64,000 nt of DNA from Aurantibacillus circumpalustris (GTDB lineage: Bacteria; Bacteroidota; Bacteroidia; B-17B0; Aurantibacillaceae). Each line of letters starts with the position of its first letter. The first letter of the stretch is position 1. Below the pieces are notes generated by a model. The model had not been told where the DNA came from. It made no database searches and was given only the letters and a program-made list of their open reading frames with translations. Positions 1 to 64,000 of the stretch are shown one piece after another. The stretch is from positions 1,302,001 through 1,366,000 of the forward strand of contig NZ_CP121197.1 of the NCBI RefSeq assembly GCF_029625215.1. Reading direction: 5' to 3'. Both the position numbers and the translations under genes were made by a program.

Positions 1-842
1 GGTGTACCCGGATCAATAATCATGTATCCGGCGTTTGGCAAATAACGTTGATTAAATGCCACATAAGGGTTTGCGCCATATCTAGCAAAGGCAGCTGTAA
101 CATAAACCGTGTCTATACCAAGTGCGTTTTGCATTTTATCTTCTAAGCGCATAATTTCAAAGCCACTATTAAAACCATCTTCGCCGCCAAATTCATTTAA
201 ATATTCGGCAACAGCATCACGCAAAGGAAATGTACCCGGCGCGGAAATTAACTCACCAATAATGGTTAACACCAACGGATCAAAAGTTGCTGTAATAAAC
301 AATTGCAACTCGTCGGCATTGTCATTAATTATATTTACTATAATACCAGCAGGTGCTTTTTTCTTTATGTAAGCAGTAAAAGCTACATATTGCGGTGCAC
401 TAATAGGTGTAGGATTTAAACCACTCAAGGTTGCTATTTTTAAATTCACAACGCCAACACCTTCTTGCGCTGCCGCTAAAGAAATTATTTGGCTAGCAGG
501 GTTAACAGTTGCATAACGCCACTCTAAATCAATAAGAGTTAGTGAGTCACCGTATTGAAACTCTTTAGCAACAGAAATATACCAAGGCAAAGTACCATAG
601 CGCGATTTTGCCGCAATTGCTTCTAAATAAATTTTATAAAGATCAAATACAACATCAAGAGCAAACATTGCTGATGCAACACACCAAAATTGCAAACGCC
701 AAATTGCCACTTTGCTTTGTGAGGTTAAATCAGCCAAAAGCGTTTGTGCGCTATCAATATTTGGTTGGTAAATATTTAAATTGCTAAAAGTGTTTTTCTC
801 AGCAATCATTATATCGTACCAGTATTTAGGTGTTCGTGCCAT
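1..842 (-). CDS. Baseplate J-like protein, partial (3' end outside window)
   Basis: The reading frame opens with ATG at 842 (MARTPKYWYDIM) and stays open for 280 codons to the left edge, so the C-terminus is missing. It is the last visible gene of the leftward tail operon and overlaps the preceding small gene by 17 bp. The visible part has the composition of a baseplate wedge protein of the Mu gp47 / P2 J type: an alpha-helical N-terminus followed by mixed beta segments with hydrophobic strands (for example APAGIIVNIINDNADELQLF). Its position after spike, hub and gp46-like genes is where gpJ sits in Mu-like myophages. The assignment rests more on order and general character than on a diagnostic motif. 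It would build the baseplate ring to which tail fibres attach. Confidence 0.6.
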   Translation of the reverse strand, partial: MARTPKYWYDIMIAEKNTFSNLNIYQPNIDSAQTLLADLTSQSKVAIWRLQFWCVASAMFALDVVFDLYKIYLEAIAAKSRYGTLPWYISVAKEFQYGDSLTLIDLEWRYATVNPASQIISLAAAQEGVGVVNLKIATLSGLNPTPISAPQYVAFTAYIKKKAPAGIIVNIINDNADELQLFITATFDPLVLTIIGELISAPGTFPLRDAVAEYLNEFGGEDGFNSGFEIMRLEDKMQNALGIDTVYVTAAFARYGANPYVAFNQRYLPNAGYMIIDPGT

Positions 843-1032
843 TTGTTTTAAGTATTTCAGGTTCTTTATATTCTTGATTGTATGTTTTAAGCTTATCAAT
901 CAAAAGCTGTTTTGTTGGAAATAAAAAAAGTTCAGGTTGACCAGTTACAACTTGCTGTCCCTCAATTAAGCCTCCATAGTGAAACACTGTTGTTTCATTT
1001 GTTGCCAAGTAATATGTGTTAAATTCCACCAT
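826..1032 (-). CDS. Small tail-operon protein, 68 aa, unknown
   Basis: A 68-residue protein starting MVEFNTYYLATNE. Its start overlaps the end of the LysM/BspA tail gene by 14 bp and its stop overlaps the baseplate J-like gene by 17 bp, so it is translationally packed inside the tail operon. It has no signal peptide or membrane segment. I do not recognise a family. The tight coupling on both sides argues that it is real and that its product works with the baseplate, but this is inference from position only. Confidence 0.5.
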   Translation of the reverse strand: MVEFNTYYLATNETTVFHYGGLIEGQQVVTGQPELFLFPTKQLLIDKLKTYNQEYKEPEILKTNGTNT

Positions 1033-3181
1033 CAGTTATAGTCCAATTATTTGGCGCGCCGGTTAATATTGCTTTTCCTGCCGAACCGCCAGCTGTGTAT
1101 TTAATTGTGTTGAAGTTTATATTTACGTTTGGTTGTAATGTCAATGCAGACCATGTATTATAAATTAAATCTAGATTAGCAGCTGAAAAACCAGCAGCAG
1201 ATTTTCCTAGCATAAACTCTGTGAATGAAGTAACATTTGAAACGTCCCAAGAACTTATATCTTGATCTATTCCACAATAAGCAAACATATATGCCATAGT
1301 GGTTACACTTGAAACATCCCAACCACCAATATTTTTATTAAAAGACTGACAATTATAAAACATGTATCTCATATCAGTCACATTTGAAACATCCCAAGCT
1401 GTGATATCTCCATTAAAAACTATTGCAGACTCAAACAGCTCAAGCATATTGGTTACGTTTGAAACGTTCCAAGAATTTAAATTTTGATTAAATGATTGAG
1501 CGTTATAAAAAAGTAAACTCATGTTTGTCACGCTTGAAACATTCCAAGTGTTTAATGGCTGATTAAACGAAAGGCAACTACAAAGCATAGCAGACATATT
1601 AGTAACGCTTGAAACGTCCCATGTACCAATGTTTTTATTGAAGGATACAGCGGAATAAAACATAAAACTCATATTTGTTACGCTTGAAACATCCCATGCA
1701 CCAATATTTTGATTAAATGATTGGCAGTAATATAGCATGTAGCTCATGTTTGTTACGCTTGAAACGTTCCAACTACCAATATTTTTATTAAAAGATTGAG
1801 CTCCATAAAACATATAGCTCATGTCTGTAACGCTTGAAACGTTCCATAAGCTAATATTTCCATTAAAGGCAACTGCACCATAGAAAACATATCTCATGTC
1901 TGATACGTTTGAAACATCCCAAGTGCTTATATCTCCATTAAAAGATGTAGCAGATTCAAATATCTCCAACATAACAGTTACATTTGAAGTATTCCATGAA
2001 TTTAAAGGCTGATTAAAAGCCGGTGCTTGGTAAAACAAAAGACTAATGTCCACAACGTTCGATGTGTTCCAAGAATTTAAAGGCTGGTTAAATACTGTAC
2101 AACTAGCAAACATGCCGCGCAAAGTAACAGCTGCACTTGTATCTATATTTAAAACTCCATTAAACACAGAGCATGATCTAAATGCATTTGAAAAATCAGT
2201 AACGTTAGATGTATTAGGAACATCACTATAATTTGCAACGAGATTTGCACAACCAAAAAAAGCATCTTTAAAAGACTTCCAAACCTGATCGCCCCAATTG
2301 TCAATAGAAAGTAGTTTATAACAATCATCACCACTAGCAAAATTTATTGCAGGGAAATTGTTTAATATTTTTATTTGATAAGTGCCCGGTGCTGGATATG
2401 TATGCGTTGGGCTGGCGTGTGTTACTTGAAAAGTCGAAGTCCCATCGCCCCATTCAATAATACAATTGTAACTATAAGCTGGGTTTAATGGTAATCTAAA
2501 TTGATTACTCGCACTTGTACCAGCGTTATCTGTTTTAACCGTTATTGCAAAATAATTAGGTGCGGTTACTTCGCCTTCTACAGTCATTATAAAATCAGTT
2601 GCACCAGCACCAGCAAGTGTTAAAGTTTCATTGTAAGTGCCTACCACTAAACCTGCTTTAATTCTTACTTGATAAACTAATCCCGTGAAAACTTCACCAT
2701 CCACAAATGGAATTAGAAACGGTGTGCTAATCCAAACACCGCCAACCTTAACCTCTAAATTTACTGAAGGCGTTGCGGTAATGTTTCCTGAACCAGTTAA
2801 ACCTTCCGCTTGAACTGAAAATAAAGAAGACGGCAATGATGGTCCTATTCCACCAACATAACCCGAATTAATAATGCTATTTAAAATAGCGGTACTTGTA
2901 ACCGCACTTATATAAGGTGGCGGCGGTAAAATAATTCCCTCCGCCTCAATCGCATTATTCGGCCTAATCCCTTTTTGTTTTAAAAGCGCAACAACATCCT
3001 TATTTATTACTTTCGAATCGTCAATTAAAATCAATGAGCCCGGCTCAGGGCTCGTTTCTAAATTTATCACACCAACGTTATCTGCCGCCAATTGCAAAAG
3101 ACCTTCAGTACTTCCGTAATACTGTAAAGCTAAATCCCACACACTTTGTCCTTCCTCAACAGGTACGCGTCTAATTGCCAT
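1019..3181 (-). CDS. Tail protein with LysM, PKD-like domain and BspA/DUF285 repeat array
   Basis: This 720-residue protein begins with a LysM-like domain (residues about 1-55, motif EEGQSVWDLALQYYGS), as in small phage tail proteins of the gpX type. A beta-rich region follows (about 115-205), then a PKD-like domain (about 208-275) with the motif IEWGDGTSTF. From about residue 330 to 660 there are about 13 repeats of 25 residues of the form FNxxIxxWDVSSVTNMSxMFYxxxS. This is the BspA-like / DUF285 repeat that forms a curved beta-solenoid used for binding surfaces. It sits between the gp46-like gene (10 bp overlap) and the baseplate J-like gene, so it is probably virion-borne. The near-identical 75-bp DNA units could recombine. 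A role as receptor-binding or adhesion component is inferred. Confidence 0.75.
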   Translation of the reverse strand: MAIRRVPVEEGQSVWDLALQYYGSTEGLLQLAADNVGVINLETSPEPGSLILIDDSKVINKDVVALLKQKGIRPNNAIEAEGIILPPPPYISAVTSTAILNSIINSGYVGGIGPSLPSSLFSVQAEGLTGSGNITATPSVNLEVKVGGVWISTPFLIPFVDGEVFTGLVYQVRIKAGLVVGTYNETLTLAGAGATDFIMTVEGEVTAPNYFAITVKTDNAGTSASNQFRLPLNPAYSYNCIIEWGDGTSTFQVTHASPTHTYPAPGTYQIKILNNFPAINFASGDDCYKLLSIDNWGDQVWKSFKDAFFGCANLVANYSDVPNTSNVTDFSNAFRSCSVFNGVLNIDTSAAVTLRGMFASCTVFNQPLNSWNTSNVVDISLLFYQAPAFNQPLNSWNTSNVTVMLEIFESATSFNGDISTWDVSNVSDMRYVFYGAVAFNGNISLWNVSSVTDMSYMFYGAQSFNKNIGSWNVSSVTNMSYMLYYCQSFNQNIGAWDVSSVTNMSFMFYSAVSFNKNIGTWDVSSVTNMSAMLCSCLSFNQPLNTWNVSSVTNMSLLFYNAQSFNQNLNSWNVSNVTNMLELFESAIVFNGDITAWDVSNVTDMRYMFYNCQSFNKNIGGWDVSSVTTMAYMFAYCGIDQDISSWDVSNVTSFTEFMLGKSAAGFSAANLDLIYNTWSALTLQPNVNINFNTIKYTAGGSAGKAILTGAPNNWTITDGGI

Positions 3182-3476
3182 ATTTACCAGCCACTTTAAA
3201 ATCGTTTAAACCCGAAATAATTAAAAAATCAATTGTTTGTCCGTCCGCTTCAAGTTCCGCTTGCGTTTCTTTTTTCAAGTCACGCAAACCACCCTCGTCT
3301 AAAATCCACGACTCAACACCAACACCACTATCAGGCTCCATTTTATTTTCGCCTTTCTCACAAATAATTAAAAGTTGCGAATGCTGGCGAGTACTTTCGC
3401 CAACATAATCGTCGCCATTTCTAACTTCGTTTTCACCAGTATTTTGGTCAAGTAATATGTCGTAAACTTTACCCAT
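3171..3476 (-). CDS. Mu gp46 / gpW-like baseplate protein
   Basis: A 101-residue acidic protein (MGKVYDILLDQNTGENEV). The pattern of an N-terminal 'D..TGE' segment, a conserved 'E..W.L....G' central part and a C-terminal helix ending in 'V.G' fits small baseplate wedge proteins related to T4 gp25, P2 W and Mu gp46. It overlaps the spike-like gene upstream by 8 bp and the LysM/BspA gene downstream by 11 bp. The order spike, gp46-like, J-like matches Mu-type baseplate modules, here interrupted by the LysM/BspA gene. The product would form the inner baseplate ring. Family assignment is from size, order and weak motif similarity. Confidence 0.55.
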   Translation of the reverse strand: MGKVYDILLDQNTGENEVRNGDDYVGESTRQHSQLLIICEKGENKMEPDSGVGVESWILDEGGLRDLKKETQAELEADGQTIDFLIISGLNDFKVAGKYGN

Positions 3477-4050
3477 GTTTTACATCCTCGTTTTCATCTT
3501 CATTAAAAGTTATTATTTGTGATCCCATTTCAGCGTCAAAAGATATTTTACCATTAGCTCCGTTAGCAGCCGTTGAAGCTCCAACCGCTGTAAACGCATT
3601 GCCAATTGCTGTATTTAAACTCCCTAAATAATCCTTAATCGCATTTAAATTATCCAGTATAAATTCTTGTATTGGTAAGCCGCCGTATTGATCGCCGTTA
3701 ATTTTAATTTTACCATCATCGGTAAACTCAAAAGTGCGTCCTGAAACGGCCTTTAAATGCCATTTTTTTATCTTTGAAAAGCGCGTTACCTGATAAGCAT
3801 GTTCATTATTAAAAAGGCAGCTAATTGTAACTTCTGAGTCTACATCGGGTATGCAAACAATTCCCGAATCATCATCGCTAACGGCAACATTTAAACGCAC
3901 ACTTTCAAAATCAGGTCCTCCACGCGATGGTGTAACCACGCAAGTAAAATCAGTTTCATCAACAGATTTAACCTTTCCTGTAATTGTTGCAGGAATGGTT
4001 TTAAGAATTAATCTTATAACAGCTTTTCTAAATTTATCGCCAATTATCAT
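3469..4050 (-). CDS. Baseplate spike / gp45-like protein (OB-fold)
   Basis: A 193-residue protein with an N-terminal beta-rich OB-like region (about 20-110, containing TGKVKSVDETDFTCVVTPS and VCIPDVDSEVTISC). This resembles the N-terminal domain of central spike proteins such as P2 gpV and Mu gp45. A segment TFEFTDDGKIKING follows, typical of phage spike proteins, then a C-terminal coiled segment. It lies directly after the hub gene (4 bp overlap) and before the gp46-like gene, the normal place for a spike. The product would sit below the tail tube and puncture the envelope. It is shorter at the C-terminus than P2 V and shows no clear apex metal-binding HxH motif. Confidence 0.6.
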   Translation of the reverse strand: MIIGDKFRKAVIRLILKTIPATITGKVKSVDETDFTCVVTPSRGGPDFESVRLNVAVSDDDSGIVCIPDVDSEVTISCLFNNEHAYQVTRFSKIKKWHLKAVSGRTFEFTDDGKIKINGDQYGGLPIQEFILDNLNAIKDYLGSLNTAIGNAFTAVGASTAANGANGKISFDAEMGSQIITFNEDENEDVKHG

Positions 4051-4979
4051 ATCAATACTTTTCTACCCGGTGTAATTGTTCTGTTGTATCCTTCAGGACC
4101 ATAATTTGTAACTACCATATCAGCAAAAACGCCTTGTTCGCGCTCCGGAAAATAATCATCCTCCAACCAAAGTGTCCAACTGTGATCTACATAAGGTCGG
4201 CCACCTAACGAGCGAAACGTTCCTTTGTAACCGTCATATTTCATGCGGTCAATTTGCTCCTGGGCGAGTGCTTTTAATTCGCTCTCTTGTTTGTTGTAAA
4301 AATGTAAAGTGATGCTGTTACCATCCGAATCTCCAAACTCCTTTTCTATACGTTGGTTGTTTGGCAACACGCTAACAGCCTTTACTTTTATGCGTAAATC
4401 TTCTTTGCGCTTGTAAATTAAGCCCGTTGCTTTAGCGTTTTTTTGAAAATGGTAAACCACTTCAGGCAGATTCTTTTCTATGTAAGGCAAGCCAATAAAA
4501 AGCGTTTTTTCGCGGTAGTAAGATGTAAGTAAAAAATCATCTTTCAACTTTTGCAAAGCATAAGCAACCGTTGTATTTTCTGAAATACGGAAAGGCGAAA
4601 GTGTAACCTCCGGGCAATCAATTGTTGCATCCGGCACAAGAAACTTTAAAAGATTTTTAAGTGTGATACTTTTCCAACTGCCCGATTTAGTGGTTTGTTT
4701 CAAATTCCACATCTCATCCTCGCACTTTATTTCAACAGGCATAGTTGGTAATATTTCCGAAACGTACCCTTTAAATTCGGTTATGTACTCGTCGTCGTAA
4801 GCTCCTTGTATTTCAACAGCATCACCAACCTTTATTGCACCAAGTAGCCCCGCAATATTGTGCATTTTAATAGAGGCGGTTTGCGTCATTTGCTTCCAGC
4901 TTTTTGTGGTTGTAAACGAATGACAATGAGTAAACTCATAATCGCCAATTGTTATATAGCTATTCATCCAAACGCTCAT
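4047..4979 (-). CDS. Baseplate hub protein (gpD / gp44-like)
   Basis: A 310-residue protein matching phage hub proteins (P2 gpD 'late control', Mu gp44). The N-terminus (YITIGDYEFTHCHSFTTTKSW) forms the first hub beta-domain, 'VGDAVEIQGAYDDEYITEFKGYVSEI' type strands follow, and the middle part contains the hub insertion. The C-terminal half has 'LKALAQEQIDRMKYDGYKGTF', the helix-beta pattern seen before the last barrel of hub proteins. It overlaps the DUF6046-like gene by one base and the spike gene by 4 bp. It would form the trimeric platform joining tube and spike. Sequence similarity to enterobacterial homologues is weak, so the call rests on fold pattern and gene order. Confidence 0.65.
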   Translation of the reverse strand: MSVWMNSYITIGDYEFTHCHSFTTTKSWKQMTQTASIKMHNIAGLLGAIKVGDAVEIQGAYDDEYITEFKGYVSEILPTMPVEIKCEDEMWNLKQTTKSGSWKSITLKNLLKFLVPDATIDCPEVTLSPFRISENTTVAYALQKLKDDFLLTSYYREKTLFIGLPYIEKNLPEVVYHFQKNAKATGLIYKRKEDLRIKVKAVSVLPNNQRIEKEFGDSDGNSITLHFYNKQESELKALAQEQIDRMKYDGYKGTFRSLGGRPYVDHSWTLWLEDDYFPEREQGVFADMVVTNYGPEGYNRTITPGRKVLI

Positions 4980-5662
4980 TACGATGCGGATTTTCTTTTT
5001 AATTCAAGTTTATATTCTTTGTCACTCGACGCAACAAACTCATAAGGTGCCATGCTTTGTTCGCCCGGTTGCGGTATTAAACTAAAATCATCAAAACTGA
5101 TGTATTTAATATTGAAGATTGTAAACAACGGACATTCAACCTCTAAATGGTGCTTTAACTCGTAAATCGTTCTTAGTTTTCTAACAATATCTTCAGGGTA
5201 CTCTTCGCGGTCATAATCCTCGTCAACTGCAATGCCGCGAATAGTGATTTTGTAATCACCTAAACTGTACAACTCTTTAAACGTTCCATCTTGCCCATCA
5301 ATATCTGTGTCTACTCTTTTTTTAGAACCGCGTATTTCAATAATTGGTTCGTTCGGTAAAGTAAAATATTCAAGCTCCTCGCCCTTCGCGCTAATCTGAA
5401 TTTTAAGCGGCATTAAAATAGGTGTGTTCAAATATGCGCTTCTATTATTAACATCAAATTCAACAGCTTTTAAATCATCGTATTCATTTACAAGTCCCTT
5501 TTTTGTTTTGCCAACCGTAGGAAAATATATCCTTCTGTAACCAAACGAAAATCTCAGCATGTCTAAGATTCTCAAATCATACTTTGATTTTTTTACCAGC
5601 GCGGTTTTATTAGTAACCACCTGCGTAAACTCTGATGTTCTTATATTTAAATCACCTGCCAT
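4979..5662 (-). CDS. Conserved phage tail protein, DUF6046-like
   Basis: A 227-residue protein between tape measure and hub, sharing single-base overlaps with both. It has no signal peptide or membrane segment. The middle contains strands such as LNTPILMPLKIQISAKGEE and LGDYKITIRGIAVDEDYD, and the latter half 'EECPLFTIFNIKYISFDDF'-like beta segments. I believe it belongs to the DUF6046 family found in tail modules of Bacteroidota phages. Its place corresponds to Mu gp43 / DNA-circularisation or LysM-type tail-end connectors, which link tape measure and hub. The functional role is inferred from position. Confidence 0.5.
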   Translation of the reverse strand: MAGDLNIRTSEFTQVVTNKTALVKKSKYDLRILDMLRFSFGYRRIYFPTVGKTKKGLVNEYDDLKAVEFDVNNRSAYLNTPILMPLKIQISAKGEELEYFTLPNEPIIEIRGSKKRVDTDIDGQDGTFKELYSLGDYKITIRGIAVDEDYDREEYPEDIVRKLRTIYELKHHLEVECPLFTIFNIKYISFDDFSLIPQPGEQSMAPYEFVASSDKEYKLELKRKSAS

Positions 5663-7380
5663 TATTCGTTCGCAACACTTACTTCCGCGCCTTCAATTGC
5701 TCTAACTAGCATTTCCTCTAAATCTAGAGTAACCTCTGCTGTGCCTTCTTTTAAAGTTTGTGGTTGTATAATTATATTTTCGTTTAGTTTCCCAAATTGA
5801 ACATTGATAATGCGCTGCCCACCTTGGTTAATGTTATCAATGCCTTCTTTTAAATGTTTCTTTTTCTTTTTGTCGTTGTGAAAAAGATCTTTCTTCTCTT
5901 CCTTTTTCGGCACAAGTTTATCTTGTTGGTCTTTTTTCCACTTATCATAATCACCGCCAAAACTCTTACCATCAAGCTTTGCTAAATTTCTGTTATAAAG
6001 CTCCTCGTATTCGGTTTTATATTTTAGGTTTACGGTTCGCTCTTTATCCGGCACTTCATTCTTAGCTAATTCAGGTATATGTTTACCACCTTCAGGTAAA
6101 CTAAAACCGTGTTTTTTAGTAAACTGCTCTTGAGCATACTCATGCGATAATTTTTGGTCTATCTGCATTTTGTATACTTGCATTTTACTAGGATCAACCT
6201 CGTGAGCGTTTTGATACAACTGCTCTGCGCCTTTAATTAAACGATCAACAATCGGTAAAAGAAAATCACCAATGTCCAACATCCACGATTTCATTTTATC
6301 GCCAATCTCTGCCCAACTTCGTGATTTAGATTCTGTAACATCAAGTTGCTTGTTAAGTTCGCCTGTACTAGCTCGCACCTGATCCATAACACTTAAAAGC
6401 TTATCCGCATCACCAGCCAAAACAGAAAATGCGTTTTTTGCTTGCGCATCTTTTAAACCAACAGCCTCCAACCAATTACTCTTACTTTCAGCATTAAACT
6501 TGCCGAGCTTGCCTTGCAACTCTTTAAAGAAAATACCTAAGTCGCGCACGTTACCTTCTTTATCAAATAAATGAATGCCTTGTTTTGCAAAACCGCCTTG
6601 TATTTCACTTTTTCCCATTGCAGTAAAAGCGTTTTGTAATAACATGGCACTATCGCTGCTGCTTTGCCCTTTAGCGGTCATGTAAGAAAACAATCCTGCC
6701 ACATCTTTATGGCCAATATTTAAATTGTCACCTGAAGCAATTAACTGCGGAAGATATCTTGCAAAATCTTCAAACTCACCAGCACCAACCGCTTTTGCTT
6801 TCAATAAAGTGTCCATAATACCTTCAGCAGTATCCCTTTCGCCTACAATACTTAACGTTTGCGCCAATGCTCCTGCCGCAAGGTCAATGTCAACAAAACC
6901 AGCTTTTGCGCCTTTGTTGGCAATCTTTAAAATGTCGAGTGATTTTGTAACGTTATTTACCTGACTATTAATTTTTTCAAATGCATCAGGTATGCGCATA
7001 AAATTTCCTGCGCTATCTTCGCCAATACCAACTAATTCAGATTTTAAAGCCGCGAGTGCCGTAGGTGTTAATTGAGCGGTGGCATTTACTTTTGCCATTG
7101 CGGTTTCGTAATCAAGTGCTAAGTCTGCACTTTTGTACATTAACGCTCCTGCCGCAAATGCTCCTGCTCCTGCAAGTGCCCAACGGCTACCAAGTAAATC
7201 CATAGCGCGTCCGGCTTGTGGTATTTCACTTGTAAATTCGGTAAATTTTCCTGAGTTTAATTTGCTTTGAATGCCTCCCATTTTAGAGGCTGTTTTATCG
7301 GCGGCAGAGTTTAACTTAGACAGAACGGAGCCGACTTGGTCAGTCATCTTCAATCTCCATTCTGTCAGTTTTACGCTCAT
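5662..7380 (-). CDS. Tail tape measure protein
   Basis: A 572-residue protein with a TP901-type tape measure core: ALDYETAMAKVNATAQLTP near residue 85-105, then a long helical region with conserved 'DLAAGALAQTLSIVGE', 'QLIASGDNL' and 'AMGKSEIQGG' segments. A hydrophobic stretch lies at residues about 68-85 (RWALAGAGAFAAGALMYKS), and a lysine-rich tail follows around residues 480-520. Its ATG overlaps the stop of the frameshifted chaperone extension (ATGA), the standard arrangement upstream of tape measures. At about 1.5 angstrom per residue it would set a tail of roughly 85 nm; that is an estimate from family behaviour. It follows sheath, tube and chaperone genes. Confidence 0.85.
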   Translation of the reverse strand: MSVKLTEWRLKMTDQVGSVLSKLNSAADKTASKMGGIQSKLNSGKFTEFTSEIPQAGRAMDLLGSRWALAGAGAFAAGALMYKSADLALDYETAMAKVNATAQLTPTALAALKSELVGIGEDSAGNFMRIPDAFEKINSQVNNVTKSLDILKIANKGAKAGFVDIDLAAGALAQTLSIVGERDTAEGIMDTLLKAKAVGAGEFEDFARYLPQLIASGDNLNIGHKDVAGLFSYMTAKGQSSSDSAMLLQNAFTAMGKSEIQGGFAKQGIHLFDKEGNVRDLGIFFKELQGKLGKFNAESKSNWLEAVGLKDAQAKNAFSVLAGDADKLLSVMDQVRASTGELNKQLDVTESKSRSWAEIGDKMKSWMLDIGDFLLPIVDRLIKGAEQLYQNAHEVDPSKMQVYKMQIDQKLSHEYAQEQFTKKHGFSLPEGGKHIPELAKNEVPDKERTVNLKYKTEYEELYNRNLAKLDGKSFGGDYDKWKKDQQDKLVPKKEEKKDLFHNDKKKKKHLKEGIDNINQGGQRIINVQFGKLNENIIIQPQTLKEGTAEVTLDLEEMLVRAIEGAEVSVANE

Positions 7381-7577
7381 TTTTTAAACAGTTTGTTTAT
7401 TGGGTGGTGTTTTGTTTCCTCTTGCCGAGCCCACTCCAAACGAGCGAAGAGTTCTAATATTCTTTTGTTCGATAATTTTTCAATTGATATGTCTTTGTAG
7501 TGGTATTGGAGCTGTGCAATTATTTGAACGTATATGTCCTTTTTTACCCTGTCTCGCGCAGCTCCTAAAGCTTTTCC
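7377..7577 (-). CDS. Tail assembly chaperone extension, read by -1 frameshift (T-like part of G-T)
   Basis: This open frame has no start codon of its own. It lies in the -1 frame relative to the upstream chaperone gene and continues for 65 codons (KALGAARDRVKKDIYV near its beginning, HHPINKLFKK at its end). Its TGA at 7377-7379 overlaps the tape measure ATG. The frame is open in the -1 register from about 7597, so a slip at the heptamer G GAA AAG (7571-7577), just before the zero-frame stop, would yield a product of about 178 residues. The content is helical and charged, as expected for T-type extensions that recruit the tape measure. A -1 shift of this type is known in lambda G-T and P2 E-E'. 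Confidence 0.75.
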   Translation of the reverse strand, partial: GKALGAARDRVKKDIYVQIIAQLQYHYKDISIEKLSNKRILELFARLEWARQEETKHHPINKLFKK

Positions 7578-7912
7578 ACCTCTACATCGGCGGCTATAAT
7601 TATTTTATCCATCGCAAAAACCATTCCTTGGTACAATGCTTGTGATTTCATCACATCAGGGTGGCAATCTAACATACAATTAGCCAAAAGGCTTTGGTTG
7701 TATGTGCCCGGTTTATCTTTATTGCTTTTTGATGCACGCGTCAAATCTTCCATCGATGGAGGTCTGCAATACGCTTTTTTAGTTACTTTGTCTTTTGGAT
7801 CAACGGCTTTAAGCACGTGTATTTCTTCAATATCGTGTGCCTTTTTCCATTCGGCAATTTTTGCCGCTGTAGGTTCTTGCCAAGTTGCTGCTGCTGTGGT
7901 GTTCTCTTCCAT
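7565..7912 (-). CDS. Tail assembly chaperone (G-like)
   Basis: A 115-residue, mostly helical protein (MEENTTAAATWQEP at the N-terminus) located between tail tube and tape measure, the fixed place of tail assembly chaperones. The middle holds 'KAYCRPPSMEDLTRASKS' and 'LLANCMLDCHPDVM', a pattern seen in chaperones of Bacteroidota phages. Its 3' end overlaps an open -1 frame entered at GGAAAAG, giving the G / G-T pair. The short form should be the abundant product and would bind tape measure and tube proteins during assembly without entering the virion. Confidence 0.75.
   Translation of the reverse strand: MEENTTAAATWQEPTAAKIAEWKKAHDIEEIHVLKAVDPKDKVTKKAYCRPPSMEDLTRASKSNKDKPGTYNQSLLANCMLDCHPDVMKSQALYQGMVFAMDKIIIAADVEVEKL
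7571..7577 (-). other. Probable programmed -1 frameshift site GGAAAAG
   Basis: The zero frame reads GTG GAA AAG CTT TAG. Slipping back one base gives GGA AAA GCT and enters the long open -1 frame. The heptamer is one base away from the lambda slippery sequence GGGAAAG, and the A-site AAG to AAA slip is a favourable one. The zero-frame stop codon TAG lies only one codon downstream. I chose this heptamer because it is the best slippery string inside the short window where both frames are open. Confidence 0.6.
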
Positions 7913-7949
7913 TTTATTTATTTTGTTAAGTGAATACTTTGTTTAATTT

Positions 7950-8375
7950 TTAACCGCCAACGTTGTACTCAATCATGCCGATAGCCAAATCAAGCTTAAC
8001 CTCCATGTGAGTGTCGCCGCTTTTCATGCCTTTAGGCACTTTTTTAATTCTTACAAATTTTAAGCGGTCAAATGTTGCTTTGCCACCAACTGGTGCGTAA
8101 CCAACTGTAATTGTAAACGGAGGCATGTCGGTTAAATCTTTACCCGGCAATAATGCGCCTTGCATACCTTCAATTACACTTTGTAAAACGGTAATGTCTC
8201 CTGAGCGCGATTTTTTACCGCGTCCAAGCGCAACAGGGTCAGCACTCATCCCGTGTATTTCGGTGTGTTCTTTCATCACCTCGTAATTAATATCCACAAC
8301 ACCCTCTTCAGGAGTTGCTTTACCGGGTAGGATGATTTTTACATCCTCAGAGCTATATTCAAAACCGTTTATCAT
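7950..8375 (-). CDS. Tail tube protein
   Basis: A 141-residue beta-rich protein (MINGFEYSSEDVKIILPGKA) immediately after the sheath gene, as in contractile-tail phages. It has alternating strands and a 'GRGKKSRSGDITVLQSVIEGM' loop-helix of the kind that packs tube rings, and ends in a strand 'KLDLAIGMIEYNVGG'. Size and position match tube proteins of Mu-like phages (Mu gpM is similar in role). No nuclease, protease or membrane motif is present. It would polymerise into the inner tube around the tape measure. Confidence 0.7.
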   Translation of the reverse strand: MINGFEYSSEDVKIILPGKATPEEGVVDINYEVMKEHTEIHGMSADPVALGRGKKSRSGDITVLQSVIEGMQGALLPGKDLTDMPPFTITVGYAPVGGKATFDRLKFVRIKKVPKGMKSGDTHMEVKLDLAIGMIEYNVGG

Positions 8376-8411
8376 TGCTTTTTTTTTTAATTATTTCTTA
8401 AAAATTTTATT

Positions 8412-9647
8412 TTAGTCGAGTGAGGCAGCTAATTCAATAGTTGTGTTAATTTGTCTCAACGTACCTGTTGGTACAGTAGTGAGTTTTTCAACAAGCGCAC
8501 TCAGGCTAATAATATTTTGAGCCGGATCAACAAACGCTTTCAGTCCCGAAATTTCTTTGTTGCTTCCACCCATTTGATCGTTAACCGCATCTTCAAGCAG
8601 CGACTCGTAATGTTTCGCTGTTGTTGCATCCAGTTGTCCGGTTGCCGGATCAACTTCAACTTCATCAAGTATCTCCTCAATGTTTGTTGCGTGAACAATC
8701 TTATCAATTTTATCAACCGTGCGGCCATTGGTTAACTGGCCATAAGTATCAGTCGATACACAAGCCATGTGATCGTCGTTAAAAAAGAAACCCGATTTAC
8801 GTTTGTGTTTAAGCATAAACACATAACCATAATCACTAATTAAACCTTGTTGAGTGTCGGTAATTGTGCTAATTTTTGCGCCATTCGAAAGTCCTCCGGT
8901 TGTAATGCTCGAAAGCGATCCGCTTTTTACGCGGCCAATATTTCTATTTACTTTATTTGCAGCTGCTCTGCCAAGTGCAGCACCTACCGATGCGTATTTA
9001 CTTTTGTAACCAGCACCCTCGCCGTAAGCATAATCGTTACCAATAACAACCATCGCACGGTTTACGCCCGGCGTTGTGCCCGATGCACGGTAATTAGTTA
9101 ACGAGGCTGGAGTGCCTTGAAAATTTCGGCCTTCAACAATAACGCGGTAAGGGTCTTTAGTTAAACGATGTGCTTCAGCAGTAATTTTTATTTGTGCCAA
9201 AGCGGTTAAAAGATCAGCTTCAAGTTGTCCATCATACGTTGGCGTATAACTTCCATCAGGCGTAAAAGTTAAACCAACAAGTGGCGCGTTACCTTCTACA
9301 AAATCAACCGCTTTTTTGTAGCCGTTTGCTGTTGCTGCCGTAGCAGTTACAGTTAATGTTTGTGTCATTGCCACAACCATTACCCAAAGCTTAGTGCCTT
9401 TTGGTGCTTCAACATAAAAGTCTTTAATATGCTTCCACGCAATTGTTGTGTTTGTGGTATCATAAGCTTCATCAATTCCCATTAACTCAGCATCACCTAA
9501 TTCTAAAAATGGACCTAGTACATCACCAAGTGCAAATTTTCCTCCAACGGCAACGCCGCTAAGTACTAGAATTGAATTACCATCTTCAACAGCGTCAATT
9601 TTTCCAAGTGATCCGCCAATTGTTGTATTTGTTCCCGGTTTAGCCAT
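8412..9647 (-). CDS. Tail sheath protein (DUF2586-like)
   Basis: A 411-residue protein starting MAKPGTNTTIGGSLGK. It shows the sheath pattern: an N-terminal strand that exchanges between subunits, a variable middle (for example EAPKGTKLWVMVVAMTQTL, then YRVIVEGRNFQG) and a conserved C-terminal half (GLISDYGYVFMLKHKRKSGF, then NDDHMACVSTDTYGQLTNGR). The C-terminal strand ends in LRQINTTIELAASLD. It resembles the DUF2586 family of sheath-like proteins in Bacteroidota phages. Its presence means the phage has a contractile tail, consistent with a Mu-like myovirus. It lies between the spanin-like gene and the tube gene. Confidence 0.8.
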   Translation of the reverse strand: MAKPGTNTTIGGSLGKIDAVEDGNSILVLSGVAVGGKFALGDVLGPFLELGDAELMGIDEAYDTTNTTIAWKHIKDFYVEAPKGTKLWVMVVAMTQTLTVTATAATANGYKKAVDFVEGNAPLVGLTFTPDGSYTPTYDGQLEADLLTALAQIKITAEAHRLTKDPYRVIVEGRNFQGTPASLTNYRASGTTPGVNRAMVVIGNDYAYGEGAGYKSKYASVGAALGRAAANKVNRNIGRVKSGSLSSITTGGLSNGAKISTITDTQQGLISDYGYVFMLKHKRKSGFFFNDDHMACVSTDTYGQLTNGRTVDKIDKIVHATNIEEILDEVEVDPATGQLDATTAKHYESLLEDAVNDQMGGSNKEISGLKAFVDPAQNIISLSALVEKLTTVPTGTLRQINTTIELAASLD

Positions 9648-9656
9648 GACTTTTTT

Positions 9657-10160
9657 TTAATAAAATTTTCTAATTAGTTTGTATGAATGAAATAGTATCG
9701 ATGCCACTCCAATCGCAGCAAGTATTTTTAACCAACGAGGATATACTGTTACCTCAATTACTTTAGTTTCGCTTTTTTCACTGTCGTTTAAATGCTGTTT
9801 AAACTCCTTTAAAACAGTGTTTGTAGTTCGGTTAATTATTCCAACCGAATCGCAAAAGCATTGAACGGAGGCCACCCCGTTTTTTATTTCAAAAATGGCG
9901 GTGGCCTGTTTGTTTCCTTTCGCTATTGTTGGTTTAATATCAAGTGGTTTGCCTCCCGGACAAATAACCAAAGCTTTAATGGCCGCACTATCAACATCCG
10001 TATAAACAAGCGAATCCTTAACGGTAGTAACCTCTCGTACACTTACAGAATCTTTAATTTTTAAACTGCTGGTTTGTGATGTCGCTATGGTTTTACAACC
10101 AACAGAAAGCAACATCGCTAAAGCGAGTAAACCAAAAATTATGTATTTAATGTTTTTCAT
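9657..10160 (-). CDS. Probable unimolecular spanin (lipoprotein with C-terminal membrane anchor)
   Basis: A 167-residue protein with a lipoprotein signal peptide and lipobox LLSVGC (Cys about 22) at one end. A single transmembrane helix lies at the other (about residues 143-162, WLKILAAIGVASILF). The periplasmic middle is about 120 residues, beta-rich with a predicted helix before the anchor. An outer-membrane lipid anchor and an inner-membrane helix on one chain is the architecture of unimolecular spanins such as T1 gp11, which fuse the two membranes at the end of lysis. It directly follows the endolysin gene, completing holin-endolysin-spanin order. The call is from architecture, not from sequence similarity. 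Confidence 0.65.
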   Translation of the reverse strand: MKNIKYIIFGLLALAMLLSVGCKTIATSQTSSLKIKDSVSVREVTTVKDSLVYTDVDSAAIKALVICPGGKPLDIKPTIAKGNKQATAIFEIKNGVASVQCFCDSVGIINRTTNTVLKEFKQHLNDSEKSETKVIEVTVYPRWLKILAAIGVASILFHSYKLIRKFY

Positions 10161-10169
10161 TTTTTAATT

Positions 10170-10201
10170 TGTCAGGCTGAGCGTAGTCGAAGCCCGACCC
10201 C
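10170..10201. repeat. Bacteroidota-type intergenic repeat (CTGAGCGTAGTCGAAG)
   Basis: The spacer between the spanin-like and endolysin genes contains GTCAGGCTGAGCGTAGTCGA followed by AGCCCGAC. This motif family (CTGAGCGYAGTCGAAG) is familiar to me as a dispersed intergenic repeat in Bacteroidota chromosomes. The outer GTC(A)GG and CCCGAC can pair. It is the only non-coding spacer of its kind in the lysis/tail operon, suggesting the repeat inserted into the phage. Confidence 0.55.
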
Positions 10202-10738
10202 CTAATCAATCCAGTTACTAACTGTATATATTTGTTTTCTTAATCGTCTTTTTATATACACTCCATCTCCCTCTCTGCTTCCTGCCTCATTGGTATTGCC
10301 TTCTATTGTTTTTACTGTTTTATCACCCCAAGCATAAATGATAAAAACGTGACCTATTCTTTTGTTAATCCACAAGCCGCCAAGGTCTCCCGGTTGTGGT
10401 GTTGTGTTTATTTTTAAAACCGTTCCTTTAAATAAAATTCTGTTTTCAGGAAACCAAGCCGGAGCCCATGCGGTTTTAAAAGTTGTTATTCTATTTACTT
10501 TGTAATCCCAGCTTACAAAAGCAGCGCACCAAGCATAACCTTTTCCAAGGCCGACAATTTTAAGGTATTTCTCAACCTCTCTGCCGTCATTTTTTCCGGT
10601 GGCTTCACGCACACCAACTTGCGAAAGCGCGGTGTCAATTACAGCTTGCCTCTTTGCTCTTATATTGCTTTGGCCATTGCTACAAAGGCTAATAAATAAC
10701 CAAAGTAAACAAGCAGCACCGCGCATATTTTTTGCCAT
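10202..10738 (-). CDS. Endolysin: secreted CHAP / NlpC-P60-like cysteine peptidase
   Basis: A 178-residue protein with a short hydrophobic N-terminus (CLLWLFISLCSNGQS) that acts as signal or signal-anchor. The catalytic domain shows the papain-like triad order: Cys71 in KGYAWCAAFVSWDY, His130 in NKRIGHVFIIYAW, and a polar third residue near Asn148 in VKTIEGNTNEAG. This is the pattern of CHAP-type amidase/endopeptidases that cut peptidoglycan peptides. Its start overlaps the end of the holin-like gene by 79 bp in another frame, a common lysis-gene arrangement. The signal peptide implies export by the host Sec system with release or activation when the membrane is depolarised. Confidence 0.75.
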   Translation of the reverse strand: MAKNMRGAACLLWLFISLCSNGQSNIRAKRQAVIDTALSQVGVREATGKNDGREVEKYLKIVGLGKGYAWCAAFVSWDYKVNRITTFKTAWAPAWFPENRILFKGTVLKINTTPQPGDLGGLWINKRIGHVFIIYAWGDKTVKTIEGNTNEAGSREGDGVYIKRRLRKQIYTVSNWID

Positions 10739-11013
10739 CCGGTTAAGCCTTTAAAGTCTTTTACAAAACCATTTTGCACGTAATTAAATACCTCGCCAAA
10801 GTTTATTTGCATTCCAACCCATGATAAAAAAGAGAACGTAAGTATCGCAACCACGCTAAAAACTATAATATGCAGTACTCCTGCATCGTAAGCTCCTGCT
10901 GTTGGATCAATCCATCTTAAAAGGTGTGGCGTGCATAAAAAGAGGGCAACGGCAAGCGCAATTCCTATTGCTTCGTTTTTCCACTCTTTTATATGGCACC
11001 ACAGCTTTTTCAC
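10660..11013 (-). CDS. Holin-like membrane protein
   Basis: A 117-residue protein with three predicted transmembrane helices: about residues 15-34 (AIGIALAVALFLCTPHLLRW), 46-66 (HIIVFSVVAILTFSFLSWVG) and 95-113 (KICAVLLVYFGYLLAFVAMA). The N-terminus is charged. It is located directly before the endolysin with a long out-of-frame overlap, which strongly suggests a holin even though I recognise no family. It would form inner-membrane lesions that time lysis. Confidence 0.6.
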   Translation of the reverse strand: MKKLWCHIKEWKNEAIGIALAVALFLCTPHLLRWIDPTAGAYDAGVLHIIVFSVVAILTFSFLSWVGMQINFGEVFNYVQNGFVKDFKGLTGWQKICAVLLVYFGYLLAFVAMAKAI

Positions 11014-11017
11014 TCAA

Positions 11018-11257
11018 TTACTTTTTTTTAGTTGGTTTTTTGCTTTCAGCAGCAACCTCTTCAGAAGCTTCTGTTGCGTCTGCGTGTTCAGATTCAATGG
11101 CTTTAATTTCATCCGCAACATCCTTACGATCATGCTTCGTTAATCCTTCAGATGGCTCAGTAAAGCAATGGCCATATTCGTTCGCGTAAAAGGTATTTAC
11201 CTCTTTGTTAGCAGCAAAAGCAGCCGCCACGTTTTTTAATGCTTGTTTTTCTTTCAT
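11018..11257 (-). CDS. Small phage protein after capsid, 79 aa
   Basis: A 79-residue charged protein (MKEKQALKNVAAAFAANKEV) with an Ala/Glu-rich, lysine-ending tail (SKKPTKKK). The segment NTFYANEYGHCFTEP resembles short proteins encoded just after the major capsid gene in Bacteroidota phages. It starts beyond the terminator that follows the capsid gene and ends 5 bp before the holin-like gene. Function unknown; a head-completion role is possible only by position. Confidence 0.45.
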   Translation of the reverse strand: MKEKQALKNVAAAFAANKEVNTFYANEYGHCFTEPSEGLTKHDRKDVADEIKAIESEHADATEASEEVAAESKKPTKKK

Positions 11258-11298
11258 GATTTCATATAATTATTTGTGGTTATCTCTCGCCCAAAAAG

Positions 11299-11322
11299 CC
11301 TCGCTGCATTTACACAGCGAGG
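11299..11322. terminator. Hairpin terminator after the capsid gene
   Basis: Perfect 8-bp stem CCTCGCTG / CAGCGAGG with an 8-nt loop. The flanking AAAAAG and TTTTTT give T-runs on both strands. For leftward transcripts it lies 39 bp after the capsid stop and would reduce read-through into lysis and tail genes, keeping capsid mRNA in excess. Confidence 0.7.
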
Positions 11323-11360
11323 TTTTTTATCATTTAACAGCCAATTAAGGCACGAGACAT

Positions 11361-12467
11361 CTAGGTTGTTTGAACAATTGCAATAACTCCTTCAGCGTTT
11401 GTTCTACGTTTACGGCCGCCGCATCTAACTCCTATCGAGTAAACATCACCGTGGTAAAGCGCATCTTTTTTGTTTTCAAAAAAGTCTACAGTACCGCGAG
11501 CTTTACAAACCGCATTTTTTTGCCAGCATAAAACAGAAAGGTTATCCGTTACCGCTGTTGCAGCTGTAATCAATTTAGGTACTGGCGTACCAGTGTTATC
11601 ATAAATTGAAGCGTTTGCACGAGTGTATATTAAAAAGCCTTCTATTTTTGGCACAGTACCTTCTTTTAAATCCATTAATTGCTGTGTGTATGAATTTGTA
11701 AGAGCAGTATCAGCCATTAATTGTGAAAGCATATCTTCAGGAATTAAAGCGTAACGGTCTGCTTTAGCAATACCAGCTTTATTCATTTTTACTTTTGCTG
11801 CGCGTAAATCTGCAAGCGTTAATGGCTTACGAGTTCCAGTTGCGCCCGGTGCTAATGCAATTGCGTCCGCAACCGCTCCGGTAGTTCTGTGAATTGTTCC
11901 TGCTGTAGTAGGCGCCCATTTATAAAGCAAATCCTCTGCAATAGCTTCGTTCATCGCTTCCATGTGCTCACCTAAAACACTATCCATCTTATCATAACTT
12001 GCCTCTTTTTCTTCAGCAAATTGAATGTGTGTTGGATCACTAGTGTAATTATCAATTGCGTAAGTAACATCCGTATCTGTTCTTTGAACAGCTGTGGCAG
12101 GGTACGAACTTCTGTTTTTCACAATGGTAGGTTTCGCTCCGGTTTGCGGTATATGCACAACCGATCCGTTTAATACCGAGTCGCTTTCATCATAACACTT
12201 GGTTAAAAACTCATTATCTTTAAACAAGTTTTTCATAATGTAATCAACCCAATTTTCTTTTTGCACGGCCATATAAGCAAAATTGCTTTGGCGCGGCATA
12301 AAGCCGTAATATGCGTTAACACAAAATTTAACGGCAAAAGGCATGGCAAATAAACCAGCGGCAATCGGTGCCGGGTTTAACTCTAAGTGACTCGCTACGG
12401 GTAGCGCAACAAAGGCCGCCGTTAATATTCCTAAAAGGAAACTGGTTATAAATCCTATTTTTTTCAT
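11361..12467 (-). CDS. Major capsid protein
   Basis: A 368-residue protein in the capsid position (after protease/scaffold, followed by a strong terminator). From residue about 60 it reads like a capsid subunit of phages with HK97-type folds: NFAYMAVQKENWVDYIMKNL, TSDPTHIQFAEEKEASYDK, a long helix, then 'RYALIPEDMLSQLMADTAL' and a C-terminal 'YSIGVRCGGRKRRTNAEGVI'. Unusually, residues 5-50 form two hydrophobic segments (FITSFLLGILTAAFVALPV and PAPIAAGLFAMPFAVKF). In a cytoplasmic shell protein this is odd; it may be a processed pro-region or packing tail. The call rests on context and overall pattern. Confidence 0.7.
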   Translation of the reverse strand: MKKIGFITSFLLGILTAAFVALPVASHLELNPAPIAAGLFAMPFAVKFCVNAYYGFMPRQSNFAYMAVQKENWVDYIMKNLFKDNEFLTKCYDESDSVLNGSVVHIPQTGAKPTIVKNRSSYPATAVQRTDTDVTYAIDNYTSDPTHIQFAEEKEASYDKMDSVLGEHMEAMNEAIAEDLLYKWAPTTAGTIHRTTGAVADAIALAPGATGTRKPLTLADLRAAKVKMNKAGIAKADRYALIPEDMLSQLMADTALTNSYTQQLMDLKEGTVPKIEGFLIYTRANASIYDNTGTPVPKLITAATAVTDNLSVLCWQKNAVCKARGTVDFFENKKDALYHGDVYSIGVRCGGRKRRTNAEGVIAIVQTT

Positions 12468-12469
12468 TT

Positions 12470-12646
12470 TTATGGTTTGTTTTTTGTTTTTACTTTTTTA
12501 ATAATCCAAGTCATTAATACCGTTCCTAGGTATCCTGTTAAACCGCCTATCAGACCTTTAATGGCGGCCTCCACATAACTACTTCCTAAAAAATGAAGGA
12601 AGGTTGCGTACCACCCCGATAAAAAGGCGACAAGCTTATTAATCAT
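12470..12646 (-). CDS. Small membrane protein between scaffold and capsid genes
   Basis: A protein of 58 residues if started at the ATG at 12646 (MINKLVAFLSGW) or 62 if at 12658; both overlap the end of the scaffold gene. One or two hydrophobic segments (AFLSGWYATFLHFL, IGGLTGYLGTVLMTWIIKK) and a basic end suggest a holin-like or membrane-anchored protein. It ends 2 bp before the capsid start. I do not recognise the family, and its presence inside the head module is unusual. Confidence 0.5.
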   Translation of the reverse strand: MINKLVAFLSGWYATFLHFLGSSYVEAAIKGLIGGLTGYLGTVLMTWIIKKVKTKNKP

Positions 12647-13136
12647 TATATGTACCATTAGGGAATGCAGCCTCCCAAAGCTTTTTGTGAATTGGGTCTT
12701 TAGCAGCTTTTAGCTTTAAAAGATATTGCGACCCCTCAGTTGTTGCCATTAACTCTTTAAAGTTTTTACCTTCAAATGGGTTGTTAGCATCTTTACCTTC
12801 GCCACCTTTATCTGCGTTTAATTGCGATGCAATTGTGGTGTGCGCACTCATACCTTCTAAAATTGATTTGGTACTTTCAAAGTCAAGCTTTGCAAGCTTT
12901 GTAAACTTGTCTTTATTCTCAGCAGTTAATTTTTTGCTGGTAATTGCGCCATCAATCAACGCAGTAACTTTTGCGTCTTGTTCGGCTGCAAGCTTCGTTT
13001 CAAATTCGCTAACCTTTGTTTTGTTAGCGTCACGTTCTGCTTTTAAAGCGTTAATAGCTTCCGCAGCGTGCTCAGGTGTGCTGTTCGCTGTGAGCGTTAA
13101 GCCCAAGGCAGCATAAATCAATGCAAGTTCTTTCAT
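12639..13136 (-). CDS. Nested in-frame scaffold protein (Z-like)
   Basis: An internal ATG at 13136 (MKELALIYAALGLTL) begins precisely where the protease domain ends and the helical scaffold region begins. It is preceded by a very AT-rich stretch, consistent with a translation start in Bacteroidota, where Shine-Dalgarno sites are often absent. Starting here gives a 165-residue acidic coiled scaffold. Nested protease/scaffold genes are established for Mu (I/Z) and lambda (C/Nu3). The internal start is inferred. Confidence 0.55.
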   Translation of the reverse strand: MKELALIYAALGLTLTANSTPEHAAEAINALKAERDANKTKVSEFETKLAAEQDAKVTALIDGAITSKKLTAENKDKFTKLAKLDFESTKSILEGMSAHTTIASQLNADKGGEGKDANNPFEGKNFKELMATTEGSQYLLKLKAAKDPIHKKLWEAAFPNGTYND

Positions 13137-13613
13137 TGTGTTTATTTGTGTGTTTATATTTGATGTTGATAGTTTTAGCGCAAGAGAATCATCTTTTAAT
13201 TCTACGCCCGATGCGCAAAGTTTTACGCTGTTTTTGTTATTGGGTACGGAAACAATACTTGCCTCCATTAATTCGCATTTTGTAATTACGGGTACACCGT
13301 CTGCATTTAGTTTTACATCTTCAATTTTAAAGTCCACCCAAATCGATGCGCCTTTAATAAATCCTTTGTCAACTTTTCGTGCAATTTCTTTTGCTGTAAC
13401 ATCTTCCTCATCAAAATGAGTTTCAGCAAGCAGCTTAACACCTTCAGCGCGTACATCATCCCACATGCCAATAACCGAATCTAAACCGGTTGCATGGCCA
13501 TTAAGCATAACAGGGTTTTGTTTAAATCTGCTTAAACCAATACCACTTGTTTGTACAATAAAACCATATTGGTTTTTTGTTTCGTCGCTCAGTATAAAAG
13601 TTTTTTTCGCCAT
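12639..13613 (-). CDS. Prohead protease fused in frame to scaffold (Mu I/Z-like)
   Basis: Started at the ATG at 13613 (MAKKTFILSDETKNQYG), because the frame upstream to 13712 codes unlikely residues into the divergent promoter region. The first ~165 residues look like a caudovirus prohead protease: 'NPVMLNGHATGLDSVIGMW' carries the His expected in the active site, and 'KGFIKGASIWVDF' and 'LMEASIVSVPNN' match the Ser and later motifs of that family. The C-terminal half is a helical, Lys/Glu/Ala-rich scaffold (SEFETKLAAEQDAKVTALID). In phage Mu, protease I and scaffold Z are nested in the same way. The product cleaves itself and scaffold during head maturation. Confidence 0.75.
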   Translation of the reverse strand: MAKKTFILSDETKNQYGFIVQTSGIGLSRFKQNPVMLNGHATGLDSVIGMWDDVRAEGVKLLAETHFDEEDVTAKEIARKVDKGFIKGASIWVDFKIEDVKLNADGVPVITKCELMEASIVSVPNNKNSVKLCASGVELKDDSLALKLSTSNINTQINTMKELALIYAALGLTLTANSTPEHAAEAINALKAERDANKTKVSEFETKLAAEQDAKVTALIDGAITSKKLTAENKDKFTKLAKLDFESTKSILEGMSAHTTIASQLNADKGGEGKDANNPFEGKNFKELMATTEGSQYLLKLKAAKDPIHKKLWEAAFPNGTYND

Positions 13614-13794
13614 TTTGTCTGCACAAAATTGCACCAGCTTTCTGCCTAAAAAAAATTTAAGTTCTTTGAATGCGTTACAGAATGCGGTCTGTGCCGCATA
13701 AACTGCAATCAAAAATCAATTTTTTTTTTAAACACGCCTTGTAATGCAACTTTGTAAAACACAAGCCAAAGTTTAACGCTTGTTTAAAACCAAC
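13614..13794. promoter_or_regulatory. Divergent promoter region between the two late arms
   Basis: About 180 bp separate the leftward protease/capsid/tail arm from the rightward terminase/portal arm. The segment contains a poly-T tract (about 13720-13730) and AT-rich DNA. The two arms start here in opposite directions, so two late promoters must lie here or slightly inside the genes. I see no confident pair of TTG / TAnnTTTG elements, which may mean phage-specific activation. Confidence 0.5.
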
Positions 13795-14241
13795 ATGGCC
13801 GAATTATCAATAAAGCAAAAGAAAGAATGGGCTAAAACGCTCTACGTTCACCAACAGTTATCACAAAAAGAAACTGCCGAAAAAGTAAACGTAAGCGCAA
13901 AAACTATTAACCAATGGGTTAATAAAGAGTCGTGGGATACTCTGCGTGTTTCGTTAGTACTAACAAAAGAGCAGCAGCTGCGTAATATTTATGCGCAATT
14001 AAATGAGCTTACAACATTCATTCAAGCCAAAGCCGAGGGCAAGCGATTCGCAAACTCATCCGAGGCCGACACAATATCAAAGCTATCAAAAGCCGCAAAA
14101 GATTTAGAAACCGAAACGGGCATTAGCGAAATAATAGAAACGTTTAAACTCTTTACCAATTGGCTCAAGTCTTTCGATTTACCAAAGGCACAAGAATTAC
14201 TAAAACTGCAAGATGATTTTATTGCATCACGTATAAAATAA
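13795..14241 (+). CDS. Terminase small subunit-like, HTH
   Basis: Started at ATG 13795 (MAELSIKQKKEWAKTLY), 148 residues. Residues about 15-45 form a helix-turn-helix (LSQKETAEKVNVSAKTINQW) of the type found at the N-terminus of terminase small subunits and DUF1804-like phage proteins. The rest is helical. Its stop overlaps the large terminase start (TAATG). It would recognise phage DNA and load the packaging motor. It is the first gene of the rightward arm. Confidence 0.7.
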   Translation: MAELSIKQKKEWAKTLYVHQQLSQKETAEKVNVSAKTINQWVNKESWDTLRVSLVLTKEQQLRNIYAQLNELTTFIQAKAEGKRFANSSEADTISKLSKAAKDLETETGISEIIETFKLFTNWLKSFDLPKAQELLKLQDDFIASRIK

Positions 14242-15872
14242 TGGCATTAAAACCAAAAGATAAAGAAGCCCTGCGCGATTGGGAATCCTTCAGGCGCAGT
14301 ATTGAGTTGGCAACAATAATTGTTACCGACGAAACGTATGCACAAAAAAAGGAAAGAATCGCAAACCTTACTAAGCCCGGTAATCAAGAAGCCTTTGCAA
14401 AATACTACTTCCCACACTATTGCTCCGCTGGTTTTGGCACTTTTCAAACACGTTTTTTTAAAGAACTTTTAAATAGCATTCGCGCATACATCACAAACAA
14501 ATGGTCTCGTGACCATGCAAAATCAGTCACCTCCGATGTTATTGCCGTAATTTATTTATGGGCAACCAATCAAATGTCAAACCTTCTTTTGGTAAGCCAT
14601 AACGAAACTAATGCAATCGAACTACTCACGCCGTTAAAGCTAGAATTTGAAACAAACCTTCGTTTAATAAATGACTTTGGCAACCAAGTTAATCCCGGTA
14701 GTTGGGAGGCTGGCAAAATAGTTACATTAAACGGTTGCAGCTTTCGCGCATTGGGCGCTGGCCAATCTCCAAGGGGCTCGCGTAATCAAGAAGCGCGTCC
14801 CGATTTAATAATTGTCGATGATATTGATACCGAAGAGTTGTGCCGAAACACGCGCCGTTTAGACGAGTTGTGGGAGTGGGTAACTGGTGCGCTGTACGGT
14901 TGTTTTAGTATCCAAGGCCGCAAACGTTTTATTGTAGTAGGTAATAGAATCGCAAAAGATTGTATTGTTGAACGCGCTGCCGCGCAAAGCGATTATTCAG
15001 AGCAAGTTGATATCCTTACAAAGGGAAAAGTAGACAAAGCTTATGTTGACCAAATTACAAAGCAAGTAAACTCCTTTAAAGATAAAAACCATAAAGATTA
15101 TAAGATTTGGTTAGAGGTTGTAAAATACGCTCGCGAGGGATATAAACCAACGTGGAAAGAACGCTTCACGCTTTTTGATTGTGTTTACATGATTACAAAA
15201 ATGGGATACCGAATGTCCCAACGCGAATATTTCAACAACCCAATTTCCGAAGGCAAAGTATTTAAAAAAAGTTGGATGCAATTTAAACAGCTTCCGCCTC
15301 TCAGAAATTACACGCGCCTGTTAGCATACTTAGACCCCGGTTTTAAAAAAACAGCAACCTCAGATAGTAAATGTTTGGTGCTTGTCGGCATGGGCAATGG
15401 TGAAATTCACGTGCGAAAAGTGTATTGCGGCAAAGCTTCAGTTGAGGAAATGATTGAATGGTGCTACAACATGCAAGAGTTTGTAAAACGCAACGGCGGT
15501 GCCTTTCGCATAAAAATGGAAGATGTTTTTTTACAAAGTTTATTATACAAAGATTTTGCTGCCGCAGCAGCTAAACGCTATCCTCTGCCCGTAAGCAGTG
15601 ATACTCGCAAGAAGCCCGACAAAGACGCTCGTATAGAATCAATGTCGGGTTACTTCGAGCGAGGTTCTGTGTTTTTTGATGAGGATATAAAAGAAGAGCA
15701 TCATACACAAGCTTTAATTGAACAGTTTTTAAATTTCGAACCGGGCGTTAAAACATTAAAAGATGGTCCTGACGCATTCGAAGGTGCAGTTTTTCTTTTA
15801 GAGCAAGGTGGCATTACGCGACCTGAAGATATTGACCACGGCAATTATTCACACTCAAAACATAAAATATAA
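14241..15872 (+). CDS. Terminase large subunit
   Basis: A 543-residue packaging ATPase/nuclease. The N-terminal ATPase shows a degenerate Walker A near residues 93-100 (NKWSRDHAKSVTSDV), as in several Mu-like terminases, and a Walker B with catalytic acidic residues in RPDLIIVDDIDTEEL (about 190-205). The C-terminal RNase H-like nuclease starts with LLAYLDPGFKKTATSDSKC (about residue 360) and has later acidic residues in IKMEDVF and KKPDKDARIESM. The length is normal. It sits between small terminase and gp36-like gene with single-base stop/start overlaps. It drives headful packaging, which in Mu-like phages starts inside the phage end. Confidence 0.88.
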   Translation: MALKPKDKEALRDWESFRRSIELATIIVTDETYAQKKERIANLTKPGNQEAFAKYYFPHYCSAGFGTFQTRFFKELLNSIRAYITNKWSRDHAKSVTSDVIAVIYLWATNQMSNLLLVSHNETNAIELLTPLKLEFETNLRLINDFGNQVNPGSWEAGKIVTLNGCSFRALGAGQSPRGSRNQEARPDLIIVDDIDTEELCRNTRRLDELWEWVTGALYGCFSIQGRKRFIVVGNRIAKDCIVERAAAQSDYSEQVDILTKGKVDKAYVDQITKQVNSFKDKNHKDYKIWLEVVKYAREGYKPTWKERFTLFDCVYMITKMGYRMSQREYFNNPISEGKVFKKSWMQFKQLPPLRNYTRLLAYLDPGFKKTATSDSKCLVLVGMGNGEIHVRKVYCGKASVEEMIEWCYNMQEFVKRNGGAFRIKMEDVFLQSLLYKDFAAAAAKRYPLPVSSDTRKKPDKDARIESMSGYFERGSVFFDEDIKEEHHTQALIEQFLNFEPGVKTLKDGPDAFEGAVFLLEQGGITRPEDIDHGNYSHSKHKI

Positions 15873-16285
15873 TGGCTTTCATTGATAAAATAGATTACGA
15901 AACAATCATTGCTGATAATATCCTAGACGATATTACAGAGATTGACGACGCCAAAATTGATGTTGCCGAAACGCGCGCCATTGAATTTATGAGCGGTTTT
16001 TTAAACAACCGTTACGATGTCGAAAACATATTTAATAAAACAGGCGCAGAGCGTAACCCTGTAATATTAGGCTATGCAATGGATATTACAATTTACTATT
16101 TACACCGCTTAGTAAACTGGCGTAACGCCCCAGCCACAAGAGTAAACGCATATACCGAAGCAAAAGAGTGGCTTGTAAAAGTAAGTGAACTGCAAATAAA
16201 TCCACCAAACCTTCCTTTTTTACCTGAAGGCGAAAAAGACTACATACAATTTGGTGGTAATGATAAACGCACAAATCATATTTAA
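15872..16285 (+). CDS. Mu gp36-like protein (DUF1320)
   Basis: A 137-residue helical protein (MAFIDKIDYETIIADNILDD). The pattern 'A...AI.....L..RYD....F...G..R...I......I..Y.L' is typical of DUF1320 / Mu gp36 head-tail joining proteins. The terminase stop and its ATG overlap (TAATGG). In Mu, gp36 lies later, near gp37; here it lies between terminase and portal. It probably acts at the neck. Confidence 0.65.
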   Translation: MAFIDKIDYETIIADNILDDITEIDDAKIDVAETRAIEFMSGFLNNRYDVENIFNKTGAERNPVILGYAMDITIYYLHRLVNWRNAPATRVNAYTEAKEWLVKVSELQINPPNLPFLPEGEKDYIQFGGNDKRTNHI

Positions 16286-16307
16286 AAACAATTTAATCAG
16301 CATTTAA

Positions 16308-18398
16308 ATGGCCGATAAACAATATTCCAAAATAGGAAAATCAATTAACTACGTTTCAAGTTTAAGCGTTGCACCAATTCGTATGCAAAGTCAAGATATT
16401 GGCAATTGGGTAACTGCTGTAAATTGCGCGCGCGATATTCGTATGCCTCGCCGCCGCTTGTTATACGAACTTTTCGACAACATCCGTCAAGATGGTAAAG
16501 TGGCTACTGTTATGCAAAAGCGCAAAGTGGCTATCACAAACAAAAATTTTGTTTTTTATAACAAAAACGACGAAGGCACAACCGTTGATCGTATCCAAGA
16601 TGAAATTATTGATATGCCTTGGTTCGACGAGATGCTTGAAATTTTAGAAGAGGAAGACTTCTATGGTCACGAATTAATGGAGTTTGTGCCTGACGGAAAA
16701 GGCGGTATTGAATCTGTAATTCAAATACCACATGCAAACGTAGTGCCTGAAACTGGCTTGTTGCTTCCTAATTATATGGATACAACAAACGGTGTTTTGT
16801 TTCGTGGTCCAAATGCCGATCCGCAAGTGAGCAAATACCTTTTAGAATTTGGTAAGCAAAAAAACTATGGCCTATTAATGAGCATGGCGCAGTATGTTAT
16901 TTACAAGCGCGGTGGCTTTGGCGATTGGGCAGAGTTTGCAGAGTTGTTTGGCAGACCTTTCCGCGTTGGTAAATACAATCCATTAGACCCAACGTCAAGA
17001 AAATTATTAAGCGATGCACTAAGAATTATGGGCGGAGCTGGTTTTGGCGTAATACCTGAAGGCACAACGCTTGAATTTATACAAAGTAATTTTGGCTCTG
17101 GTCAAAGCGGCATCTTTAAAGATTTAACGCAAGCCTGTAACGACGAAATTGCGCAAATCGGTTTGGGTGGAACTATGACAACCGATAACGGCAGTAGCCT
17201 TTCTCAAAGTGAAACACACCTCGAAGGTGAAAACGCAATTGTTGCAGCGCGTCTTAAAAAAATAATCAAATTTTTAAATGGTCCATTTCGCAAAATGATA
17301 AGCGGAAAGGAATTTAAATATAAAGAAGCGGAAAACGGATATTTTAAAGTTGATCGTCCTGAAATTATCGGCTTAAAAGATCGCATAGAAATTGATATGC
17401 AAGTGGCCACACAAGTAAATATTAAGCCGGAGTACTGGTACGAAAAATACGATTTACCAAAACCCGACAATGGCGAACTATTAAAACAAGCCCCTACAAC
17501 ACCGCCTGACCTTAAAAATGAAAACGCAAAGGCAGAGCTTGAAAAAAAAAAGACCAAACTAAGCGCAAGGCTTAACGCCTATTATACTCCCACTTGCTCC
17601 TGTTGCGCTCCCCTCTCTGACAGAGAGGGGCATGGAGTCAGGTTAGATTTTAATACAGACATCGAAAAACTAACAAAACTTATTTTCGACGGCAAACTTA
17701 AACCCGGCACCGTAGATAAAGAATTGATAAACAAAACAGCATCAAAACTTTTAGAAGCAATCACAAAAGGTTATTTGCGACACCCTTCCGATTTTACTGA
17801 AGCAGATAAAAACCTAATCGCATTTATGCAAGAAAACGTTTTTATTTTCTCAGGCTTTAAAACCGAAAACATGCTTCGTGAGGCTTCCGATTTACTTTTA
17901 GATGCTACCGGAACACTCCGCCCTTTTAACGACTTTAAAGAGCAGATTTTGCAGCTAGATGCAAAGTATAACGTTACCTATTTGGCAGCAGAATACAATC
18001 ACGCGGTTGCATCCTCTCAAATGGCCAGCAAGTGGCTAAACTTTCAAGAACTTAAAGAGGATTTTCCAAACTTAAAATACTCTACAGCTGGCGATGCAAG
18101 AGTGCGCGATGCGCATGCGGTGTTAAACGGTTTAATTATACCAATGGATGATCCGCGTGTCGATGCAATTTACCCGGTTAAAGACTTTGGTTGCCGTTGC
18201 GATATGGATGCAACTGATGAAGAGCCAAACGACACCAAGTATAAAATAAATCCATCGTCACTAGGTCCATTTAAAAACAATGTAGGTAAAGATGGTATTG
18301 TGTTTCCTGAGTCGCACCCATATTACGAAACAAGCAAAACAACCGCCAAAGGCATAGTTGCAGCAACAAAAGCATTGTACAAACAAACCAAAAAGTAA
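16308..18398 (+). CDS. Portal (DUF935, Mu gp29-like) fused to Mu F-like head morphogenesis protein
   Basis: A 696-residue fusion. Residues about 20-410 match Mu gp29-like portals: MPRRRLLYELFDNIRQDGKV, QIPHANVVPETGLLLPNYM, YKRGGFGDWAEFAELFGRPF and IGLGGTMTTDNGSSLSQSET. Residues about 450-690 match SPP1 gp7 / Mu F-type minor head proteins, with the diagnostic end DARVRDAHAVLNGL, then YPVKDFGCRCDMDATDEE. In Mu the two are separate genes. Here the junction (residues about 425-446, YTPTCSCCAPLSDREGHG) is encoded by a palindromic repeat at 17590-17646. The fusion is continuous and in frame, so it is probably functional. Confidence 0.85.
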   Translation: MADKQYSKIGKSINYVSSLSVAPIRMQSQDIGNWVTAVNCARDIRMPRRRLLYELFDNIRQDGKVATVMQKRKVAITNKNFVFYNKNDEGTTVDRIQDEIIDMPWFDEMLEILEEEDFYGHELMEFVPDGKGGIESVIQIPHANVVPETGLLLPNYMDTTNGVLFRGPNADPQVSKYLLEFGKQKNYGLLMSMAQYVIYKRGGFGDWAEFAELFGRPFRVGKYNPLDPTSRKLLSDALRIMGGAGFGVIPEGTTLEFIQSNFGSGQSGIFKDLTQACNDEIAQIGLGGTMTTDNGSSLSQSETHLEGENAIVAARLKKIIKFLNGPFRKMISGKEFKYKEAENGYFKVDRPEIIGLKDRIEIDMQVATQVNIKPEYWYEKYDLPKPDNGELLKQAPTTPPDLKNENAKAELEKKKTKLSARLNAYYTPTCSCCAPLSDREGHGVRLDFNTDIEKLTKLIFDGKLKPGTVDKELINKTASKLLEAITKGYLRHPSDFTEADKNLIAFMQENVFIFSGFKTENMLREASDLLLDATGTLRPFNDFKEQILQLDAKYNVTYLAAEYNHAVASSQMASKWLNFQELKEDFPNLKYSTAGDARVRDAHAVLNGLIIPMDDPRVDAIYPVKDFGCRCDMDATDEEPNDTKYKINPSSLGPFKNNVGKDGIVFPESHPYYETSKTTAKGIVAATKALYKQTKK
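17590..17646. repeat. Palindromic repeat inserted in frame in the portal/F gene
   Basis: Contains the 9-bp perfect stem CCCCTCTCT / AGAGAGGGG (17610-17618 and 17622-17630) in the context CGCTCCCCTCTCTGACAGAG. I know this family (CTCCCCTCTC...GAGAGGGGC...GGGGTGAGG) as a dispersed repeat in Bacteroidota genomes. It encodes the Cys-rich linker CSCCAPLSDREGHG exactly at the boundary between portal and F-like domains. Its GC content is above that of the flanks. Confidence 0.7.
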
Positions 18399-18399
18399 A

Positions 18400-18978
18400 A
18401 TGGCCATCCAGTATCCACACCCATTTAAAAAAATGTACGCACACCAAGCGCGTTTGTTTAAACGTTTGCCATTGCGAATGAGCCAATGGGGTTTATTAGA
18501 GATAAAAGAAAACTTTAATCGTGGCGGATACATTGACGAAAGTGGAAATTTTGTGCCTTGGAAAAAACGAAGCCCAAACACATGGGGAAAAAAGAATAAT
18601 AACGGAAGAGCTTTACTTGTTTTGCGTGCTCGTTTAAAACGAAGTCTGAAAGCTGCGCCACTATACAACGAAGCGAGAGTTATTACAGACGTTGAGTACG
18701 CTGGTTTACACCAAAACGGGTTTAAAGGTATGCAAGCTGTAAAGCCCGGAAAACGTACCGCAACCGTATCGCGAAGAGTTCGTGGTGGTTATACTGGTTT
18801 AGGACAAAAAACACGTTCAAAAAAAGTAACCTTTCAAGGCTCTCGACACAATGTAAAAGGATTCTCTCGAAAAGTAAACATCCCGGCGCGGCCATTTATG
18901 GAAGTAGGCGGTACCGCTTTTCGCCAATGGGAAAACAAAATATTAACTGAAATAGATCAACTATTTTTAAAATCATAA
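18400..18978 (+). CDS. Phage virion morphogenesis protein (Mu gpG-like)
   Basis: Started at ATG 18400 (MAIQYPHPFKKMYAHQ), immediately after the portal/F stop (TAAAATG), giving 192 residues. It is very basic. The segment FVPWKKRSPNTWGKKNNNGR, then LVLRARLKRSLK, then 'EYAGLHQNGFKG' and the end 'NIPARPFMEVGG' is the pattern of the phage virion morphogenesis family (Mu gpG, P2 gpS), where 'IPARPF' is conserved near the C-terminus. It acts at head completion or tail attachment. Confidence 0.8.
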   Translation: MAIQYPHPFKKMYAHQARLFKRLPLRMSQWGLLEIKENFNRGGYIDESGNFVPWKKRSPNTWGKKNNNGRALLVLRARLKRSLKAAPLYNEARVITDVEYAGLHQNGFKGMQAVKPGKRTATVSRRVRGGYTGLGQKTRSKKVTFQGSRHNVKGFSRKVNIPARPFMEVGGTAFRQWENKILTEIDQLFLKS

Positions 18979-18981
18979 ACA

Positions 18982-19569
18982 ATGATATTAGACCAATTTT
19001 ACGAAGTGTTAATGGCGCGTTTAAACGCTAAAGTAACAGAGATTAAACATATTGATATGTACGATGGTCAATACGATAACCCACACGTTGATGAGAACGG
19101 AAATATAATTGACGATTCATTTCCGCGTCCAGCACTATTTATTCAATTTCCGCCATCAATCGAATTGCAAGCATTATCCATGCGCCGTAAAACTGCTACT
19201 ATTGTTTTTAGTTTACACTTGGTGCAAGATGTGGTGCAAGAAATAACAAAACGCACTCCCGCACTCATTCGCGCAAAAGCACACGCCCATAAAATATTGG
19301 TAGATAAGCTACAGTACTTTATTGAAGGCTTTAACGGAAACAACGTTGTAAGCGGCTACAATCAATTTGATGCCATCTCGTGGATAGGCATGAACCCCTA
19401 TATAAAAATAGGCCAGCAAATAACAGATGTATTGCATTTCCGCGTAAGACTAACAAGCGATAACAGCCGCATAACTTACACAAAGCTTCAGGAGTTAACA
19501 CCACCAATACTTGATCCAACAGACGATGTAACACATGAGTTCGACGATCTCGATCCCGAAACCCTATAA
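18982..19569 (+). CDS. Mu gp37-like / tail terminator-like protein
   Basis: A 195-residue protein starting MILDQFYEVLMARLNAKVT, 4 bp after the gpG-like stop. The sequence 'RPALFIQFPPSIELQALS' and 'TATIVFSLHLVQDVVQE' gives strand-helix alternation seen in tail terminators and gp37-like proteins. It is the last gene of the rightward arm and ends at a bidirectional terminator. The acidic C-terminus (DPTDDVTHEFDDLDPETL) is unusual. A role at the head-tail junction is inferred from order. Confidence 0.5.
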   Translation: MILDQFYEVLMARLNAKVTEIKHIDMYDGQYDNPHVDENGNIIDDSFPRPALFIQFPPSIELQALSMRRKTATIVFSLHLVQDVVQEITKRTPALIRAKAHAHKILVDKLQYFIEGFNGNNVVSGYNQFDAISWIGMNPYIKIGQQITDVLHFRVRLTSDNSRITYTKLQELTPPILDPTDDVTHEFDDLDPETL

Positions 19570-19600
19570 AAAAAGCCTCTACAAATTGTAGAGGCTTTTT
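19570..19600. terminator. Bidirectional terminator between convergent phage arms
   Basis: A perfect 14-bp stem AAAAAGCCTCTACA / TGTAGAGGCTTTTT with a 3-nt loop, directly after the stop of the gp37-like gene. It serves both the rightward head arm and the leftward T9SS cargo gene. Confidence 0.9.
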
Positions 19601-19631
19601 ACTTATGTGCCCTTATGTGCCTTATGTGGTT
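19601..19631. repeat. CACATAAG repeat, copy 1
   Basis: The top strand reads CTTATGTGC three times in variant form and ends CTTATGTGGTT; on the leftward strand this is AACCACATAAG followed by GCACATAAG units. It lies between the stop of the T9SS cargo gene and the terminator. The same unit recurs near 20561, 21022, 21480 and 25791. Confidence 0.8.
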
Positions 19632-19648
19632 TAATTTTTTGTGTCGGC

Positions 19649-20485
19649 CTATTTTATAACAACCATTTTCTTTGCCGTACCGTTTCCTGAAGCAGTATGC
19701 AGTTGATAAAAATAAGTCCCTGAAGGCAAATCGCTGTTATCCAATTCAAGCGAATTAAAAGTGGCATCAACATCGTACCGCTTTAACTCTTTGCCGCTAA
19801 TATCAAAAATAATAATTTGCCCGGCAGTTTCATTATTTGTAAACTGGTAACCAACCGTTGTTTTGTTAGTGGAAGGATTAGGCACAGCACCACTCACTAA
19901 ATTAATGTTATTCACGTCAACTAATCCAGTTGGCTGGCTTGATGTGTTTCCCTTCACATGCATAGGCAAACCACCAACAAGCGAATAAACATTTATTTGC
20001 TTCAACGTCGATTTATTTGTTGAGTCAACATTTACAATTAATTTGTAACCATCTGCCGCGCCACCGTAATTAATGTACGGATAAGTCCCTTGTGTTACAT
20101 TAAAAAGAACTTGCGCGTTTTCGTTCACAACACGCGTTTCGCAAACATAGGTTGACGGCGTAACACTAAAGTTATACGCATAACTATAATAAGCAACTTC
20201 AACAAGATTATCAGTATTAAACAAAGAGTCAGAAACTTGGCCACCACCAAAAGTATGACCAGCCGGCATTGGTAAATTAATTAACTTAAAAACAGAGTGA
20301 TTCATGTTATAAAGCTTAACAATTGCATTTGGGTTATCAAATAACAAATATTTGTAACCCGATTTTACAAGCTCCACAATACTTAAATTTTGATAGGTTG
20401 CCGTTGCCGGGTATGAGTTTTCCAACGTAATTTGCGCTTTAGTAAATCCACAAAGCAGCATTAAAATAGTAAAAGATTTTTTCAT
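19649..20485 (-). CDS. Secreted protein with type IX secretion sorting domain (prophage cargo)
   Basis: A 278-residue protein with signal peptide (FTILMLLCGFTKAQ, cleavage after AQ). The C-terminal ~75 residues form a type A T9SS sorting domain: 'PNPSTNKTTVGYQF', 'IIIFDISGKELKRYD', 'LPSGTYFYQLHTASG' and the basic end KKMVVIK. The middle is beta-rich, of unknown fold. It lies inside the prophage between the late arms and the DGR region, with its own terminator/repeat downstream. Such cargo is not needed for phage growth and is probably expressed in the lysogen. The function of the passenger part is unknown. Confidence 0.8.
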   Translation of the reverse strand: MKKSFTILMLLCGFTKAQITLENSYPATATYQNLSIVELVKSGYKYLLFDNPNAIVKLYNMNHSVFKLINLPMPAGHTFGGGQVSDSLFNTDNLVEVAYYSYAYNFSVTPSTYVCETRVVNENAQVLFNVTQGTYPYINYGGAADGYKLIVNVDSTNKSTLKQINVYSLVGGLPMHVKGNTSSQPTGLVDVNNINLVSGAVPNPSTNKTTVGYQFTNNETAGQIIIFDISGKELKRYDVDATFNSLELDNSDLPSGTYFYQLHTASGNGTAKKMVVIK

Positions 20486-20536
20486 GTTTTTAGGTTTTAG
20501 GTTTATTAAATATACAATTAATTTACATCACAAAAA

Positions 20537-20558
20537 AAGCCCCTCAAATGAGGAGCTT
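20537..20558. terminator. Hairpin terminator
   Basis: Stem AAGCCCCTCA / TGAGGAGCTT (9 of 10 pairs) with a 2-nt loop and an adjacent A7 on the top strand, giving U7 on the leftward transcript. It follows the 105-residue gene and its CACATAAG repeat. Confidence 0.75.
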
Positions 20559-20560
20559 CT

Positions 20561-20589
20561 TATATGCGCTTATGTGCCTTATGTGGTTA
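20561..20589. repeat. CACATAAG repeat, copy 2
   Basis: TATATGCGCTTATGTGCCTT followed by ATGTGGTTA, placed between the stop of the 105-residue gene (20592) and its terminator. The leftward-strand unit is AACCACATAAGGCACATAAG. Confidence 0.8.
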
Positions 20590-20591
20590 AT

Positions 20592-20909
20592 TTAAGCCGC
20601 TAATTTAAACCAATGGCCATAAGCTTCAGTTAAACTTTTTTTGTGCGACTCGTTAAACTTTTTAAAAGCCTCGCGAATCGCTAATTTATATTTTGTATTT
20701 CTTTCTGAAGGCGTTTTGCAATCATATCTGCCGACAGGCTTTAAATAAACCGCAGGGTTTTCATAATTCATTTCATTATAAAATTGAGTCATCCAGTAAT
20801 ACAAATCAGGTAACTCATCCGTTGCTTTAGACCAGCACTTTGCATCGTCAGGAAATTTATTTAAAAAAGCATTTAATGTTTTCAGGTTAATCGTTGCTGT
20901 GGTTTTCAT
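20592..20909 (-). CDS. Hypothetical phage protein, 105 aa
   Basis: A 105-residue protein (MKTTATINLKTLNAFLNKF). It is helical and rich in Lys and aromatic residues, with 'DLYYWMTQFYNEMNYENPA' and a C-terminal 'SLTEAYGHWFKLAA'. No membrane segment or signal. It stands alone with its own upstream spacer and a repeat/terminator module downstream, so it is probably a separately expressed accessory gene of the prophage. I do not recognise a family. Confidence 0.5.
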   Translation of the reverse strand: MKTTATINLKTLNAFLNKFPDDAKCWSKATDELPDLYYWMTQFYNEMNYENPAVYLKPVGRYDCKTPSERNTKYKLAIREAFKKFNESHKKSLTEAYGHWFKLAA

Positions 20910-21002
20910 AAGTTTAAATTTATACAGCTAACGTAATCCAATGTGTCGCAACACGCAAGTCTTTCCCTAAAATTTAACTCTTTTAACTCTTTAAAAGCAA
21001 AA

Positions 21003-21021
21003 AAGCCCCAAAACGGGGCTT
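21003..21021. terminator. Hairpin terminator
   Basis: 7-bp stem AAGCCCC / GGGGCTT with a 5-nt loop, preceded on the top strand by an A-run (U-run on the leftward transcript). It follows the 140-residue gene and its CACATAAG repeat. Confidence 0.75.
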
Positions 21022-21051
21022 CTTATATGCGCTTATGTGCCTTATGTGGTT
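21022..21051. repeat. CACATAAG repeat, copy 3
   Basis: CTTATATGCGCTTATGTGCC followed by TTATGTGGTT. It is identical over 28 bp to copy 2 and similarly placed between gene stop (21056) and terminator. Confidence 0.8.
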
Positions 21052-21055
21052 CTTT

Positions 21056-21478
21056 TCACTCTTCAGAATCGAAGTGCTCGGCTGGTAGTTCCAACTCCTC
21101 ACCAATCAAAGCATAATATAAATTTTGTAACTGGTGAACATATAAAATGTGAAGCAAAGGCTCTGCACCATGCGAACCTTCATTTACATCAATTGAAATA
21201 TACGCGTCAACGTCACTTGATTTATCTTCATTACCATAATAAAAATCAATTATCGATTTACTTAAACACCACTCCACTCCCCGCTTTTCAAACCCAAAAG
21301 TCAACAAAAACCCTTCTGTTAATTTAATTGGCTGATAAAACCCCGGATACGGATCATCGTTAATCTTTTCAAGTACATCATTTAAAACTTGTAAAGAGGA
21401 AACCTTTTCTAAATTTCCGTTTTTATCTTGGATTAAATTACCCACTCTTAAACTTCTTAAAAACTCTTTTGCTTCCAT
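21056..21478 (-). CDS. Hypothetical phage protein, 140 aa
   Basis: A 140-residue acidic protein (MEAKEFLRSLRVGNLIQDKN). The segment RVGNLIQDKNGNLEKVSSL near the N-terminus and the end HILYVHQLQNLYYALIGEEL resemble a small conserved hypothetical protein that I associate with Bacteroidota phages, where 'H.LQNLYYAL.G.EL' is the most constant part. No enzymatic motif is seen. It starts 33 bp after the stop of a membrane protein gene. Confidence 0.5.
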   Translation of the reverse strand: MEAKEFLRSLRVGNLIQDKNGNLEKVSSLQVLNDVLEKINDDPYPGFYQPIKLTEGFLLTFGFEKRGVEWCLSKSIIDFYYGNEDKSSDVDAYISIDVNEGSHGAEPLLHILYVHQLQNLYYALIGEELELPAEHFDSEE

Positions 21479-21479
21479 C

Positions 21480-21498
21480 TTACATGCCTTATGTGGTT
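21480..21498. repeat. CACATAAG repeat, copy 4 (short)
   Basis: TTACATGCCTTATGTGGTT in the 32-bp spacer between the membrane-protein stop (21511) and the next gene start (21478). It is the half-length form of the same repeat and has no terminator hairpin. Confidence 0.65.
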
Positions 21499-21510
21499 AA
21501 TTTTTCAAGC

Positions 21511-21963
21511 CTACTTATCTAACATGGCTTTTTGTATTTCAATACTTTCGTCACCTACTACAGCAAACCTACACCTGTAACGAGAACGCAACTTTGCCCC
21601 ATAACTATTTACAGCATCTACCCATCCATGCGCTACAATCTGCTTTGTTATATATTGATCGATTGTAAATGTGATGTCGTCTGAAAACTCAGCACTATTT
21701 GGCGATTTCAATAGCCCCAATATTGCCTCCTCAACTTTTTCCTTTATCATCCTATTGTTATCACTGCAAAAACTTCCTAGCGCAACCTCTTGTTCGATGT
21801 ACGTCATGTCTTTATACGGTTTAGTTTTAATAGCTTTTTCACCCGACCTTTGATACATTGTACTGATCTTAAATACCGAGTAAATAAGTAAAATAACAAC
21901 TAAAGCTACCACAAGAGGTCTTTTGTCGATTTGGTTTTCAATTATCAAGATTATATTTTTCAT
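21511..21963 (-). CDS. Membrane-anchored hypothetical protein, 150 aa
   Basis: A 150-residue protein with one N-terminal transmembrane helix (about residues 16-33, LVVALVVILLIYSVFKIS) and a soluble C-terminal part of about 110 residues. The latter (YIEQEVALGSFCSDNNRM, then LKSPNSAEFSDD, then VNSYGAKLRSRYRCRFAV) resembles small membrane-anchored periplasmic-type domains ending in a beta sheet, where 'SPS.A.F' and 'V...N.FGA..R....C' are common. Function unknown. Confidence 0.55.
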   Translation of the reverse strand: MKNIILIIENQIDKRPLVVALVVILLIYSVFKISTMYQRSGEKAIKTKPYKDMTYIEQEVALGSFCSDNNRMIKEKVEEAILGLLKSPNSAEFSDDITFTIDQYITKQIVAHGWVDAVNSYGAKLRSRYRCRFAVVGDESIEIQKAMLDK

Positions 21964-22007
21964 AACTATAAATTTAATGATTTTTAAATACTATTTAAAC
22001 GTTGTTT

Positions 22008-22388
22008 TTAATTGGTTTTTTTAATACTGTTGCGCTTCCAATAAATTAGCTTTCCCACAAAAGGTTTATTAAACCACTTCCAAAAATCCTCCACAGAATT
22101 AAATCCATCATTCTTAGCAAGTGTTTTAATTCCATTATCACCTAAAAATTCAGACTCTTTAATACTGTGTATCAATTGTACTGTTTTTGCTTGCGGCTCT
22201 ATCTCAATTCCACAAGTACACTCACAAAGAGTTTTTGCAAATTCTTTATACTGCTTTGTTCTAACACCAGTAGCCATGTGCATTAACATTCCGGCTTTCC
22301 ATCTGTTGTTTTTATCCTCTCTTATGGTGTGAACTTTTACACCTTTTAAAATCGGCTCAACAAATTTTTTATTAAATCCTATTACCAT
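22008..22388 (-). CDS. ASCH-like (PUA-fold) domain protein
   Basis: A 126-residue protein starting MVIGFNKKFVEPILKGVKVH. The motif KVHTIREDKNNRWKAGMLMH is the signature of ASCH-like proteins (conserved 'K..TiR.....W..G'), and the C-terminal SVEDFWKWFNKPFVGKLIYW fits the last strand-helix. ASCH domains resemble PUA RNA-binding folds, and some members process modified nucleobases. It lies directly downstream of the DGR reverse transcriptase and has the same 25-bp leader as the first DGR target gene. No link to DGR function is established. Confidence 0.65.
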   Translation of the reverse strand: MVIGFNKKFVEPILKGVKVHTIREDKNNRWKAGMLMHMATGVRTKQYKEFAKTLCECTCGIEIEPQAKTVQLIHSIKESEFLGDNGIKTLAKNDGFNSVEDFWKWFNKPFVGKLIYWKRNSIKKTN

Positions 22389-22398
22389 TTTATTTGTC

Positions 22399-22423
22399 GT
22401 TCAGTTTCCTGTTCCCGGTTTTA
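22399..22423. repeat. 25-bp direct repeat flanking the DGR, left copy
   Basis: Core CTGTTCCCGGTTTTA, whole 25 bp identical at 24 positions to 24721-24745 and in the same orientation. It overlaps the reverse transcriptase stop codon and ends 10 bp before the ATG of the ASCH-like gene, the same spacing as the right copy has to its gene. Confidence 0.8.
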
Positions 22424-23659
22424 AGTAAATTGACATCTTTTGTTTTCCTTAGTTATAATTGTTGTAAACGGGAACGATTCGCTTGGTACTTTTTTAATAG
22501 TTTCCATTAAAGCACCCGAACCAGTAAACACAACCCTTTTTCTACCTTCATAAGTAATTTGCAAATACAAACAATCGCCTTTACCCTCAAACTTGGATGG
22601 CTTAAGGCTGTAGCCGTGTACTGTTATTTGTTGGTTAATTATTTGGTAAATTTCTATTTTATCCCCTTCCATCGCAGGGGCACTTGGTTTAATTCCTAGA
22701 TCACTAAATGATTTCATAAATAGTTTTTTGAGTAAATTTTTTGAGTTACAATGTTTTGCCCAGCCGTAATAAGATGGTACAGATAACGATTGAGGGTTAC
22801 GATTTACAGCCCGTGCAAAATCCTGTTTAATTGTTTTGCGCATTTTAACGTAATCATGGTAGTGTACATAGCCCACAAAATCAATACCACAACTTACAGG
22901 GAAAATTCTATAATTACTTTTTACGGTTAAGTTTAAACTGCTGTTTAAATAATTCTTAATGTCCGCTAATAATTTATGTAAATACTCTTTGTTGGGCGCA
23001 AGAATAACAAGATCGTCAGAGTATCTAAAATAAAACTTAACACCAACGCTTTCTTTTATCCAATGGTCGAAGTAGGTTAAATAAAAGTTTGCAAAGTACT
23101 GGCTCAAATAATTACCAATTGGCAAACCGGGTGCGCTGTCAATTATTTCATCAAGCAGCCACAACAAATCCAAATCTTTGATTTTACGCCTTAATAATTT
23201 TTTAAGAACGTTGTGGTCAACGCTTGGGTAAAACTTCTTTACATCAAGCTTTAAACAGTATTTAGTTTCGTTTTTATCCTTTAGGGCAGATCGCAAAGCG
23301 TATGAAGCACCGTGTATTCCTTTTTTCTTTATACAACTGTACGTGTCGCTGGTAAATACCGAGTTAAACATCGGTTCAAGAATATTCATAACAGCATGAT
23401 GTGTGATTCTATCAGGGTAATAAGGCAAACGGTAAACATCACGCTCTTTAGGTTCAAAGATTTTAAAAACCTTGTATTCAGAAGTTTTGTAGGTTTTATT
23501 TAAGAGTGCCTCGTGCAATAACAAAATATAGCTTTCACTATTTAAGTCAAACTGTTTTACTCCCGGCTGCGTTAACTTTCCTTTTCTTGCTTTTTTTTCG
23601 GCAAGTCGTAGATTATCAACGCTACAAATGTTTTGGTATATGTTACCGATTCTTTTCAT
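22421..23659 (-). CDS. Diversity-generating retroelement reverse transcriptase
   Basis: A 412-residue reverse transcriptase. Motif A is in YCLKLDVKKFYPSVDH (Asp139), motif B is LPIGNYLSQYFANFY (181-187 IGNYLSQ), and the catalytic box is YFRYSDDLVILAPN (YSDD, 213-216). The [ILV]GxxxSQ form is the signature of DGR enzymes; most other RTs have QGxxxSP. The normal RT ends near residue 320. A further ~85 residues (GDCLYLQITYEGRKRVVF and FPFTTIITKENKRCQFT) form a beta-rich extension that I cannot name. It lies downstream of the template repeat in the same transcript. No separate Avd gene is visible. Confidence 0.93.
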   Translation of the reverse strand: MKRIGNIYQNICSVDNLRLAEKKARKGKLTQPGVKQFDLNSESYILLLHEALLNKTYKTSEYKVFKIFEPKERDVYRLPYYPDRITHHAVMNILEPMFNSVFTSDTYSCIKKKGIHGASYALRSALKDKNETKYCLKLDVKKFYPSVDHNVLKKLLRRKIKDLDLLWLLDEIIDSAPGLPIGNYLSQYFANFYLTYFDHWIKESVGVKFYFRYSDDLVILAPNKEYLHKLLADIKNYLNSSLNLTVKSNYRIFPVSCGIDFVGYVHYHDYVKMRKTIKQDFARAVNRNPQSLSVPSYYGWAKHCNSKNLLKKLFMKSFSDLGIKPSAPAMEGDKIEIYQIINQQITVHGYSLKPSKFEGKGDCLYLQITYEGRKRVVFTGSGALMETIKKVPSESFPFTTIITKENKRCQFT

Positions 23660-23885
23660 GCTTTGCTGTTCAAAAAGTCGCTTTCGATTTTACTACTAAC
23701 GCCTTTCACTTTTTTATCCTTTTCAGGCTTGTTATTTTTTGCAACTGTTGGCAAGGTTTATGCTGCTAATTACTTCGCATAGGTGCGAGCTGACATTCGA
23801 ATTCGTGTTATCGTTATCGTAGTCGTTGTACGAGAAACCGACACCCGGCGAACCACAGCCCTAACACAGCATACAACCCTTATTG
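23660..23885 (-). ncRNA. DGR template RNA region (TR plus spacer)
   Basis: The 226-bp gap between target gene 1 and the reverse transcriptase has no gene. It holds the template repeat (23777-23854) followed by about 117 nt of spacer up to the RT start. In studied DGRs (BPP-1) the TR and the adjoining spacer upstream of rt are transcribed together and prime cDNA synthesis. The same layout is seen here on the minus strand. RNA ends cannot be read from sequence. Confidence 0.7.
23777..23854 (-). repeat. DGR template repeat (TR)
   Basis: A 78-bp non-coding copy of the variable region of both target genes. Its first 24 bases contain no adenine. The next 54 contain 19 adenines, mostly in AAC, TAC and GAT triplets in phase with the target reading frame, the composition that gives widest codon choice on adenine mutagenesis. 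Both VRs differ from it almost only at those adenines. Confidence 0.93.
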
Positions 23886-24242
23886 TTAATCTATTAAGTA
23901 ATAATCTTTGTAAAGCTCCTCAAACTGCTTTCCGGCATACTCCGCCAGTTCGCTTGATTTAAAGCAAAGGCGCGAGCCGACAGTCGAATTCGAGTAAACG
24001 AGACCGTAGTCGTTGTCCGAGAAACCGACACCCGGCGAACCACCATCGTCTCCCATTCTAAACCAAGGATAATATTTCCATTCATCCCAATTGTTCCAAT
24101 TAGGCTTCCAACCATCATTTAAAGCTTGCGCAATAATTTTTAGCTTCATATAAGCTAACTCATCTTTGCTTAATCCTTCAGGCGGAGTGAATCCTAATTT
24201 TAATGCTTTTAAAGCATCTTCAAACGTTTTGATCTTTTTCAT
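23886..24242 (-). CDS. DGR target protein 1 (variable protein, 118 aa)
   Basis: A 118-residue protein without signal peptide (MKKIKTFEDALKALKLGF). The N-terminal half is helical (DELAYMKLKIIAQALNDGW); then KYYPWF leads into the variable segment. The variable repeat spans residues about 68-93 (start GSPGVGFS, end VGSRLCF), followed by a fixed C-terminal helix (SSELAEYAGKQFEELYKDYY). The invariant GVGFS and GSRLCF frame about 13 diversified codons. I do not recognise the fold; it does not end in the usual C-type-lectin motif, since a helix follows the variable block. It lies 15 bp after target gene 2 and directly before the template repeat. Confidence 0.85.
   Translation of the reverse strand: MKKIKTFEDALKALKLGFTPPEGLSKDELAYMKLKIIAQALNDGWKPNWNNWDEWKYYPWFRMGDDGGSPGVGFSDNDYGLVYSNSTVGSRLCFKSSELAEYAGKQFEELYKDYYLID
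23964..24041 (-). repeat. DGR variable repeat 1 (VR1)
   Basis: Aligns without gaps to the TR over 78 bp with 11 differences. Ten fall on TR adenines (3 to G, 2 to C, 5 to T), and one is T to G at the first base of the variable block. Of the 59 non-adenine TR positions only one differs. Confidence 0.93.
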
Positions 24243-24257
24243 ACTGTGGTTTTGTTT

Positions 24258-24710
24258 TTAGTTAAATAAATCATTATAAATATCTTTGAACTGTTCCGCT
24301 GCGTATCTTGCTAACTCTTCCGATTTAAAGCAAAGGCGCGAGCCGACACCCGAATCCGCGTTATCGCCAACGCAGACGCCGCACGAGAAACCGACACCCG
24401 GCGAATACTTTAACCAAGGGTAATACTTAACCTGATTAGAGTTTGAAAAGTCAGGAAACCAACCCTCGTTTAATGCTTTTGCAATAATACCGACCTTTGC
24501 ATGAGCTTGTGCCGCTATCATATCTTTGTCCTGCCCATTGTAATCTAAAATAGTTTTAAGATCATTAGATGCCCCGGCAATTCTAAAAGCATCCGCAAAA
24601 TTTTTAACTCTGTCGGTAATTTTTAGGTTTACCTTTTTAACCTCTTCGATTTGCTCAGGGGTTAGTATGATTTCTACATCTTTCCCGTTGATGTTTATTT
24701 TTGTTGTCAT
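24258..24710 (-). CDS. DGR target protein 2 (variable protein, 150 aa)
   Basis: A 150-residue homologue of target 1 with a longer N-terminus (MTTKININGKDVEIILTPEQ). Shared elements are the helix 'AKVGIIAKALNEGWFPDF', KYYPWL, the variable block from SPGVGFS to VGSRLCF (about residues 102-127), and the C-terminal helix SEELARYAAEQFKDIYNDL. Its current variable block is Cys/Gly/Val-rich (SCGVCVGDNADSGVGSR), quite unlike target 1. It has no signal peptide or membrane segment and lies outside the tail operon, so how it would be displayed is unclear. It is the first gene of the cassette and carries the 25-bp leader repeat 10 bp before its ATG. Confidence 0.85.
   Translation of the reverse strand: MTTKININGKDVEIILTPEQIEEVKKVNLKITDRVKNFADAFRIAGASNDLKTILDYNGQDKDMIAAQAHAKVGIIAKALNEGWFPDFSNSNQVKYYPWLKYSPGVGFSCGVCVGDNADSGVGSRLCFKSEELARYAAEQFKDIYNDLFN
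24330..24405 (-). repeat. DGR variable repeat 2 (VR2)
   Basis: Aligns without gaps to the TR over 76 bp with 15 differences, all at TR adenines (12 to G, 3 to T). None of the non-adenine positions in this block differ. The last three changes (G, G, T in the 3' part) are shared with VR1 and may mark the fixed mutagenesis-homing end of VRs versus TR. Confidence 0.94.
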
Positions 24711-24720
24711 TTTATATTTT

Positions 24721-24745
24721 GTTCAGTTCCCTGTTCCCGGTTTTA
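24721..24745. repeat. 25-bp direct repeat flanking the DGR, right copy
   Basis: Core CTGTTCCCGGTTTTA; 24 of 25 positions equal to 22399-22423. It ends 10 bp upstream of the target 2 ATG. It may act as leader for the cassette or mark an old insertion border. Confidence 0.8.
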
Positions 24746-24750
24746 TTAAT

Positions 24751-24924
24751 TCATTTTTTGTTTTTCTTATAAGCTCCTATATACCCTGCCTTAACATGTC
24801 GCTCATGCGATAAATCTTTTTTAAGCCTTTCAATCTCCTTGTCCTTTTCAATCATAGCATGCGCATCTTTAATTTTCTGCATCATGTCAGGCGGAAACAA
24901 CGGTATTTGAAATTGATCGTTCAC
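24751..24924 (-). CDS. Small helical protein, 57 aa, GTG start
   Basis: A 57-residue frame starting with GTG at 24924 (VNDQFQIPLFPPDMMQKIKD), whose start overlaps the stop of the preceding gene as GTGA. That overlap supports translational coupling and decides the start. The protein is a charged helix (AMIEKDKEIERLKKDLSHER) ending in KKNKK. It is too short for most gene finders. Function unknown. Confidence 0.55.
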   Translation of the reverse strand: MNDQFQIPLFPPDMMQKIKDAHAMIEKDKEIERLKKDLSHERHVKAGYIGAYKKNKK

Positions 24925-25103
24925 GACTGTGGCACTCTGTTTTTTGCAATCTTTAAAGCAGTAATAAGCCTTTCAATATTCTCGCGCTCAATATGCAGTA
25001 CTTGCATATCCGTTTCAGATAAGCCCCAAACTTCAACAACATCCTTTTCGCGATCTTCAATTTCAATATCGTGGTAGCCCTTTTGTTTAATTATTTGTTT
25101 CAT
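24921..25103 (-). CDS. Small phage protein, 60 aa
   Basis: A 60-residue protein (MKQIIKQKGYHDIEIEDREK) with two halves: a short strand-rich N-terminus and a helix 'IERLITALKIAKNRVPQS'. It is coupled to the downstream 57-residue gene by a GTGA overlap and lies 26 bp after the HTH-like 79-residue gene. No family recognised. Confidence 0.5.
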   Translation of the reverse strand: MKQIIKQKGYHDIEIEDREKDVVEVWGLSETDMQVLHIERENIERLITALKIAKNRVPQS

Positions 25104-25129
25104 TGCTATGGTGTTTAAATGGTGTATTT

Positions 25130-25369
25130 TTAGTCGTTAAAAAGCTCTAGTTGGTTTTCGTTATCCTCATCCTCCGGCGCAAGCACTATTTTACTAATAG
25201 TCTCAGGCAAAAGATAAAATCGGCGCGCAAGTATGGCAAGAATAGCATCGCGCGAATACTTCTGTACTTTTACATCACGAGCTCCGTTTACCGATTCACC
25301 TTCTAATTTTGCGTAAGCCTCTTTAATTGCCTTGTTACGCGCAGCTTGCAATCTTTTATCTCTGCTCAT
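25130..25369 (-). CDS. Possible HTH protein, 79 aa (Mor/C position)
   Basis: A 79-residue protein (MSRDKRLQAARNKAIKEAYA) with a C-terminal segment SRDAILAILARRFYLLPETI that reads like a helix-turn-helix. An acidic tail (LAPEDEDNENQLELFND) follows. Mu-like phages encode a middle regulator (Mor) and late activator (C) between early and late genes, and this gene lies in that interval. Similarity to Mor itself is not visible. It overlaps the upstream gene by 4 bp. Confidence 0.4.
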   Translation of the reverse strand: MSRDKRLQAARNKAIKEAYAKLEGESVNGARDVKVQKYSRDAILAILARRFYLLPETISKIVLAPEDEDNENQLELFND

Positions 25370-25785
25370 CTTATCCAGCGTTTAGAGTTTAAATACGTAG
25401 TGGCGTAAGGCTTGGCTGTTTGGTTTAATTTAAGTATGCCGTTAAAAGCCTTAATAAAATCGTATGCCTCAACTTGGTCAAACTTGCTCATTCTATTCCA
25501 GCAAGCTTCAGCCTTTGTGCGTCCGCAGTTTTTCTCTTCGTAATCCTTCCAAAACATTTCGAAGGTTACAACACGCTGCACTTCAATAATCTTTAAACCG
25601 TGTTGTTTTGCCGATGCAATAAAATCAACCTCGTAAAAAAAGTTTTTAAACTCGCGGTCATGTGAGTGCAGTTGGTCAACCGCGTTGCCGCTTAAAACAT
25701 TAAAGCCCGTTAATATTCCGTGTTTGTTGTAACTTACTGTTACATCACTTTTAAATTTTTGGCTGTGGTACTGGTATGTTTTCAT
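25366..25785 (-). CDS. Hypothetical phage protein, possible replication-type C-terminus
   Basis: A 139-residue protein starting MKTYQYHSQKFKSDVTVSYN. The N-terminal half is beta-rich. The C-terminal 60 residues (FEMFWKDYEEKNCGRTKAEA, then SKFDQVEAYDF, ending ATTYLNSKRWIR) resemble the C-terminal helical part found in phage replication-organiser and primosome-related proteins, where 'P.TYLN..RW' is frequent. Its exact role is unknown. It overlaps the next gene by 4 bp and its start follows a CACATAAG repeat. Confidence 0.5.
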   Translation of the reverse strand: MKTYQYHSQKFKSDVTVSYNKHGILTGFNVLSGNAVDQLHSHDREFKNFFYEVDFIASAKQHGLKIIEVQRVVTFEMFWKDYEEKNCGRTKAEACWNRMSKFDQVEAYDFIKAFNGILKLNQTAKPYATTYLNSKRWIR

Positions 25786-25790
25786 TGTGG

Positions 25791-25823
25791 TATCTTATGT
25801 GTCCTTATGTTTCTTATGTGGTT
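25791..25823. repeat. CACATAAG repeat, copy 5
   Basis: TATCTTATGTGTCCTTATGT followed by TTCTTATGTGGTT, immediately after the stop of the 99-residue gene. The middle unit is more divergent than in copies 1-3, and no terminator follows. Confidence 0.75.
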
Positions 25824-26122
25824 CAAATCGTCCTATCAATCTCAGTAAAAATCTCCGTTACAAACGGGCATTCATTATTTATAAGCTTTAATTCATAAGC
25901 AATATGTAGTGCCAACGCTTCTTGTTTATTCATGCTTATTTTTTTAACCTTATTGTGATTACTGTTACCAAACAGCCAAAGCCTCCTCATGAAACTCTGA
26001 AGGTTCATTGCTAAAAGATATTGAAGCGGTGAACCTCCGCCTGTTAATGTGTTTTTATACCCTTCAGCTATCGCTAAAGCACTTGAACGGCTTTGTTTAA
26101 AACTATATTTATCTCTTAGCAT
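25823..26122 (-). CDS. Hypothetical phage protein, 99 aa
   Basis: A 99-residue basic protein (MLRDKYSFKQSRSSALAIAE) whose start overlaps the gp16-like stop by 14 bp. The C-terminal third (MNKQEALALHIAYELKLINN) is a helix. An internal ATG there could be an alternative start giving 36 residues. No recognised family. Confidence 0.4.
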   Translation of the reverse strand: MLRDKYSFKQSRSSALAIAEGYKNTLTGGGSPLQYLLAMNLQSFMRRLWLFGNSNHNKVKKISMNKQEALALHIAYELKLINNECPFVTEIFTEIDRTI

Positions 26123-26549
26123 AATAGGCCTTTAAAACTTTTTCAAACTGTGTGACTAATTCAGGTAACTCATCCACTTTGTAAAAATTAAGCTTACAAT
26201 GCTTATGGCCGCGCTTCTCACAAAAATCATTCACGCGGTTCATGTCAATTTTACCACTTGGTAACTTCCAACCCATCTCATGGCAAATACTTAAAACCTT
26301 TTTGCGCATTCTGTTCTCGGGGCTATTTTCCCAAACTGGTTTTGGTACCTCTACCACCTTAACCATTTGCTTAATCACTACGTTTAAATGATTTATTAAA
26401 GCTTGGCACTCTTCGGGCTTCATTGCGCTGCTGCGCGTTTCTCTGCCGTTGGTAAATTGCATAACCAAATCCTCCTTAACATCGCTTGGTATATTAAGCT
26501 TGCCGAGTTGGTAGTGCAAAATTTTATTTTGGCTCAATGTTCTAATCAT
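26109..26549 (-). CDS. Mu gp16 / GemA-like regulatory protein
   Basis: A 146-residue protein (MIRTLSQNKILHYQLGKLNI). The pattern matches the gp16 (DUF1018) family: an N-terminal helical segment with 'TNGRETRSSAMKPEECQALI', then ENRMRKKVLSICHEMGWKLP, then 'VNDFCEKRGHKHCKLNFYKV' and 'ELPELVTQFEKVLKAY', where the conserved Gly-Trp and 'L..L.......'-helix are typical. In Mu this gene lies in the semi-essential early region and affects host gene expression and DNA topology. Position between Gam and DGR agrees. Confidence 0.75.
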   Translation of the reverse strand: MIRTLSQNKILHYQLGKLNIPSDVKEDLVMQFTNGRETRSSAMKPEECQALINHLNVVIKQMVKVVEVPKPVWENSPENRMRKKVLSICHEMGWKLPSGKIDMNRVNDFCEKRGHKHCKLNFYKVDELPELVTQFEKVLKAYYAKR

Positions 26550-26929
26550 AACTTAAAAAGTAACTTGGTAAACAAATACGAGTAACTCACTTGCAGCACT
26601 TCCATTGTATCAACAGAGTACATTGGCATACCTAATATTTTAGCAATCAAAACCTCGGTTAACGCGCCTTTGCTTTTTGTCCAATCGTCCAGTACATAAA
26701 TTTTATTACTACACACCAAAGCCTTAATACACTCGCGCATGTACGAGTGCCATTGTTTGTCGTGATCATCAGGTAAATCATGCGGATTAAACACGTGCAC
26801 AAAAAAATCTCTATACTGCAAGCGATCAAGTATAAGTCTTTCCGCTGCTCTAAACTTTGGTTTGTTTAAATCTTTCAGCCCGGTAATCTTGCCGGATAAG
26901 TAAACGAGTAATGTTCTTTTATGTGTCAT
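26546..26929 (-). CDS. DUF4406 protein (nucleoside deoxyribosyltransferase-like)
   Basis: A 127-residue protein with the DUF4406 signature: LVYLSGKITGLKDLNKPKFR at the N-terminus, VHVFNPHDLPDDH in the middle, MRECIKALVCSNKIYVLDDW, and SKGALTEVLIAKILGMPMY. This Rossmann-like family is related to nucleoside 2-deoxyribosyltransferases and is common in phages of Bacteroidota. It may salvage or alter nucleotides. It overlaps gp16-like by 4 bp. Confidence 0.8.
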   Translation of the reverse strand: MTHKRTLLVYLSGKITGLKDLNKPKFRAAERLILDRLQYRDFFVHVFNPHDLPDDHDKQWHSYMRECIKALVCSNKIYVLDDWTKSKGALTEVLIAKILGMPMYSVDTMEVLQVSYSYLFTKLLFKL

Positions 26930-26963
26930 TTAATTAGGGTTTAATGAGTGTTTTTATAGCGTT

Positions 26964-27380
26964 TTAACCGTGTTTAATCAAACGGTCTTTTCGTGCAATT
27001 GATGCGGTTTTGTAATTTAATCGTTTGGTAATATCAAACTTTGCCTCGCGCCTTTTAGCCGCTGTTATTTGCGCTGCAAACGAGTGTATTATTTTGCCTT
27101 GGTGTCTAACATACAGTTGTACATAAAACTCGCGATAGCGGCCAATCCATTTACCGCCAATCGCTTCAGAACCTGTGGTAAACGATAAGTGTTTTTTTAA
27201 TTGATGCCTTGCAGCCCTGCGGCTTGTTGCGGTAATTTCACACGGAAATTGCAACACCATTTTTTTGTCAACAAACACCATTGTGTGTATCACATACACA
27301 TGCTTTTTTGGTGGTGATAATATTCCTTTACTAACAAGGAAAACAATAAATTTTCTAAAGAGTATAAATACCAATGCCAT
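26964..27380 (-). CDS. Hypothetical phage protein with N-terminal hydrophobic segment
   Basis: Started at ATG 27380 (MALVFILFRKFIVFLVSKGI), 138 residues; a TTG three codons upstream also exists. Residues 2-20 are hydrophobic. The remainder is very basic and has two similar halves (ATSRRAARHQLKKHLSFTTG and TAAKRREAKFDITKRLNYKT), suggesting an internal duplication. Function not recognised. It lies directly after a tiny membrane protein gene. Confidence 0.45.
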   Translation of the reverse strand: MALVFILFRKFIVFLVSKGILSPPKKHVYVIHTMVFVDKKMVLQFPCEITATSRRAARHQLKKHLSFTTGSEAIGGKWIGRYREFYVQLYVRHQGKIIHSFAAQITAAKRREAKFDITKRLNYKTASIARKDRLIKHG

Positions 27381-27381
27381 A

Positions 27382-27492
27382 TTAATCAATTTTAAAACCA
27401 GTTAATTCAATCAGAGCAGCGCACCCAAACAGAATAATAGCACCAAGCTGTAGTACGTCTAACAATTCCATTTGGGCGTCGAAGCTCATCAT
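27382..27492 (-). CDS. Tiny membrane protein, 36 aa
   Basis: Two tandem ATG codons (MMSFDAQMELLDVL) start a 36-residue frame one base after the Gam stop. It has a single hydrophobic helix (LQLGAIILFGCAALIELTG) and ends one base before the ATG of the next gene. Tight packing between two real genes and an exact fit in the gap support it. No family recognised. Confidence 0.5.
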   Translation of the reverse strand: MMSFDAQMELLDVLQLGAIILFGCAALIELTGFKID

Positions 27493-27493
27493 A

Positions 27494-28009
27494 CTATTCC
27501 GCTTCTTTTTTTAGTTCAACATAAAACGTCTCGTCCTGCACAACTTCAATGCCGCACTTTTCAAAATGCTTGCTTACATTCTCGTCGTCACGGTCAGCAA
27601 GTAACTTGTCTTTTGCTGGCTCGTCAACAGTTCGCACATACTCAGGTAATTTTATTTTTAATAACTCAACAACCGACCCCCATGTAAAACGTTTTAATGT
27701 TTTTAGTTTTGGCGTTCCGGTTCTAAAGCCAATCGCTCCGTGAGTCATTAAAATGCTTTTCTTTTTATCAAAAAGTTGCGTGTTGCTTTCCGCAAAAAAA
27801 TGCAAGAGGTTAAGCTTCTCTTCTTTCACTTCGGTTAACTCGTTTATTTGATCAGTAAACTTGTTACGTATAGCCGTCATTTGCTCGTCCATAGTAGCAT
27901 TAATCTTTGCAAGCTTCGCATCCGCTGTTGCATACTCGGCCATAACGGTTTCGGCCTCGTTGATAGTTTTTACCGACATCACTGGTTTTTTTTCTCTTGT
28001 TTTACTCAT
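27494..28009 (-). CDS. gam: Gam host-nuclease inhibitor (DNA end-binding)
   Basis: A 171-residue protein of the Mu Gam family, which binds linear DNA ends as a Ku-like dimer and blocks exonucleases. It has a long N-terminal coiled helix (NEAETVMAEYATADAKLAKI, then NKFTDQINELTEVKEEKL) followed by the core 'GAIGFRTGTPKLKTL' and 'FTWGSVVELLKIKLPEYVR'. The 'G.igFR.g.p.l' motif is the clearest signature. It lies in the early region as in Mu. Confidence 0.85.
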   Translation of the reverse strand: MSKTREKKPVMSVKTINEAETVMAEYATADAKLAKINATMDEQMTAIRNKFTDQINELTEVKEEKLNLLHFFAESNTQLFDKKKSILMTHGAIGFRTGTPKLKTLKRFTWGSVVELLKIKLPEYVRTVDEPAKDKLLADRDDENVSKHFEKCGIEVVQDETFYVELKKEAE

Positions 28010-28025
28010 GTTATTTATTTTTGGT

Positions 28026-28334
28026 TTAATGGTTTAGTTTTATTGTGTTTTTTATCTTTTGAATAATTAGTATTTGAGTTGCATCTTTTGGCACAGGCAG
28101 CGTTCTCAGCATCACCATCAACTCTTTACAGGTAGCTGATTCAATCTCGTCAAGCGTTGGAAACGTTACAAGATCAAGTGACTTTAAACGCGCCTCTTCG
28201 GTTTCGTAATCTCTAATGTCCTGCGCAATTACACTTGCGTAAGGGTTTGTATGGTGCTCGCTTAACCAGTTTTTTAATTCTGCTTTTTTTTCGCACACTA
28301 ATTTTTGCGCCTCAGCTATTTGTGTCTTTGTCAT
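28026..28334 (-). CDS. Hypothetical early phage protein, 102 aa
   Basis: A 102-residue helical, charged protein (MTKTQIAEAQKLVCEKKAEL). It overlaps the DnaA-like gene by 4 bp and precedes gam by 16 bp. The N-terminal half is probably coiled coil. No motif recognised. Confidence 0.5.
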   Translation of the reverse strand: MTKTQIAEAQKLVCEKKAELKNWLSEHHTNPYASVIAQDIRDYETEEARLKSLDLVTFPTLDEIESATCKELMVMLRTLPVPKDATQILIIQKIKNTIKLNH

Positions 28335-28675
28335 AGTTGCGGCACGTTGTTGTAAACTTCACTTGGCGATGTATTAAAAACACGGTTTCTAACTCGGTTT
28401 AAAGCATTCGCAAAACGCTTATCGGTTTTACTTACGTTTTCAGCAGCCCTACACGAAAAAAGTGTTGTTGGGTGATCTCTGTTAATAAACGCGCCAACCT
28501 CTTTAAGCGAGTATGTTGTTTCTTGGTGCGATCTCATTACGTTGCAAAATATTTTACGTGCATCCGCAATGGGTCTTTGTCTTCCTTTACTAACAATATC
28601 TCTTACGCTTGTATTGGTTTCTTGCGCAACAATTTCAAGCACTTTTTGCATTGTTTCTTTTCTGCTATTTTCCAT
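28331..28675 (-). CDS. Stand-alone DnaA domain IV-like DNA-binding protein
   Basis: A 114-residue protein built like the C-terminal domain of DnaA. It has an initial helix (VLEIVAQETNTSVRDIVSKG), RQRPIADARKIFCNVMRSH matching the basic loop and 'R..r.i..aR.ia.yl', and AFINRDHPTTLFSCRAAENV matching the DnaA signature 'gr.HsTvl.a'. It lacks the AAA+ part. It could bind DnaA-box-like sites in phage or host. In a Mu-like phage, which recruits PriA-dependent host replication, such a protein is unexpected. It overlaps neighbours on both sides by 4 and 11 bp. Confidence 0.75.
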   Translation of the reverse strand: MENSRKETMQKVLEIVAQETNTSVRDIVSKGRQRPIADARKIFCNVMRSHQETTYSLKEVGAFINRDHPTTLFSCRAAENVSKTDKRFANALNRVRNRVFNTSPSEVYNNVPQL

Positions 28676-29105
28676 GAATAAGGGTTTTTAAACGTTCAAC
28701 TTCTAATTTTGTAAAGGCTTTAAGCGCGCTAGATACTTCGTTAATCACAAAGCGATTTGGTATAATGTGTAATCGGTTTACATTGTGTGTATCGTTATAC
28801 AATTCAAGAGCAACCTGTAAACACTCGTTTTCAAATGGTAGCTCGTGTCTTTTAAAATCAACTAAATTGATATAAGCCTCATCTCTTAAACTCCATTGGT
28901 TTCTCCACCATGCCCAAAACAATTTGCAGCCGCCAATAACACTAACAATCTGCTCGTCGTTAAGGCTCATGTTGTTTCGTATCCATTCCAGTCCGTGCTC
29001 AAAAACCATTCCGTGGTAAATGGTATCATCGCCTTTTAAGGCTTTAAGTATCAACTCTCTATTGTGTTGTACTTTTAATTCGTGTATTTTGTTTTCTAAT
29101 TTCAT
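28665..29105 (-). CDS. Hypothetical early phage protein, 146 aa
   Basis: A 146-residue protein (MKLENKIHELKVQHNRELIL). Helical and rich in Trp/His (NNMSLNDEQIVSVIGGCKLF, then FWAWWRNQW), with C-terminal EVSSALKAFTKLEVERL. It overlaps the DnaA-like gene by 11 bp. There is an 83-bp spacer upstream that may hold a promoter. No family recognised. Confidence 0.5.
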   Translation of the reverse strand: MKLENKIHELKVQHNRELILKALKGDDTIYHGMVFEHGLEWIRNNMSLNDEQIVSVIGGCKLFWAWWRNQWSLRDEAYINLVDFKRHELPFENECLQVALELYNDTHNVNRLHIIPNRFVINEVSSALKAFTKLEVERLKTLIHGK

Positions 29106-29188
29106 ACTGTGGTGAAGTATTTTTAATGTTGTGTAAACCTGTCTTTATTCTGTTTTTAAGTGCTGTATGTTGGTTAATTCCTACTTGT

Positions 29189-29806
29189 TTAAAATTCTGA
29201 TCCGTGATACTTGTCTGCTCCCTCTTGCCAAACAATGTATGGCTCTGTGCCGCCGTATCTGCTTGTTGGAAAAGCTTTAAATCCAACAACTCTAATTTTT
29301 ATCATCGCATCCCGGCGTATTCTTTTCGCCACTTTTCCATCGGGCAATTTTCCATCTTCGTGGCTCACGTAAATCCAAAGAACGTTTGGTAATGTTTCCT
29401 TCAGGTGTTTGTATTGGCTAAAGGTCATTTCCGAGTACTGCACCGTGTCAATTATTACAATCTTTGGTGCTTTCTTTTTTTTAAGCCGCTCCTCTAATTC
29501 GTTCATCGGCTCGTTATCCAACAGCATTACGCGCCGTCTCACATCTTCCATTCCTACGCGCTTAAACGCTTTTTTCATACTCTCGCTATCTCCCTCTTCC
29601 ATGCTGTTGTATAGCACTTTTCCAAATTGCGAGAGGTATTTTGCAAGCTTCAAAACGTAGGTTGTTTTTCCGTTGCTGCTATCTCCCCAAATCAACCAAG
29701 TTTTAAAAGGCTCCGGTTGGCCGAGGTGTTTTTCCCACTCTCCTTCAAAAGCTAAAAGCTTTCGTTTCTTTGCGTATAGTTCGCTTACACTTAATGCTCT
29801 CGCCAT
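29189..29806 (-). CDS. P-loop ATPase (RecA-like, AAA_24-like)
   Basis: A 205-residue NTPase with Walker A in LIWGDSSNGKTTYVLKLAKY (about residues 39-58) and Walker B in KIVIIDTVQYSEMTF (about 115-129). The basic segment KVAKRIRRDAMIKIRVVGFK follows. This composition resembles phage ATPases of the AAA_24 or Sak4-like group, which assist recombination or replication. It lies 4 bp after the MuB-like gene, so both would be co-translated. Role inferred. Confidence 0.7.
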   Translation of the reverse strand: MARALSVSELYAKKRKLLAFEGEWEKHLGQPEPFKTWLIWGDSSNGKTTYVLKLAKYLSQFGKVLYNSMEEGDSESMKKAFKRVGMEDVRRRVMLLDNEPMNELEERLKKKKAPKIVIIDTVQYSEMTFSQYKHLKETLPNVLWIYVSHEDGKLPDGKVAKRIRRDAMIKIRVVGFKAFPTSRYGGTEPYIVWQEGADKYHGSEF

Positions 29807-29810
29807 ACGT

Positions 29811-30680
29811 CTACAGTTTTTTAAGTTCTGTAGGTATGCGGCGCAAGCTGCCTTCTGTTTTAATTAAAATCTTTTGTACATCAACACCTTCAGGTGCATT
29901 CGCTTTTATTACTGCGGTGGCCTGTGCCATTGTAAAAGCTTTTTGCTCGTCCGCTCCCATTGGCGTGCTGCGCTGGTATCTTTTACCGTAGCGGCTAAAA
30001 ATTTCCGCATAACCAACCCGTTTACATTCTATTGATCGGCGTATCTTTTCTTTTAACCCATCTGCGCCCATCATATACCAGCCGCAAGCGTTCTCGGTAG
30101 CATTCCATAATGCTTTTAATTCTAAAAAGGCAGAGTATTCTAAATCGCCAACCTCGTCTAAAATAACAAGGGGGTTATGAGCCGCGCTAGTTATGTAGTA
30201 ACACAAATCTCCATAAACATTACTATACTTTCCAACGTGCTCAACCCCGAACTCGCGCGCAATTTGTCTAACTAATTTTTGTCTCGTTTTTACTTGGCTG
30301 CAATCAATGTAAACCGCGCCTTTATTTTCGCGCACATAAACCCGCGCGCTGTATGTTTTACCAATTCCGGCATCATCACAAAAAATCGCGCTTATACTTT
30401 TCTCTTGGCACTTTTTAAGTTGCGCTGTAATCGTGTTGTAAACGGGAGTTTTTGCCGTATTCCATTTACTGTTGCCTTTTAAATCAACCTCGGCAAGTCG
30501 CGCTAAACTTATCCATTGGCCATCACTTACTACCTGAAAAAAGTTGCCGTTGCTAAGTCTGCTCCATTGCGCAGCGTTAATACCTATTTTTGTCGAGAAC
30601 CCTTTATCGCTTCCGATATACATGCCGCGTTGCTCTTTTAAGGCTTTTACTATTTTGCTTTTTGCTTCTGTGGTTATCAT
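29811..30680 (-). CDS. MuB-like transposition ATPase
   Basis: A 289-residue AAA+ protein. The N-terminus (about 1-75) contains an HTH-like region (GFSTKIGINAAQWSRLSNGN). Walker A is in SAIFCDDAGIGKTYSARVY (about 98-115) and Walker B in HNPLVILDEVGDLEYSA (about 172-188). The order HTH then AAA+ is that of MuB, which binds target DNA, stimulates the transposase and gives target immunity. It directly follows the transposase and a small zinc-ribbon gene. Confidence 0.88.
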   Translation of the reverse strand: MITTEAKSKIVKALKEQRGMYIGSDKGFSTKIGINAAQWSRLSNGNFFQVVSDGQWISLARLAEVDLKGNSKWNTAKTPVYNTITAQLKKCQEKSISAIFCDDAGIGKTYSARVYVRENKGAVYIDCSQVKTRQKLVRQIAREFGVEHVGKYSNVYGDLCYYITSAAHNPLVILDEVGDLEYSAFLELKALWNATENACGWYMMGADGLKEKIRRSIECKRVGYAEIFSRYGKRYQRSTPMGADEQKAFTMAQATAVIKANAPEGVDVQKILIKTEGSLRRIPTELKKL

Positions 30681-30684
30681 AGAT

Positions 30685-30954
30685 TTATTTTTTTTGAGAT
30701 TTAATTATTTCTTTAAGTCTTTGGTTTGCCTCATCCATTCGGTATTCCTTTTCCAACTCCTTCACCCTTCTTTCTTGCTCCCGGTTAAACGCTTTTGTTT
30801 TTTCACTTAACTCAACCTCTAAAGCAAAAGGTGGTTCGTTTTTATTTTCGTGGCTCATAGGTAAATTCGCTTTGTTAAAACCTACCGGGCAAACAACCTC
30901 TCCAATTATACCGTGTGCATTTCCGCAACATTTACAAATCAGGTTGTTTGTCAT
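30685..30954 (-). CDS. Small zinc-ribbon-like protein between A and B genes
   Basis: An 89-residue protein with an N-terminal CKCCGNAHGIIGEVVC (CxC/CxxC...C) that may bind zinc, and a C-terminal coiled coil (FNREQERRVKELEKEY, then NQRLKEIIKSQKK). It lies in the 130-bp to 280-bp space between transposase and MuB-like genes with 4-7 bp gaps. No known Mu equivalent. Confidence 0.5.
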   Translation of the reverse strand: MTNNLICKCCGNAHGIIGEVVCPVGFNKANLPMSHENKNEPPFALEVELSEKTKAFNREQERRVKELEKEYRMDEANQRLKEIIKSQKK

Positions 30955-30961
30955 TGGTTAT

Positions 30962-32974
30962 TTATAAATTGTCAATTGCTTCTTGTTCGTCATTCTCTTG
31001 GCTGTATTGGTCTGTGATTGCATCCGGGTTAAACGGCTCTTCAACAACCTCCTCTTTTATTTCAGCTTCAGTTTCTAGCGCCTCGTTCAAAATTTTACTT
31101 TCAATAATCACAGCCGCGGCTAATTCTTGTTTGCTGTTTTTAGTGGCTGCATCAAATTCACTTACCACACTACTTTGGCGGCGGTAATTTTCGTAATCTA
31201 TCGAGGTGGCTTCAGCTTTACTTTCGTTGTAAGCAATTATCTTGTCTGCCTTACATAAAAACAACTCGCCTTGGTACAAATACACTTCGCTAATCAAACC
31301 CTCTTCATTTGGCAGATAAAACGCGTCTACGGTGTAATTTCCCGGTGTTAGTTTATCCATTATAGAAAAGCTGCCTATTCCGTACTTAGAACCTAAAACT
31401 GTTGCGTAATGGTTGCGGCGTATACTTGTTACTGTTTTGTTTCCAATCGCGCGGTAAACAATTGCTTTGCTTACGGTTGGCGAATTAGGATTCATGTTTT
31501 CAGTTAACACTTGCCAGCGAGTTTTGCCGGGATACTTTTTTTGTTTTGGGTGTAACTGGTTGTTGTAATCTTTACAAGCTTGCACATCATCTGCAACAAG
31601 TCTCTCGTAAGGCAGTTGGTTTTTTTCAACAAACTCATCGCCTTTTTTATCGCGGTCTACGGTGTAAGCTTCGTGTTTACTCCACCAACGGCCTATGCCG
31701 TTTTGTGTTTTCATTTCAACACCGTATTTTTTAGCGCGATTAAAGTGCTCTGCTCTTTTCTCTTGTGAGTTTCCAGCGTTACAAACGCGCACAAAAGGAA
31801 ACATCACGCCTAAATCATCAAAGAATTTATTTACTAAGTGATGTTCAACTTCAACCTCCATCGGCATTCCAAATTGCTCGCGTTCAATCAATCTAAACAG
31901 GTCGCGCATACAGTCTAAAAACAACTCTTCATTTTTAAACAAACTATGCGAGTAGCCAATTACGCATCCACTAGTTACATCGTAAGCGTAATAAGCCTTA
32001 ACCCATTTACCATTGTTGCACTTGCGCGGTAAATCTCTATCGTCCATCGATATTTTACTAAACGAAAACTCAGGCGCGTGTCTGTGGTGGTGTGGTCTGT
32101 GAACATTGTTATATCTGTGTGATCCCATTCTTATCTTATCAACCACGCTTCTATTTTGCGCTTGGTTTAAATAATTCCAAACCGTTGTCTCACCAATTAC
32201 AATCGGGCTGTCGTTTTCGTAAAAATCAAGTGGATTAAAAAGCTCTCCTGTTTTTCTGTCCGCAACTTGTATGTGTCCGGTTAAGAATTGAATGTATAAC
32301 GAGTGAACCGTTGATGCGAAAGGCTTATTCGGCATCGTGTAAAGGCTCATAATAAGATTTTCAATTTTGTCGTTTACCTTGCGACTGTTATCATTGCAGT
32401 ATTTACCGCTAATCAACCCAGCATAACCTTCGCTTAAATATTTAGAGTACTTCCTGCTAAGTGTTACCGATGTAGATGGTAAGGAGTGTTTTAATTCGGC
32501 TCTAACATTATTTACAGCGGTTACAGCGTTATGCCAAAACTTATTTAAACTCGCACCTAGCTTACTGCGCACCTCTTTGGCGTTTGTGTGCGTTTCTTTT
32601 ATCGCATTAAGAACAGCCGCGTTAATACTATACTCGCGCTGTGTATCCGATGGTAATTTTCTGCCGTCAGATAATGTATAGTCGCTGTAAAAACTTATAG
32701 CTTTCGAATCGGCAATTATTTTATCTTTAAAAGGCTTTATTGTTGCTTGCTCTGTAACCTCGCCATACTTAGCTGAAATCATATCGCGATATTTTTGAGG
32801 TATACTATTAAACTCAACTAAAGCAGACTGGCCATTGCAAGCGCGGCGCATAACATTAACACCACTCTTAACCCATTTGTCCCACAACGATTTTGATATA
32901 AGGCCATCGGGGTTTCCGTCCCTCATTATCAACATCGATCCGCTAATACATAACTTGTCTTTGTAATATTCCAT
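30962..32974 (-). CDS. MuA-like DDE transposase
   Basis: A 670-residue transposase. The N-terminal ~250 residues would bind end sites (helical, basic). The RNase H-like core starts near 300: ISMDDRDLPRK gives the first acidic residue (Asp311/312), AYYAYDVTSGCVIGYS forms the next strand, MEVEVEHHLVNKFFDDLG would carry the second (Glu377, where Asp is usual), and GNSQEKRAEHFNRAKKYG holds the third (Glu409). A basic C-terminal domain follows (RRNHYATVLGSKYGIGSF). Length equals MuA (663). It catalyses integration and replicative transposition. It lies downstream of the Ner-like gene. Confidence 0.9.
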   Translation of the reverse strand: MEYYKDKLCISGSMLIMRDGNPDGLISKSLWDKWVKSGVNVMRRACNGQSALVEFNSIPQKYRDMISAKYGEVTEQATIKPFKDKIIADSKAISFYSDYTLSDGRKLPSDTQREYSINAAVLNAIKETHTNAKEVRSKLGASLNKFWHNAVTAVNNVRAELKHSLPSTSVTLSRKYSKYLSEGYAGLISGKYCNDNSRKVNDKIENLIMSLYTMPNKPFASTVHSLYIQFLTGHIQVADRKTGELFNPLDFYENDSPIVIGETTVWNYLNQAQNRSVVDKIRMGSHRYNNVHRPHHHRHAPEFSFSKISMDDRDLPRKCNNGKWVKAYYAYDVTSGCVIGYSHSLFKNEELFLDCMRDLFRLIEREQFGMPMEVEVEHHLVNKFFDDLGVMFPFVRVCNAGNSQEKRAEHFNRAKKYGVEMKTQNGIGRWWSKHEAYTVDRDKKGDEFVEKNQLPYERLVADDVQACKDYNNQLHPKQKKYPGKTRWQVLTENMNPNSPTVSKAIVYRAIGNKTVTSIRRNHYATVLGSKYGIGSFSIMDKLTPGNYTVDAFYLPNEEGLISEVYLYQGELFLCKADKIIAYNESKAEATSIDYENYRRQSSVVSEFDAATKNSKQELAAAVIIESKILNEALETEAEIKEEVVEEPFNPDAITDQYSQENDEQEAIDNL

Positions 32975-32985
32975 GCTTTCAGTGT

Positions 32986-33240
32986 TTAATCGTTTTCTCC
33001 TACAATAATTATCTCCTTTGCTTTCTGCTGGCCGTTTTCAATATGTCTGTTCAATTTTTTAGCTGCTTTGTAAATTATTTTAGCTAAAGCCGAGTTTATT
33101 GGCCTTCTTGCCGAAACTATTTTTCTCACGTAATTCTCTTCGCAATCCGCTTCTGTAGCTAAGAATTTTACTTGCTCACCAGTAATGTGAGTAAGCGGTA
33201 AGTGTTTAAATTTTGATGGTATTGAATTTTTCATATACAT
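32986..33240 (-). CDS. Ner-like small DNA-binding protein
   Basis: An 84-residue basic protein (MYMKNSIPSKFKHLPLTHIT) with a helix-turn-helix-like segment (GEQVKFLATEADCEENYVRK, then IVSARRPIN). It lies divergent from the repressor and directly before the transposase, the place of Ner in Mu. It would down-regulate the early and repressor promoters. A second ATG two codons later is equally possible. Confidence 0.65.
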   Translation of the reverse strand: MYMKNSIPSKFKHLPLTHITGEQVKFLATEADCEENYVRKIVSARRPINSALAKIIYKAAKKLNRHIENGQQKAKEIIIVGEND

Positions 33241-33347
33241 TTGTCCCGAATACGGTACAAATATAAGTCAGATTATTTGACTAAAGAGTTAAAATGTCAA
33301 ATAAAACTTACATACTTATCAACAATCGTATTGTTAATTTGACGTAA
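33241..33347. promoter_or_regulatory. Divergent early/repressor operator region
   Basis: The 107-bp gap between the Ner-like gene and the repressor contains the imperfect palindrome GTCAGATTATTTGAC (33267-33281), a related half GTCAAATAAA (from 33296) and another ATTTGAC (33337-33343). The element GTCAAATAATCTGAC and its half-sites are probable repressor or Ner binding sites. Confidence 0.65.
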
Positions 33348-33785
33348 ATGGAGTTTTTCGCTAAAAACCTCAAATATTTAAGAGAGCAATTAGGCAAGAA
33401 TCAGCCTGATGTAGCTAGTGATTTGGGGCATCCGTCAAGAAGCCGCATTGCAAACTATGAAACCGGAGCTTCTAAACCGGGCTTCGAAGATTTAGTAAAA
33501 CTCGCCAAGTATTATAACATTTCTCTTGACGACTTATTACATAAAGACATATCCGATCCAAACTTTACAACAGTTAACGAAGCGCAAACGGCTTACGAGA
33601 AAAAGGACTTAAATATGTCTTATTTGCTTTTGGAAAACGAAACTCTACATAAAAGGGTCACAACTTTAGAATCTCTCAATAAAATACTTTCGACAGATAA
33701 TGCAGATTTAACGACGAGTAATAACAATTTGCTCACCATGCTCAAATCCTTGTCTAGCAAGGAAAATAAAGAGAAAAAAATGTAA
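33348..33785 (+). CDS. Phage repressor, XRE-family HTH
   Basis: A 145-residue protein with an N-terminal XRE helix-turn-helix (NLKYLREQLGKNQPDVASDL, then SRSRIANYETGASKPGFEDL, residues about 8-60). It is followed by a coiled coil (about 85-140, ENETLHKRVTTLESLNKILS) that should dimerise it. Divergent from the early operon, it is the lysogeny repressor (Mu c in function, but from a different protein family without a protease domain). The lack of a LexA-like cleavage domain suggests RecA-independent induction. Confidence 0.8.
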   Translation: MEFFAKNLKYLREQLGKNQPDVASDLGHPSRSRIANYETGASKPGFEDLVKLAKYYNISLDDLLHKDISDPNFTTVNEAQTAYEKKDLNMSYLLLENETLHKRVTTLESLNKILSTDNADLTTSNNNLLTMLKSLSSKENKEKKM

Positions 33786-33838
33786 CAAGCCAGCGTTTTT
33801 ACACGTTATAAAGTTACACAAATCACAAAACTATATTT

Positions 33839-33985
33839 ATGGACATCCCCAAGCATCCAAATTGCCAAACCTGTGGCATTGTTAAACAATTACTTTCCGT
33901 AATCAAAGACTTAGAATTAATACATAAGTTTTCAAATAAAAAACCAGTAGTACATAGTACGCCTCCCAAAGTCAGATTAAACTAG
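33839..33985 (+). CDS. Small Cys-motif protein, 48 aa
   Basis: A 48-residue frame (MDIPKHPNCQTCGIVKQLLS) 53 bp after the repressor on the same strand. It has one CxxC pair and a basic C-terminus. Short but with plausible codon use; it would be co-expressed with the repressor in the lysogen. No family recognised. Confidence 0.4.
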   Translation: MDIPKHPNCQTCGIVKQLLSVIKDLELIHKFSNKKPVVHSTPPKVRLN

Positions 33986-34045
33986 ACTTCACCCCATTTT
34001 CACCCCGTTTTTTCAGCCCAATTAAGGCTAATCAACTGCTTTTCA

Positions 34046-34060
34046 GTCAAATAAACTGAC
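34046..34060. promoter_or_regulatory. Second copy of the GTCAAATAAACTGAC operator
   Basis: GTCAAATAAACTGAC differs at one base from the reverse complement of the palindrome at 33267-33281. Its location about 260 bp downstream of the repressor suggests a distant operator, perhaps for looping, or a transposase-enhancer-like site. Confidence 0.5.
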
Positions 34061-34174
34061 GTTTTACTATTTCTATTGTCAAAACTAAGGAAATAAGGGT
34101 TGGTGTATGTGGCTTTTTATGCCGTTTAAACACTTTTTTAAGGGTATTAAATCACAACAAAACACTTAAAAAGT

Positions 34175-34210
34175 ATGCCCAACTGTCCGCCCAACCGTCC
34201 GCCCAACTAT
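34175..34210. repeat. Three tandem 12-bp repeats
   Basis: Three consecutive units of CGCCCAACYGTC type (TGCCCAACTGTC, CGCCCAACCGTC, CGCCCAACTATG) in the non-coding region between the repressor unit and the prophage end. Confidence 0.6.
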
Positions 34211-34267
34211 GTTTTTTCGTCGTTTTTTACACTTTTATCGGTAGAAAATTAACCTTTTTGGTCATAA

Positions 34268-34312
34268 AACAAAAAAGGCCGCAAGGCCTATAAAATAAAG
34301 GCTTTAAGCCCT
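34268..34312. terminator. Hairpins, probable terminator of repressor transcript
   Basis: AGGCC-GCA-AGGCCT and the following AAAGGCTTTAAGCCCTTT form two short stems flanked by A- and T-runs. They could end rightward transcription from the repressor before the prophage end. Confidence 0.4.
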
Positions 34313-34331
34313 TTGTTAGTTAATTTGACGC

Positions 34332-34450
34332 GTGTATAGTTGATCTGATTAAAACGCGGTTAAATGGCGGTTTTATTGGGTTTTTTCGGCTTTTTATAGT
34401 TGATAATGAGTAATTGATAAAATGTACCCTGTAATTAACCAACTATACAC
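34332..34450. repeat. GTGTATAGTTG inverted pair near prophage end
   Basis: GTGTATAGTTG at 34332-34342 and its exact reverse complement CAACTATACAC at 34440-34450, with a third partial copy TATAGTTGAT at 34396-34405. They lie among the putative transposase sites and may also be protein-binding sites. Confidence 0.55.
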
Positions 34451-34531
34451 CTAATATGTACTTTTCGTTTTGAATAAGGTTTTCGGCTTTTTGGGCTAAT
34501 CTTCAATGTTAACGGGCTTTTTCGGCTTTTT
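34383..34531 (-). repeat. Putative transposase end-binding sites (3 x TTTTCGGCTTTTT)
   Basis: Three identical 13-mers in the same orientation at 34383-34395, 34480-34492 and 34519-34531. On the minus strand each reads AAAAAGCCGAAAA, and two continue with ACCC or AGCCC. Mu L1 ends with CGAAAAAAACC, so the core agrees. This region should be the transposase-proximal end of the prophage. The exact border is not determined: CA dinucleotides at 34550-34551 and 34578-34579 are candidates. Confidence 0.65.
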
Positions 34532-34720
34532 TGGAGATACTCTCTTTATCACTTTTGGTTTTGACCCCCTTAAAAAACAGCTCTAAGCATTTGATTTTAA
34601 AACAAATTTTATGAATACTACAAATCATAGCAAGGTGCTGCTACGATAACACATACTTTTGTGAAGAGCTTAGTTAGTAAAGCGTGAATAAGAAAGTGGC
34701 AAAGGCAATTAGAACAAGAC

Positions 34721-34728
34721 TAACTTTG
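34721..34728 (+). promoter_or_regulatory. Candidate recA -7 element TAACTTTG
   Basis: TAACTTTG fits the Bacteroidota -7 consensus TAnnTTTG and lies 34 bp before the recA ATG. A matching -33 TTG is not clear. Confidence 0.5.
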
Positions 34729-34762
34729 ATAAAATACGTAATCAATAAATAAGAAATATATC

Positions 34763-35818
34763 ATGGCAAAGAAAAACTCAGAAGATGTAATGGAGGTAAA
34801 TGACAAAAAAGCGGTTAGTTCAGAAAAGCTAAAAGCACTTCAATTAACATTGGACAAACTAGAAAAAACGTATGGTAAAGGTACTGTAATGAAACTGGGT
34901 GATGCTAAAATTGAAGCCATCGAAGCCATTTCAACAGGATCTTTAGGTCTTGATATTGCTCTTGGTATTGGCGGTTTACCAAAAGGTCGTGTGGTTGAAA
35001 TATACGGGCCAGAATCTTCAGGTAAAACAACTTTAGCCATTCATGCTATTGCCAATGTGCAAAAAAGTGGTGGCATTGCTGCCTTTATAGATGCTGAACA
35101 TGCTTTTGATCGTTTTTATGCTGAAAAATTAGGTGTAGATACTGGAAGTCTTTTAATATCACAACCCGATAATGGGGAACAAGCCCTGGAGATTGCAGAC
35201 AATTTGATTCGCAGCGGCGCTGTTGATTTAGTTGTTGTTGACTCTGTTGCCGCTCTTACGCCAAAAGCCGAAATTGAAGGTGAAATGGGTGATAGCCGCA
35301 TGGGTTTGCAAGCACGTTTAATGAGTCAGGCGCTTCGTAAATTAACAGGTACAATTAATAAAACAGGCTGTTGCTGTATTTTTATTAATCAGTTGCGTGA
35401 AAAAATTGGCATTATGTTTGGAAATCCTGAAACAACAACGGGAGGTAATGCTTTAAAGTTTTATGCTTCGGTACGTTTGGATATTCGTAGAATAAGTCAG
35501 TTAAAAGAAGGCGACGTAGTAGCAGGTAACCGTGCTCGTGTTAAAGTTGTAAAAAATAAATTGGCGCCACCATTTCGTATGGCTGAGTTCGATATTATTT
35601 TTGGAGAAGGTATTAGTAAGGTTGGTGAGATTATTGATATAGGTGTTGAAAAGGGAATTATTAAAAAAGCTGGATCGTGGTTCAGTTACGAAGACACTAA
35701 ATTAGGGCAAGGACGCGACTCGGTTAAAAACCTGTTTGCTGAAAATCCTGATTTGGCCGATGAAATCGAAGGAAAAATAAAAGACATATTGAGCGCTGAG
35801 AATGCTCCTGCCGAATAG
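34763..35818 (+). CDS. recA: Recombinase RecA
   Basis: A 351-residue RecA of normal length. Walker A is GPESSGKT (in [20 protein letters not shown]), Walker B is [12 protein letters not shown], loop L1 has [20 protein letters not shown], and [20 protein letters not shown] contains the conserved L2 start. The short acidic C-terminus is usual. It forms ATP-dependent filaments on single-stranded DNA for recombination and the SOS response. It is the first host gene after the prophage end; its promoter seems intact. Confidence 0.98.
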
Positions 35819-35848
35819 GTAGCTTGTTTTTTAGAGATTTGTTAAATG

Positions 35849-35874
35849 AAAGCCATTCTGAAAAGGGTGGCTTT
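35849..35874 (+). terminator. recA terminator
   Basis: AAAGCCA / TGGCTTT stem with a 12-nt loop followed by TGTTTTTTT, 30 bp after the recA stop. Confidence 0.7.
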
Positions 35875-35925
35875 TGTTTTTTTATCATACTATAAATTGT
35901 AGTAAGACTTTGAATTAAACCGTAG

Positions 35926-35933
35926 TAACTTTG
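35926..35933 (+). promoter_or_regulatory. Candidate -7 element before integrase
   Basis: TAACTTTG (TAnnTTTG type) only 3 bp before the ATG at 35937, so a transcript starting from it would have almost no leader. Confidence 0.35.
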
Positions 35934-35936
35934 ATT

Positions 35937-37100
35937 ATGCAAACACCCAAAGTTATTCTTGGAAGAGATAAGCATAAAAAAATTGACATTGTCAAAATCT
36001 CATTCGAAAAAAACAATGAATTGTTACGTTGTTTAAGAAAATTGCCGCAACTAAAGTGGAGTGCAACACTGCGCACTTGGTATGCGCCCTACACTAGTTC
36101 GTTAACCAAAGAAATTTTAAAATTAGTGCAAGGCCTTGCTGAGATTCATTTTGACGTTGCAGCTAAAGAGTCTGTGATTGTGGAAATAAGTTCATCAAAA
36201 ACTCACAACGAATCAGTTACGGTTATAAAATCTCCAGCAAAACAATTGGCGGAATTAAATCCTGATCAGGAAGGAAATGTAAAAACTTTAGAATATTGGA
36301 TGCGTTCGCGTAGATATAGTGAAAGCACTATTAGTACATACACTGAAGCGCTACGTGTTTTTTTGCGATATTTTCCTAATAAAGCGGTTGATGATATAAC
36401 GAATGAAGATTTAATTGTTTTTAACAATCAGTATATTATTCTGCATAAATTATCGGCTTCCTATCAAAATCAAGTCGTAAACGCAGTGAAACTATTTTTT
36501 CGCACTGTTCAAAAACGGTCGATGGATGTTGAGCTAATATATAGACCAAAAAGAGCGAAGTTGCTGCCTAATGTCTTGAGTAAGGAAGAAGTTAAGTGGA
36601 TTTTGAACGCCTTAAATAACATTAAACACAAAACCATGTTAAGTTTGATTTATGCCTGTGGTTTACGCTGCGGGGAGTTATTGAGGCTAAAGCCAGAACA
36701 CGTTGATGAAAGACGAAAACTATTAATTATAAAACAGTCGAAAGGTAAAAAGGATCGCATTGTTCCTTTGAGTGATAAGGTAGTAGCTTTAATTTCCGAA
36801 CATCTAAGAATACAGAAGGGTGATTTTTTTCTATTTGAAGGGCAAACAAAAGGACAGATGTATGATGATCGTAGTTTACAACAAGTGCTGAGGAATGCAG
36901 TTTCGAAAGCGGGCATTCGAAAACCCGTAACTCTGCATTGGTTGAGACACAGTTACGCAACGCATTTATTAGAGGGAGGCACCGATTTACGTTATATACA
37001 AGAAATTTTGGGGCACAACAGTAGTAGAACAACGGAGATATATACCCACGTAAGTAATTTGAGTATTCAACGCATTATTTCACCATTTGATACTTTATAG
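35937..37100 (+). CDS. Tyrosine recombinase, IntI/Xer-like
   Basis: Started at ATG 35937 (MQTPKVILGRDKHKKIDIVK), 387 residues. Residues about 10-75 form an extra N-terminal domain (LRCLRKLPQLKWSATLRTWY). The SAM-like arm-binding domain spans about 115-205 (LEYWMRSRRYSESTISTYTE). The catalytic domain has Arg in CGLRCGELLRL, HWLRHSYATHLLEGG (HxxR), LGHNSSRTTEIYTHVS (His and nucleophile Tyr), and ends RIISPFDTL, which recalls integron integrases (RSPLDAL). The IntI-specific insert is not fully present. It probably acts on the structured DNA downstream or on a mobile element. Confidence 0.85.
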   Translation: MQTPKVILGRDKHKKIDIVKISFEKNNELLRCLRKLPQLKWSATLRTWYAPYTSSLTKEILKLVQGLAEIHFDVAAKESVIVEISSSKTHNESVTVIKSPAKQLAELNPDQEGNVKTLEYWMRSRRYSESTISTYTEALRVFLRYFPNKAVDDITNEDLIVFNNQYIILHKLSASYQNQVVNAVKLFFRTVQKRSMDVELIYRPKRAKLLPNVLSKEEVKWILNALNNIKHKTMLSLIYACGLRCGELLRLKPEHVDERRKLLIIKQSKGKKDRIVPLSDKVVALISEHLRIQKGDFFLFEGQTKGQMYDDRSLQQVLRNAVSKAGIRKPVTLHWLRHSYATHLLEGGTDLRYIQEILGHNSSRTTEIYTHVSNLSIQRIISPFDTL

Positions 37101-37172
37101 AAAATGTTTATTTTAGTACAACTATCTGAGAAAGCCCAAGAAATTCTCATAAAAACGAGAAAATCTAAAAAG

Positions 37173-37226
37173 CTATAAACATTCGCCAATCTCCCATATG
37201 TATGTTGGATAAGCGAAAGTTTATAG
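37173..37226. repeat. Long inverted repeat after integrase (attI/attC-like?)
   Basis: Arms CTATAAACATTCGC (37173-37186) and GCGAAAGTTTATAG (37213-37226) pair at 13 of 14 positions around a 26-nt loop that contains GTTGGAT, which fits the GTTRRRY core of integron sites. It starts 73 bp after the recombinase stop. Confidence 0.55.
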
Positions 37227-37366
37227 CGGGTATATGGTAGTTATGTGCAATTGTCCAGGTGACCGCCTGTGTGAAGTGTAGTTTTGAGGAGAGGAATCAA
37301 TTTAATTTTTTGGAGAATAAGGCCAGCTGCTTGTGAAAAAATTATGACAGTAATTTTTTTGGCTGC

Positions 37367-37431
37367 CAAGTTGTTTCGATCGACATCGTGAAAGCTCGCT
37401 TTCAAACGACTGGCGTCGTTAAAACAACTTG
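37367..37431. repeat. Nested hairpin cluster
   Basis: Outer arms CAAGTTGTTT / AAACAACTTG (37367-37376, 37422-37431). Inside are TGAAAGC / GCTTTCA (37389-37395, 37398-37404, 2-nt loop) and AACGAC / GTCGTT (37405-37410, 37415-37420, 4-nt loop). All three are perfect. This is far more structure than random DNA. Confidence 0.75.
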
Positions 37432-37863
37432 ACAAAGTTATTTTTAAAAATTTACAAAGTCAAATTTTACTACAAAATGTAGCATCTGGACTTTTTTGTT
37501 CTCAAAAACTAAATGGCCTTCTCCCCTCACGTCTCCAAGACGGCGCCAATCAGAAAGATTAGCGCCATATTGTAGACTAAAACTCCAAACTTCCTGGGCT
37601 AGACTTAACAGTTGTGGCCACTGGACAACTACGTGGCCCCACCGCACCGCCTAGACTGCCAACTGCACATAACACTGGGCAATTGCGTCATTTTTGCGTG
37701 TTACTGTACAAATACTTAACTTGGACTAGCAAAAACGCACGCAAGCCCAGAATCCGTTACTGGTAAGCCACCGGGGCATCGAAACAAACAAGGACATCAA
37801 CCTCACTCTATAGACAATTGACGGTATAAAACGGACAAATAAGTTGATTAACGTATAATTAAG

Positions 37864-37894
37864 TTGTATAACTGAAATATAAGTTATACATTTG
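37864..37894 (+). promoter_or_regulatory. blaR1-like promoter with BlaI-type operator
   Basis: TTG (37864-37866) and TACATTTG (37887-37894) are separated by 20 bp, fitting the Bacteroidota promoter form. Overlapping it is the perfect inverted repeat TGTATAACT / AGTTATACA (37865-37873, 37882-37890; 8-bp spacer), with TGTA/TACA half-sites as in BlaI/MecI operators. Binding would block both elements, giving autoregulation of the pair downstream. Confidence 0.75.
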
Positions 37895-37920
37895 TTTCAT
37901 AATCTTTAAAAACTACAATT

Positions 37921-39174
37921 ATGGTTAATTTAATTTTTAAATATCTCTTTGAGAGTTCTCTATGTTTGATTCTCTTTATAGAAACTTACAGAATACTTAT
38001 TGCTAACAAGACGAATTTCTCATGGATGAGATTTTATCTATTAATTAGCATGGCTCTTACTTTAATTATACCATTAATTGTCATTCCGATTGAATGGTCA
38101 GTCAAATTAATTCAGACCGATTCATTTCCAAATACGTTTTTAATGCAGGCAAAACAGACAGCGACCACAGTTGTAAATAACGATCCAAATTTTATTCAAG
38201 CTAATTCAGGGATTTCTATACTCAAAATGGTTCTATTCATTGTTTTTATAGTTTATATGATTGGAATTATTTATAAATCCTATTTCGTTATCAAGAATTT
38301 GGTGGAAATAAGTAGCTTGATTAAAAAAAACTCTAAGGTAAAAGAAGGAAATTATTGGATCGTTTATCTTAAAACTGAGACACCTGCTTTCTCTTTTCTT
38401 AATTATATTTTTATTAATAACACTTATAAAGATCTTTCTTCTTATGAACTGCAGGTTATAAAGAACCATGAAATGGTTCACGTAAAACAATACCACACAC
38501 TTGACATTTTATTTGTTGAACTTGTTGGTATAGTATTTTGGTTCAACCCAACTGTAAACTATTTAAAGAAATCCATTAAAGAAATTCACGAATATATAGT
38601 TGATGAAAGAATTGCTGGACATGGCGAAAATAAAAAGGCATACGCCCAGCTATTATTAACCTTAGCATCCGACACTAATGTATTTGATCTCGCAACAAGT
38701 TTTACAGGCGAACATATTAAACGTAGAATTTTGATGATTGCAAAACCTAGGACTTCTCCAAAATATAAACTTATATTCTTTGTTCTCGTTCCGCTCACTG
38801 CAATGTTGTTATTATCATTCTCCTATTTAAAAAATCCTAAAGCGAATTCCAAAATACGAAATGAAGTAAAGGGTTTGAAATTAAAAAAATATTGCGGTGT
38901 ATATTTTCCATCAAAAAGAGACATTAACTTTGAGCTAAAGCCAATGGAAATAATACTTAAGGATGATAAGTTATTTGTCAATGGAACTGTTGCATTACAT
39001 TTTGAAGCAGATAGCATATTCTCATATACTGATAATAGTGAAAGAACTATTAAATTCGATCTCGATAGTAAAAAGGAAGTTACAGGCTGTGCTTTACTAA
39101 AATTTGAAACAAAAGGACATGCTAATTATATAGTTTTAAAGGGTGAATATTCAAAAGGTAAACAGGTAAAATAG
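37921..39174 (+). CDS. BlaR1-like M56 membrane metallopeptidase
   Basis: A 417-residue protein with about four membrane helices (residues about 4-24, 36-56, 102-120, 287-303). The M56 zinc motif is NHEMVHVKQYHTLD (His183-Glu-x-x-His187), with the third ligand in EIHEYIVDERIAGH. The C-terminal ~110 residues (KGLKLKKYCGVYFPSKRDIN) form a DUF-like periplasmic domain, not a penicillin-binding sensor. It would sense an envelope signal and cleave BlaI-like repressor. The BlaI-like gene follows 12 bp downstream, the reverse of the usual order. Confidence 0.85.
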   Translation: MVNLIFKYLFESSLCLILFIETYRILIANKTNFSWMRFYLLISMALTLIIPLIVIPIEWSVKLIQTDSFPNTFLMQAKQTATTVVNNDPNFIQANSGISILKMVLFIVFIVYMIGIIYKSYFVIKNLVEISSLIKKNSKVKEGNYWIVYLKTETPAFSFLNYIFINNTYKDLSSYELQVIKNHEMVHVKQYHTLDILFVELVGIVFWFNPTVNYLKKSIKEIHEYIVDERIAGHGENKKAYAQLLLTLASDTNVFDLATSFTGEHIKRRILMIAKPRTSPKYKLIFFVLVPLTAMLLLSFSYLKNPKANSKIRNEVKGLKLKKYCGVYFPSKRDINFELKPMEIILKDDKLFVNGTVALHFEADSIFSYTDNSERTIKFDLDSKKEVTGCALLKFETKGHANYIVLKGEYSKGKQVK

Positions 39175-39186
39175 ATAAGGATTGTC

Positions 39187-39549
39187 ATGGATGAATTAAC
39201 AAAAGCAGAGGAACGTATTATGCTAATATTCTGGGAGTTAAAAAAAGCGTTTGTAAAAGACGTATTAGCTGAAATTCCTGACAAACCGAAACCACCATAC
39301 AACACAATTTCATCTGTAGCAAGAATTCTTGCCAATAAAGGATATTTAAAATATAACACATACGGAAAAACATACGAATATTATCCAGCGATTTCTCAAG
39401 CGGATTATCGAAAAATTAAAGTGAAAAAAATGTTGTCGGGTTATTTTAGCGACTCTCCTTCAACACTTCTATCATTTATGATCAATGAAGAAAAACTTAG
39501 TAAAAGGGAAATAGAAAAAATGAAGAATATTATAAATAAAATATCTTAG
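39187..39549 (+). CDS. BlaI/MecI-family repressor
   Basis: A 120-residue winged-helix repressor. MDELTKAEERIMLIFWELKK and AFVKDVLAEIP are helices 1 and 2, then PPYNTISSVARILANKGYLK is the recognition helix, and KTYEYYPAISQADYRKIKVK leads to the dimerisation part. The BlaI family pattern 'YTTv.t.l..L..KG.l' is clear ('YNTISSVARILANKGYL'). It should bind the inverted repeat upstream of the blaR1-like gene and be inactivated by its cleavage. Confidence 0.88.
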   Translation: MDELTKAEERIMLIFWELKKAFVKDVLAEIPDKPKPPYNTISSVARILANKGYLKYNTYGKTYEYYPAISQADYRKIKVKKMLSGYFSDSPSTLLSFMINEEKLSKREIEKMKNIINKIS

Positions 39550-39971
39550 ACTTCAGGACACCAAGCTGTGCGCGGCACACATACCTGTAACAGCACCTCC
39601 TATGTAAAGCAGAAATAATTATGAACATCTTTTGAGAAGCAACAGCGAACTCTTTTTAATATGAGAAATTCGGCCGTGCGAAGGCCAGTGCGTTTCTCAT
39701 ATTAAAAAGGGGTAAATTTTCGGTGGACTACATTTAACATTACGGACGACAGGCATGGCTTCTGCTTGGAAAACGATATCAACCGAGCCGTTGGACGTCA
39801 ACAAAACTCATTGACACGGGGTAAGTGATATCACATTCGTTTAAACGATGGTTTTGCTTATTTGAGTCTGATAACCGATGCTTACAGTAGAAAGACCGTA
39901 GACTTTTATCTAGGCTACCCCAAATTTGAAGCTGTTTTTTACGTATATTTATCTCTATCAAAATTATTCAA
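39550..39971. other. Non-coding region with long hairpin
   Basis: No gene is credible. It contains the 17-bp hairpin at 39652-39709, a GCTGT/ACAGC pair just after blaI, and CAACCGAGCCGTTGGACGTC near 39780-39799 that includes GTTGGAC (GTTRRRY type). It may be the other border of a cassette that begins after the integrase. Confidence 0.5.
39652..39709. repeat. 17-bp perfect inverted repeat
   Basis: CTTTTTAATATGAGAAA (39652-39668) and TTTCTCATATTAAAAAG (39693-39709) pair fully; the 24-nt loop has its own TTCG...CGAA and GGCC...GGCC pairs. The flanking T/A-run makes it look partly like a terminator, but the arm length and loop structure are unusual for that. Confidence 0.8.
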
Positions 39972-41000
39972 ATGAAGAATTATTTATTATGTGTTTTTAT
40001 TAGCCTAAGCCATTTACTTTTTTCTCAAACAACTCTTACGCAAGCTTTTAACGGGCCCGTTGCCGGCGATGTGGAGAGCACATTTGGACTTGACACTTCA
40101 GCTTATTCTTCTGGGCTTCCAATAAATGTAATCGGTAATAATGTTACCTGGGACTTTACAAAAATTGTTGGTTTTGAACCCTTATTAAAAGATAATTATT
40201 TAAGCGCAGCGAGTGTTCCAAGCTCTTCAAACTATTCCGGCTGTAATTTAGTTCAAGAATCTACAGGATTATATACATATTTAAAATCTACAACCAGTCC
40301 CACTACACAGACAGAATTATTGGCCTTGAACATCAGTTCTATTTCTCTCACATTCACAAATTCTGCCATCATTGCAAAATATCCGATTACATATGGTTCT
40401 ACTTCAACAGATAATTTATCGGGTACTTTTACTTTTTCTGTGAATGGAACGTTTAGCGGAAGTATAACAAGCAGTGCAGACGGAATTGGAACACTTAATT
40501 TAGCTATGGGTAGCGTTTTGACTAATGTAATAAGAGTTAAAAGTATTCAGTCAATTAATTTTAATGCCTCGCTTATTGCCGGTTTTCCACCCACACAAGT
40601 GGCCACGTTCAAACAAACTACTTACGATTATTATTCGCCTTTATTTAAATTTCCCGTAATAAGTATAAATTACAGTAAGTTCACTACCGTTTTAACAAGT
40701 TCGGCTACCGTTACGGGAAATGCAACGGGGAGTGCGAATTATATTGTGGTTGGTCTTAAAGAAAATACGTTAAATAACCAGGATGTTATTTTGTATCCAA
40801 ATCCAACACAGAGCAGTTTCGGTATACATTTAAATAATGGCATTACATTGAGTTCAACGAAACTTTATAATCATCTAGGGGAGTTAGTTTTAGCCGATGA
40901 TAAAAACGTTATTAATTTCTCCGAATTACCAACTGGCATCTACATTGCCGAAATAGTAACAGATAAGGGATCAATCAGAAAAAAAATTGTTAAAGAGTAA
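39972..41000 (+). CDS. Secreted protein with T9SS type A sorting domain
   Basis: A 342-residue exported protein with signal peptide (YLLCVFISLSHLLFSQ). The body (about 25-260) is Ser/Thr-rich and beta-strand-rich, without a known catalytic motif. The C-terminal ~75 residues form a type IX sorting domain: DVILYPNPTQSSFGIHLN, 'STKLYNHLGELVLADD', LPTGIYIAEIVTDKGSI, KKIVKE. It would be exported through the SprA-containing T9SS and anchored or released at the surface. Passenger function unknown. Confidence 0.8.
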   Translation: MKNYLLCVFISLSHLLFSQTTLTQAFNGPVAGDVESTFGLDTSAYSSGLPINVIGNNVTWDFTKIVGFEPLLKDNYLSAASVPSSSNYSGCNLVQESTGLYTYLKSTTSPTTQTELLALNISSISLTFTNSAIIAKYPITYGSTSTDNLSGTFTFSVNGTFSGSITSSADGIGTLNLAMGSVLTNVIRVKSIQSINFNASLIAGFPPTQVATFKQTTYDYYSPLFKFPVISINYSKFTTVLTSSATVTGNATGSANYIVVGLKENTLNNQDVILYPNPTQSSFGIHLNNGITLSSTKLYNHLGELVLADDKNVINFSELPTGIYIAEIVTDKGSIRKKIVKE

Positions 41001-41090
41001 TTTAATTCTCACAAAACATCGAAAGCTAGCATTTACTGATTTTTTATTCTTAATAACAGCCGTATCTTTGCCCCGTTAATAAAAACGCGC

Positions 41091-41756
41091 GTGAAAAATA
41101 AAAAATGGCTTTTACTTATAATTATTGCTTTTCCATCCTTTTTTTGGCTGATTCTTGAAACCAGTACAATTAACTCAAGCAAATTACCATTTTATGGCCC
41201 TAAAAAGGTTTTAAGCCTTGGTAGTGATACAATTTATCACACAGTACCAGATTCATTTTACCTTCAAAAAGAAGATATCGGCGCTTTAGGTAACTTAAAT
41301 TCTTTAAACACTACAGACTTTCCTCTTTATGCTATTATTTTTATTAGCAATAAATATAGAGCCGATTCTTACCGTTTAACGGGCTTATGGGAATATTTGA
41401 ATTACAAAAAAGAAAAGGTGGTTCACATTCCTTTTGCGCTCGTAACAGAACATGACGGACTAAGGTCTCAAGCTTATTCTGAATTAAAAAAACTTAACGT
41501 TCACTCCAACGTGCATTTCTATAATTGGAAAAAAAATGGTTTCGATAGTCTTGCAAAAATTTATTTTGCCGGAAAACCTTATTACATCGACTACAGCTTT
41601 TTCTTATTAATTGATCAAAACAGGCATATCCGCGGTTACTACGATGGACGTTATGTTTCTGAAATAAAACGTTTAATAGGAGAATACCAACATTTAAGGT
41701 TAAAAGAAGAAAAACAAAAATTAATAGAAAGCAATGAAATTAAATCAGATTCGTAA
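41091..41756 (+). CDS. SCO1-like protein lacking the copper/redox cysteines
   Basis: A 221-residue protein with GTG start (41091) and an N-terminal signal-anchor (WLLLIIIAFPSFFWLIL). The domain layout parallels the next gene: 'LPFYGPKKVLSLGSDTIYHT' matches 'LLPVYGEKKI...DTLYHT' there, and the C-terminal 'FFLLIDQNRHIRGYYDG' matches 'LFLLIDKKGRMRGMYDG'. At the place of CxxxC it has ISNKYRADSY, so it cannot bind copper or act as thiol redox protein in the usual way. It overlaps the next gene by 23 bp; the pair probably arose by duplication. A TATCTTTG element lies at 41063-41070. Confidence 0.7.
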   Translation: MKNKKWLLLIIIAFPSFFWLILETSTINSSKLPFYGPKKVLSLGSDTIYHTVPDSFYLQKEDIGALGNLNSLNTTDFPLYAIIFISNKYRADSYRLTGLWEYLNYKKEKVVHIPFALVTEHDGLRSQAYSELKKLNVHSNVHFYNWKKNGFDSLAKIYFAGKPYYIDYSFFLLIDQNRHIRGYYDGRYVSEIKRLIGEYQHLRLKEEKQKLIESNEIKSDS

Positions 41757-42366
41757 TGCTGTTTATGCTTTACCTTTTTTATTAGGGGTAAGCTGCAAAC
41801 AAGAAAGTCCTAAATTATTATTACCTGTTTATGGTGAGAAAAAAATTTCTACAGATGAAAAAAAAGACACACTCTATCATACTATAGGAGAGTTTAATCT
41901 TATAAATCAATATGACGAAACTGTTTCAAAGGAAACTGTTAAGAACAAAATTTATGTAGCCAATTTCTTTTTTGCTACCTGCCAAAGTATTTGTCCCGAA
42001 ATGAGTACTAACTTAACGGATGTACAAAAAGCTTTTGCGGATGACGACTCATTATTGATTCTTTCACATTCTGTGAACCCATTGCACGATACAGTTGAGG
42101 TTCTAATGGATTACGCTTCCACCTATAAGGCCTCAAAAAATAAATGGCATTTGCTTACTGGGGACAAAAAACACATTTATGATTTAGCAAAAACAAGCTA
42201 CCTCGTAAATGCTTTTGAAGACGATGGAAGTCCTGAAGGATTTTTGCACAGCGAATTATTTTTACTGATTGATAAAAAAGGACGTATGCGCGGCATGTAT
42301 GATGGAACCGACAAGGCTCAAGTTCAGAAACTGATAGAGGATATTCGGTTGTTGAAGAAAGAGTAG
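41734..42366 (+). CDS. SCO family lipoprotein (cytochrome oxidase assembly-like)
   Basis: A 210-residue lipoprotein (lipobox LLGVSC, Cys about 21). The thioredoxin fold has the SCO motif in NFFFATCQSICPEMSTNL (CxxxCP), a conserved Asp/His later (SVNPLHDTVEVL and GFLHSELF), and ends FLLIDKKGRMRGMYDG. SCO proteins deliver copper to the CuA site of cytochrome oxidase or reduce its cysteines. It acts in the periplasm, membrane-anchored by lipid. It is translationally linked to the Cys-less paralogue. Confidence 0.9.
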   Translation: MKLNQIRNAVYALPFLLGVSCKQESPKLLLPVYGEKKISTDEKKDTLYHTIGEFNLINQYDETVSKETVKNKIYVANFFFATCQSICPEMSTNLTDVQKAFADDDSLLILSHSVNPLHDTVEVLMDYASTYKASKNKWHLLTGDKKHIYDLAKTSYLVNAFEDDGSPEGFLHSELFLLIDKKGRMRGMYDGTDKAQVQKLIEDIRLLKKE

Positions 42367-42425
42367 TTGATGACTACTTAAGAAACAGGAAGCAAGATCC
42401 AAGAGTTGGATTAACACATGCCATA

Positions 42426-42459
42426 AAAAAATCCCGATAAATTTTTATCGGGATTTTTT
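42426..42459. terminator. Bidirectional terminator
   Basis: 16-bp perfect stem AAAAAATCCCGATAAA / TTTATCGGGATTTTTT with a 2-nt loop between the convergent SCO and thioredoxin genes. Confidence 0.92.
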
Positions 42460-42477
42460 ATTGAATCGTATCTAAAA

Positions 42478-44016
42478 CTAGTTTTGATTTTGGTTGACTT
42501 TCTTATTATTCTCTTTATCAATTAACTCTAATGTTTTGAGCATTTCAACAACTTGATCTGCGCCTAAACGTTTTGCTTTTATCTTTTTATCCTTATCCAA
42601 TACATAAATTACAGGAGTAGAGTAAATATCAAAACGTTCTTTCAGATTGTTGATATGCACCGGATCAAACACGTGAATAAAATCGTTTAATTTCTTTTCG
42701 ATAATAAATTTTTTCCAACTGTCATACAATTCATCTTTTGTTTGAACTGCAAATACTTTATAATCAATACTGCTTTTAATAGCTTTTAAATCTTCATGCA
42801 ATTTTGGAACCTCTGTTTGGCAATGCCCGCAATCAGCAGCCCAGAAAACAAGTACAGTATATTTTGCATTTACAGAATACAAGGTTTTAAACATAGGTGT
42901 AAGTCTGTCGATGTTCTTATAATACAAATCCGTTATACTTTTACTTGTGCTTGCAGTATCAAAACCCATTTTTCGCACCGGTTTTCCATAGGTGGTATCG
43001 ATCATGTACAATTCAGAAACTTTGGCATCTAACAAGAGATTTCTCATAATATCAACACGTTCCTTAATGTTTTTTATGGTTTCTTCTGTGTACACACCTT
43101 TAGCTTTACCGCTTAAAATATATTTATCGGCAATGTGAACGAACACTTTATCGAAGCCCATAATTTTACTTTGCTCGTACTTGTAAGTGAAATAACCAAT
43201 CAACAAATTGTAGATTAAGTTATTTTCATCACACTTCGCGAGAATTTTATCTATCTCAAGAATCACGCTATCTGGGTGCATTAAAATTACGCTTTCGAAA
43301 TATTTTTTTACACGATCATCAAAAAAAGGTGTGCGGATAATTCTTTCATCTTTAAAATCAATTCCATCAAAAAAATGATTTTTATAATAATAATATTGGT
43401 ACACGCTGTCTGGACGGCCGTTTTTAGCTTTTGGAATATCTGTTGGTTCTTTCTCTGTTTTTAAATTCAGTACATCGTAAACAAAAGTACCTTTCGCTTT
43501 CTGCATAAAATCTGCGTCAAACTTTTTTACTTCTTGGTTTAATTCTAATATTTTTTCATTCATGAACTTTGTACTGTCTTCTTTGTTCATGCCCTTGGTT
43601 TTCTCACGAATCTTATTAAAATCACCATTTTTTCCGGTGATGTATTTTATGTATGAAAAGAACTGATCGTTTTCTTTATTGCCGGTTACCTTAAGATTAG
43701 CAACAATATCAGCAGCATCTGTATTGATTACAAATTTTTGATTTTCATTGATAAAAAAATCAAAGTAGATTGACTTTCCTTCGCTTACAAGGGTGTAAAC
43801 ACCTTTATCCAATTCTTTTTTTCCTTTAAATTGTATAAGTCCGTTTTTAATTGTTTTGCAAGTGTCAGCAATGTACTGTTGATCAAAGGTGTATTTCACC
43901 AAATAAACCATAGTATCTTTGCATCCTTTAAAATTTATTTTGATGTCGTAGGCCTGAGATTTTGCGCTAAATGTGAAGATAGCTGCTGACGCCAATAGTA
44001 GAATAAATTTTTTCAT
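42478..44016 (-). CDS. Thioredoxin-like thiol-disulfide protein, paralogue 3 (DUF4369/DUF5106 type)
   Basis: Started at ATG 44016 (MKKFILLLASAAIFTFSAKS), 512 residues; the longer frame would overlap the upstream gene and hide the signal peptide. The N-terminal domain (about 20-130, KINFKGCKDTMVYLVKYTFD) is DUF4369-like. The middle helical part is DUF5106-like, and the C-terminal thioredoxin fold has VLVFWAADCGHCQTEVPKL (CxxC) and STPVIYVLDKDKKIKAK. These proteins act in the periplasm on disulfides or as redox receptors. It is one of three tandem copies. Confidence 0.85.
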   Translation of the reverse strand: MKKFILLLASAAIFTFSAKSQAYDIKINFKGCKDTMVYLVKYTFDQQYIADTCKTIKNGLIQFKGKKELDKGVYTLVSEGKSIYFDFFINENQKFVINTDAADIVANLKVTGNKENDQFFSYIKYITGKNGDFNKIREKTKGMNKEDSTKFMNEKILELNQEVKKFDADFMQKAKGTFVYDVLNLKTEKEPTDIPKAKNGRPDSVYQYYYYKNHFFDGIDFKDERIIRTPFFDDRVKKYFESVILMHPDSVILEIDKILAKCDENNLIYNLLIGYFTYKYEQSKIMGFDKVFVHIADKYILSGKAKGVYTEETIKNIKERVDIMRNLLLDAKVSELYMIDTTYGKPVRKMGFDTASTSKSITDLYYKNIDRLTPMFKTLYSVNAKYTVLVFWAADCGHCQTEVPKLHEDLKAIKSSIDYKVFAVQTKDELYDSWKKFIIEKKLNDFIHVFDPVHINNLKERFDIYSTPVIYVLDKDKKIKAKRLGADQVVEMLKTLELIDKENNKKVNQNQN

Positions 44017-44059
44017 GTGTGATTTGTTGTTTTTAATTGATTTGATTTTTATTTTAGTG

Positions 44060-45574
44060 TTAAGGTTTTTTTTCTTGTTTGTCGAGAGCCTTAAGTAAGT
44101 CTCCCACATATTCTGATGCTATTTTTTTGGCAATAATTTTTTTATCCTTGTCAAGCACATAAATTAAAGGCGTAGAGTTGACATCAAATTTTGTTTTAAC
44201 ATCGTTTATGTGCACGGGATCAAATACATTTATGAAATCGGTGATTTTGTTTTCAATTAAAAATTTTCTCCATGCCTCAAACAGATCGTCCTTAGTCTGA
44301 ACCGCAAAAACTTTTACATCAATTTTTCCTTTTAAATTTTTTAAATTTTCGTGTAGCTTCGGCACCTCTTTTTGACAGTGACCGCAGTCTGCGGCCCAAA
44401 ATAACAGTATAGTATATTTTGCATTCACCTGGTATAAGGTCCTGAACATAGGAGCAAGTTTGTCCTGATTTTTGTAATATAAATCTGTAATACTTTTCGC
44501 AGAAGAAGTTGTATCAAAGCCCATTTTTCTTACCTGACGTGCATAAACTGTATCAATCATATACAGTTCATTTACCTTTTTACCTTCAAGTAAAGGATTC
44601 ATAATTGCAGAGCGCTCTTTCAAAACCTTAATGGTTTCCTCTGAATACATTCCTTTCGTTTTACCCGATATGATGTAATTATCTACAATGTGTAAAAACA
44701 CTTTATCAAATCCAACAATTTTACTTTGCTCGTATTTGTATGTAAAATAACTTATCAAAGCATTATAAACTAAACTGTTTTGATCGCACGCGCTCAGCGC
44801 CTTATCAACTTCATGTATAACTGTATCGGGATTATTAACCAATAAATTATCGAAATATTTTTTAACCCGATCATCAAAATAAGGAGTGCGCGCTATACGT
44901 TCATCTTTAAAATTAATACCATCGAAAAAATGATTTTTGTAGTAATAGTATTGGTAAAGACTGTCAGGCCTCCCATTTGAAGCAGTCGGTATTAAAGTTG
45001 ATGTTTTTTCTGTTTTTAAATTAAAAATGTCATAAATAAAACTGCCTTTTACATCCTGCATAAAATCCGATTCAAATTTCTTTACGTCAGCATCTAATTG
45101 AGCAATTTTTTCATGCATAAACTTTGTACTGTCCTCACTACTTTTACCTTTGGTTTTTAACCTGGCCGCGTTAAACTCATTGTTTTTTTCGACATTGTTC
45201 TTGAGATAACTAAAAAATTTCTCATTCTCTTTGCTGTCGATCACGCTCAGGCTAACAACTATATCGGCTACGTTTGCATTAATTGTAAACTTCTGACTTT
45301 CATTGATGATAAATTCAAAAAAAGGCGCTTTGTCTTGATTCACCAGAATGTAAACACCTTTATCCAAAGCTGTTTTGCCTTTAAATGTCATAGCACCATT
45401 CTTAACTAGTTTACAAGTATCTGCAATATAGGTTTGATCAAAAACATATTTGGCCAGGTAAGCTATAGTGTCTTTAGCGCCTTTAATGTTCACCTTTATA
45501 TCATAGGCCATTTGTGCTTTTGAAACAAAGGAAACAAAAATTAGACTTAATAATATTACAGGCTTTTTTATCAC
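44060..45574 (-). CDS. Thioredoxin-like thiol-disulfide protein, paralogue 2
   Basis: A 504-residue homologue with signal peptide (PVILLSLIFVSFVSKAQ), DUF4369-like domain (NIKGAKDTIAYLAKYVFDQT), a middle domain with HFFDGINFKDERIARTPYF, and a thioredoxin domain with ILLFWAADCGHCQKEVPKL and STPLIYVLDKDKKIIAK. Nearly the whole length aligns with its neighbours without gaps in motifs. It lies 18 bp after paralogue 1, so they are probably one transcript. Confidence 0.85.
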   Translation of the reverse strand: MIKKPVILLSLIFVSFVSKAQMAYDIKVNIKGAKDTIAYLAKYVFDQTYIADTCKLVKNGAMTFKGKTALDKGVYILVNQDKAPFFEFIINESQKFTINANVADIVVSLSVIDSKENEKFFSYLKNNVEKNNEFNAARLKTKGKSSEDSTKFMHEKIAQLDADVKKFESDFMQDVKGSFIYDIFNLKTEKTSTLIPTASNGRPDSLYQYYYYKNHFFDGINFKDERIARTPYFDDRVKKYFDNLLVNNPDTVIHEVDKALSACDQNSLVYNALISYFTYKYEQSKIVGFDKVFLHIVDNYIISGKTKGMYSEETIKVLKERSAIMNPLLEGKKVNELYMIDTVYARQVRKMGFDTTSSAKSITDLYYKNQDKLAPMFRTLYQVNAKYTILLFWAADCGHCQKEVPKLHENLKNLKGKIDVKVFAVQTKDDLFEAWRKFLIENKITDFINVFDPVHINDVKTKFDVNSTPLIYVLDKDKKIIAKKIASEYVGDLLKALDKQEKKP

Positions 45575-45592
45575 ACTTACCGCTTTACGAAA

Positions 45593-47140
45593 CTACTTTT
45601 TTAAGTTTTTCTCCACCTTTTCAAGTTGTTCAACAATCTCTACAACCTGCTCGTGGCTTAACTTTTTCGCAATAATATTTTTGTCTTTATCCAGAAGATA
45701 AATAACTGGAGTTGCGGTAATATCGAACTGTTCTTTTAAATTATTCAAATGAATAGGGTCGAAGACATGTGTAAAATCTTTCAGTTTTTTCTCTATTAAA
45801 AATTGCTTCCATGAATCGAATAATTCTTCTTTAGTTTGAACAGCAAAGACTTTTACATCCACCTTTCCTTTAAGTTGTTGCAAATCTTCATACAGCTTCG
45901 GTATCTCTTTTGTGCAGTGGCTGCAATCGGCAGCCCAAAATACTAACACCGTATATTTGGCATTAATATCATACAAAGATTTAAATAGTGGTGTTAAACG
46001 GCTAATGTTTTTATTATATAAATAGGTTACACTAACACTACTTTTCGCTGTGTCGAAACCCATTTTTAAAACTTCGCGACCATGAATAGTATCAATCATG
46101 AATAAATTAGCAACTTTAGCGCCAGGTAAAAGATTACGCAGTATATCTACCCTTTCCTTAATTTTAGCAATGGTTTCAACTGAATAGTACCCGGCTGTTT
46201 TACCAGTTATAATGTACTTGTCAGCCAAGTGTATAAATACTTTTTCAAAGGTGTTACTTTTTCCGTATTGGTCAAAACTCATGGATTTGTTCTGCTCGAA
46301 CTTATAGGTAAAGTGCCCTACAAGTGTGTTGAACATTGTACTTCCAGGAACACATTGGGTCAAAATTTTATCGAGATCTTTTATTACAGAATCGGGATGT
46401 TGAATAACTAATTTTTCGAAATATTTTTTAATCTTATCTGCAAAAAACGGAGTAAAAACTATTCTATCGTCTTTAAAATTTACACCGTCCCAGAAATGAT
46501 TTTTGTAATAATAAAACTGGTAAATGCTATCGGGGCGGCCATTTGAAGCTAGAGGCACATCTGTAGGATATTTTTCCGCCTTCATATTCATTAGATCCGC
46601 AACAAATAGACTTTTATTTTTAAGTCGAAAGTCTACATCGTACTGTGTCATTTCTTTACTTAAAGCCGTTTGTTTTTCGTTTACGATTCTTGTACTATCG
46701 GCTTTACTCTTGCCAGTCATCAAAGATTGAGTTTTATAAAGTTCTTTGTTTTTTTCCGTCATAAATTTCACGTATGAAAAGAACAGATCATTTTGTTTAT
46801 TATCTTGACTTTTTAAAGAAGCTGCAATATCAGCAGCATCGGCATTAATTGTAAATTTTTGATTATCGTCTACAATAAACTGAAAGTAAAAAGAATTACG
46901 CGCCTGGTTGGCAAGAATATAAACACCTTTGTCTAATAGAACATCTCCTTTAAACTGAATCTTACCCCCTTTAATGTTTTTGCAACTGTCATTAATTGGA
47001 ACCTGATCAAAAGAATATTTAGCCAAATAAACGGTAGAATCGACACAGCCTTTTAAATTGATTTTGATATCGTAACCCGATTGAGATTGGATTAAGAGTG
47101 ATGCAATACTAAACAAACCAAAAAGGTAAATTTTTTTCAT
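45593..47140 (-). CDS. Thioredoxin-like thiol-disulfide protein, paralogue 1
   Basis: A 515-residue member, first in the leftward triplet. Signal peptide IYLFGLFSIASLLIQSQS; DUF4369-like NLKGCVDSTVYLAKYSFDQV; thioredoxin motif VLVFWAADCSHCTKEIPKL (CSHC instead of CGHC). The change at the second position of CxxC would alter its redox potential. A short insertion (MSFDQYGKSNTFEKVFIHLA) distinguishes it. It is the most diverged of the three. Confidence 0.85.
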   Translation of the reverse strand: MKKIYLFGLFSIASLLIQSQSGYDIKINLKGCVDSTVYLAKYSFDQVPINDSCKNIKGGKIQFKGDVLLDKGVYILANQARNSFYFQFIVDDNQKFTINADAADIAASLKSQDNKQNDLFFSYVKFMTEKNKELYKTQSLMTGKSKADSTRIVNEKQTALSKEMTQYDVDFRLKNKSLFVADLMNMKAEKYPTDVPLASNGRPDSIYQFYYYKNHFWDGVNFKDDRIVFTPFFADKIKKYFEKLVIQHPDSVIKDLDKILTQCVPGSTMFNTLVGHFTYKFEQNKSMSFDQYGKSNTFEKVFIHLADKYIITGKTAGYYSVETIAKIKERVDILRNLLPGAKVANLFMIDTIHGREVLKMGFDTAKSSVSVTYLYNKNISRLTPLFKSLYDINAKYTVLVFWAADCSHCTKEIPKLYEDLQQLKGKVDVKVFAVQTKEELFDSWKQFLIEKKLKDFTHVFDPIHLNNLKEQFDITATPVIYLLDKDKNIIAKKLSHEQVVEIVEQLEKVEKNLKK

Positions 47141-47183
47141 TTTTTACGGGTTTTGTAATGAGTTACCAAAATTAATAATAGAT

Positions 47184-48200
47184 TCAATTTACCTTCAAAT
47201 CTCGCGCCATTTTTTCAATATTGCCTTTATAAATTTTGTTAAAAACCTTATCCAGACTATCTTGCATACTATCGTATTGAACAAAATCAACAAAATAGGC
47301 GTTTTTAGACTTTACTATTTCTTTTTTGCGAGAAAGGTACAGTTCCTTGTTTTTTAGTGGAAGCTTGGCAATACTATCGGCAATTTGCATAATACAGTGT
47401 AATTTAAGCAGCGAACGCTTTGGATGATTTCTTGATTCGGAATAAAATGCCTTTAAACGTTCTATGCTTCGGAGCATGTATTGACTAAAAACCTTAGTAT
47501 CATTATAATTACTAAGGTATTCTGCTAGTGCGATACTATCCTTTTGTAAAAACTGGATGGTTGCCTTGTGTGCAATAAAACTCGCTATGTTCTCATTAAA
47601 ATCAACTGAGTTGGGCGCGTAATAGGTTGCGTGAAACAATTCATGAAAAAGTAAATTACATAAACCCCCTTTACTACGCTTGAGCATATTACTTAAGATT
47701 GGATCATTAAACCATCCAAGTGTACTCCAGGCAGAAACGCTTCTCAAATCCGTGTCGTAGCCTAAAACAACCAAATGATTATACTCCTTTAACGCAAGTT
47801 CTTTATTGAAAAAACCTTTATAACTTACTTTCCCAACCAATGGAAATGCCCACTCAAAGGCTTGGAGTGAATAAGGTTTGCACGCGGTAATGACCCATAA
47901 AATTGGTTTATCTTTTTGATCGTAAATAGTTGTGAAATTTTTTGTGGGTGTAAATCCAAGACTATCGACAGAATAATTTTTTATTTCTTTAATGAGTTGT
48001 ATATTTTCTTTTTCTCGCAAAGAAAGTGCTCTAGTCTCTTCAAAATGAGTAAGTGTTTGTGTAGATAGCAAAAGGTTCAGCTGGCCTTTGGCTTGATGCA
48101 AGAGGTAAATAGAAGTTTTATAATTTAAAGTGGAAATAGTTATTGCCGCAAAAAAACAAATATTTGTAAGGACTCTTAGCCATCTTAAAACAACTTTCAT
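47184..48200 (-). CDS. Aminopeptidase-like zinc metalloprotease (Aminopep family)
   Basis: A 338-residue protein with an N-terminal membrane segment (WLRVLTNICFFAAITI). The conserved SVSAWSTLGWFNDPILSNML and LLFHELFHATYYAPNSVDFN (HExxH, then NENIASFIAHK with the third ligand) match the predicted aminopeptidase family PF10023. It lies divergent from the next gene with 45 bp between them. It probably acts on peptides in the periplasm. Confidence 0.85.
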   Translation of the reverse strand: MKVVLRWLRVLTNICFFAAITISTLNYKTSIYLLHQAKGQLNLLLSTQTLTHFEETRALSLREKENIQLIKEIKNYSVDSLGFTPTKNFTTIYDQKDKPILWVITACKPYSLQAFEWAFPLVGKVSYKGFFNKELALKEYNHLVVLGYDTDLRSVSAWSTLGWFNDPILSNMLKRSKGGLCNLLFHELFHATYYAPNSVDFNENIASFIAHKATIQFLQKDSIALAEYLSNYNDTKVFSQYMLRSIERLKAFYSESRNHPKRSLLKLHCIMQIADSIAKLPLKNKELYLSRKKEIVKSKNAYFVDFVQYDSMQDSLDKVFNKIYKGNIEKMARDLKVN

Positions 48201-48245
48201 TGGAGCTTATTTGTATCTTTGTTTAATTAACGAATTATAAAAATA

Positions 48246-49181
48246 GTGCTTAAAAAAATCATTTTCTTCTTTTTGACTTTATTTAGTGTTCTTGGCTCTT
48301 CGCAAAAGAATGATACGTCACTTTATCAATTTGGACAAGCAGAAAAGGAACTAATGAGTATTCAAAAAAAAGCTTTTCATAGTCGAAGTGAAAAAGATAG
48401 AATTGAAGGAAATAAAGAGTTTATAGGTATTTGGAACAAAATAATAATATACCCAAGCATTCTGAACTATCCTTTCGATAGTTTAAAAAATGATATTTCT
48501 GTTTTAAGCCCTAAAGACAAGAAGTTTAAACTGATTACCTGGAATCTTCACAAAGAAGACGGTACGCATGCGTTTTTTGGATACTTGCTAGTGAATAATA
48601 CAAAACGCATAAAAAAAGGTTTTATGAAACACGAAACCATAGAAAGCTATGACTATTTTCAACTAATAGACAGATCGCCAACCGTGAAGTATCCTGAAAC
48701 ATTTGTTGGCAGTCCACAAAAATGGTTTGGAATGTTGTATGTGCAATTAATTGAATGCGACGGTTATTATACGCTCATTGGATGGGACGGAAATGATAAA
48801 TTAACGCAACGCAAATTTGTTGATGTACTTTCTTTTAGAAATAATGGTGATGCAGTTTTTGGAAAGGATGTTTTTAGAATTCCACGTAAAAATCCTCGAC
48901 GGCTCATGTTTGAGTTTAGCCAAGAGGTATCTATGAGTTTGAAATATGATGAAAAAAGAAATCAAATTATTTATAGCCATTTAAGTTCTAAGCAAGAAGG
49001 AAGTCTGTTGGATGGACAATACCAGTATTATGGGCCGGATGGCAGTTTTGACGCGCTTGAAGTAAAAAAGGGGAAATGGATCATTGTAGAAGACATTGAT
49101 ATCAAGAGTGATATTCGTCCCTTAAATGAAAACAAAAAACCGAATCCAAAAAAGCAGACTCCAGTGTATAAACCAAAATGA
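48246..49181 (+). CDS. Secreted hypothetical protein, 311 aa
   Basis: A 311-residue exported protein with GTG start (LKKIIFFFLTLFSVLGSSQK signal). The body has KLITWNLHKEDGTHAFFGYL, QKWFGMLYVQLIECDGYYTL, LIGWDGNDKLTQRKFVDVLS and DGQYQYYGPDGSFDALEVKK, a pattern I have seen in hypothetical proteins of Bacteroidota without an assigned function. A TATCTTTG element (48214-48221) lies 25 bp upstream. Charged basic end. Confidence 0.6.
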   Translation: MLKKIIFFFLTLFSVLGSSQKNDTSLYQFGQAEKELMSIQKKAFHSRSEKDRIEGNKEFIGIWNKIIIYPSILNYPFDSLKNDISVLSPKDKKFKLITWNLHKEDGTHAFFGYLLVNNTKRIKKGFMKHETIESYDYFQLIDRSPTVKYPETFVGSPQKWFGMLYVQLIECDGYYTLIGWDGNDKLTQRKFVDVLSFRNNGDAVFGKDVFRIPRKNPRRLMFEFSQEVSMSLKYDEKRNQIIYSHLSSKQEGSLLDGQYQYYGPDGSFDALEVKKGKWIIVEDIDIKSDIRPLNENKKPNPKKQTPVYKPK

Positions 49182-49198
49182 TGGGCTGGTTATGATTG

Positions 49199-49597
49199 TC
49201 AGTTTTTAAGCTCCAAAAAAAAGTTTTGTGTTCTTCTATAAAACACAATAGCTAAAAGGCAGCCAAAACTATTCGCGACAATGTCTTTCCAATCGGCGCT
49301 ACGATTACTGAAAATTGTTGCTTGCATTAATTCTAGCAGCGCTCCGTAGGTAACGACGGCTGTGAAATAAATTCCAATTATCACTTTAGACTGCTGATGT
49401 TTAATAGCAACAAGAAACCACAGAGTTGTGAGAATAAAAAATATAGAAGCGTGAACAAATTTGTCAAAGCTGAGCAATTCAAGCCAGTTGCTAGTTGGGA
49501 TGTACTGGCCTGGCATGGCGCACAAAATAAAAATTATAAGCGTCCAAATTATTGCAGCGACAAGACTATTTTGATAAATTTTGTTTTTTAGATTCAT
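49199..49597 (-). CDS. VanZ-like membrane protein
   Basis: A 132-residue protein with four membrane helices. The first contains SLVAAIIWTLIIFILCAMPG, and LSFDKFVHASIFFILTTLWF follows with the typical 'D K..H...f'. NRSADWKDIVANSFGCLLAI (the 'D...N..G' signature) completes the VanZ pattern. Function in most species is unclear; it lies in the conserved order vanZ-like ... gcvH, sprA in Bacteroidota. Confidence 0.85.
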   Translation of the reverse strand: MNLKNKIYQNSLVAAIIWTLIIFILCAMPGQYIPTSNWLELLSFDKFVHASIFFILTTLWFLVAIKHQQSKVIIGIYFTAVVTYGALLELMQATIFSNRSADWKDIVANSFGCLLAIVFYRRTQNFFLELKN

Positions 49598-49628
49598 TGT
49601 AAATAAATGAGGGTTTCCTGAAAATAGT

Positions 49629-50363
49629 TTATTTACCCGGACCAGAATTGAGAATGTCGTTCGGATATTTATTTTTAAATACCAATTTGATAAAATTCAA
49701 TACCTCCGGAAAAAGTATGCGGTAGTTCATTACCCTAAACTGCGCGGTTTCTTTTAATTCAATTTGCAAGGGCTCGAGTTTGTATTTTAGTTTATAAGCC
49801 ATCCTGATGAATTCTAAGTCAAACAAATACCTATCAATGCTGGTTTGTAGGAATACAGGTTTTACATCTTTTACAAATCCTTTCAAACCGCACTGTGTAT
49901 CTGTGATAGGAATAGAAAGAAAAAAACGAACTAAACTTTGCAGACCTTTTGATAAAACTCTTCGAGCAAAAGGAACATGAGCATAATAGGTGTTGTTTTT
50001 TATTCCTACAGCTACGTCACATTCTTTATTCTTTAAAGCCGAATAAATTCTAAAAACACTCTCAGCTTTATAAGGAAAATCAATGTCGGTATAAATAATT
50101 ATTTCTCCCTCTGCCAAAGCTACACCTTGTCTTAGAGCAAAACCTTTGCCTCTATTTGTTGAATACCTAATGCTTCGGAAATGAGGTATATTCGATTTCA
50201 AAAACTCTATTCCACTCTTGAGTTTTTCATCAATTCCATCTTCAACTAGAATTAATTCGATTTTATCGGAAATAATTTCAGATAAAGCCTTGAGTTCTTT
50301 AATAATATTATTGGCCCAATTTTCTGGCGGGTTATAACATGGTAATATAATTGACACAAGCAT
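49629..50363 (-). CDS. Glycosyltransferase family 2
   Basis: A 244-residue GT-A enzyme. MLVSIILPCYNPPENW begins the nucleotide-binding fold; KIELILVEDGIDEKLKSGI has the first acidic residues; STNRGKGFALRQGVALAEGE and IIIYTDIDFPYKAESVF give the DxD-like motif (TDID). ITDTQCGLKGFVKD is the acceptor-site signature of dolichol-phosphate-type enzymes. It has no membrane helices, so it works at the cytoplasmic face with an unknown lipid or saccharide acceptor. Confidence 0.88.
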   Translation of the reverse strand: MLVSIILPCYNPPENWANNIIKELKALSEIISDKIELILVEDGIDEKLKSGIEFLKSNIPHFRSIRYSTNRGKGFALRQGVALAEGEIIIYTDIDFPYKAESVFRIYSALKNKECDVAVGIKNNTYYAHVPFARRVLSKGLQSLVRFFLSIPITDTQCGLKGFVKDVKPVFLQTSIDRYLFDLEFIRMAYKLKYKLEPLQIELKETAQFRVMNYRILFPEVLNFIKLVFKNKYPNDILNSGPGK

Positions 50364-50531
50364 ACAGAGGGTGAATCTAATCCTAAAATAAACTTTCGGG
50401 GCTAAAGTAATAAAACTATTGAATACTTTTTGGCAATAATAGCTCTAAAGATAAGTTTCTCCAGCTAATTCAGTCGGCTAACCTCGCGATGGTAACGAGT
50501 TGAGTTATTCTTTAAATTTCCTGAAAATAAA

Positions 50532-50562
50532 AAACCCTCTTAAGTTTGACTTAAAAGGGTTT
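50532..50562 (-). terminator. gcvH terminator
   Basis: AAACCCTCTTAAG / CTTAAAAGGGTTT stem (12 of 13 pairs), 5-nt loop, 20 bp after the gcvH stop on the leftward strand with A/T-runs on both sides. Confidence 0.75.
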
Positions 50563-50581
50563 AAGATAATGTAGCGCTTAA

Positions 50582-50962
50582 TTAAGCGCCTATTAATTTC
50601 TTATAATCATCAACGCTTAATAATTCTGATACTTCAGAAGAGTTTGTCATTTTAATTTTTATCATCCACCCTTTTCCATAAGGATCTTGATTTACACTTT
50701 CAGGAGCAGAATCAATATCCTTATTCATTTCCAACACTTCACCACTTAATGGCATAAAAAGATCACTCACAGTTTTAACCGCTTCAACCGTTCCAAAAAC
50801 AGCTTCTTTTTCAACCGTTTCACCAATTGTATTTACATCCACATAAACAATATCTCCTAATTCGCGCTGTGCAAAATCAGTTATTCCTATTGTTGCCTCG
50901 TCACCGTTAATTTTAACCCACTCGTGGTCTTTTGTGTATTTAAGATCTGCTGGAAAATTCAT
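50582..50962 (-). CDS. gcvH: Glycine cleavage system H protein
   Basis: Started at the ATG at 50962 ([20 protein letters not shown]), 126 residues; the 17 codons upstream would not match the family. The lipoyl domain shows [20 protein letters not shown] with Lys in 'VEAVKTV' as lipoylation site, and [13 protein letters not shown] near the end. It shuttles the aminomethyl group between P, T and L proteins. It lies next to sprA in the usual Bacteroidota neighbourhood. Confidence 0.96.
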
Positions 50963-51029
50963 ATTTATTTTTTTGTGTACAAATGTAATGGTTTGTTTTA
51001 AATTTAAGTACACTTATTCATGTAAATAA

Positions 51030-54000
51030 TTATTGGAAGGTTATCCTTAGACTGAAACCGAAGTTAGTACTGGAAGTTGGAAAAGACGCCGAAGTTTGAG
51101 GTGTGGTGCGAACCCAATCATAAAACAATCTTAACGTAACGTTCTGTGTTAATTGGTAATCGGCTGATGAACGCAGTGTAATGATGTTTGTACCACCTGT
51201 AGGTGTACTTAATCCAGTTTCAACTTGTCGTATTACCGAAATGTTCTTTCGGAAGCTTAGGTCAAGTCTAATGTTTACACTACTTTCTAACACTTTACCT
51301 TGTATTTTTAGATTTTTCAACCGAAGCTTTGGAATCGTGTAAGCACCGCCAATAATGTATTCTTGTCCTTTTGTTTCGATGATTTGAAAGGCGGTTAAAT
51401 TAAGCGTAGTTGTTTTATCACGACGTGTTTCAAGATTTGCAGACCATTTAGGGTTATGAAATCTAAAATCAAATTTAAGTAGAGGCTCATAACGCTCGCT
51501 CATGGTAACAGAACCAATTGTATACTTAGGCACAAAGTTTGAATTTATCGAAGTTGTTCCTGAGGTTTGACTTACAGGCATTCGTTCAATTTGCCTTCCA
51601 TCTTCACGAAAATATAAGTTATTTGAAAAACCGTTAATACTATATGTACTCTTATAGGCATGTCGCAGCGTTATGCCCGTGAATATTTTTTTAACTTGCT
51701 TTATCTTACCAAGACCATCCCAACTGACCGTCCAGTTTGGTAGAGGGACAGTTGGAAATATATTTGTTGTGCTGTAATTTTTAATGTTTCTTCCTGTATA
51801 AGTTCGATAAAAAGCCCCGAGTAAAACGTCCTGTTGATTGTCGGTATAGCCATCTACGTAGCTAGCTGGAACAGTTCCAGTAGCAGTAGTGGCAGTATAA
51901 TTAATAACGCTTGTTTGGTAATTGTCATTCGCCCTTCCTAATTCATTTGCCACGTCGCGTCGCGTTAGCCTAAACTCGTCAAATAATTTTGAATTTATAA
52001 GGCTTCCGCCATCTTTAAACGAATTAAAAAAGGTCAAGGTAGAGATATTGAAATTACCTGTCTCGTTCGGACTTGAGTTAAGTTTATATCCTTGAATATA
52101 ATCCTTAGCTGTTAAACTATCTGGGTTGTATAAAATATATGACGATTTTGTTTTTGACAGGGAATAGTTTCCATTCAATTCAATTTTCAAGCTTGAATGC
52201 GGTTCAACAATTGCTTTGTAGGAGTATGTTTTAGATTCTGTTTCGGTATACGGCGTTGTTTGTCCTCTGTAAGTCGACAACCATTTATTTTCAATACTTC
52301 GCTCACGAATTTTGTCGTCATACATGCCTGTCGTAAATAAGAAGCCGGGGGCGGCATTTCCACCAGGCCCAAAATCCATCCCGCCAAATTGCGAAGTCGG
52401 TAAAAAGTTTGGCAAGCCTTGTCCGCCTTGAAAAGCACCTGTAACTGAAATACTCTTTAACATCATAACAGTGCGCGCTAAAAACTCACCTATTGCTTTA
52501 AAATTAGAATCTTTTGGTGCCGCTGGTTTTTTACTTACGTCATCTGCTTTCGCTAGATTTGCGCTTACACCCTTCAATTGAGGACCTCCAGCACTTCCAG
52601 GATTATTTACTCTTCTAAAATATGGGATTTTGTTGTACAATTGAACCATATTAAACTGGCCTGTAAAGTTATTTGAACGAGTGTTTTGAATCGTATTTCC
52701 TATACTGTCGTTTGCAGCGAAAGGCCTTCTAGCCCAAGTGTATGTGCCGCCAAAACGATAGTTTATTTTCATAAAATCAAATAATGGAATTTTATTTATA
52801 GGCACATCCACATTTAAATTCATTTGTTGTCTAAACGAAACATTTTCTCCAAAACTTCTAACCGAATCTCTTCCATTTACATCCTTTAACCCATTAAAAA
52901 AGGTTTTCGACACTGTATTTTTATTAGCCTTTGTTAATCGCTCTCCTGGCGGTTCTAGTATACGACCATCGTTCGAAGCTGTATAATCAAATTTTAATGA
53001 TTTGTTAAAGGCCCATACAAAATTGTAATTTCGAGTCATGGTAAAATTTTTGTTTATTAAAGCAGGGTTTTCAAAAATGTCAGAACCAGCATAGAAGCCA
53101 GTAATATCTCTATTCTTAAGGGATGTGTAATTACGATTTACATCAATGGAGGTGCCAAAATTATTCGGAACTAATTGCAAACTAAAATCTTTTATTAATG
53201 CAAACCATTTATTTTGAAAAAGTTTCACCTTTGTAAATGGTTTAAGTGTGAGAGGGTTTCTTATACTATACGAGTATTGCAAATTTCCGCGGTACTGCCT
53301 GATATAATTATATTCTACATTTACGTTTCTTCTAAATATTTCATTAAAGGCATAAGTTGCAGAAAAGTTACTGATATCCCAAGGCCTTGGTTTTGCCTTA
53401 GGCCTCTTTAATCCATCAATCCTAAAATTCGTTACATTAAATCCTTTACGTTCGGTATAGTCTATTGTTTGATTCCGAACACTGTCTCTCAGTGATTCAG
53501 ATATGCCGTCTACATCATCCAAAGCGGCCATTCTCACATCCGGGTCGAGCGGATTAAAAAGTGGAGTTATTTTTGTTTGTCCGTAGTTGTAAAATATGGG
53601 TAAGCTTACCTTCCATTTATCTGGTAAAAACTTACCGGCATTCACAGATGTGCTTACATCCCAATTAAGATTCGTTTCTTTACTCCGTTCATTGATCTTA
53701 CTTTCTACACTTCCCCAAAATGGAGTCTTGTAGGTTCCGGCAAGACTAACAACTCCAAGGTCTGCGAGCTTTGCTTGAATTTGTCCAGTTGTAGCGTAGC
53801 CACCTTTATTATTAAAATCGGTTAAACGTAATTCGTTAATCCACACCTCAGCGCAGTGGGCTAATTTATCAGGAGTTCTAGGATTCCTTATTCCTACCAT
53901 GACACTCTTTACAGTTCCCAAATTTGGATTCCCAACAATGGTAATAGTGTAACCACCCATATCTACAGGAAATGGTGTTGTCAAATTATTCAGTTCACTA

Positions 54001-57000
54001 AAATATCCATACTTCTCATTCCGTTTTTGCTTTACCAGACTTATTTCATCAAAATTAAAATTCACTTCGTTTGCCTTAAGCCACACCTGAGCACGTGAAT
54101 CAACGTTGTTTGCATTATAAACACCCTTTGGGGTTAGCTTTAAAGGAACTTCGTATTCATAAAAATTATTGTTGTAATCAGTACCCACTCTAAAAAACAA
54201 ATTAAGGTCGCCGTCATTTAAAGGAATGCCATTCATCGCTTCGGCATGTACGTTCATTTTTATATTTTGAAACATACGCGTATCCAGATCCACATTTTTA
54301 AAAACAGCTCTACTATCGCCATCCTTTAAATCACATGTACGCATTGAGAGTGATTGTTCGTTTAATAATACAAGATTGGTCGTTTGAACATTTTGCTGTT
54401 GATCAATTTCAGGGGGCATTACATAATTAACTGGCACTTTGGTTGAATTCTCTTGCAAACTAACTGCCGACACATCAAATGCCGTTGAATTATCGTCGTG
54501 AGCAATATACTCGCCAGGTTGTTTTAAATCGTATTGGTAACGTCGCCAATCACTACGCACTAGCTCAAACCTAGCCAATCTTAATAAAACAGGACGTGCA
54601 AAACCTTTCATGTAGACACGCATAAAACGGATGGAATTAAATCCTTCAATGCCACCCACATTACTTTCAAATTGCGAAATTGGAATTTTAAATTGGTACC
54701 ATTTTACTGTTTTTGTTACGCCACTAAAGTCTGCTGAACCATCAAAAGCGTCTACGATAAAATTAGTACCTACGCGCAAAGGGCTAACATCTGTGGGGCT
54801 GATACGAACTTTATATTGATAATAATTTTCAAGAGTGTTTAATGTGTTATCTCTGTTGATGTCTTCAATATTAGGAGAAGCATTTGTGTAAGCTGTTGAA
54901 TAACCTGCGTTATTCTGGCTTTTGTATTGCTCTTCTGTTGGGGAATTCCCTTCAGGATTGTTGTATTTAGAATACCGTTTTAAGGTATTTGCTTGCACAT
55001 TCTCAGCATCATAATCATCCCCTCTAAAAAAATGATACCTGTCAGATGATGGATCAGATGTAAAGGTGCTTACGGCATCGGGGTTAAATCCGCCAGTTTC
55101 CATATCCTTCACCGCTTGCGCAAAACGTTCCCTTTCTTTTTCATCGTTTAATCCATCGTAACCAACATCTTGCAGAAGTCTATCACTATTATCTTGTGAA
55201 AATTGATTAACCACTGGAGCTAAAACGGGTGCATCGGCAAGCTTTGTTGATTCAACTGTTAAGCCCCTAGAGTATTCTGATTTTCCGGGAATTCCATTTT
55301 CATAAGACATTTTACCATCGCGTACAATGTCTTCCGAAATGTTTCCAAGATTGATATATAAATCACCACTTGGTGGTTTCGCTGGATCAAACTCCGGATC
55401 CGTTTCTTTATTATAATCCTCATTAAATGGATCCATCATCCAAAACTGAATGTATTCAACGTTTGCAGCCTGAAAATCATTCGTTTCGAGTTTTCGCATG
55501 ATGCCACCCCAACGATCCTGAGGGTTTTTAAGCGAGCCATCATTATTAATTCCTTTTGAAAAATTGGTTGGCAGAATGTCGTAATTATATGGTCCGCGTT
55601 CAGATGGGTAGTAGGCGAGATCGAGTAGTTGCATAACAACTTGCTGACCATTAGGAGGTGTTTTACCCGGAAATAGTTCCGTTTCAAAAACCTGTCTCCA
55701 CATATTGTTTGAAAATAATTTTTTGCTGCTATAATAACCTGGTGTCGTTCCGCCTTGATCACGCGTAAACATAGCATCTACATTGTACCAACTAAAACGT
55801 GCACGATTAATGCCTGGAAGCAATGTGTTGGCATATGTTTCCCTTGATTCTGGAAAAACACCCGGAATGTTTTGAGGAATACTTGCTAAGAACCAGCTTG
55901 TTGCTCCTTTCACGTCAATAACCGATACAGATCCCTCAAAGTCATCGATATAGGAGTTTCCTCCATTTTTACTGATTGCTTTTGCATTGCCAGGAAATAA
56001 CTTAGCAAATTCACCTCTTGCAGAAATGGTACTCATTTCTTTGGTACTATAAAAAGGAAGTTTATCTAATAAACGTGTTAAGAAAGGCGCATCTGTTTTG
56101 TAATTAAAATCCAGTCCTGCAACGATGTTACTTACCGGTTCATCACCAATGGTGACTTTTTGAGTAATAGGTCGTTCACTAAATCTTAAAAACGTTCCTC
56201 CTAGTGTAAGATTTCTGCCGGCTTTATAATCAAGTCTGGTACCCCACAAGCTTTTTTGTTGTACACTGAAAAGGGAATTACTTTCAAGAGAAACTTTTAC
56301 AGTTGCACCCGAATTTAAAATTCCTTCGTTGATAATCTTTACACGACCAAGCGTATAGTCAACTGTGTAATCAGCGTTTTCTTGAAGTGCTATTCCGTTG
56401 GCAGTAACAATTACTGCACCTTCAGGAATATTTAAAGCATTCAATGCGATTTCGGATCCAGAAGAAGATCGGTAGGTACCTTTTATTTTAAAACGATTTT
56501 TGTTTTGAATGAAGCTGGCTGCTGTTTTAGTGGAGTCATACAATTCAGTAAAAATATACTTGTTTGCAGCTGGAAAATCTTCCATAACAAACTTGTTTTC
56601 GGCGCCCTGAGAACTTGCATCACCGGTAGTATCTATTAAACTTCTTCCAAAAGGTTCTTCTGTTGGAAAATAAGCGCGGCCATTCTGTTGAGATATTGTG
56701 TAGCCTGAGATAAAATCATAAACACCATCGCTACCTTTATCGCCATTTACATTTAATTTATCACATTGTAAAACACGAATTAACTGTTTTCCATTTATGT
56801 TTTTACCGTAAGGAAGATAAGGCATATCCACGCCTGTTTCGATATTATTGTAATACACATCTAACTTAAAATCTTGCGGATTCAAGTTATAAGCACCTAA
56901 TGTATATACATTCTTCATCATGAGTCGCCACATGGGATGTTTCACACTTACTGCATTTGTTTTAAGTAATTTACATATCAGTAATTGCGTATTATCTGGC

Positions 57001-58574
57001 ACTTGTTCGCTAAACTCACCAACCTGATAGGTTTTACCATTCTGTGTAAATTGATAAGATACCGCAAGTGCTTGATCGTTGTTTAATTGCTGATTTAAAG
57101 AAATGTAACCAGTTCGAGAATTAAAAGTAAATTCAGAAGTATTTAATCTTCTTGCATTTTGTATTTTTACATAATCCCGTCCTTCAGACATGTAGGATAA
57201 ATTAGGATCATTGTCATTCTTTGCCAAAGTTGTACCAGACAAGACAGAAACTTCTGAAAGCGATCGCGTCGATAATACTCCTGGAGCACCACCAGGTGCC
57301 CCTGTCAAAATGCCGTACAATGTATTAACCGTGTTACTTGGGATTGTTTCTGAAGTAGTGTTTTTTAGGGCCATATTTGCCGGCACTATTCCAACGGGAT
57401 CAGTAAGTTCATGGAAAATATTTTCGCTACTTTCACCAAGGTCTTCAAAAGCAACAATGTTTCTTGTTTGCTCAGAATTTCCATTATTACTCAATACATA
57501 AACCTCCACTTTTGTAATAATAATCGGAGTTTGGATGATTGGTAGAGTAGACATCCAGGCATCGTAATTCTTCCTGAAATAATGGCCCAAATAAAAATGT
57601 TTATTTTGCTCGTAATTATCAGCGCTAATTGAAAAGGCCTGCGTTTGGGCTCCTCCTTGAACAGTAATTTCTTGTTTTTTACCTTTTTGTTGCGAAAAAA
57701 CAGTAGTAGCGGTTAGTTTTCCAAATTGTAAAGTAGTTTTAAATCCAAATAATGTTTGACTACCTGAAATTAATGAACTGTTAAGTGGCAAGGTAACATT
57801 TCCCGCTTCAATTTTTTTAATAATCTCATCTTCATATCCTGTATAATCTACTTTTACCTGATTTTCCCAATCAAACGATGCTTCTGTGTTGTAGTTAGTC
57901 GTAATTTTCAACTTGTCTCCAATTTTACCAATAAGGTTTAATTGAATACGCATGTTAAAATCGAAATTCGTGACACTTTGTTGTTTTTGCGGAATGGAAG
58001 GGTTGCGGTTTTTATTTGTGTTTAAACCAAAAATTAATTCTGCGGTACCAGTTGGCTTAATATCAACGGTGTTACCACCAAAAATACGATCGAACAATTC
58101 GCTATTTACCTGAAGTTTGGGAAGAATACCTTTACGTGGCTGATTGTTTAGTTCGTCAGCTGCCACCCGCGAGCGCCAGTATTCATTCATTTGCTTCCGA
58201 TACATGTACTCTTGGTATTCCTTAAGATTCATGTATGTTTCAGGGCGATAATTTTGATCTCCAATTTTTTGTTTTACAATATAATTTCCAGATTTAGGAT
58301 CGTACTCCACTTCCTTCTTAATATTCTGTGGATCTTCAAGATATAACTTAGATTTAGGATCTAACATTGGAGGCGTTCCGTTGTTATTTTTAAACTTATA
58401 AAGTAATTCAGAATCCGGATCGTCTACATCTGGCGTGTCAATTGGAAGCACACGTTTAGAAGGCAAATAGGAAAAATCACCGGTCTGCTTAGAATCTGTT
58501 TTAGTCACTACACCAAAAAGACACGCAGTAGCACTGGTAATTAATACAAAATTTATAAGTCCGTTGGCTCTCAC
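51030..58574 (-). CDS. sprA: SprA, outer-membrane T9SS translocon / gliding protein
   Basis: A 2514-residue outer-membrane protein of the SprA family, which forms the giant 36-strand barrel of the type IX secretion translocon. Features: N-terminal export signal region (INFVLITSATACLFGVV), 'YRPETYMNLKEYQEYMYRKQ', a repeat-like TFGFKTTLQFGKLTATTVFS, SYIDDFEGSVSVIDVKGATS, 'AEVWINELRLTDFNNKGGYA' and a C-terminal strand ending TNFGFSLRITFQ. It is translocon for the two T9SS-tagged proteins found in this window. The gene order maeB-ruvA-sprA-gcvH is typical. No interruption is seen. Confidence 0.96.
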   Translation of the reverse strand: MRANGLINFVLITSATACLFGVVTKTDSKQTGDFSYLPSKRVLPIDTPDVDDPDSELLYKFKNNNGTPPMLDPKSKLYLEDPQNIKKEVEYDPKSGNYIVKQKIGDQNYRPETYMNLKEYQEYMYRKQMNEYWRSRVAADELNNQPRKGILPKLQVNSELFDRIFGGNTVDIKPTGTAELIFGLNTNKNRNPSIPQKQQSVTNFDFNMRIQLNLIGKIGDKLKITTNYNTEASFDWENQVKVDYTGYEDEIIKKIEAGNVTLPLNSSLISGSQTLFGFKTTLQFGKLTATTVFSQQKGKKQEITVQGGAQTQAFSISADNYEQNKHFYLGHYFRKNYDAWMSTLPIIQTPIIITKVEVYVLSNNGNSEQTRNIVAFEDLGESSENIFHELTDPVGIVPANMALKNTTSETIPSNTVNTLYGILTGAPGGAPGVLSTRSLSEVSVLSGTTLAKNDNDPNLSYMSEGRDYVKIQNARRLNTSEFTFNSRTGYISLNQQLNNDQALAVSYQFTQNGKTYQVGEFSEQVPDNTQLLICKLLKTNAVSVKHPMWRLMMKNVYTLGAYNLNPQDFKLDVYYNNIETGVDMPYLPYGKNINGKQLIRVLQCDKLNVNGDKGSDGVYDFISGYTISQQNGRAYFPTEEPFGRSLIDTTGDASSQGAENKFVMEDFPAANKYIFTELYDSTKTAASFIQNKNRFKIKGTYRSSSGSEIALNALNIPEGAVIVTANGIALQENADYTVDYTLGRVKIINEGILNSGATVKVSLESNSLFSVQQKSLWGTRLDYKAGRNLTLGGTFLRFSERPITQKVTIGDEPVSNIVAGLDFNYKTDAPFLTRLLDKLPFYSTKEMSTISARGEFAKLFPGNAKAISKNGGNSYIDDFEGSVSVIDVKGATSWFLASIPQNIPGVFPESRETYANTLLPGINRARFSWYNVDAMFTRDQGGTTPGYYSSKKLFSNNMWRQVFETELFPGKTPPNGQQVVMQLLDLAYYPSERGPYNYDILPTNFSKGINNDGSLKNPQDRWGGIMRKLETNDFQAANVEYIQFWMMDPFNEDYNKETDPEFDPAKPPSGDLYINLGNISEDIVRDGKMSYENGIPGKSEYSRGLTVESTKLADAPVLAPVVNQFSQDNSDRLLQDVGYDGLNDEKERERFAQAVKDMETGGFNPDAVSTFTSDPSSDRYHFFRGDDYDAENVQANTLKRYSKYNNPEGNSPTEEQYKSQNNAGYSTAYTNASPNIEDINRDNTLNTLENYYQYKVRISPTDVSPLRVGTNFIVDAFDGSADFSGVTKTVKWYQFKIPISQFESNVGGIEGFNSIRFMRVYMKGFARPVLLRLARFELVRSDWRRYQYDLKQPGEYIAHDDNSTAFDVSAVSLQENSTKVPVNYVMPPEIDQQQNVQTTNLVLLNEQSLSMRTCDLKDGDSRAVFKNVDLDTRMFQNIKMNVHAEAMNGIPLNDGDLNLFFRVGTDYNNNFYEYEVPLKLTPKGVYNANNVDSRAQVWLKANEVNFNFDEISLVKQKRNEKYGYFSELNNLTTPFPVDMGGYTITIVGNPNLGTVKSVMVGIRNPRTPDKLAHCAEVWINELRLTDFNNKGGYATTGQIQAKLADLGVVSLAGTYKTPFWGSVESKINERSKETNLNWDVSTSVNAGKFLPDKWKVSLPIFYNYGQTKITPLFNPLDPDVRMAALDDVDGISESLRDSVRNQTIDYTERKGFNVTNFRIDGLKRPKAKPRPWDISNFSATYAFNEIFRRNVNVEYNYIRQYRGNLQYSYSIRNPLTLKPFTKVKLFQNKWFALIKDFSLQLVPNNFGTSIDVNRNYTSLKNRDITGFYAGSDIFENPALINKNFTMTRNYNFVWAFNKSLKFDYTASNDGRILEPPGERLTKANKNTVSKTFFNGLKDVNGRDSVRSFGENVSFRQQMNLNVDVPINKIPLFDFMKINYRFGGTYTWARRPFAANDSIGNTIQNTRSNNFTGQFNMVQLYNKIPYFRRVNNPGSAGGPQLKGVSANLAKADDVSKKPAAPKDSNFKAIGEFLARTVMMLKSISVTGAFQGGQGLPNFLPTSQFGGMDFGPGGNAAPGFLFTTGMYDDKIRERSIENKWLSTYRGQTTPYTETESKTYSYKAIVEPHSSLKIELNGNYSLSKTKSSYILYNPDSLTAKDYIQGYKLNSSPNETGNFNISTLTFFNSFKDGGSLINSKLFDEFRLTRRDVANELGRANDNYQTSVINYTATTATGTVPASYVDGYTDNQQDVLLGAFYRTYTGRNIKNYSTTNIFPTVPLPNWTVSWDGLGKIKQVKKIFTGITLRHAYKSTYSINGFSNNLYFREDGRQIERMPVSQTSGTTSINSNFVPKYTIGSVTMSERYEPLLKFDFRFHNPKWSANLETRRDKTTTLNLTAFQIIETKGQEYIIGGAYTIPKLRLKNLKIQGKVLESSVNIRLDLSFRKNISVIRQVETGLSTPTGGTNIITLRSSADYQLTQNVTLRLFYDWVRTTPQTSASFPTSSTNFGFSLRITFQ

Positions 58575-58584
58575 TAATCGATGA

Positions 58585-59184
58585 CTAAAAGTTCTTTAAC
58601 GCTGCTTTAATTAATAATTCCACATTGTCAGTTCCTGTTCCTTGCTGCTTTATCGCTTTTTCAAGTGCTCTTTCTGCTGCAATTTTAGGAAAACCCAACG
58701 TGACCAAAGCCATTAACGCCTCATCTCTGTTTTTATTGTAAGAAGTTGTTAAAATCTGTGAGATTCCTCCTTCATGTTTACCCATTTTTCCCTTTAAGTC
58801 AACAACGATTCTTTGAGCAGTTTTATCACCAATACCCTTAATGCTTTTTAATAGAGTTACATTGGCTGTGTTAATGGCTCCTGCTATTTCACCAGCACTC
58901 ATGCTCGAGAGCATTAATAGGGCACTAGAACCTCCTACCCCGCTCACCGAAATAAGTTTACGAAACAACTCCCGCTCTTCTTCATCGGCAAAGCCATAAT
59001 AGCGCGGATTGTCGTCACGAATGTACACGCTTTCAATAAATAATTGCGCTTCGGTTTGATCGCCAATTTTAGAATATGTTTGAAGCGAAACGTAGAGACC
59101 ATAGCCGATTCCACTTGCTTCGATAATCATAAAAGCCGGATTTTTAGAAGTTACACGGCCTTTAATGTATGTAATGAGTGACAT
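58585..59184 (-). CDS. ruvA: Holliday junction helicase subunit RuvA
   Basis: A 199-residue RuvA. MSLITYIKGRVTSKNPAFM begins the OB-fold domain; LISVSGVGGSSALLMLSSMS and LLKSIKGIGDKTAQRIVVDL are the two helix-hairpin-helix motifs of domain II; the C-terminal domain III (NRDEALMALVTLGFPKIAAE) binds RuvB. It targets RuvB to four-way junctions. It lies 10 bp upstream of sprA. Confidence 0.97.
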   Translation of the reverse strand: MSLITYIKGRVTSKNPAFMIIEASGIGYGLYVSLQTYSKIGDQTEAQLFIESVYIRDDNPRYYGFADEEERELFRKLISVSGVGGSSALLMLSSMSAGEIAGAINTANVTLLKSIKGIGDKTAQRIVVDLKGKMGKHEGGISQILTTSYNKNRDEALMALVTLGFPKIAAERALEKAIKQQGTGTDNVELLIKAALKNF

Positions 59185-59192
59185 TAAAAAAT

Positions 59193-61460
59193 CTACTTTT
59201 TGTTTTGTGCATCAACTACCGCAATAGTTATCATATTTACTATTTCTCTAACGCTACTACCAAGTTGTAGCACGTGAACAGGTTTGTTTAATCCCATTAA
59301 AACGGGACCGATAGCCTCAGCGCCACCCAATTCCTGCATAAGTTTATAGGCGATGTTGCCTGCCGCTAAATTTGGGAAAATAAATGTGTTTACATCTTTA
59401 TCTACAAGCGTGCTAAAAGGAAACTGTTCTTTTAATAAACTATTATTAATTGCAAAATTTGCTTGAATATCGCCATCGATCACTAAGCCCGGATAATTGG
59501 CATGCAATAAACTAACCGCTTTGGCTGCCTTACTAGGTGCTTCTCCTGGTGCAGAACCAAAATTAGAATAAGAAAGCATAGCCATGCGTGGAACAATGTT
59601 GTATTGCTTAACCGTGTTGGCAGTTAATACAGCAATATCTACCAGCTCTTCAGCTGTAGGATCTGCGTTCATGGTAGTGTCTGCAAAAAAGTACGGACCG
59701 CGTTTAGTAACCATGATATAAAGACCTGCTACTTTACTTACGCCAGGAAGCGTATTAATAATTTCTAAAGCAGGTTTTATTGGTTGCGCATATTTACGCG
59801 TAAGGCCACTAATCATAGCATCTGCCATTCCATTCTCCACCATCATGGCACCAAAATAATTTCTGTCGCGCATTGATTTACGTGCATCGTATTGGGTTAA
59901 CCCGCGACGCTGGCGTTTTTGCCATAAAAGATCACCAAACTGGTTACGCATATCTTCATGTTCAAGCAAGGGGTCAACAAGTTGCATGTCTGAAAGATCA
60001 ACAAAATGCTCTTCCGCCATTTTCATAATCTTCGCTTTATCGCCCAGAAGTATTGGTTTTGCAATACCTTCGTCACGTACCACTTGCGCTGCTTTTAGAA
60101 TTTTATAATTATCTGCCTCAGAAAATACAATGCGTTTTGGATTGCTCTTAGCTTTATCAGCAAGACTCCGCATCAGTTTATTGTCTTTTCCTAAACGATT
60201 TTCAAGCTCTAAACGGTACGCATCCCAATCTGTGATTTTCAATTTAGCAACACCACTTTCTATAGCAGCTTTTGCTACTGCTGAAGAAACAGCGCTAATA
60301 AGTCGGTTATCAATTGGTTTTGGAATAATATAATCAGCTCCAAAACTTAAATTTTTTGAGCCATAGGCCAAATTAACATAATCTGGAACAGGTTCTTTCG
60401 CAAGGGCAGCAATAGCTAATGTTGCAGCCAATTTCATTTCTTCGTTTATGGTGGTAGCGCGAACATCCATAGCACCTCTAAAAATAAATGGGAATCCTAA
60501 AACATTGTTTACCTGGTTTGGATTATCACTTCTACCAGTTGCAACAATAATATCTTTTCGCGCAGCGATGGCTTCTTCATATGAAATTTCCGGTGTTGGA
60601 TTTGCCAATGCAAATACAACGCAGTTTTTATTCATACTACGCACCATGTCTTGATTAAGAATATTTCCTTTAGATAGTCCAACGAATACGTCAGCTCCTT
60701 TTATTGCTTCCTCTAAGGTATTTTTATCAGTTTTTTCAGCGGCAAAAAAAGACTTGTATTGATCTAAGTCCTTACGTCCTTTATGAAGAACTCCCTTACT
60801 ATCCAGCATTAATATGTTTTCTTTTTTTACACCCACAGCTATATACATTTTCGCGCAGGAGTTAGCCGAAGCGCCGGCGCCATTAATAACCACCTTGATG
60901 CTTGACATCTTCTTTCCAGAAATTTCAACAGCATTAAGCATTCCAGCCGCACTAATAATTGCTGTACCGTGCTGATCATCGTGCATCAAAGGAATGTCTA
61001 ATAGTTCTTTTAAGCGGCGTTCTATTTCAAAACACTCAGGCGCTTTAATATCCTCAAGATTAATTCCACCAAAAGTTGGGGCAATATTTTTTACAGTATT
61101 TACAAATTCATCAATATTTGTGGTGTCAATTTCGATGTCAAATACATCAATATCCGCAAATATTTTGAACAAAAGCCCTTTACCTTCCATTACTGGTTTT
61201 GAGGCCAAAGCGCCAATATTTCCTAATCCCAGAACAGCCGTGCCATTTGAAATAACAGCAACGAGATTGCCCTTAGCTGTGTATTTATAAGCATCCTCCG
61301 GATTTTTTTCAATCTCCAAACAAGGCTCAGCAACGCCTGGCGAATAAGCCAAGGTTAAATCTCGCTGAGTGCTGTAAGGTTTTGTTGGTATAACTTCAAT
61401 TTTACCTGGACGTCCTTGTGAATGGTAATCTAACGCATCTTCTCTTCTAAATTTTGCCAT
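59193..61460 (-). CDS. maeB: NADP-dependent malic enzyme with phosphotransacetylase-like domain
   Basis: A 755-residue malic enzyme of the MaeB type. The malic domain has TLAYSPGVAEPCLEIEKNPE and DIDVFDIEIDTTNIDEFV; PLMHDDQHGTAIISAAGMLN and VVINGAGASANSCAKMYIAV (GxGxxA NADP-binding) follow. The C-terminal ~320 residues (from KSNPKRIVFSEADNYKILKA) are a phosphate acetyltransferase-like domain, probably regulatory. It makes pyruvate and NADPH from malate. It lies 8 bp upstream of ruvA. Confidence 0.96.
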   Translation of the reverse strand: MAKFRREDALDYHSQGRPGKIEVIPTKPYSTQRDLTLAYSPGVAEPCLEIEKNPEDAYKYTAKGNLVAVISNGTAVLGLGNIGALASKPVMEGKGLLFKIFADIDVFDIEIDTTNIDEFVNTVKNIAPTFGGINLEDIKAPECFEIERRLKELLDIPLMHDDQHGTAIISAAGMLNAVEISGKKMSSIKVVINGAGASANSCAKMYIAVGVKKENILMLDSKGVLHKGRKDLDQYKSFFAAEKTDKNTLEEAIKGADVFVGLSKGNILNQDMVRSMNKNCVVFALANPTPEISYEEAIAARKDIIVATGRSDNPNQVNNVLGFPFIFRGAMDVRATTINEEMKLAATLAIAALAKEPVPDYVNLAYGSKNLSFGADYIIPKPIDNRLISAVSSAVAKAAIESGVAKLKITDWDAYRLELENRLGKDNKLMRSLADKAKSNPKRIVFSEADNYKILKAAQVVRDEGIAKPILLGDKAKIMKMAEEHFVDLSDMQLVDPLLEHEDMRNQFGDLLWQKRQRRGLTQYDARKSMRDRNYFGAMMVENGMADAMISGLTRKYAQPIKPALEIINTLPGVSKVAGLYIMVTKRGPYFFADTTMNADPTAEELVDIAVLTANTVKQYNIVPRMAMLSYSNFGSAPGEAPSKAAKAVSLLHANYPGLVIDGDIQANFAINNSLLKEQFPFSTLVDKDVNTFIFPNLAAGNIAYKLMQELGGAEAIGPVLMGLNKPVHVLQLGSSVREIVNMITIAVVDAQNKK

Positions 61461-61569
61461 ATTTTTTTAAAACGGAAAACGAAGATAACTAAATATTTTA
61501 AAGGGAAAAACTGTTAAAATATTAGGTTTTTAAGAACAAATTTACAACTTGAAAACGGCTTGATTTTTT

Positions 61570-64000
61570 TTACAAAGTACCCTTTTCTGAAGGAATAAAT
61601 TCAAGATAAAATGTAGTTCCTTTCCCACTTTCTGAGGTGAAAGAAATACTTCCTTCAAAACCCAGCATGATATTTTTAACCATTGCTAAGCCTAAGCCTG
61701 AACCGGTAGTTTTTGTTGTAAAATTAGGAGTAAAAATTTTAGATTTCATATCATCGTCAATACCACAACCGTTATCACTTATTGCGATAATTACAACGCC
61801 TTCGTTTTTTTCTATATCAATATTTATTAATGGATCTTTAACTCCATCAAGGGCTTGAAGGGCATTTTTCAGAACATTATTAAACACACGTAAACATTGG
61901 TCTCTATCGCCATTCACCCATATTTGCTCCGATGAAATATTATTCTTAAAAACAACGCCTTTTTGATTTTCGAAAATAAGCATGGCTGAGGCGATTACAT
62001 CCACGAGGTTAATTTTTTGCAATTGAGTACCAGGCAATTTGGCAAAATTACTAAACTCATTAGCTATATTTGCCAACGAATCAATTTGTTCAATAATTCC
62101 AGCACTCGCTCTTTCAAATTTCTCTTTAAAATCATCGGGATTACTCTTCATGAGCATTTGCAAATACTGCAAATTTAGTTTCATTGGCGTTAAAGGATTC
62201 TTTATCTCATGCGCCACTTGTTTTGCCATTTCACGCCAAGCACTTTCACGCTCACTCTGCGCCAACAAATTAGCGCTATTTTCAAGTTTTACTAGCATTT
62301 GATTGTATTCGGAAACCAATTTTCCGATTTCGTCATCGCTCTGCCACACAATTTTTTCATTTTGTTTACCCAGAGTCACATTGCTTAATTGTTGCTTAAT
62401 TATGCGAAGTGGTTGTGTGATAAAACCAGAAAGAATTAATCCCGTAAGGATGCTGATCACAAACAAAATAACATACACGTTAATTAAAGCACTGATTATG
62501 CCTGATAATTCGTTCGCTAGATCGCTTTGTTTAGCAAAATAGGGTAAATTGATAAATCCAATTAACTTTTTGTTCGCATCGAACAATGGTGTGTAAAGTG
62601 AAATGTATTTTAATGTTCCGGCCTTATCCGTAACACTCTGTGAAGAAGATCGGTTATTATTAAGCTCCCAAAAGGCCTTTGGATTTACTAAAGAAGCCGC
62701 CAACCCATTTTCATACAGTTTTGACTCGCTGGTATTAAACAACTGGCCAGTTTTGTAAAACAAACTTATTGGGGTATTAAAAAGTCTGCTATATTCTTTT
62801 AATTTAAGATTAATAAGTTCCTTTTGAGATACATCAAACAATTGTTCGGCTTTAAATTGACTGCTAAGTTCGTTGATAATGATTTGTGTTTTTTCTTCCA
62901 ACTGCTTTTTATTATTTCCATCAAACTGCCTACTCACAAGATTTCCGGAAGTAATACCCACCGCCGACATGGCCAACAATAATAAAACAATAATAATTGT
63001 TTGAATTCTTCGCGTTAATGTGGGGCTTGAGAAATGATCTGTAAATACTGCTGAATATACAAGATAAGATAAGTACGTCACCATTGAAAAAAACAATAAG
63101 AGATAGGAATTAAACGTGAAAAAATAGTTCCAGCGCTTGGCTTTTTGACTTATAATTACCTCCGTGTTTTCGTCGGGTTGATAATAGTGATGAATAAAAT
63201 CCTGATTTGATTTCAACAGCGTTATAGAATCCTGAAGTGAAAAGGGATAATTAAAATCCCCGAAGCGGCTTGTAATTTGTTGCGAACGATAAACAGCATG
63301 ACTAAAACTTTTTAATTTCTCAGGCTTCTGCTGCGATTGATCAAGCAACAGATCCGGAAAACTACCCAGTTCCTCAAATTGCTTTGGCTCCATCATCACA
63401 TATAGGCGCCTATCTCCCAAATTTATCTTACCAATGTATTGAACATTTTTTTTGTAGTTTTTTACAAAAAATAGTCCTTCTACAAAAGTAGAATCCGAAT
63501 TTTCACGAATTTGATCAATAAAAAAACCTTCGTTCACGTGTACTGGCTTTTTTACTTCCAGCAGCGGCGAACAGTTTTTATCAAACAAGGAAAACTCCAC
63601 CGTGTATCGATTAAAATACCCACCAAAGTACTTTTGTTTTAATAAAAGTTCGGTTTCCTTTTCAGCAGTTGGAATATCCGCTAAAAAATTAAGCATCCTA
63701 TTAAGCGGCTCGTCCTGTGCCATTCGTCTGGGTATATCAGCAAATTCGTTTTCTAAAATAGCATCCTGTTTGTCACTTAACTTGATTGATAAAATACTCA
63801 AATCTTGCTGCTGGTTTTTCTCTATATAGGTATTCAAAAATTTAGACGTCACCACCGACATAAATAGTATTTGTAGTCCAAGAGCTAAAGCAATTTTAGA
63901 ATTGTAAAATTTTTGCAACAAAAAAAGTAATCCTGCATAAAGTAATAGCCAATAATTTTCAAACAAACCAGTATCTCTATAAAGGGTGTAATGCACAGTA
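61570..64000 (-). CDS. Sensor histidine kinase, NtrY-like, 5' end outside window
   Basis: The frame is open to the right edge, so the N-terminus is missing; at least 808 residues remain. Visible are membrane helices at the start (LLLYAGLLFLLQKFY, ALGLQILFMSVVTS), a large extracytoplasmic sensor region, further helices (YLLLFFSMVTYLSYLVYSAV, IIIVLLLLAMSAVGITSG, VILFVISILTGLILSGFI), then HAMP (TQPLRIIKQQLSNVTLG). The HisKA helix is REMAKQVAHEIKNPLTPMKL (His at about 595 of the visible part), and HATPase has NVLKNALQALDG, ISDNGCGIDDDMKSKIF and TTGSGLGLAMVKNIM. No response regulator is seen here. Confidence 0.92.
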   Translation of the reverse strand, partial: TVHYTLYRDTGLFENYWLLLYAGLLFLLQKFYNSKIALALGLQILFMSVVTSKFLNTYIEKNQQQDLSILSIKLSDKQDAILENEFADIPRRMAQDEPLNRMLNFLADIPTAEKETELLLKQKYFGGYFNRYTVEFSLFDKNCSPLLEVKKPVHVNEGFFIDQIRENSDSTFVEGLFFVKNYKKNVQYIGKINLGDRRLYVMMEPKQFEELGSFPDLLLDQSQQKPEKLKSFSHAVYRSQQITSRFGDFNYPFSLQDSITLLKSNQDFIHHYYQPDENTEVIISQKAKRWNYFFTFNSYLLLFFSMVTYLSYLVYSAVFTDHFSSPTLTRRIQTIIIVLLLLAMSAVGITSGNLVSRQFDGNNKKQLEEKTQIIINELSSQFKAEQLFDVSQKELINLKLKEYSRLFNTPISLFYKTGQLFNTSESKLYENGLAASLVNPKAFWELNNNRSSSQSVTDKAGTLKYISLYTPLFDANKKLIGFINLPYFAKQSDLANELSGIISALINVYVILFVISILTGLILSGFITQPLRIIKQQLSNVTLGKQNEKIVWQSDDEIGKLVSEYNQMLVKLENSANLLAQSERESAWREMAKQVAHEIKNPLTPMKLNLQYLQMLMKSNPDDFKEKFERASAGIIEQIDSLANIANEFSNFAKLPGTQLQKINLVDVIASAMLIFENQKGVVFKNNISSEQIWVNGDRDQCLRVFNNVLKNALQALDGVKDPLINIDIEKNEGVVIIAISDNGCGIDDDMKSKIFTPNFTTKTTGSGLGLAMVKNIMLGFEGSISFTSESGKGTTFYLEFIPSEKGTL

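Follow-up and report, generated by a model that had tools for sequence, protein, structure and literature searches.

The diversity-generating retroelements (DGRs) closest to the one described here include that of Bordetella phage BPP-1 (mtd, avd, TR, brt), whose target is the tail protein Mtd; that of the Hankyphage (Bacteroides phage p00), likewise a Mu-like temperate phage of Bacteroidota, whose DGR adjoins a single large target gene, called a tail fibre in the accessible part of its description; the tentaclin DGRs of phages nd4 and nd12, with two target genes encoding large C-lec plus Ig-like proteins, according to the portion of PMC10743442 available to us; and those of the crAss-like or archaeal viruses cr115_1, LMMB, vir525 and vir215, with phrog_1423-type reverse transcriptases (RTs). 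The homing of the cDNA to the VR and its entry there are incompletely understood, as far as the accessible text of PMC12875486 goes. Analysis of the window (the whole stretch of 64,000 nucleotides) identifies a genuine DGR, a minus-strand cassette of a contractile-tailed Mu-like prophage, with the following parts:

24258 to 24710, minus strand: target2, 150 aa, carrying VR2 (phrog_11581, E 4e-22; target-family HMM, E 6e-43)
24330 to 24405, minus strand: VR2, 76 nt, ending in the 15-nt IMH (24344-24330, as read on the minus strand)
23886 to 24242, minus strand: target1, 118 aa, carrying VR1 (phrog_11581, E 1e-29)
23964 to 24043, minus strand: VR1, 80 nt, ending in the 15-nt IMH (23978-23964)
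23777 to 23856, minus strand: TR, 80 nt, of which the last 15 nt (23791-23777) are the IMH*
23660 to 23776, minus strand: TR-RT spacer, a conserved structured RNA (alignment and covariation; RNA-model match, E 1e-15)
22421 to 23659, minus strand: RT, 412 aa, of which residues 1 to about 313 are the RT part (PF00078; phrog_1423, E 2e-117; tree)
22421 to 22723, minus strand: C-terminal domain of the RT with an OB-like model, a separate ORF in most relatives (phrog_19665; predicted model; structure comparison; split/fused survey)

An earlier note on this DNA had proposed the order target2-target1-TR-RT on one strand, and all four parts do lie on the minus strand and in that order. Its hand counts of repeat differences were upheld by computational alignment, which found 11 mismatches in 80 nt between TR and VR1, 10 of them at TR adenines (hypergeometric P 5e-7), and 15 in 76 nt between TR and VR2, every one at an adenine (P 1e-12). 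The further count of 17 of 19 TR adenines varying in at least one VR is correct, but three of the 17 are not sites of mutagenesis: the 15-nt IMH* of the TR (AGCTCGCACCTATGC) differs from the IMH shared by VR1 and VR2 (GGCTCGCGCCTTTGC) at three adenines, and these differences, being identical in both VRs and recurring in most relatives, are fixed. The signature of adenine mutagenesis persists when the IMH is excluded (TR/VR1, 8 mismatches with 7 at A, P 1e-4; TR/VR2, 12 of 12 at A, P 1e-9), with 14 of the 16 core adenines varying. All 16 of these core adenines, outside the IMH*, fall on codon positions 1 or 2, each VR sitting inside a coding target gene (VR1 in target1, VR2 in target2). The same adenine bias, the IMH/IMH* arrangement and a related RT are found in BPP-1. 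Remote VRs were sought throughout the 4.6-Mb genome at E up to 1, and only the TR, VR1 and VR2 resemble the TR.

Assignment of the cassette to a Mu-like prophage, also claimed earlier, is supported by four genes:

30962 to 32974, minus strand: MuA-like transposase (phrog_310, E 3e-42)
29811 to 30680, minus strand: MuB-like DNA transposition protein (phrog_296, E 1e-39)
16308 to 18398, plus strand: Mu-type portal and Mu F-like protein (PF06074, PF04233)
8412 to 9647, minus strand: tail sheath protein (phrog_907, E 4e-26)

MuA- and MuB-type genes together with Mu-type head genes identify a Mu-like transposable phage; the prophage ends and target duplication were not covered. The evidence for a host in the phylum Bacteroidota is indirect, resting on the names of 49 of the 52 named loci that carry the target family. 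The Hankyphage, which the earlier note had offered as precedent, is one in being a Mu-like phage with a DGR but not in its target, a large gene of tail-fibre type, compared with two small proteins of 118 and 150 aa here.

RTs of the DGR clade have the motifs (I/V/L)GxxxSQ and YxDD, and the predicted RT contains both IGNYLSQ and YSDD, as previously noted. The SQ motif of DGR RTs is named in the part of PMC3521204 that was accessible. In a quick tree that gave long-branch warnings, left out retrons and included 40 of the split rows picked at random, the RT clusters among those of DGRs, and the three RTs of group II introns that were included stand apart (SH-aLRT 100). The RTs of cr115_1, LMMB and vir525 are 37-57% identical to that of the window. 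The OB-like domain is fused to the RT in the window, but 75 of 80 relatives encode it in an overlapping ORF of its own; fusions also occur in G014, L003, L004 and L008 and in the Hankyphage, whose fused C-terminal domain is homologous (E 4e-9). In vir525 it is a separate ORF, and, unlike in the window, none was found in cr115_1 or LMMB. Structure comparison with the predicted domain ranked RuvBL domains first and had SSB, PriB and PRD1 P12 among the matches at Z 5.0-6.5; the resemblance to OB folds thus stays under Z 8, and Foldseek returned nothing at E 0.001 or better.

BPP-1 has Avd and no OB-like domain, whereas no Avd was recognized among the ten window ORFs between 21056 and 25785 by NCBIfam models that detected two Avd controls at E 1e-31 or better. 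A small ORF beside the Hankyphage DGR, labelled Avd in the legend available to us, matches DUF4376 but not bAvd. Nor does the window have the DNA hairpin that follows the VR in BPP-1: the best stems just after its VRs are of 4 and 5, versus 9 in BPP-1, and across 222 VRs the mean stem is 4.5 versus 4.26 in shuffled sequence. Judging by the neighbouring genes scanned, the cassette is an Avd-less DGR and belongs to a family found widely among Bacteroidota phages. Cassettes of the same kind were found in 110 other loci. The layout, suggested earlier to be possibly new, is not unique in nature, since 77 of 80 viral loci have a TR/VR pair and 60 have at least two VRs.

DGRs of this kind are active, as judged from the sequences of relatives in the absence of read, RNA or protein data for the locus in the window. 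Loci L030 and L033 differ at none of 1902 sites outside the repeats and none of 85 in the TR, whereas in the VRs they differ at 11 of 47 adenine sites and none of 122 non-adenine sites; differences confined to VR adenines between otherwise identical loci imply activity. The pooled figure of 2079/2149 is biased by design, because the TR/VR finder selects on the adenine share of mismatches (at least 75%, or 70% in the survey of other DGRs).

The spacer RNA has 96.5% of cells paired versus 75.2% when shuffled, and covariation of 0.67 versus 0.23, the structure having been derived from the same alignment on which pairing was counted. The window belongs to the training set behind its own model score; a model built without the RT-bearing genome loci recovers 33 of 33 of these. 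Weak scores were obtained for LMMB and vir215 (E 0.005 and 0.001, respectively), the spacers of BPP-1 and the Hankyphage do not match the model, and Rfam gave no match in 22000-25000 at E up to 1.

At its 3' end (23667-23660) the spacer reads AGCAAAGC, or GCAAAGGC in many relatives, and is partly complementary to the IMH of the VR. The octamer of the window shows a slight preference, fitting the VR at 6 of 8 positions and the TR at 5 of 8, with longest runs of 7 and 4. Taking one locus per 80% RT group, the fit to the VR is better than that to the TR in 61 of 67 groups. In 19 groups the IMH is non-canonical, and it fits the group's own spacer at 6.68 of 8 positions versus 5.74 for random spacers, a value reached in none of 5000 permutations; the 80% groups are still related, so that descent is not fully corrected for. 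Octamer position 7 favours the TR by 20 to 5, which counts against a preference for the VR; in this position-by-position count the register of the spacer was the placement best fitting either VR or TR. BPP-1 resembles the window family in having a spacer segment complementary to the IMH of the VR and not to the TR: nucleotides 48-56 are perfectly complementary to VR 118-126, and the TR has no match of at least 6 (1 of 200 shuffles). The last nucleotide of this segment, number 56 of the spacer, stands opposite VR position 118; A56 and TR G117 are reported to be the mapped priming points. Similar spacer-VR matches occur in BPP-1 and phage Versailles (P 0.005 each). As a universal rule for DGRs the match is unsupported: in a survey of 20 loci, one lacking a TR/VR pair and without correction for multiple tests, 17 of the 19 other DGRs with TR/VR did not fall under P 0.05, the match in phage nd12 was not significant, and neither was a 7-nt match in the Hankyphage (P 0.37).

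The anatomy of the cassette, its adenine bias, the VR diversification in relatives, the covariation both within the RNA and between spacer and IMH, and the lack of Avd among scanned neighbours can be read from sequence alone, and to these we would add an inferred sequence of events. RNA containing TR and spacer would be made, the spacer part folding into the conserved hairpin element, which the RT would bind with its OB-like domain, a role that is inferred. Priming, inferred to occur within this RNA near the spacer end, would yield a cDNA of the TR with errors at adenines. The primer segment, AGCAAAGC in the window and GCAAAGGC in many relatives, is similar in sequence to the IMH antisense strand, so that the RNA-cDNA chimera could anneal to the sense strand of the VR there and replace the VR, again by inference, while mismatches between that segment and the IMH* would spare the TR. 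The outcome would be a continuing supply of variant forms of two small proteins from the early region, whose place and role are also inferred. We hold this explanation as a whole, an Avd-less DGR with spacer-primed cDNA, IMH annealing that spares the TR and two varied early proteins, to have slightly better than even chances. The broader proposition, that the choice of DGR targets is RNA-guided through a primer segment that copies the IMH antisense, with the chimera finding the VR by pairing and IMH* mismatches protecting the TR, both in the present Avd-less family and, in a different form, in BPP-1, is put forward tentatively, its chances being a little short of even. Spacer-IMH covariation offers a rule, simple and open to testing, for how targets are chosen and the master copy is spared, and an OB-like partner replacing Avd, together with early-region targets, would widen what DGRs use and change. 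The accessible parts of the DGR literature (including PMC8144416, PMC6199706, PMC10743442, PMC8934634, PMC10053308, PMC12135933, PMC3240598, PMC12875486, PMC3521204, PMC8143477 and PMC6642488) contain no prior report of the spacer-VR match, the OB-like domain or these targets, and earlier publication is not excluded.

Pairing in life need not be assumed if the complementarity arises from a protein motif shared by VRs (GSRLCF), a translation signal of the RT or common descent; the IMH does encode a conserved peptide, the spacer segment adjoins the RT start, and most loci share one octamer and thus contribute no covariation. We consider this rather improbable, given the permutation result among the still related groups, the distance of the BPP-1 match from its RT start, and the spacers that have changed along with VR codons (L061 and L133, GCCTTGTGT/ACACAAGGC; L109; L118). 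It is very improbable that the cassette is inactive in this strain, the RT-OB fusion being a frameshifted, decaying form: the domain is usually a separate ORF and decay does occur, one locus (L106) having targets and RNA element but no RT that could be found, yet the 412-aa frame is open, the same fusion recurs in four other loci and in the Hankyphage, whose DGR is reported active in the accessible part of its description, and no damage is seen in the motifs, the TR, the RNA element or either target frame.

Whichever way target choice works, the two varied proteins might be minor virion or tail-tip components, so that host range is altered as in BPP-1 or the Hankyphage and the early-region position is accidental. 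Phage DGR targets of three clades are mostly annotated as tail structure (Roux 2021, PMC8144416, in the part accessible), and one target homologue, from Versailles, is annotated 'tail protein'. We regard this possibility as unlikely, though a serious one, because the cassette, located between the MuB-like gene and those for packaging, is separated from sheath, tape and hub by over 12 kb, unlike the DGRs of LMMB, vir525 and vir215, which a tail or tail-collar gene adjoins; relatives' cassettes have genes for transposition, primase, ParB-like or exonuclease proteins as neighbours, and target homologues in other phages are placed among DNA-metabolism genes. The predicted model of target1 (pLDDT 83 overall) found nothing in the PDB except one match at E 7.6, which also speaks against a tail role; a C-type lectin fold around VR1 is nevertheless not excluded, because the VR part is poorly predicted (pLDDT about 51-64). 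We infer, as to both function and location, that the targets most likely bind a variable partner within the host cell (a competing phage or a factor of host defence) rather than the host surface. In BFVD, four entries match the target1 model with E values no higher than 0.001, each of them an uncharacterised phage protein; Pfam gave only scattered weak matches for 50 members of the target family and 53 of the accessory domain. Crude hydropathy exceeded 1.6 in a window of 37 of 143 targets, which says little about export.

The cassette is flanked by a direct repeat:

24708 to 24745, strand not assigned: upstream copy, ending at the start codon of target2
22386 to 22423, strand not assigned: downstream copy, spanning the RT stop codon to the start codon of the next gene

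With at most two mismatches it is present in 3 of 87 genomes (two copies in that of the window, two in G014 and one in G055). G055 was rejected as an empty site, its 3-kb locus having no match to twelve window phage proteins tested. Among the viral contigs (viral_contigs), the exact pattern occurs only in that of L003.

The diversity-generating retroelement (DGR) of the window is of a known kind; new here are an accessory domain of its reverse transcriptase (RT), an RNA element, small targets in the early region and, above all, covariation between the spacer and the IMH (the last 15 nt of each variable repeat, VR; IMH* is the matching end of the template repeat, TR), which together give a testable mechanism. 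The order target2-target1-TR-RT on one strand, as proposed in the earlier note, is borne out:

24710-24258, minus strand: target2
24242-23886, minus strand: target1
23856-23777, minus strand: TR
23776-23660, minus strand: spacer of 117 nt between TR and RT
23659-22421, minus strand: RT, 412 aa
24708-24745 and 22386-22423: direct repeat of 38 nt (89%), one copy ahead of target2, the other reaching from the RT stop to the start of the following gene

TR-VR alignment reproduces the mismatches counted by hand, 11 for VR1 (in target1), ten of them at TR adenines, and 15 for VR2 (in target2), all at adenines; three of the adenine differences, however, set IMH* apart from IMH and are shared by both VRs and most relatives. 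Excluding these, 14 of 16 TR adenines are variable, all of them at the first or second codon position. Across the whole genome, only TR, VR1 and VR2 are places of TR type. For diversification among relatives, 17 pairs of near-identical cassettes were compared: L030 and L033 differ at 11 of 47 adenine VR sites and none of 122 non-adenine VR sites, and are identical at 1902/1902 sites outside the repeats and 85/85 in TR; in 12 other pairs the differing fraction is 37-64% for adenine VR sites, 0-3.3% for the remaining VR sites and 3.5-12.9% outside; and four pairs have no differences in any site class.

Of 289 relatives found by scanning viral contigs, the best 80 underlie the counts: TR/VR were found in 77 (at least two VRs in 60, three in six), with similar spacing of the cassette parts in most. 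A scan of genome contigs located the target family in 52 loci, three titled Ignavibacteria or Chlorobi and the rest Bacteroidota; the RT was matched from residue 1 to beyond 300 in 33 of these, and in another two it is truncated where the contig ends. A related prophage was found in one (G014, RT 64% identical) of 86 other genomes of the family. The usable set with spacer, TR/VR and RT comprises 111 loci (76 viral, 33 genome, the window and G014) and 212 VRs. Neighbours among 82 loci are MuB-like genes (22), the partner ATPase (25) and opposite-strand Mu-type head genes (21), and neighbour clusters, each present in five or six loci, have matches to primase, ParB-like or exonuclease families. 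Target genes lack a nearby RT in 17 loci, with an RT match elsewhere in the genome for five; in two of these five, L174 (gene 16067-16402, RT 2871-3824) and L175 (gene 4207-4560, RT 15209-16153), the genome has a complete cassette and, some 10-12 kb away from it, a third target-family gene. In L106, 8457-8568, there are targets and the RNA element with no RT by tblastn, on sequence grounds a putative decayed cassette. In the G014 locus (L091, 9876-11339) the RT frame is open upstream through TR, so that a TR-RT fusion protein could be readable.

The spacer is alignable over 52 sequences with three helices in the alignment, with both-side changes at 11 of 12 pairs, pairing in 96.5% of cells (75.2% shuffled) and covariation of 0.67 (0.23 shuffled, at most 0.12 slid). 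A covariance model trained on the window and 51 viral loci, and run on 46 of the 52 genome loci, recovers 33/33 of those bearing an RT and also matches G014, L106 and L128 (at a contig end). BPP-1 and Hankyphage gave no score; weak scores arose in three of 19 other annotated DGR loci (vir215, 0.001; LMMB, 0.005; Perkons, 0.016), and Rfam had no match for the spacer RNA.

In many loci the last bases ahead of the RT start read GCAAAGGC, the reverse complement of GCCTTTGC at the end of the VR IMH. The longest spacer complement averages 8.6 nt to VR versus 4.9 to TR (118 loci, seven outside the family), and at those of positions 1-8 that distinguish VR from TR (212 VRs) there are 457 spacer fits to VR, 55 to TR and 71 to neither, with position 7 opposite in direction (VR 5, TR 20). 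When each 80% RT-identity group is represented by a single locus, VR is the better match in 61 of 67, with four ties and two favouring TR. In 19 groups with non-canonical IMH, the group's own spacer matches 6.68 of 8 positions versus 5.74 for random spacers (0/5000 as high), as in L061 and L133 (VR GCCTTGTGT, spacer ACACAAGGC), L109 (VR GCCTTGTTTTT, spacer AAAAACAAGGC) and L118 (VR GCCTTGCTT, spacer AAGCAAGGC). In the window itself the longest spacer run is 7 nt against VR and 4 against TR, but its octamer matches VR at merely 6/8 versus TR at 5/8, so the relationship would not have emerged from the window alone. In several loci part of the segment matches TR rather than VR. Our preferred reading is a double role, in which the segment would prime on TR and anneal to VR.

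BPP-1 parallels the window family: its spacer 48-56, with the priming adenine presumably number 56, is exactly complementary to VR 118-126 and lacks any TR match of at least 6. By 200 shuffles per DGR, the spacer-VR match has P = 0.005 in BPP-1 and Versailles (10 nt), 0.07 in vir215 and 0.085 in vir525, and at least 0.2 in fifteen other DGRs, Hankyphage included; no TR/VR pair was found in Perkons. Confidence in the explanation as a whole, and in target choice guided by RNA, is slightly reduced because the window shows only a weak match and most of the other DGRs tested show none. For BPP-1, one account describes an internal spacer adenine priming cDNA within IMH*, cDNA that remains attached to the RNA, a preference for targets in which the strand complementary to the cDNA serves as lagging-strand template, and a homing step incompletely understood (PMC12875486); efficient homing requires a DNA hairpin after VR, according to another (PMC3240598). 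No such hairpin was found 3' of 222 VRs of the window family (mean best stem 4.5 versus 4.26 shuffled), whereas the best stem in BPP-1 is 9.

RT residues 1-315 match phrog_1423, and residues 315-403, the OB-like accessory domain, a separate family, phrog_19665. Among the best 80 viral loci the domain is in a different frame from the RT in 75, fused in three (L003, L004, L008) and not found in two (L059, L063). The ATG of the split domain is mostly 1-20 nt ahead of the RT stop, most commonly 11 nt (39/75), with none in range in three. Across 127 RT sequences, 108 are split, seven fused, nine without a domain found (some at contig ends) and three group II controls; on a quick tree the fused RTs need five changes, of which well-supported branches force only one. 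Hankyphage likewise has an RT with a homologous fused domain (E 4e-9); BPP-1, LMMB, cr115_1, Versailles, Perkons and an Avd-type plasmid DGR yielded no such domain. The domain model (pLDDT 92) resembles SSB, PriB, PRD1 P12 and RuvBL2 (Z 5.0-6.5), a predicted likeness that is only suggestive.

Allowing up to 3 mismatches, the genome has two copies of the 25-nt core of the flanking repeat, and a core of about 24 nt also brackets the cassettes of G014 (L091 9131 and 11338) and L003 (1201 and 3776). A start codon follows each core by about 14 nt in all three, despite different following genes. Homologues of 20 window ORFs number none in L003 (8.7 kb) and seven in G014, all upstream of the cassette, so the repeat belongs to the cassette and may mark a recombination boundary or be a leader common to these loci. 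Around the cassette ends of L040 and L064, other direct repeats (28 and 20 nt) occupy almost the two positions that the repeats have in the window.

Both targets match phrog_11581, and Pfam offers no convincing family. In phages without a DGR in the displayed stretch, their homologues lie among recombination, methylase or sigma-factor genes; in Versailles, where the DGR is elsewhere, the homologue is annotated 'tail protein'. We favour targets that act inside the cell, without excluding a virion role.

MuA- and MuB-like genes and a Mu portal support the suspected Mu-like prophage, and with sheath, tape measure, baseplate hub and capsid genes mark it as contractile-tailed. The DGR is on the early-gene strand, flanked by the MuB-like gene and packaging genes, and more than 12 kb separate it from sheath, tape and hub. 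A candidate tail fibre of 720 aa, which the DGR leaves untouched, is encoded at 1019-3181, where the tail genes reach their far end; it has DUF285 repeats and matches PKD weakly. Between early and packaging genes, 19649-20485 is perhaps a cargo gene; its 278-aa product carries a sorting domain for type IX secretion (Por).
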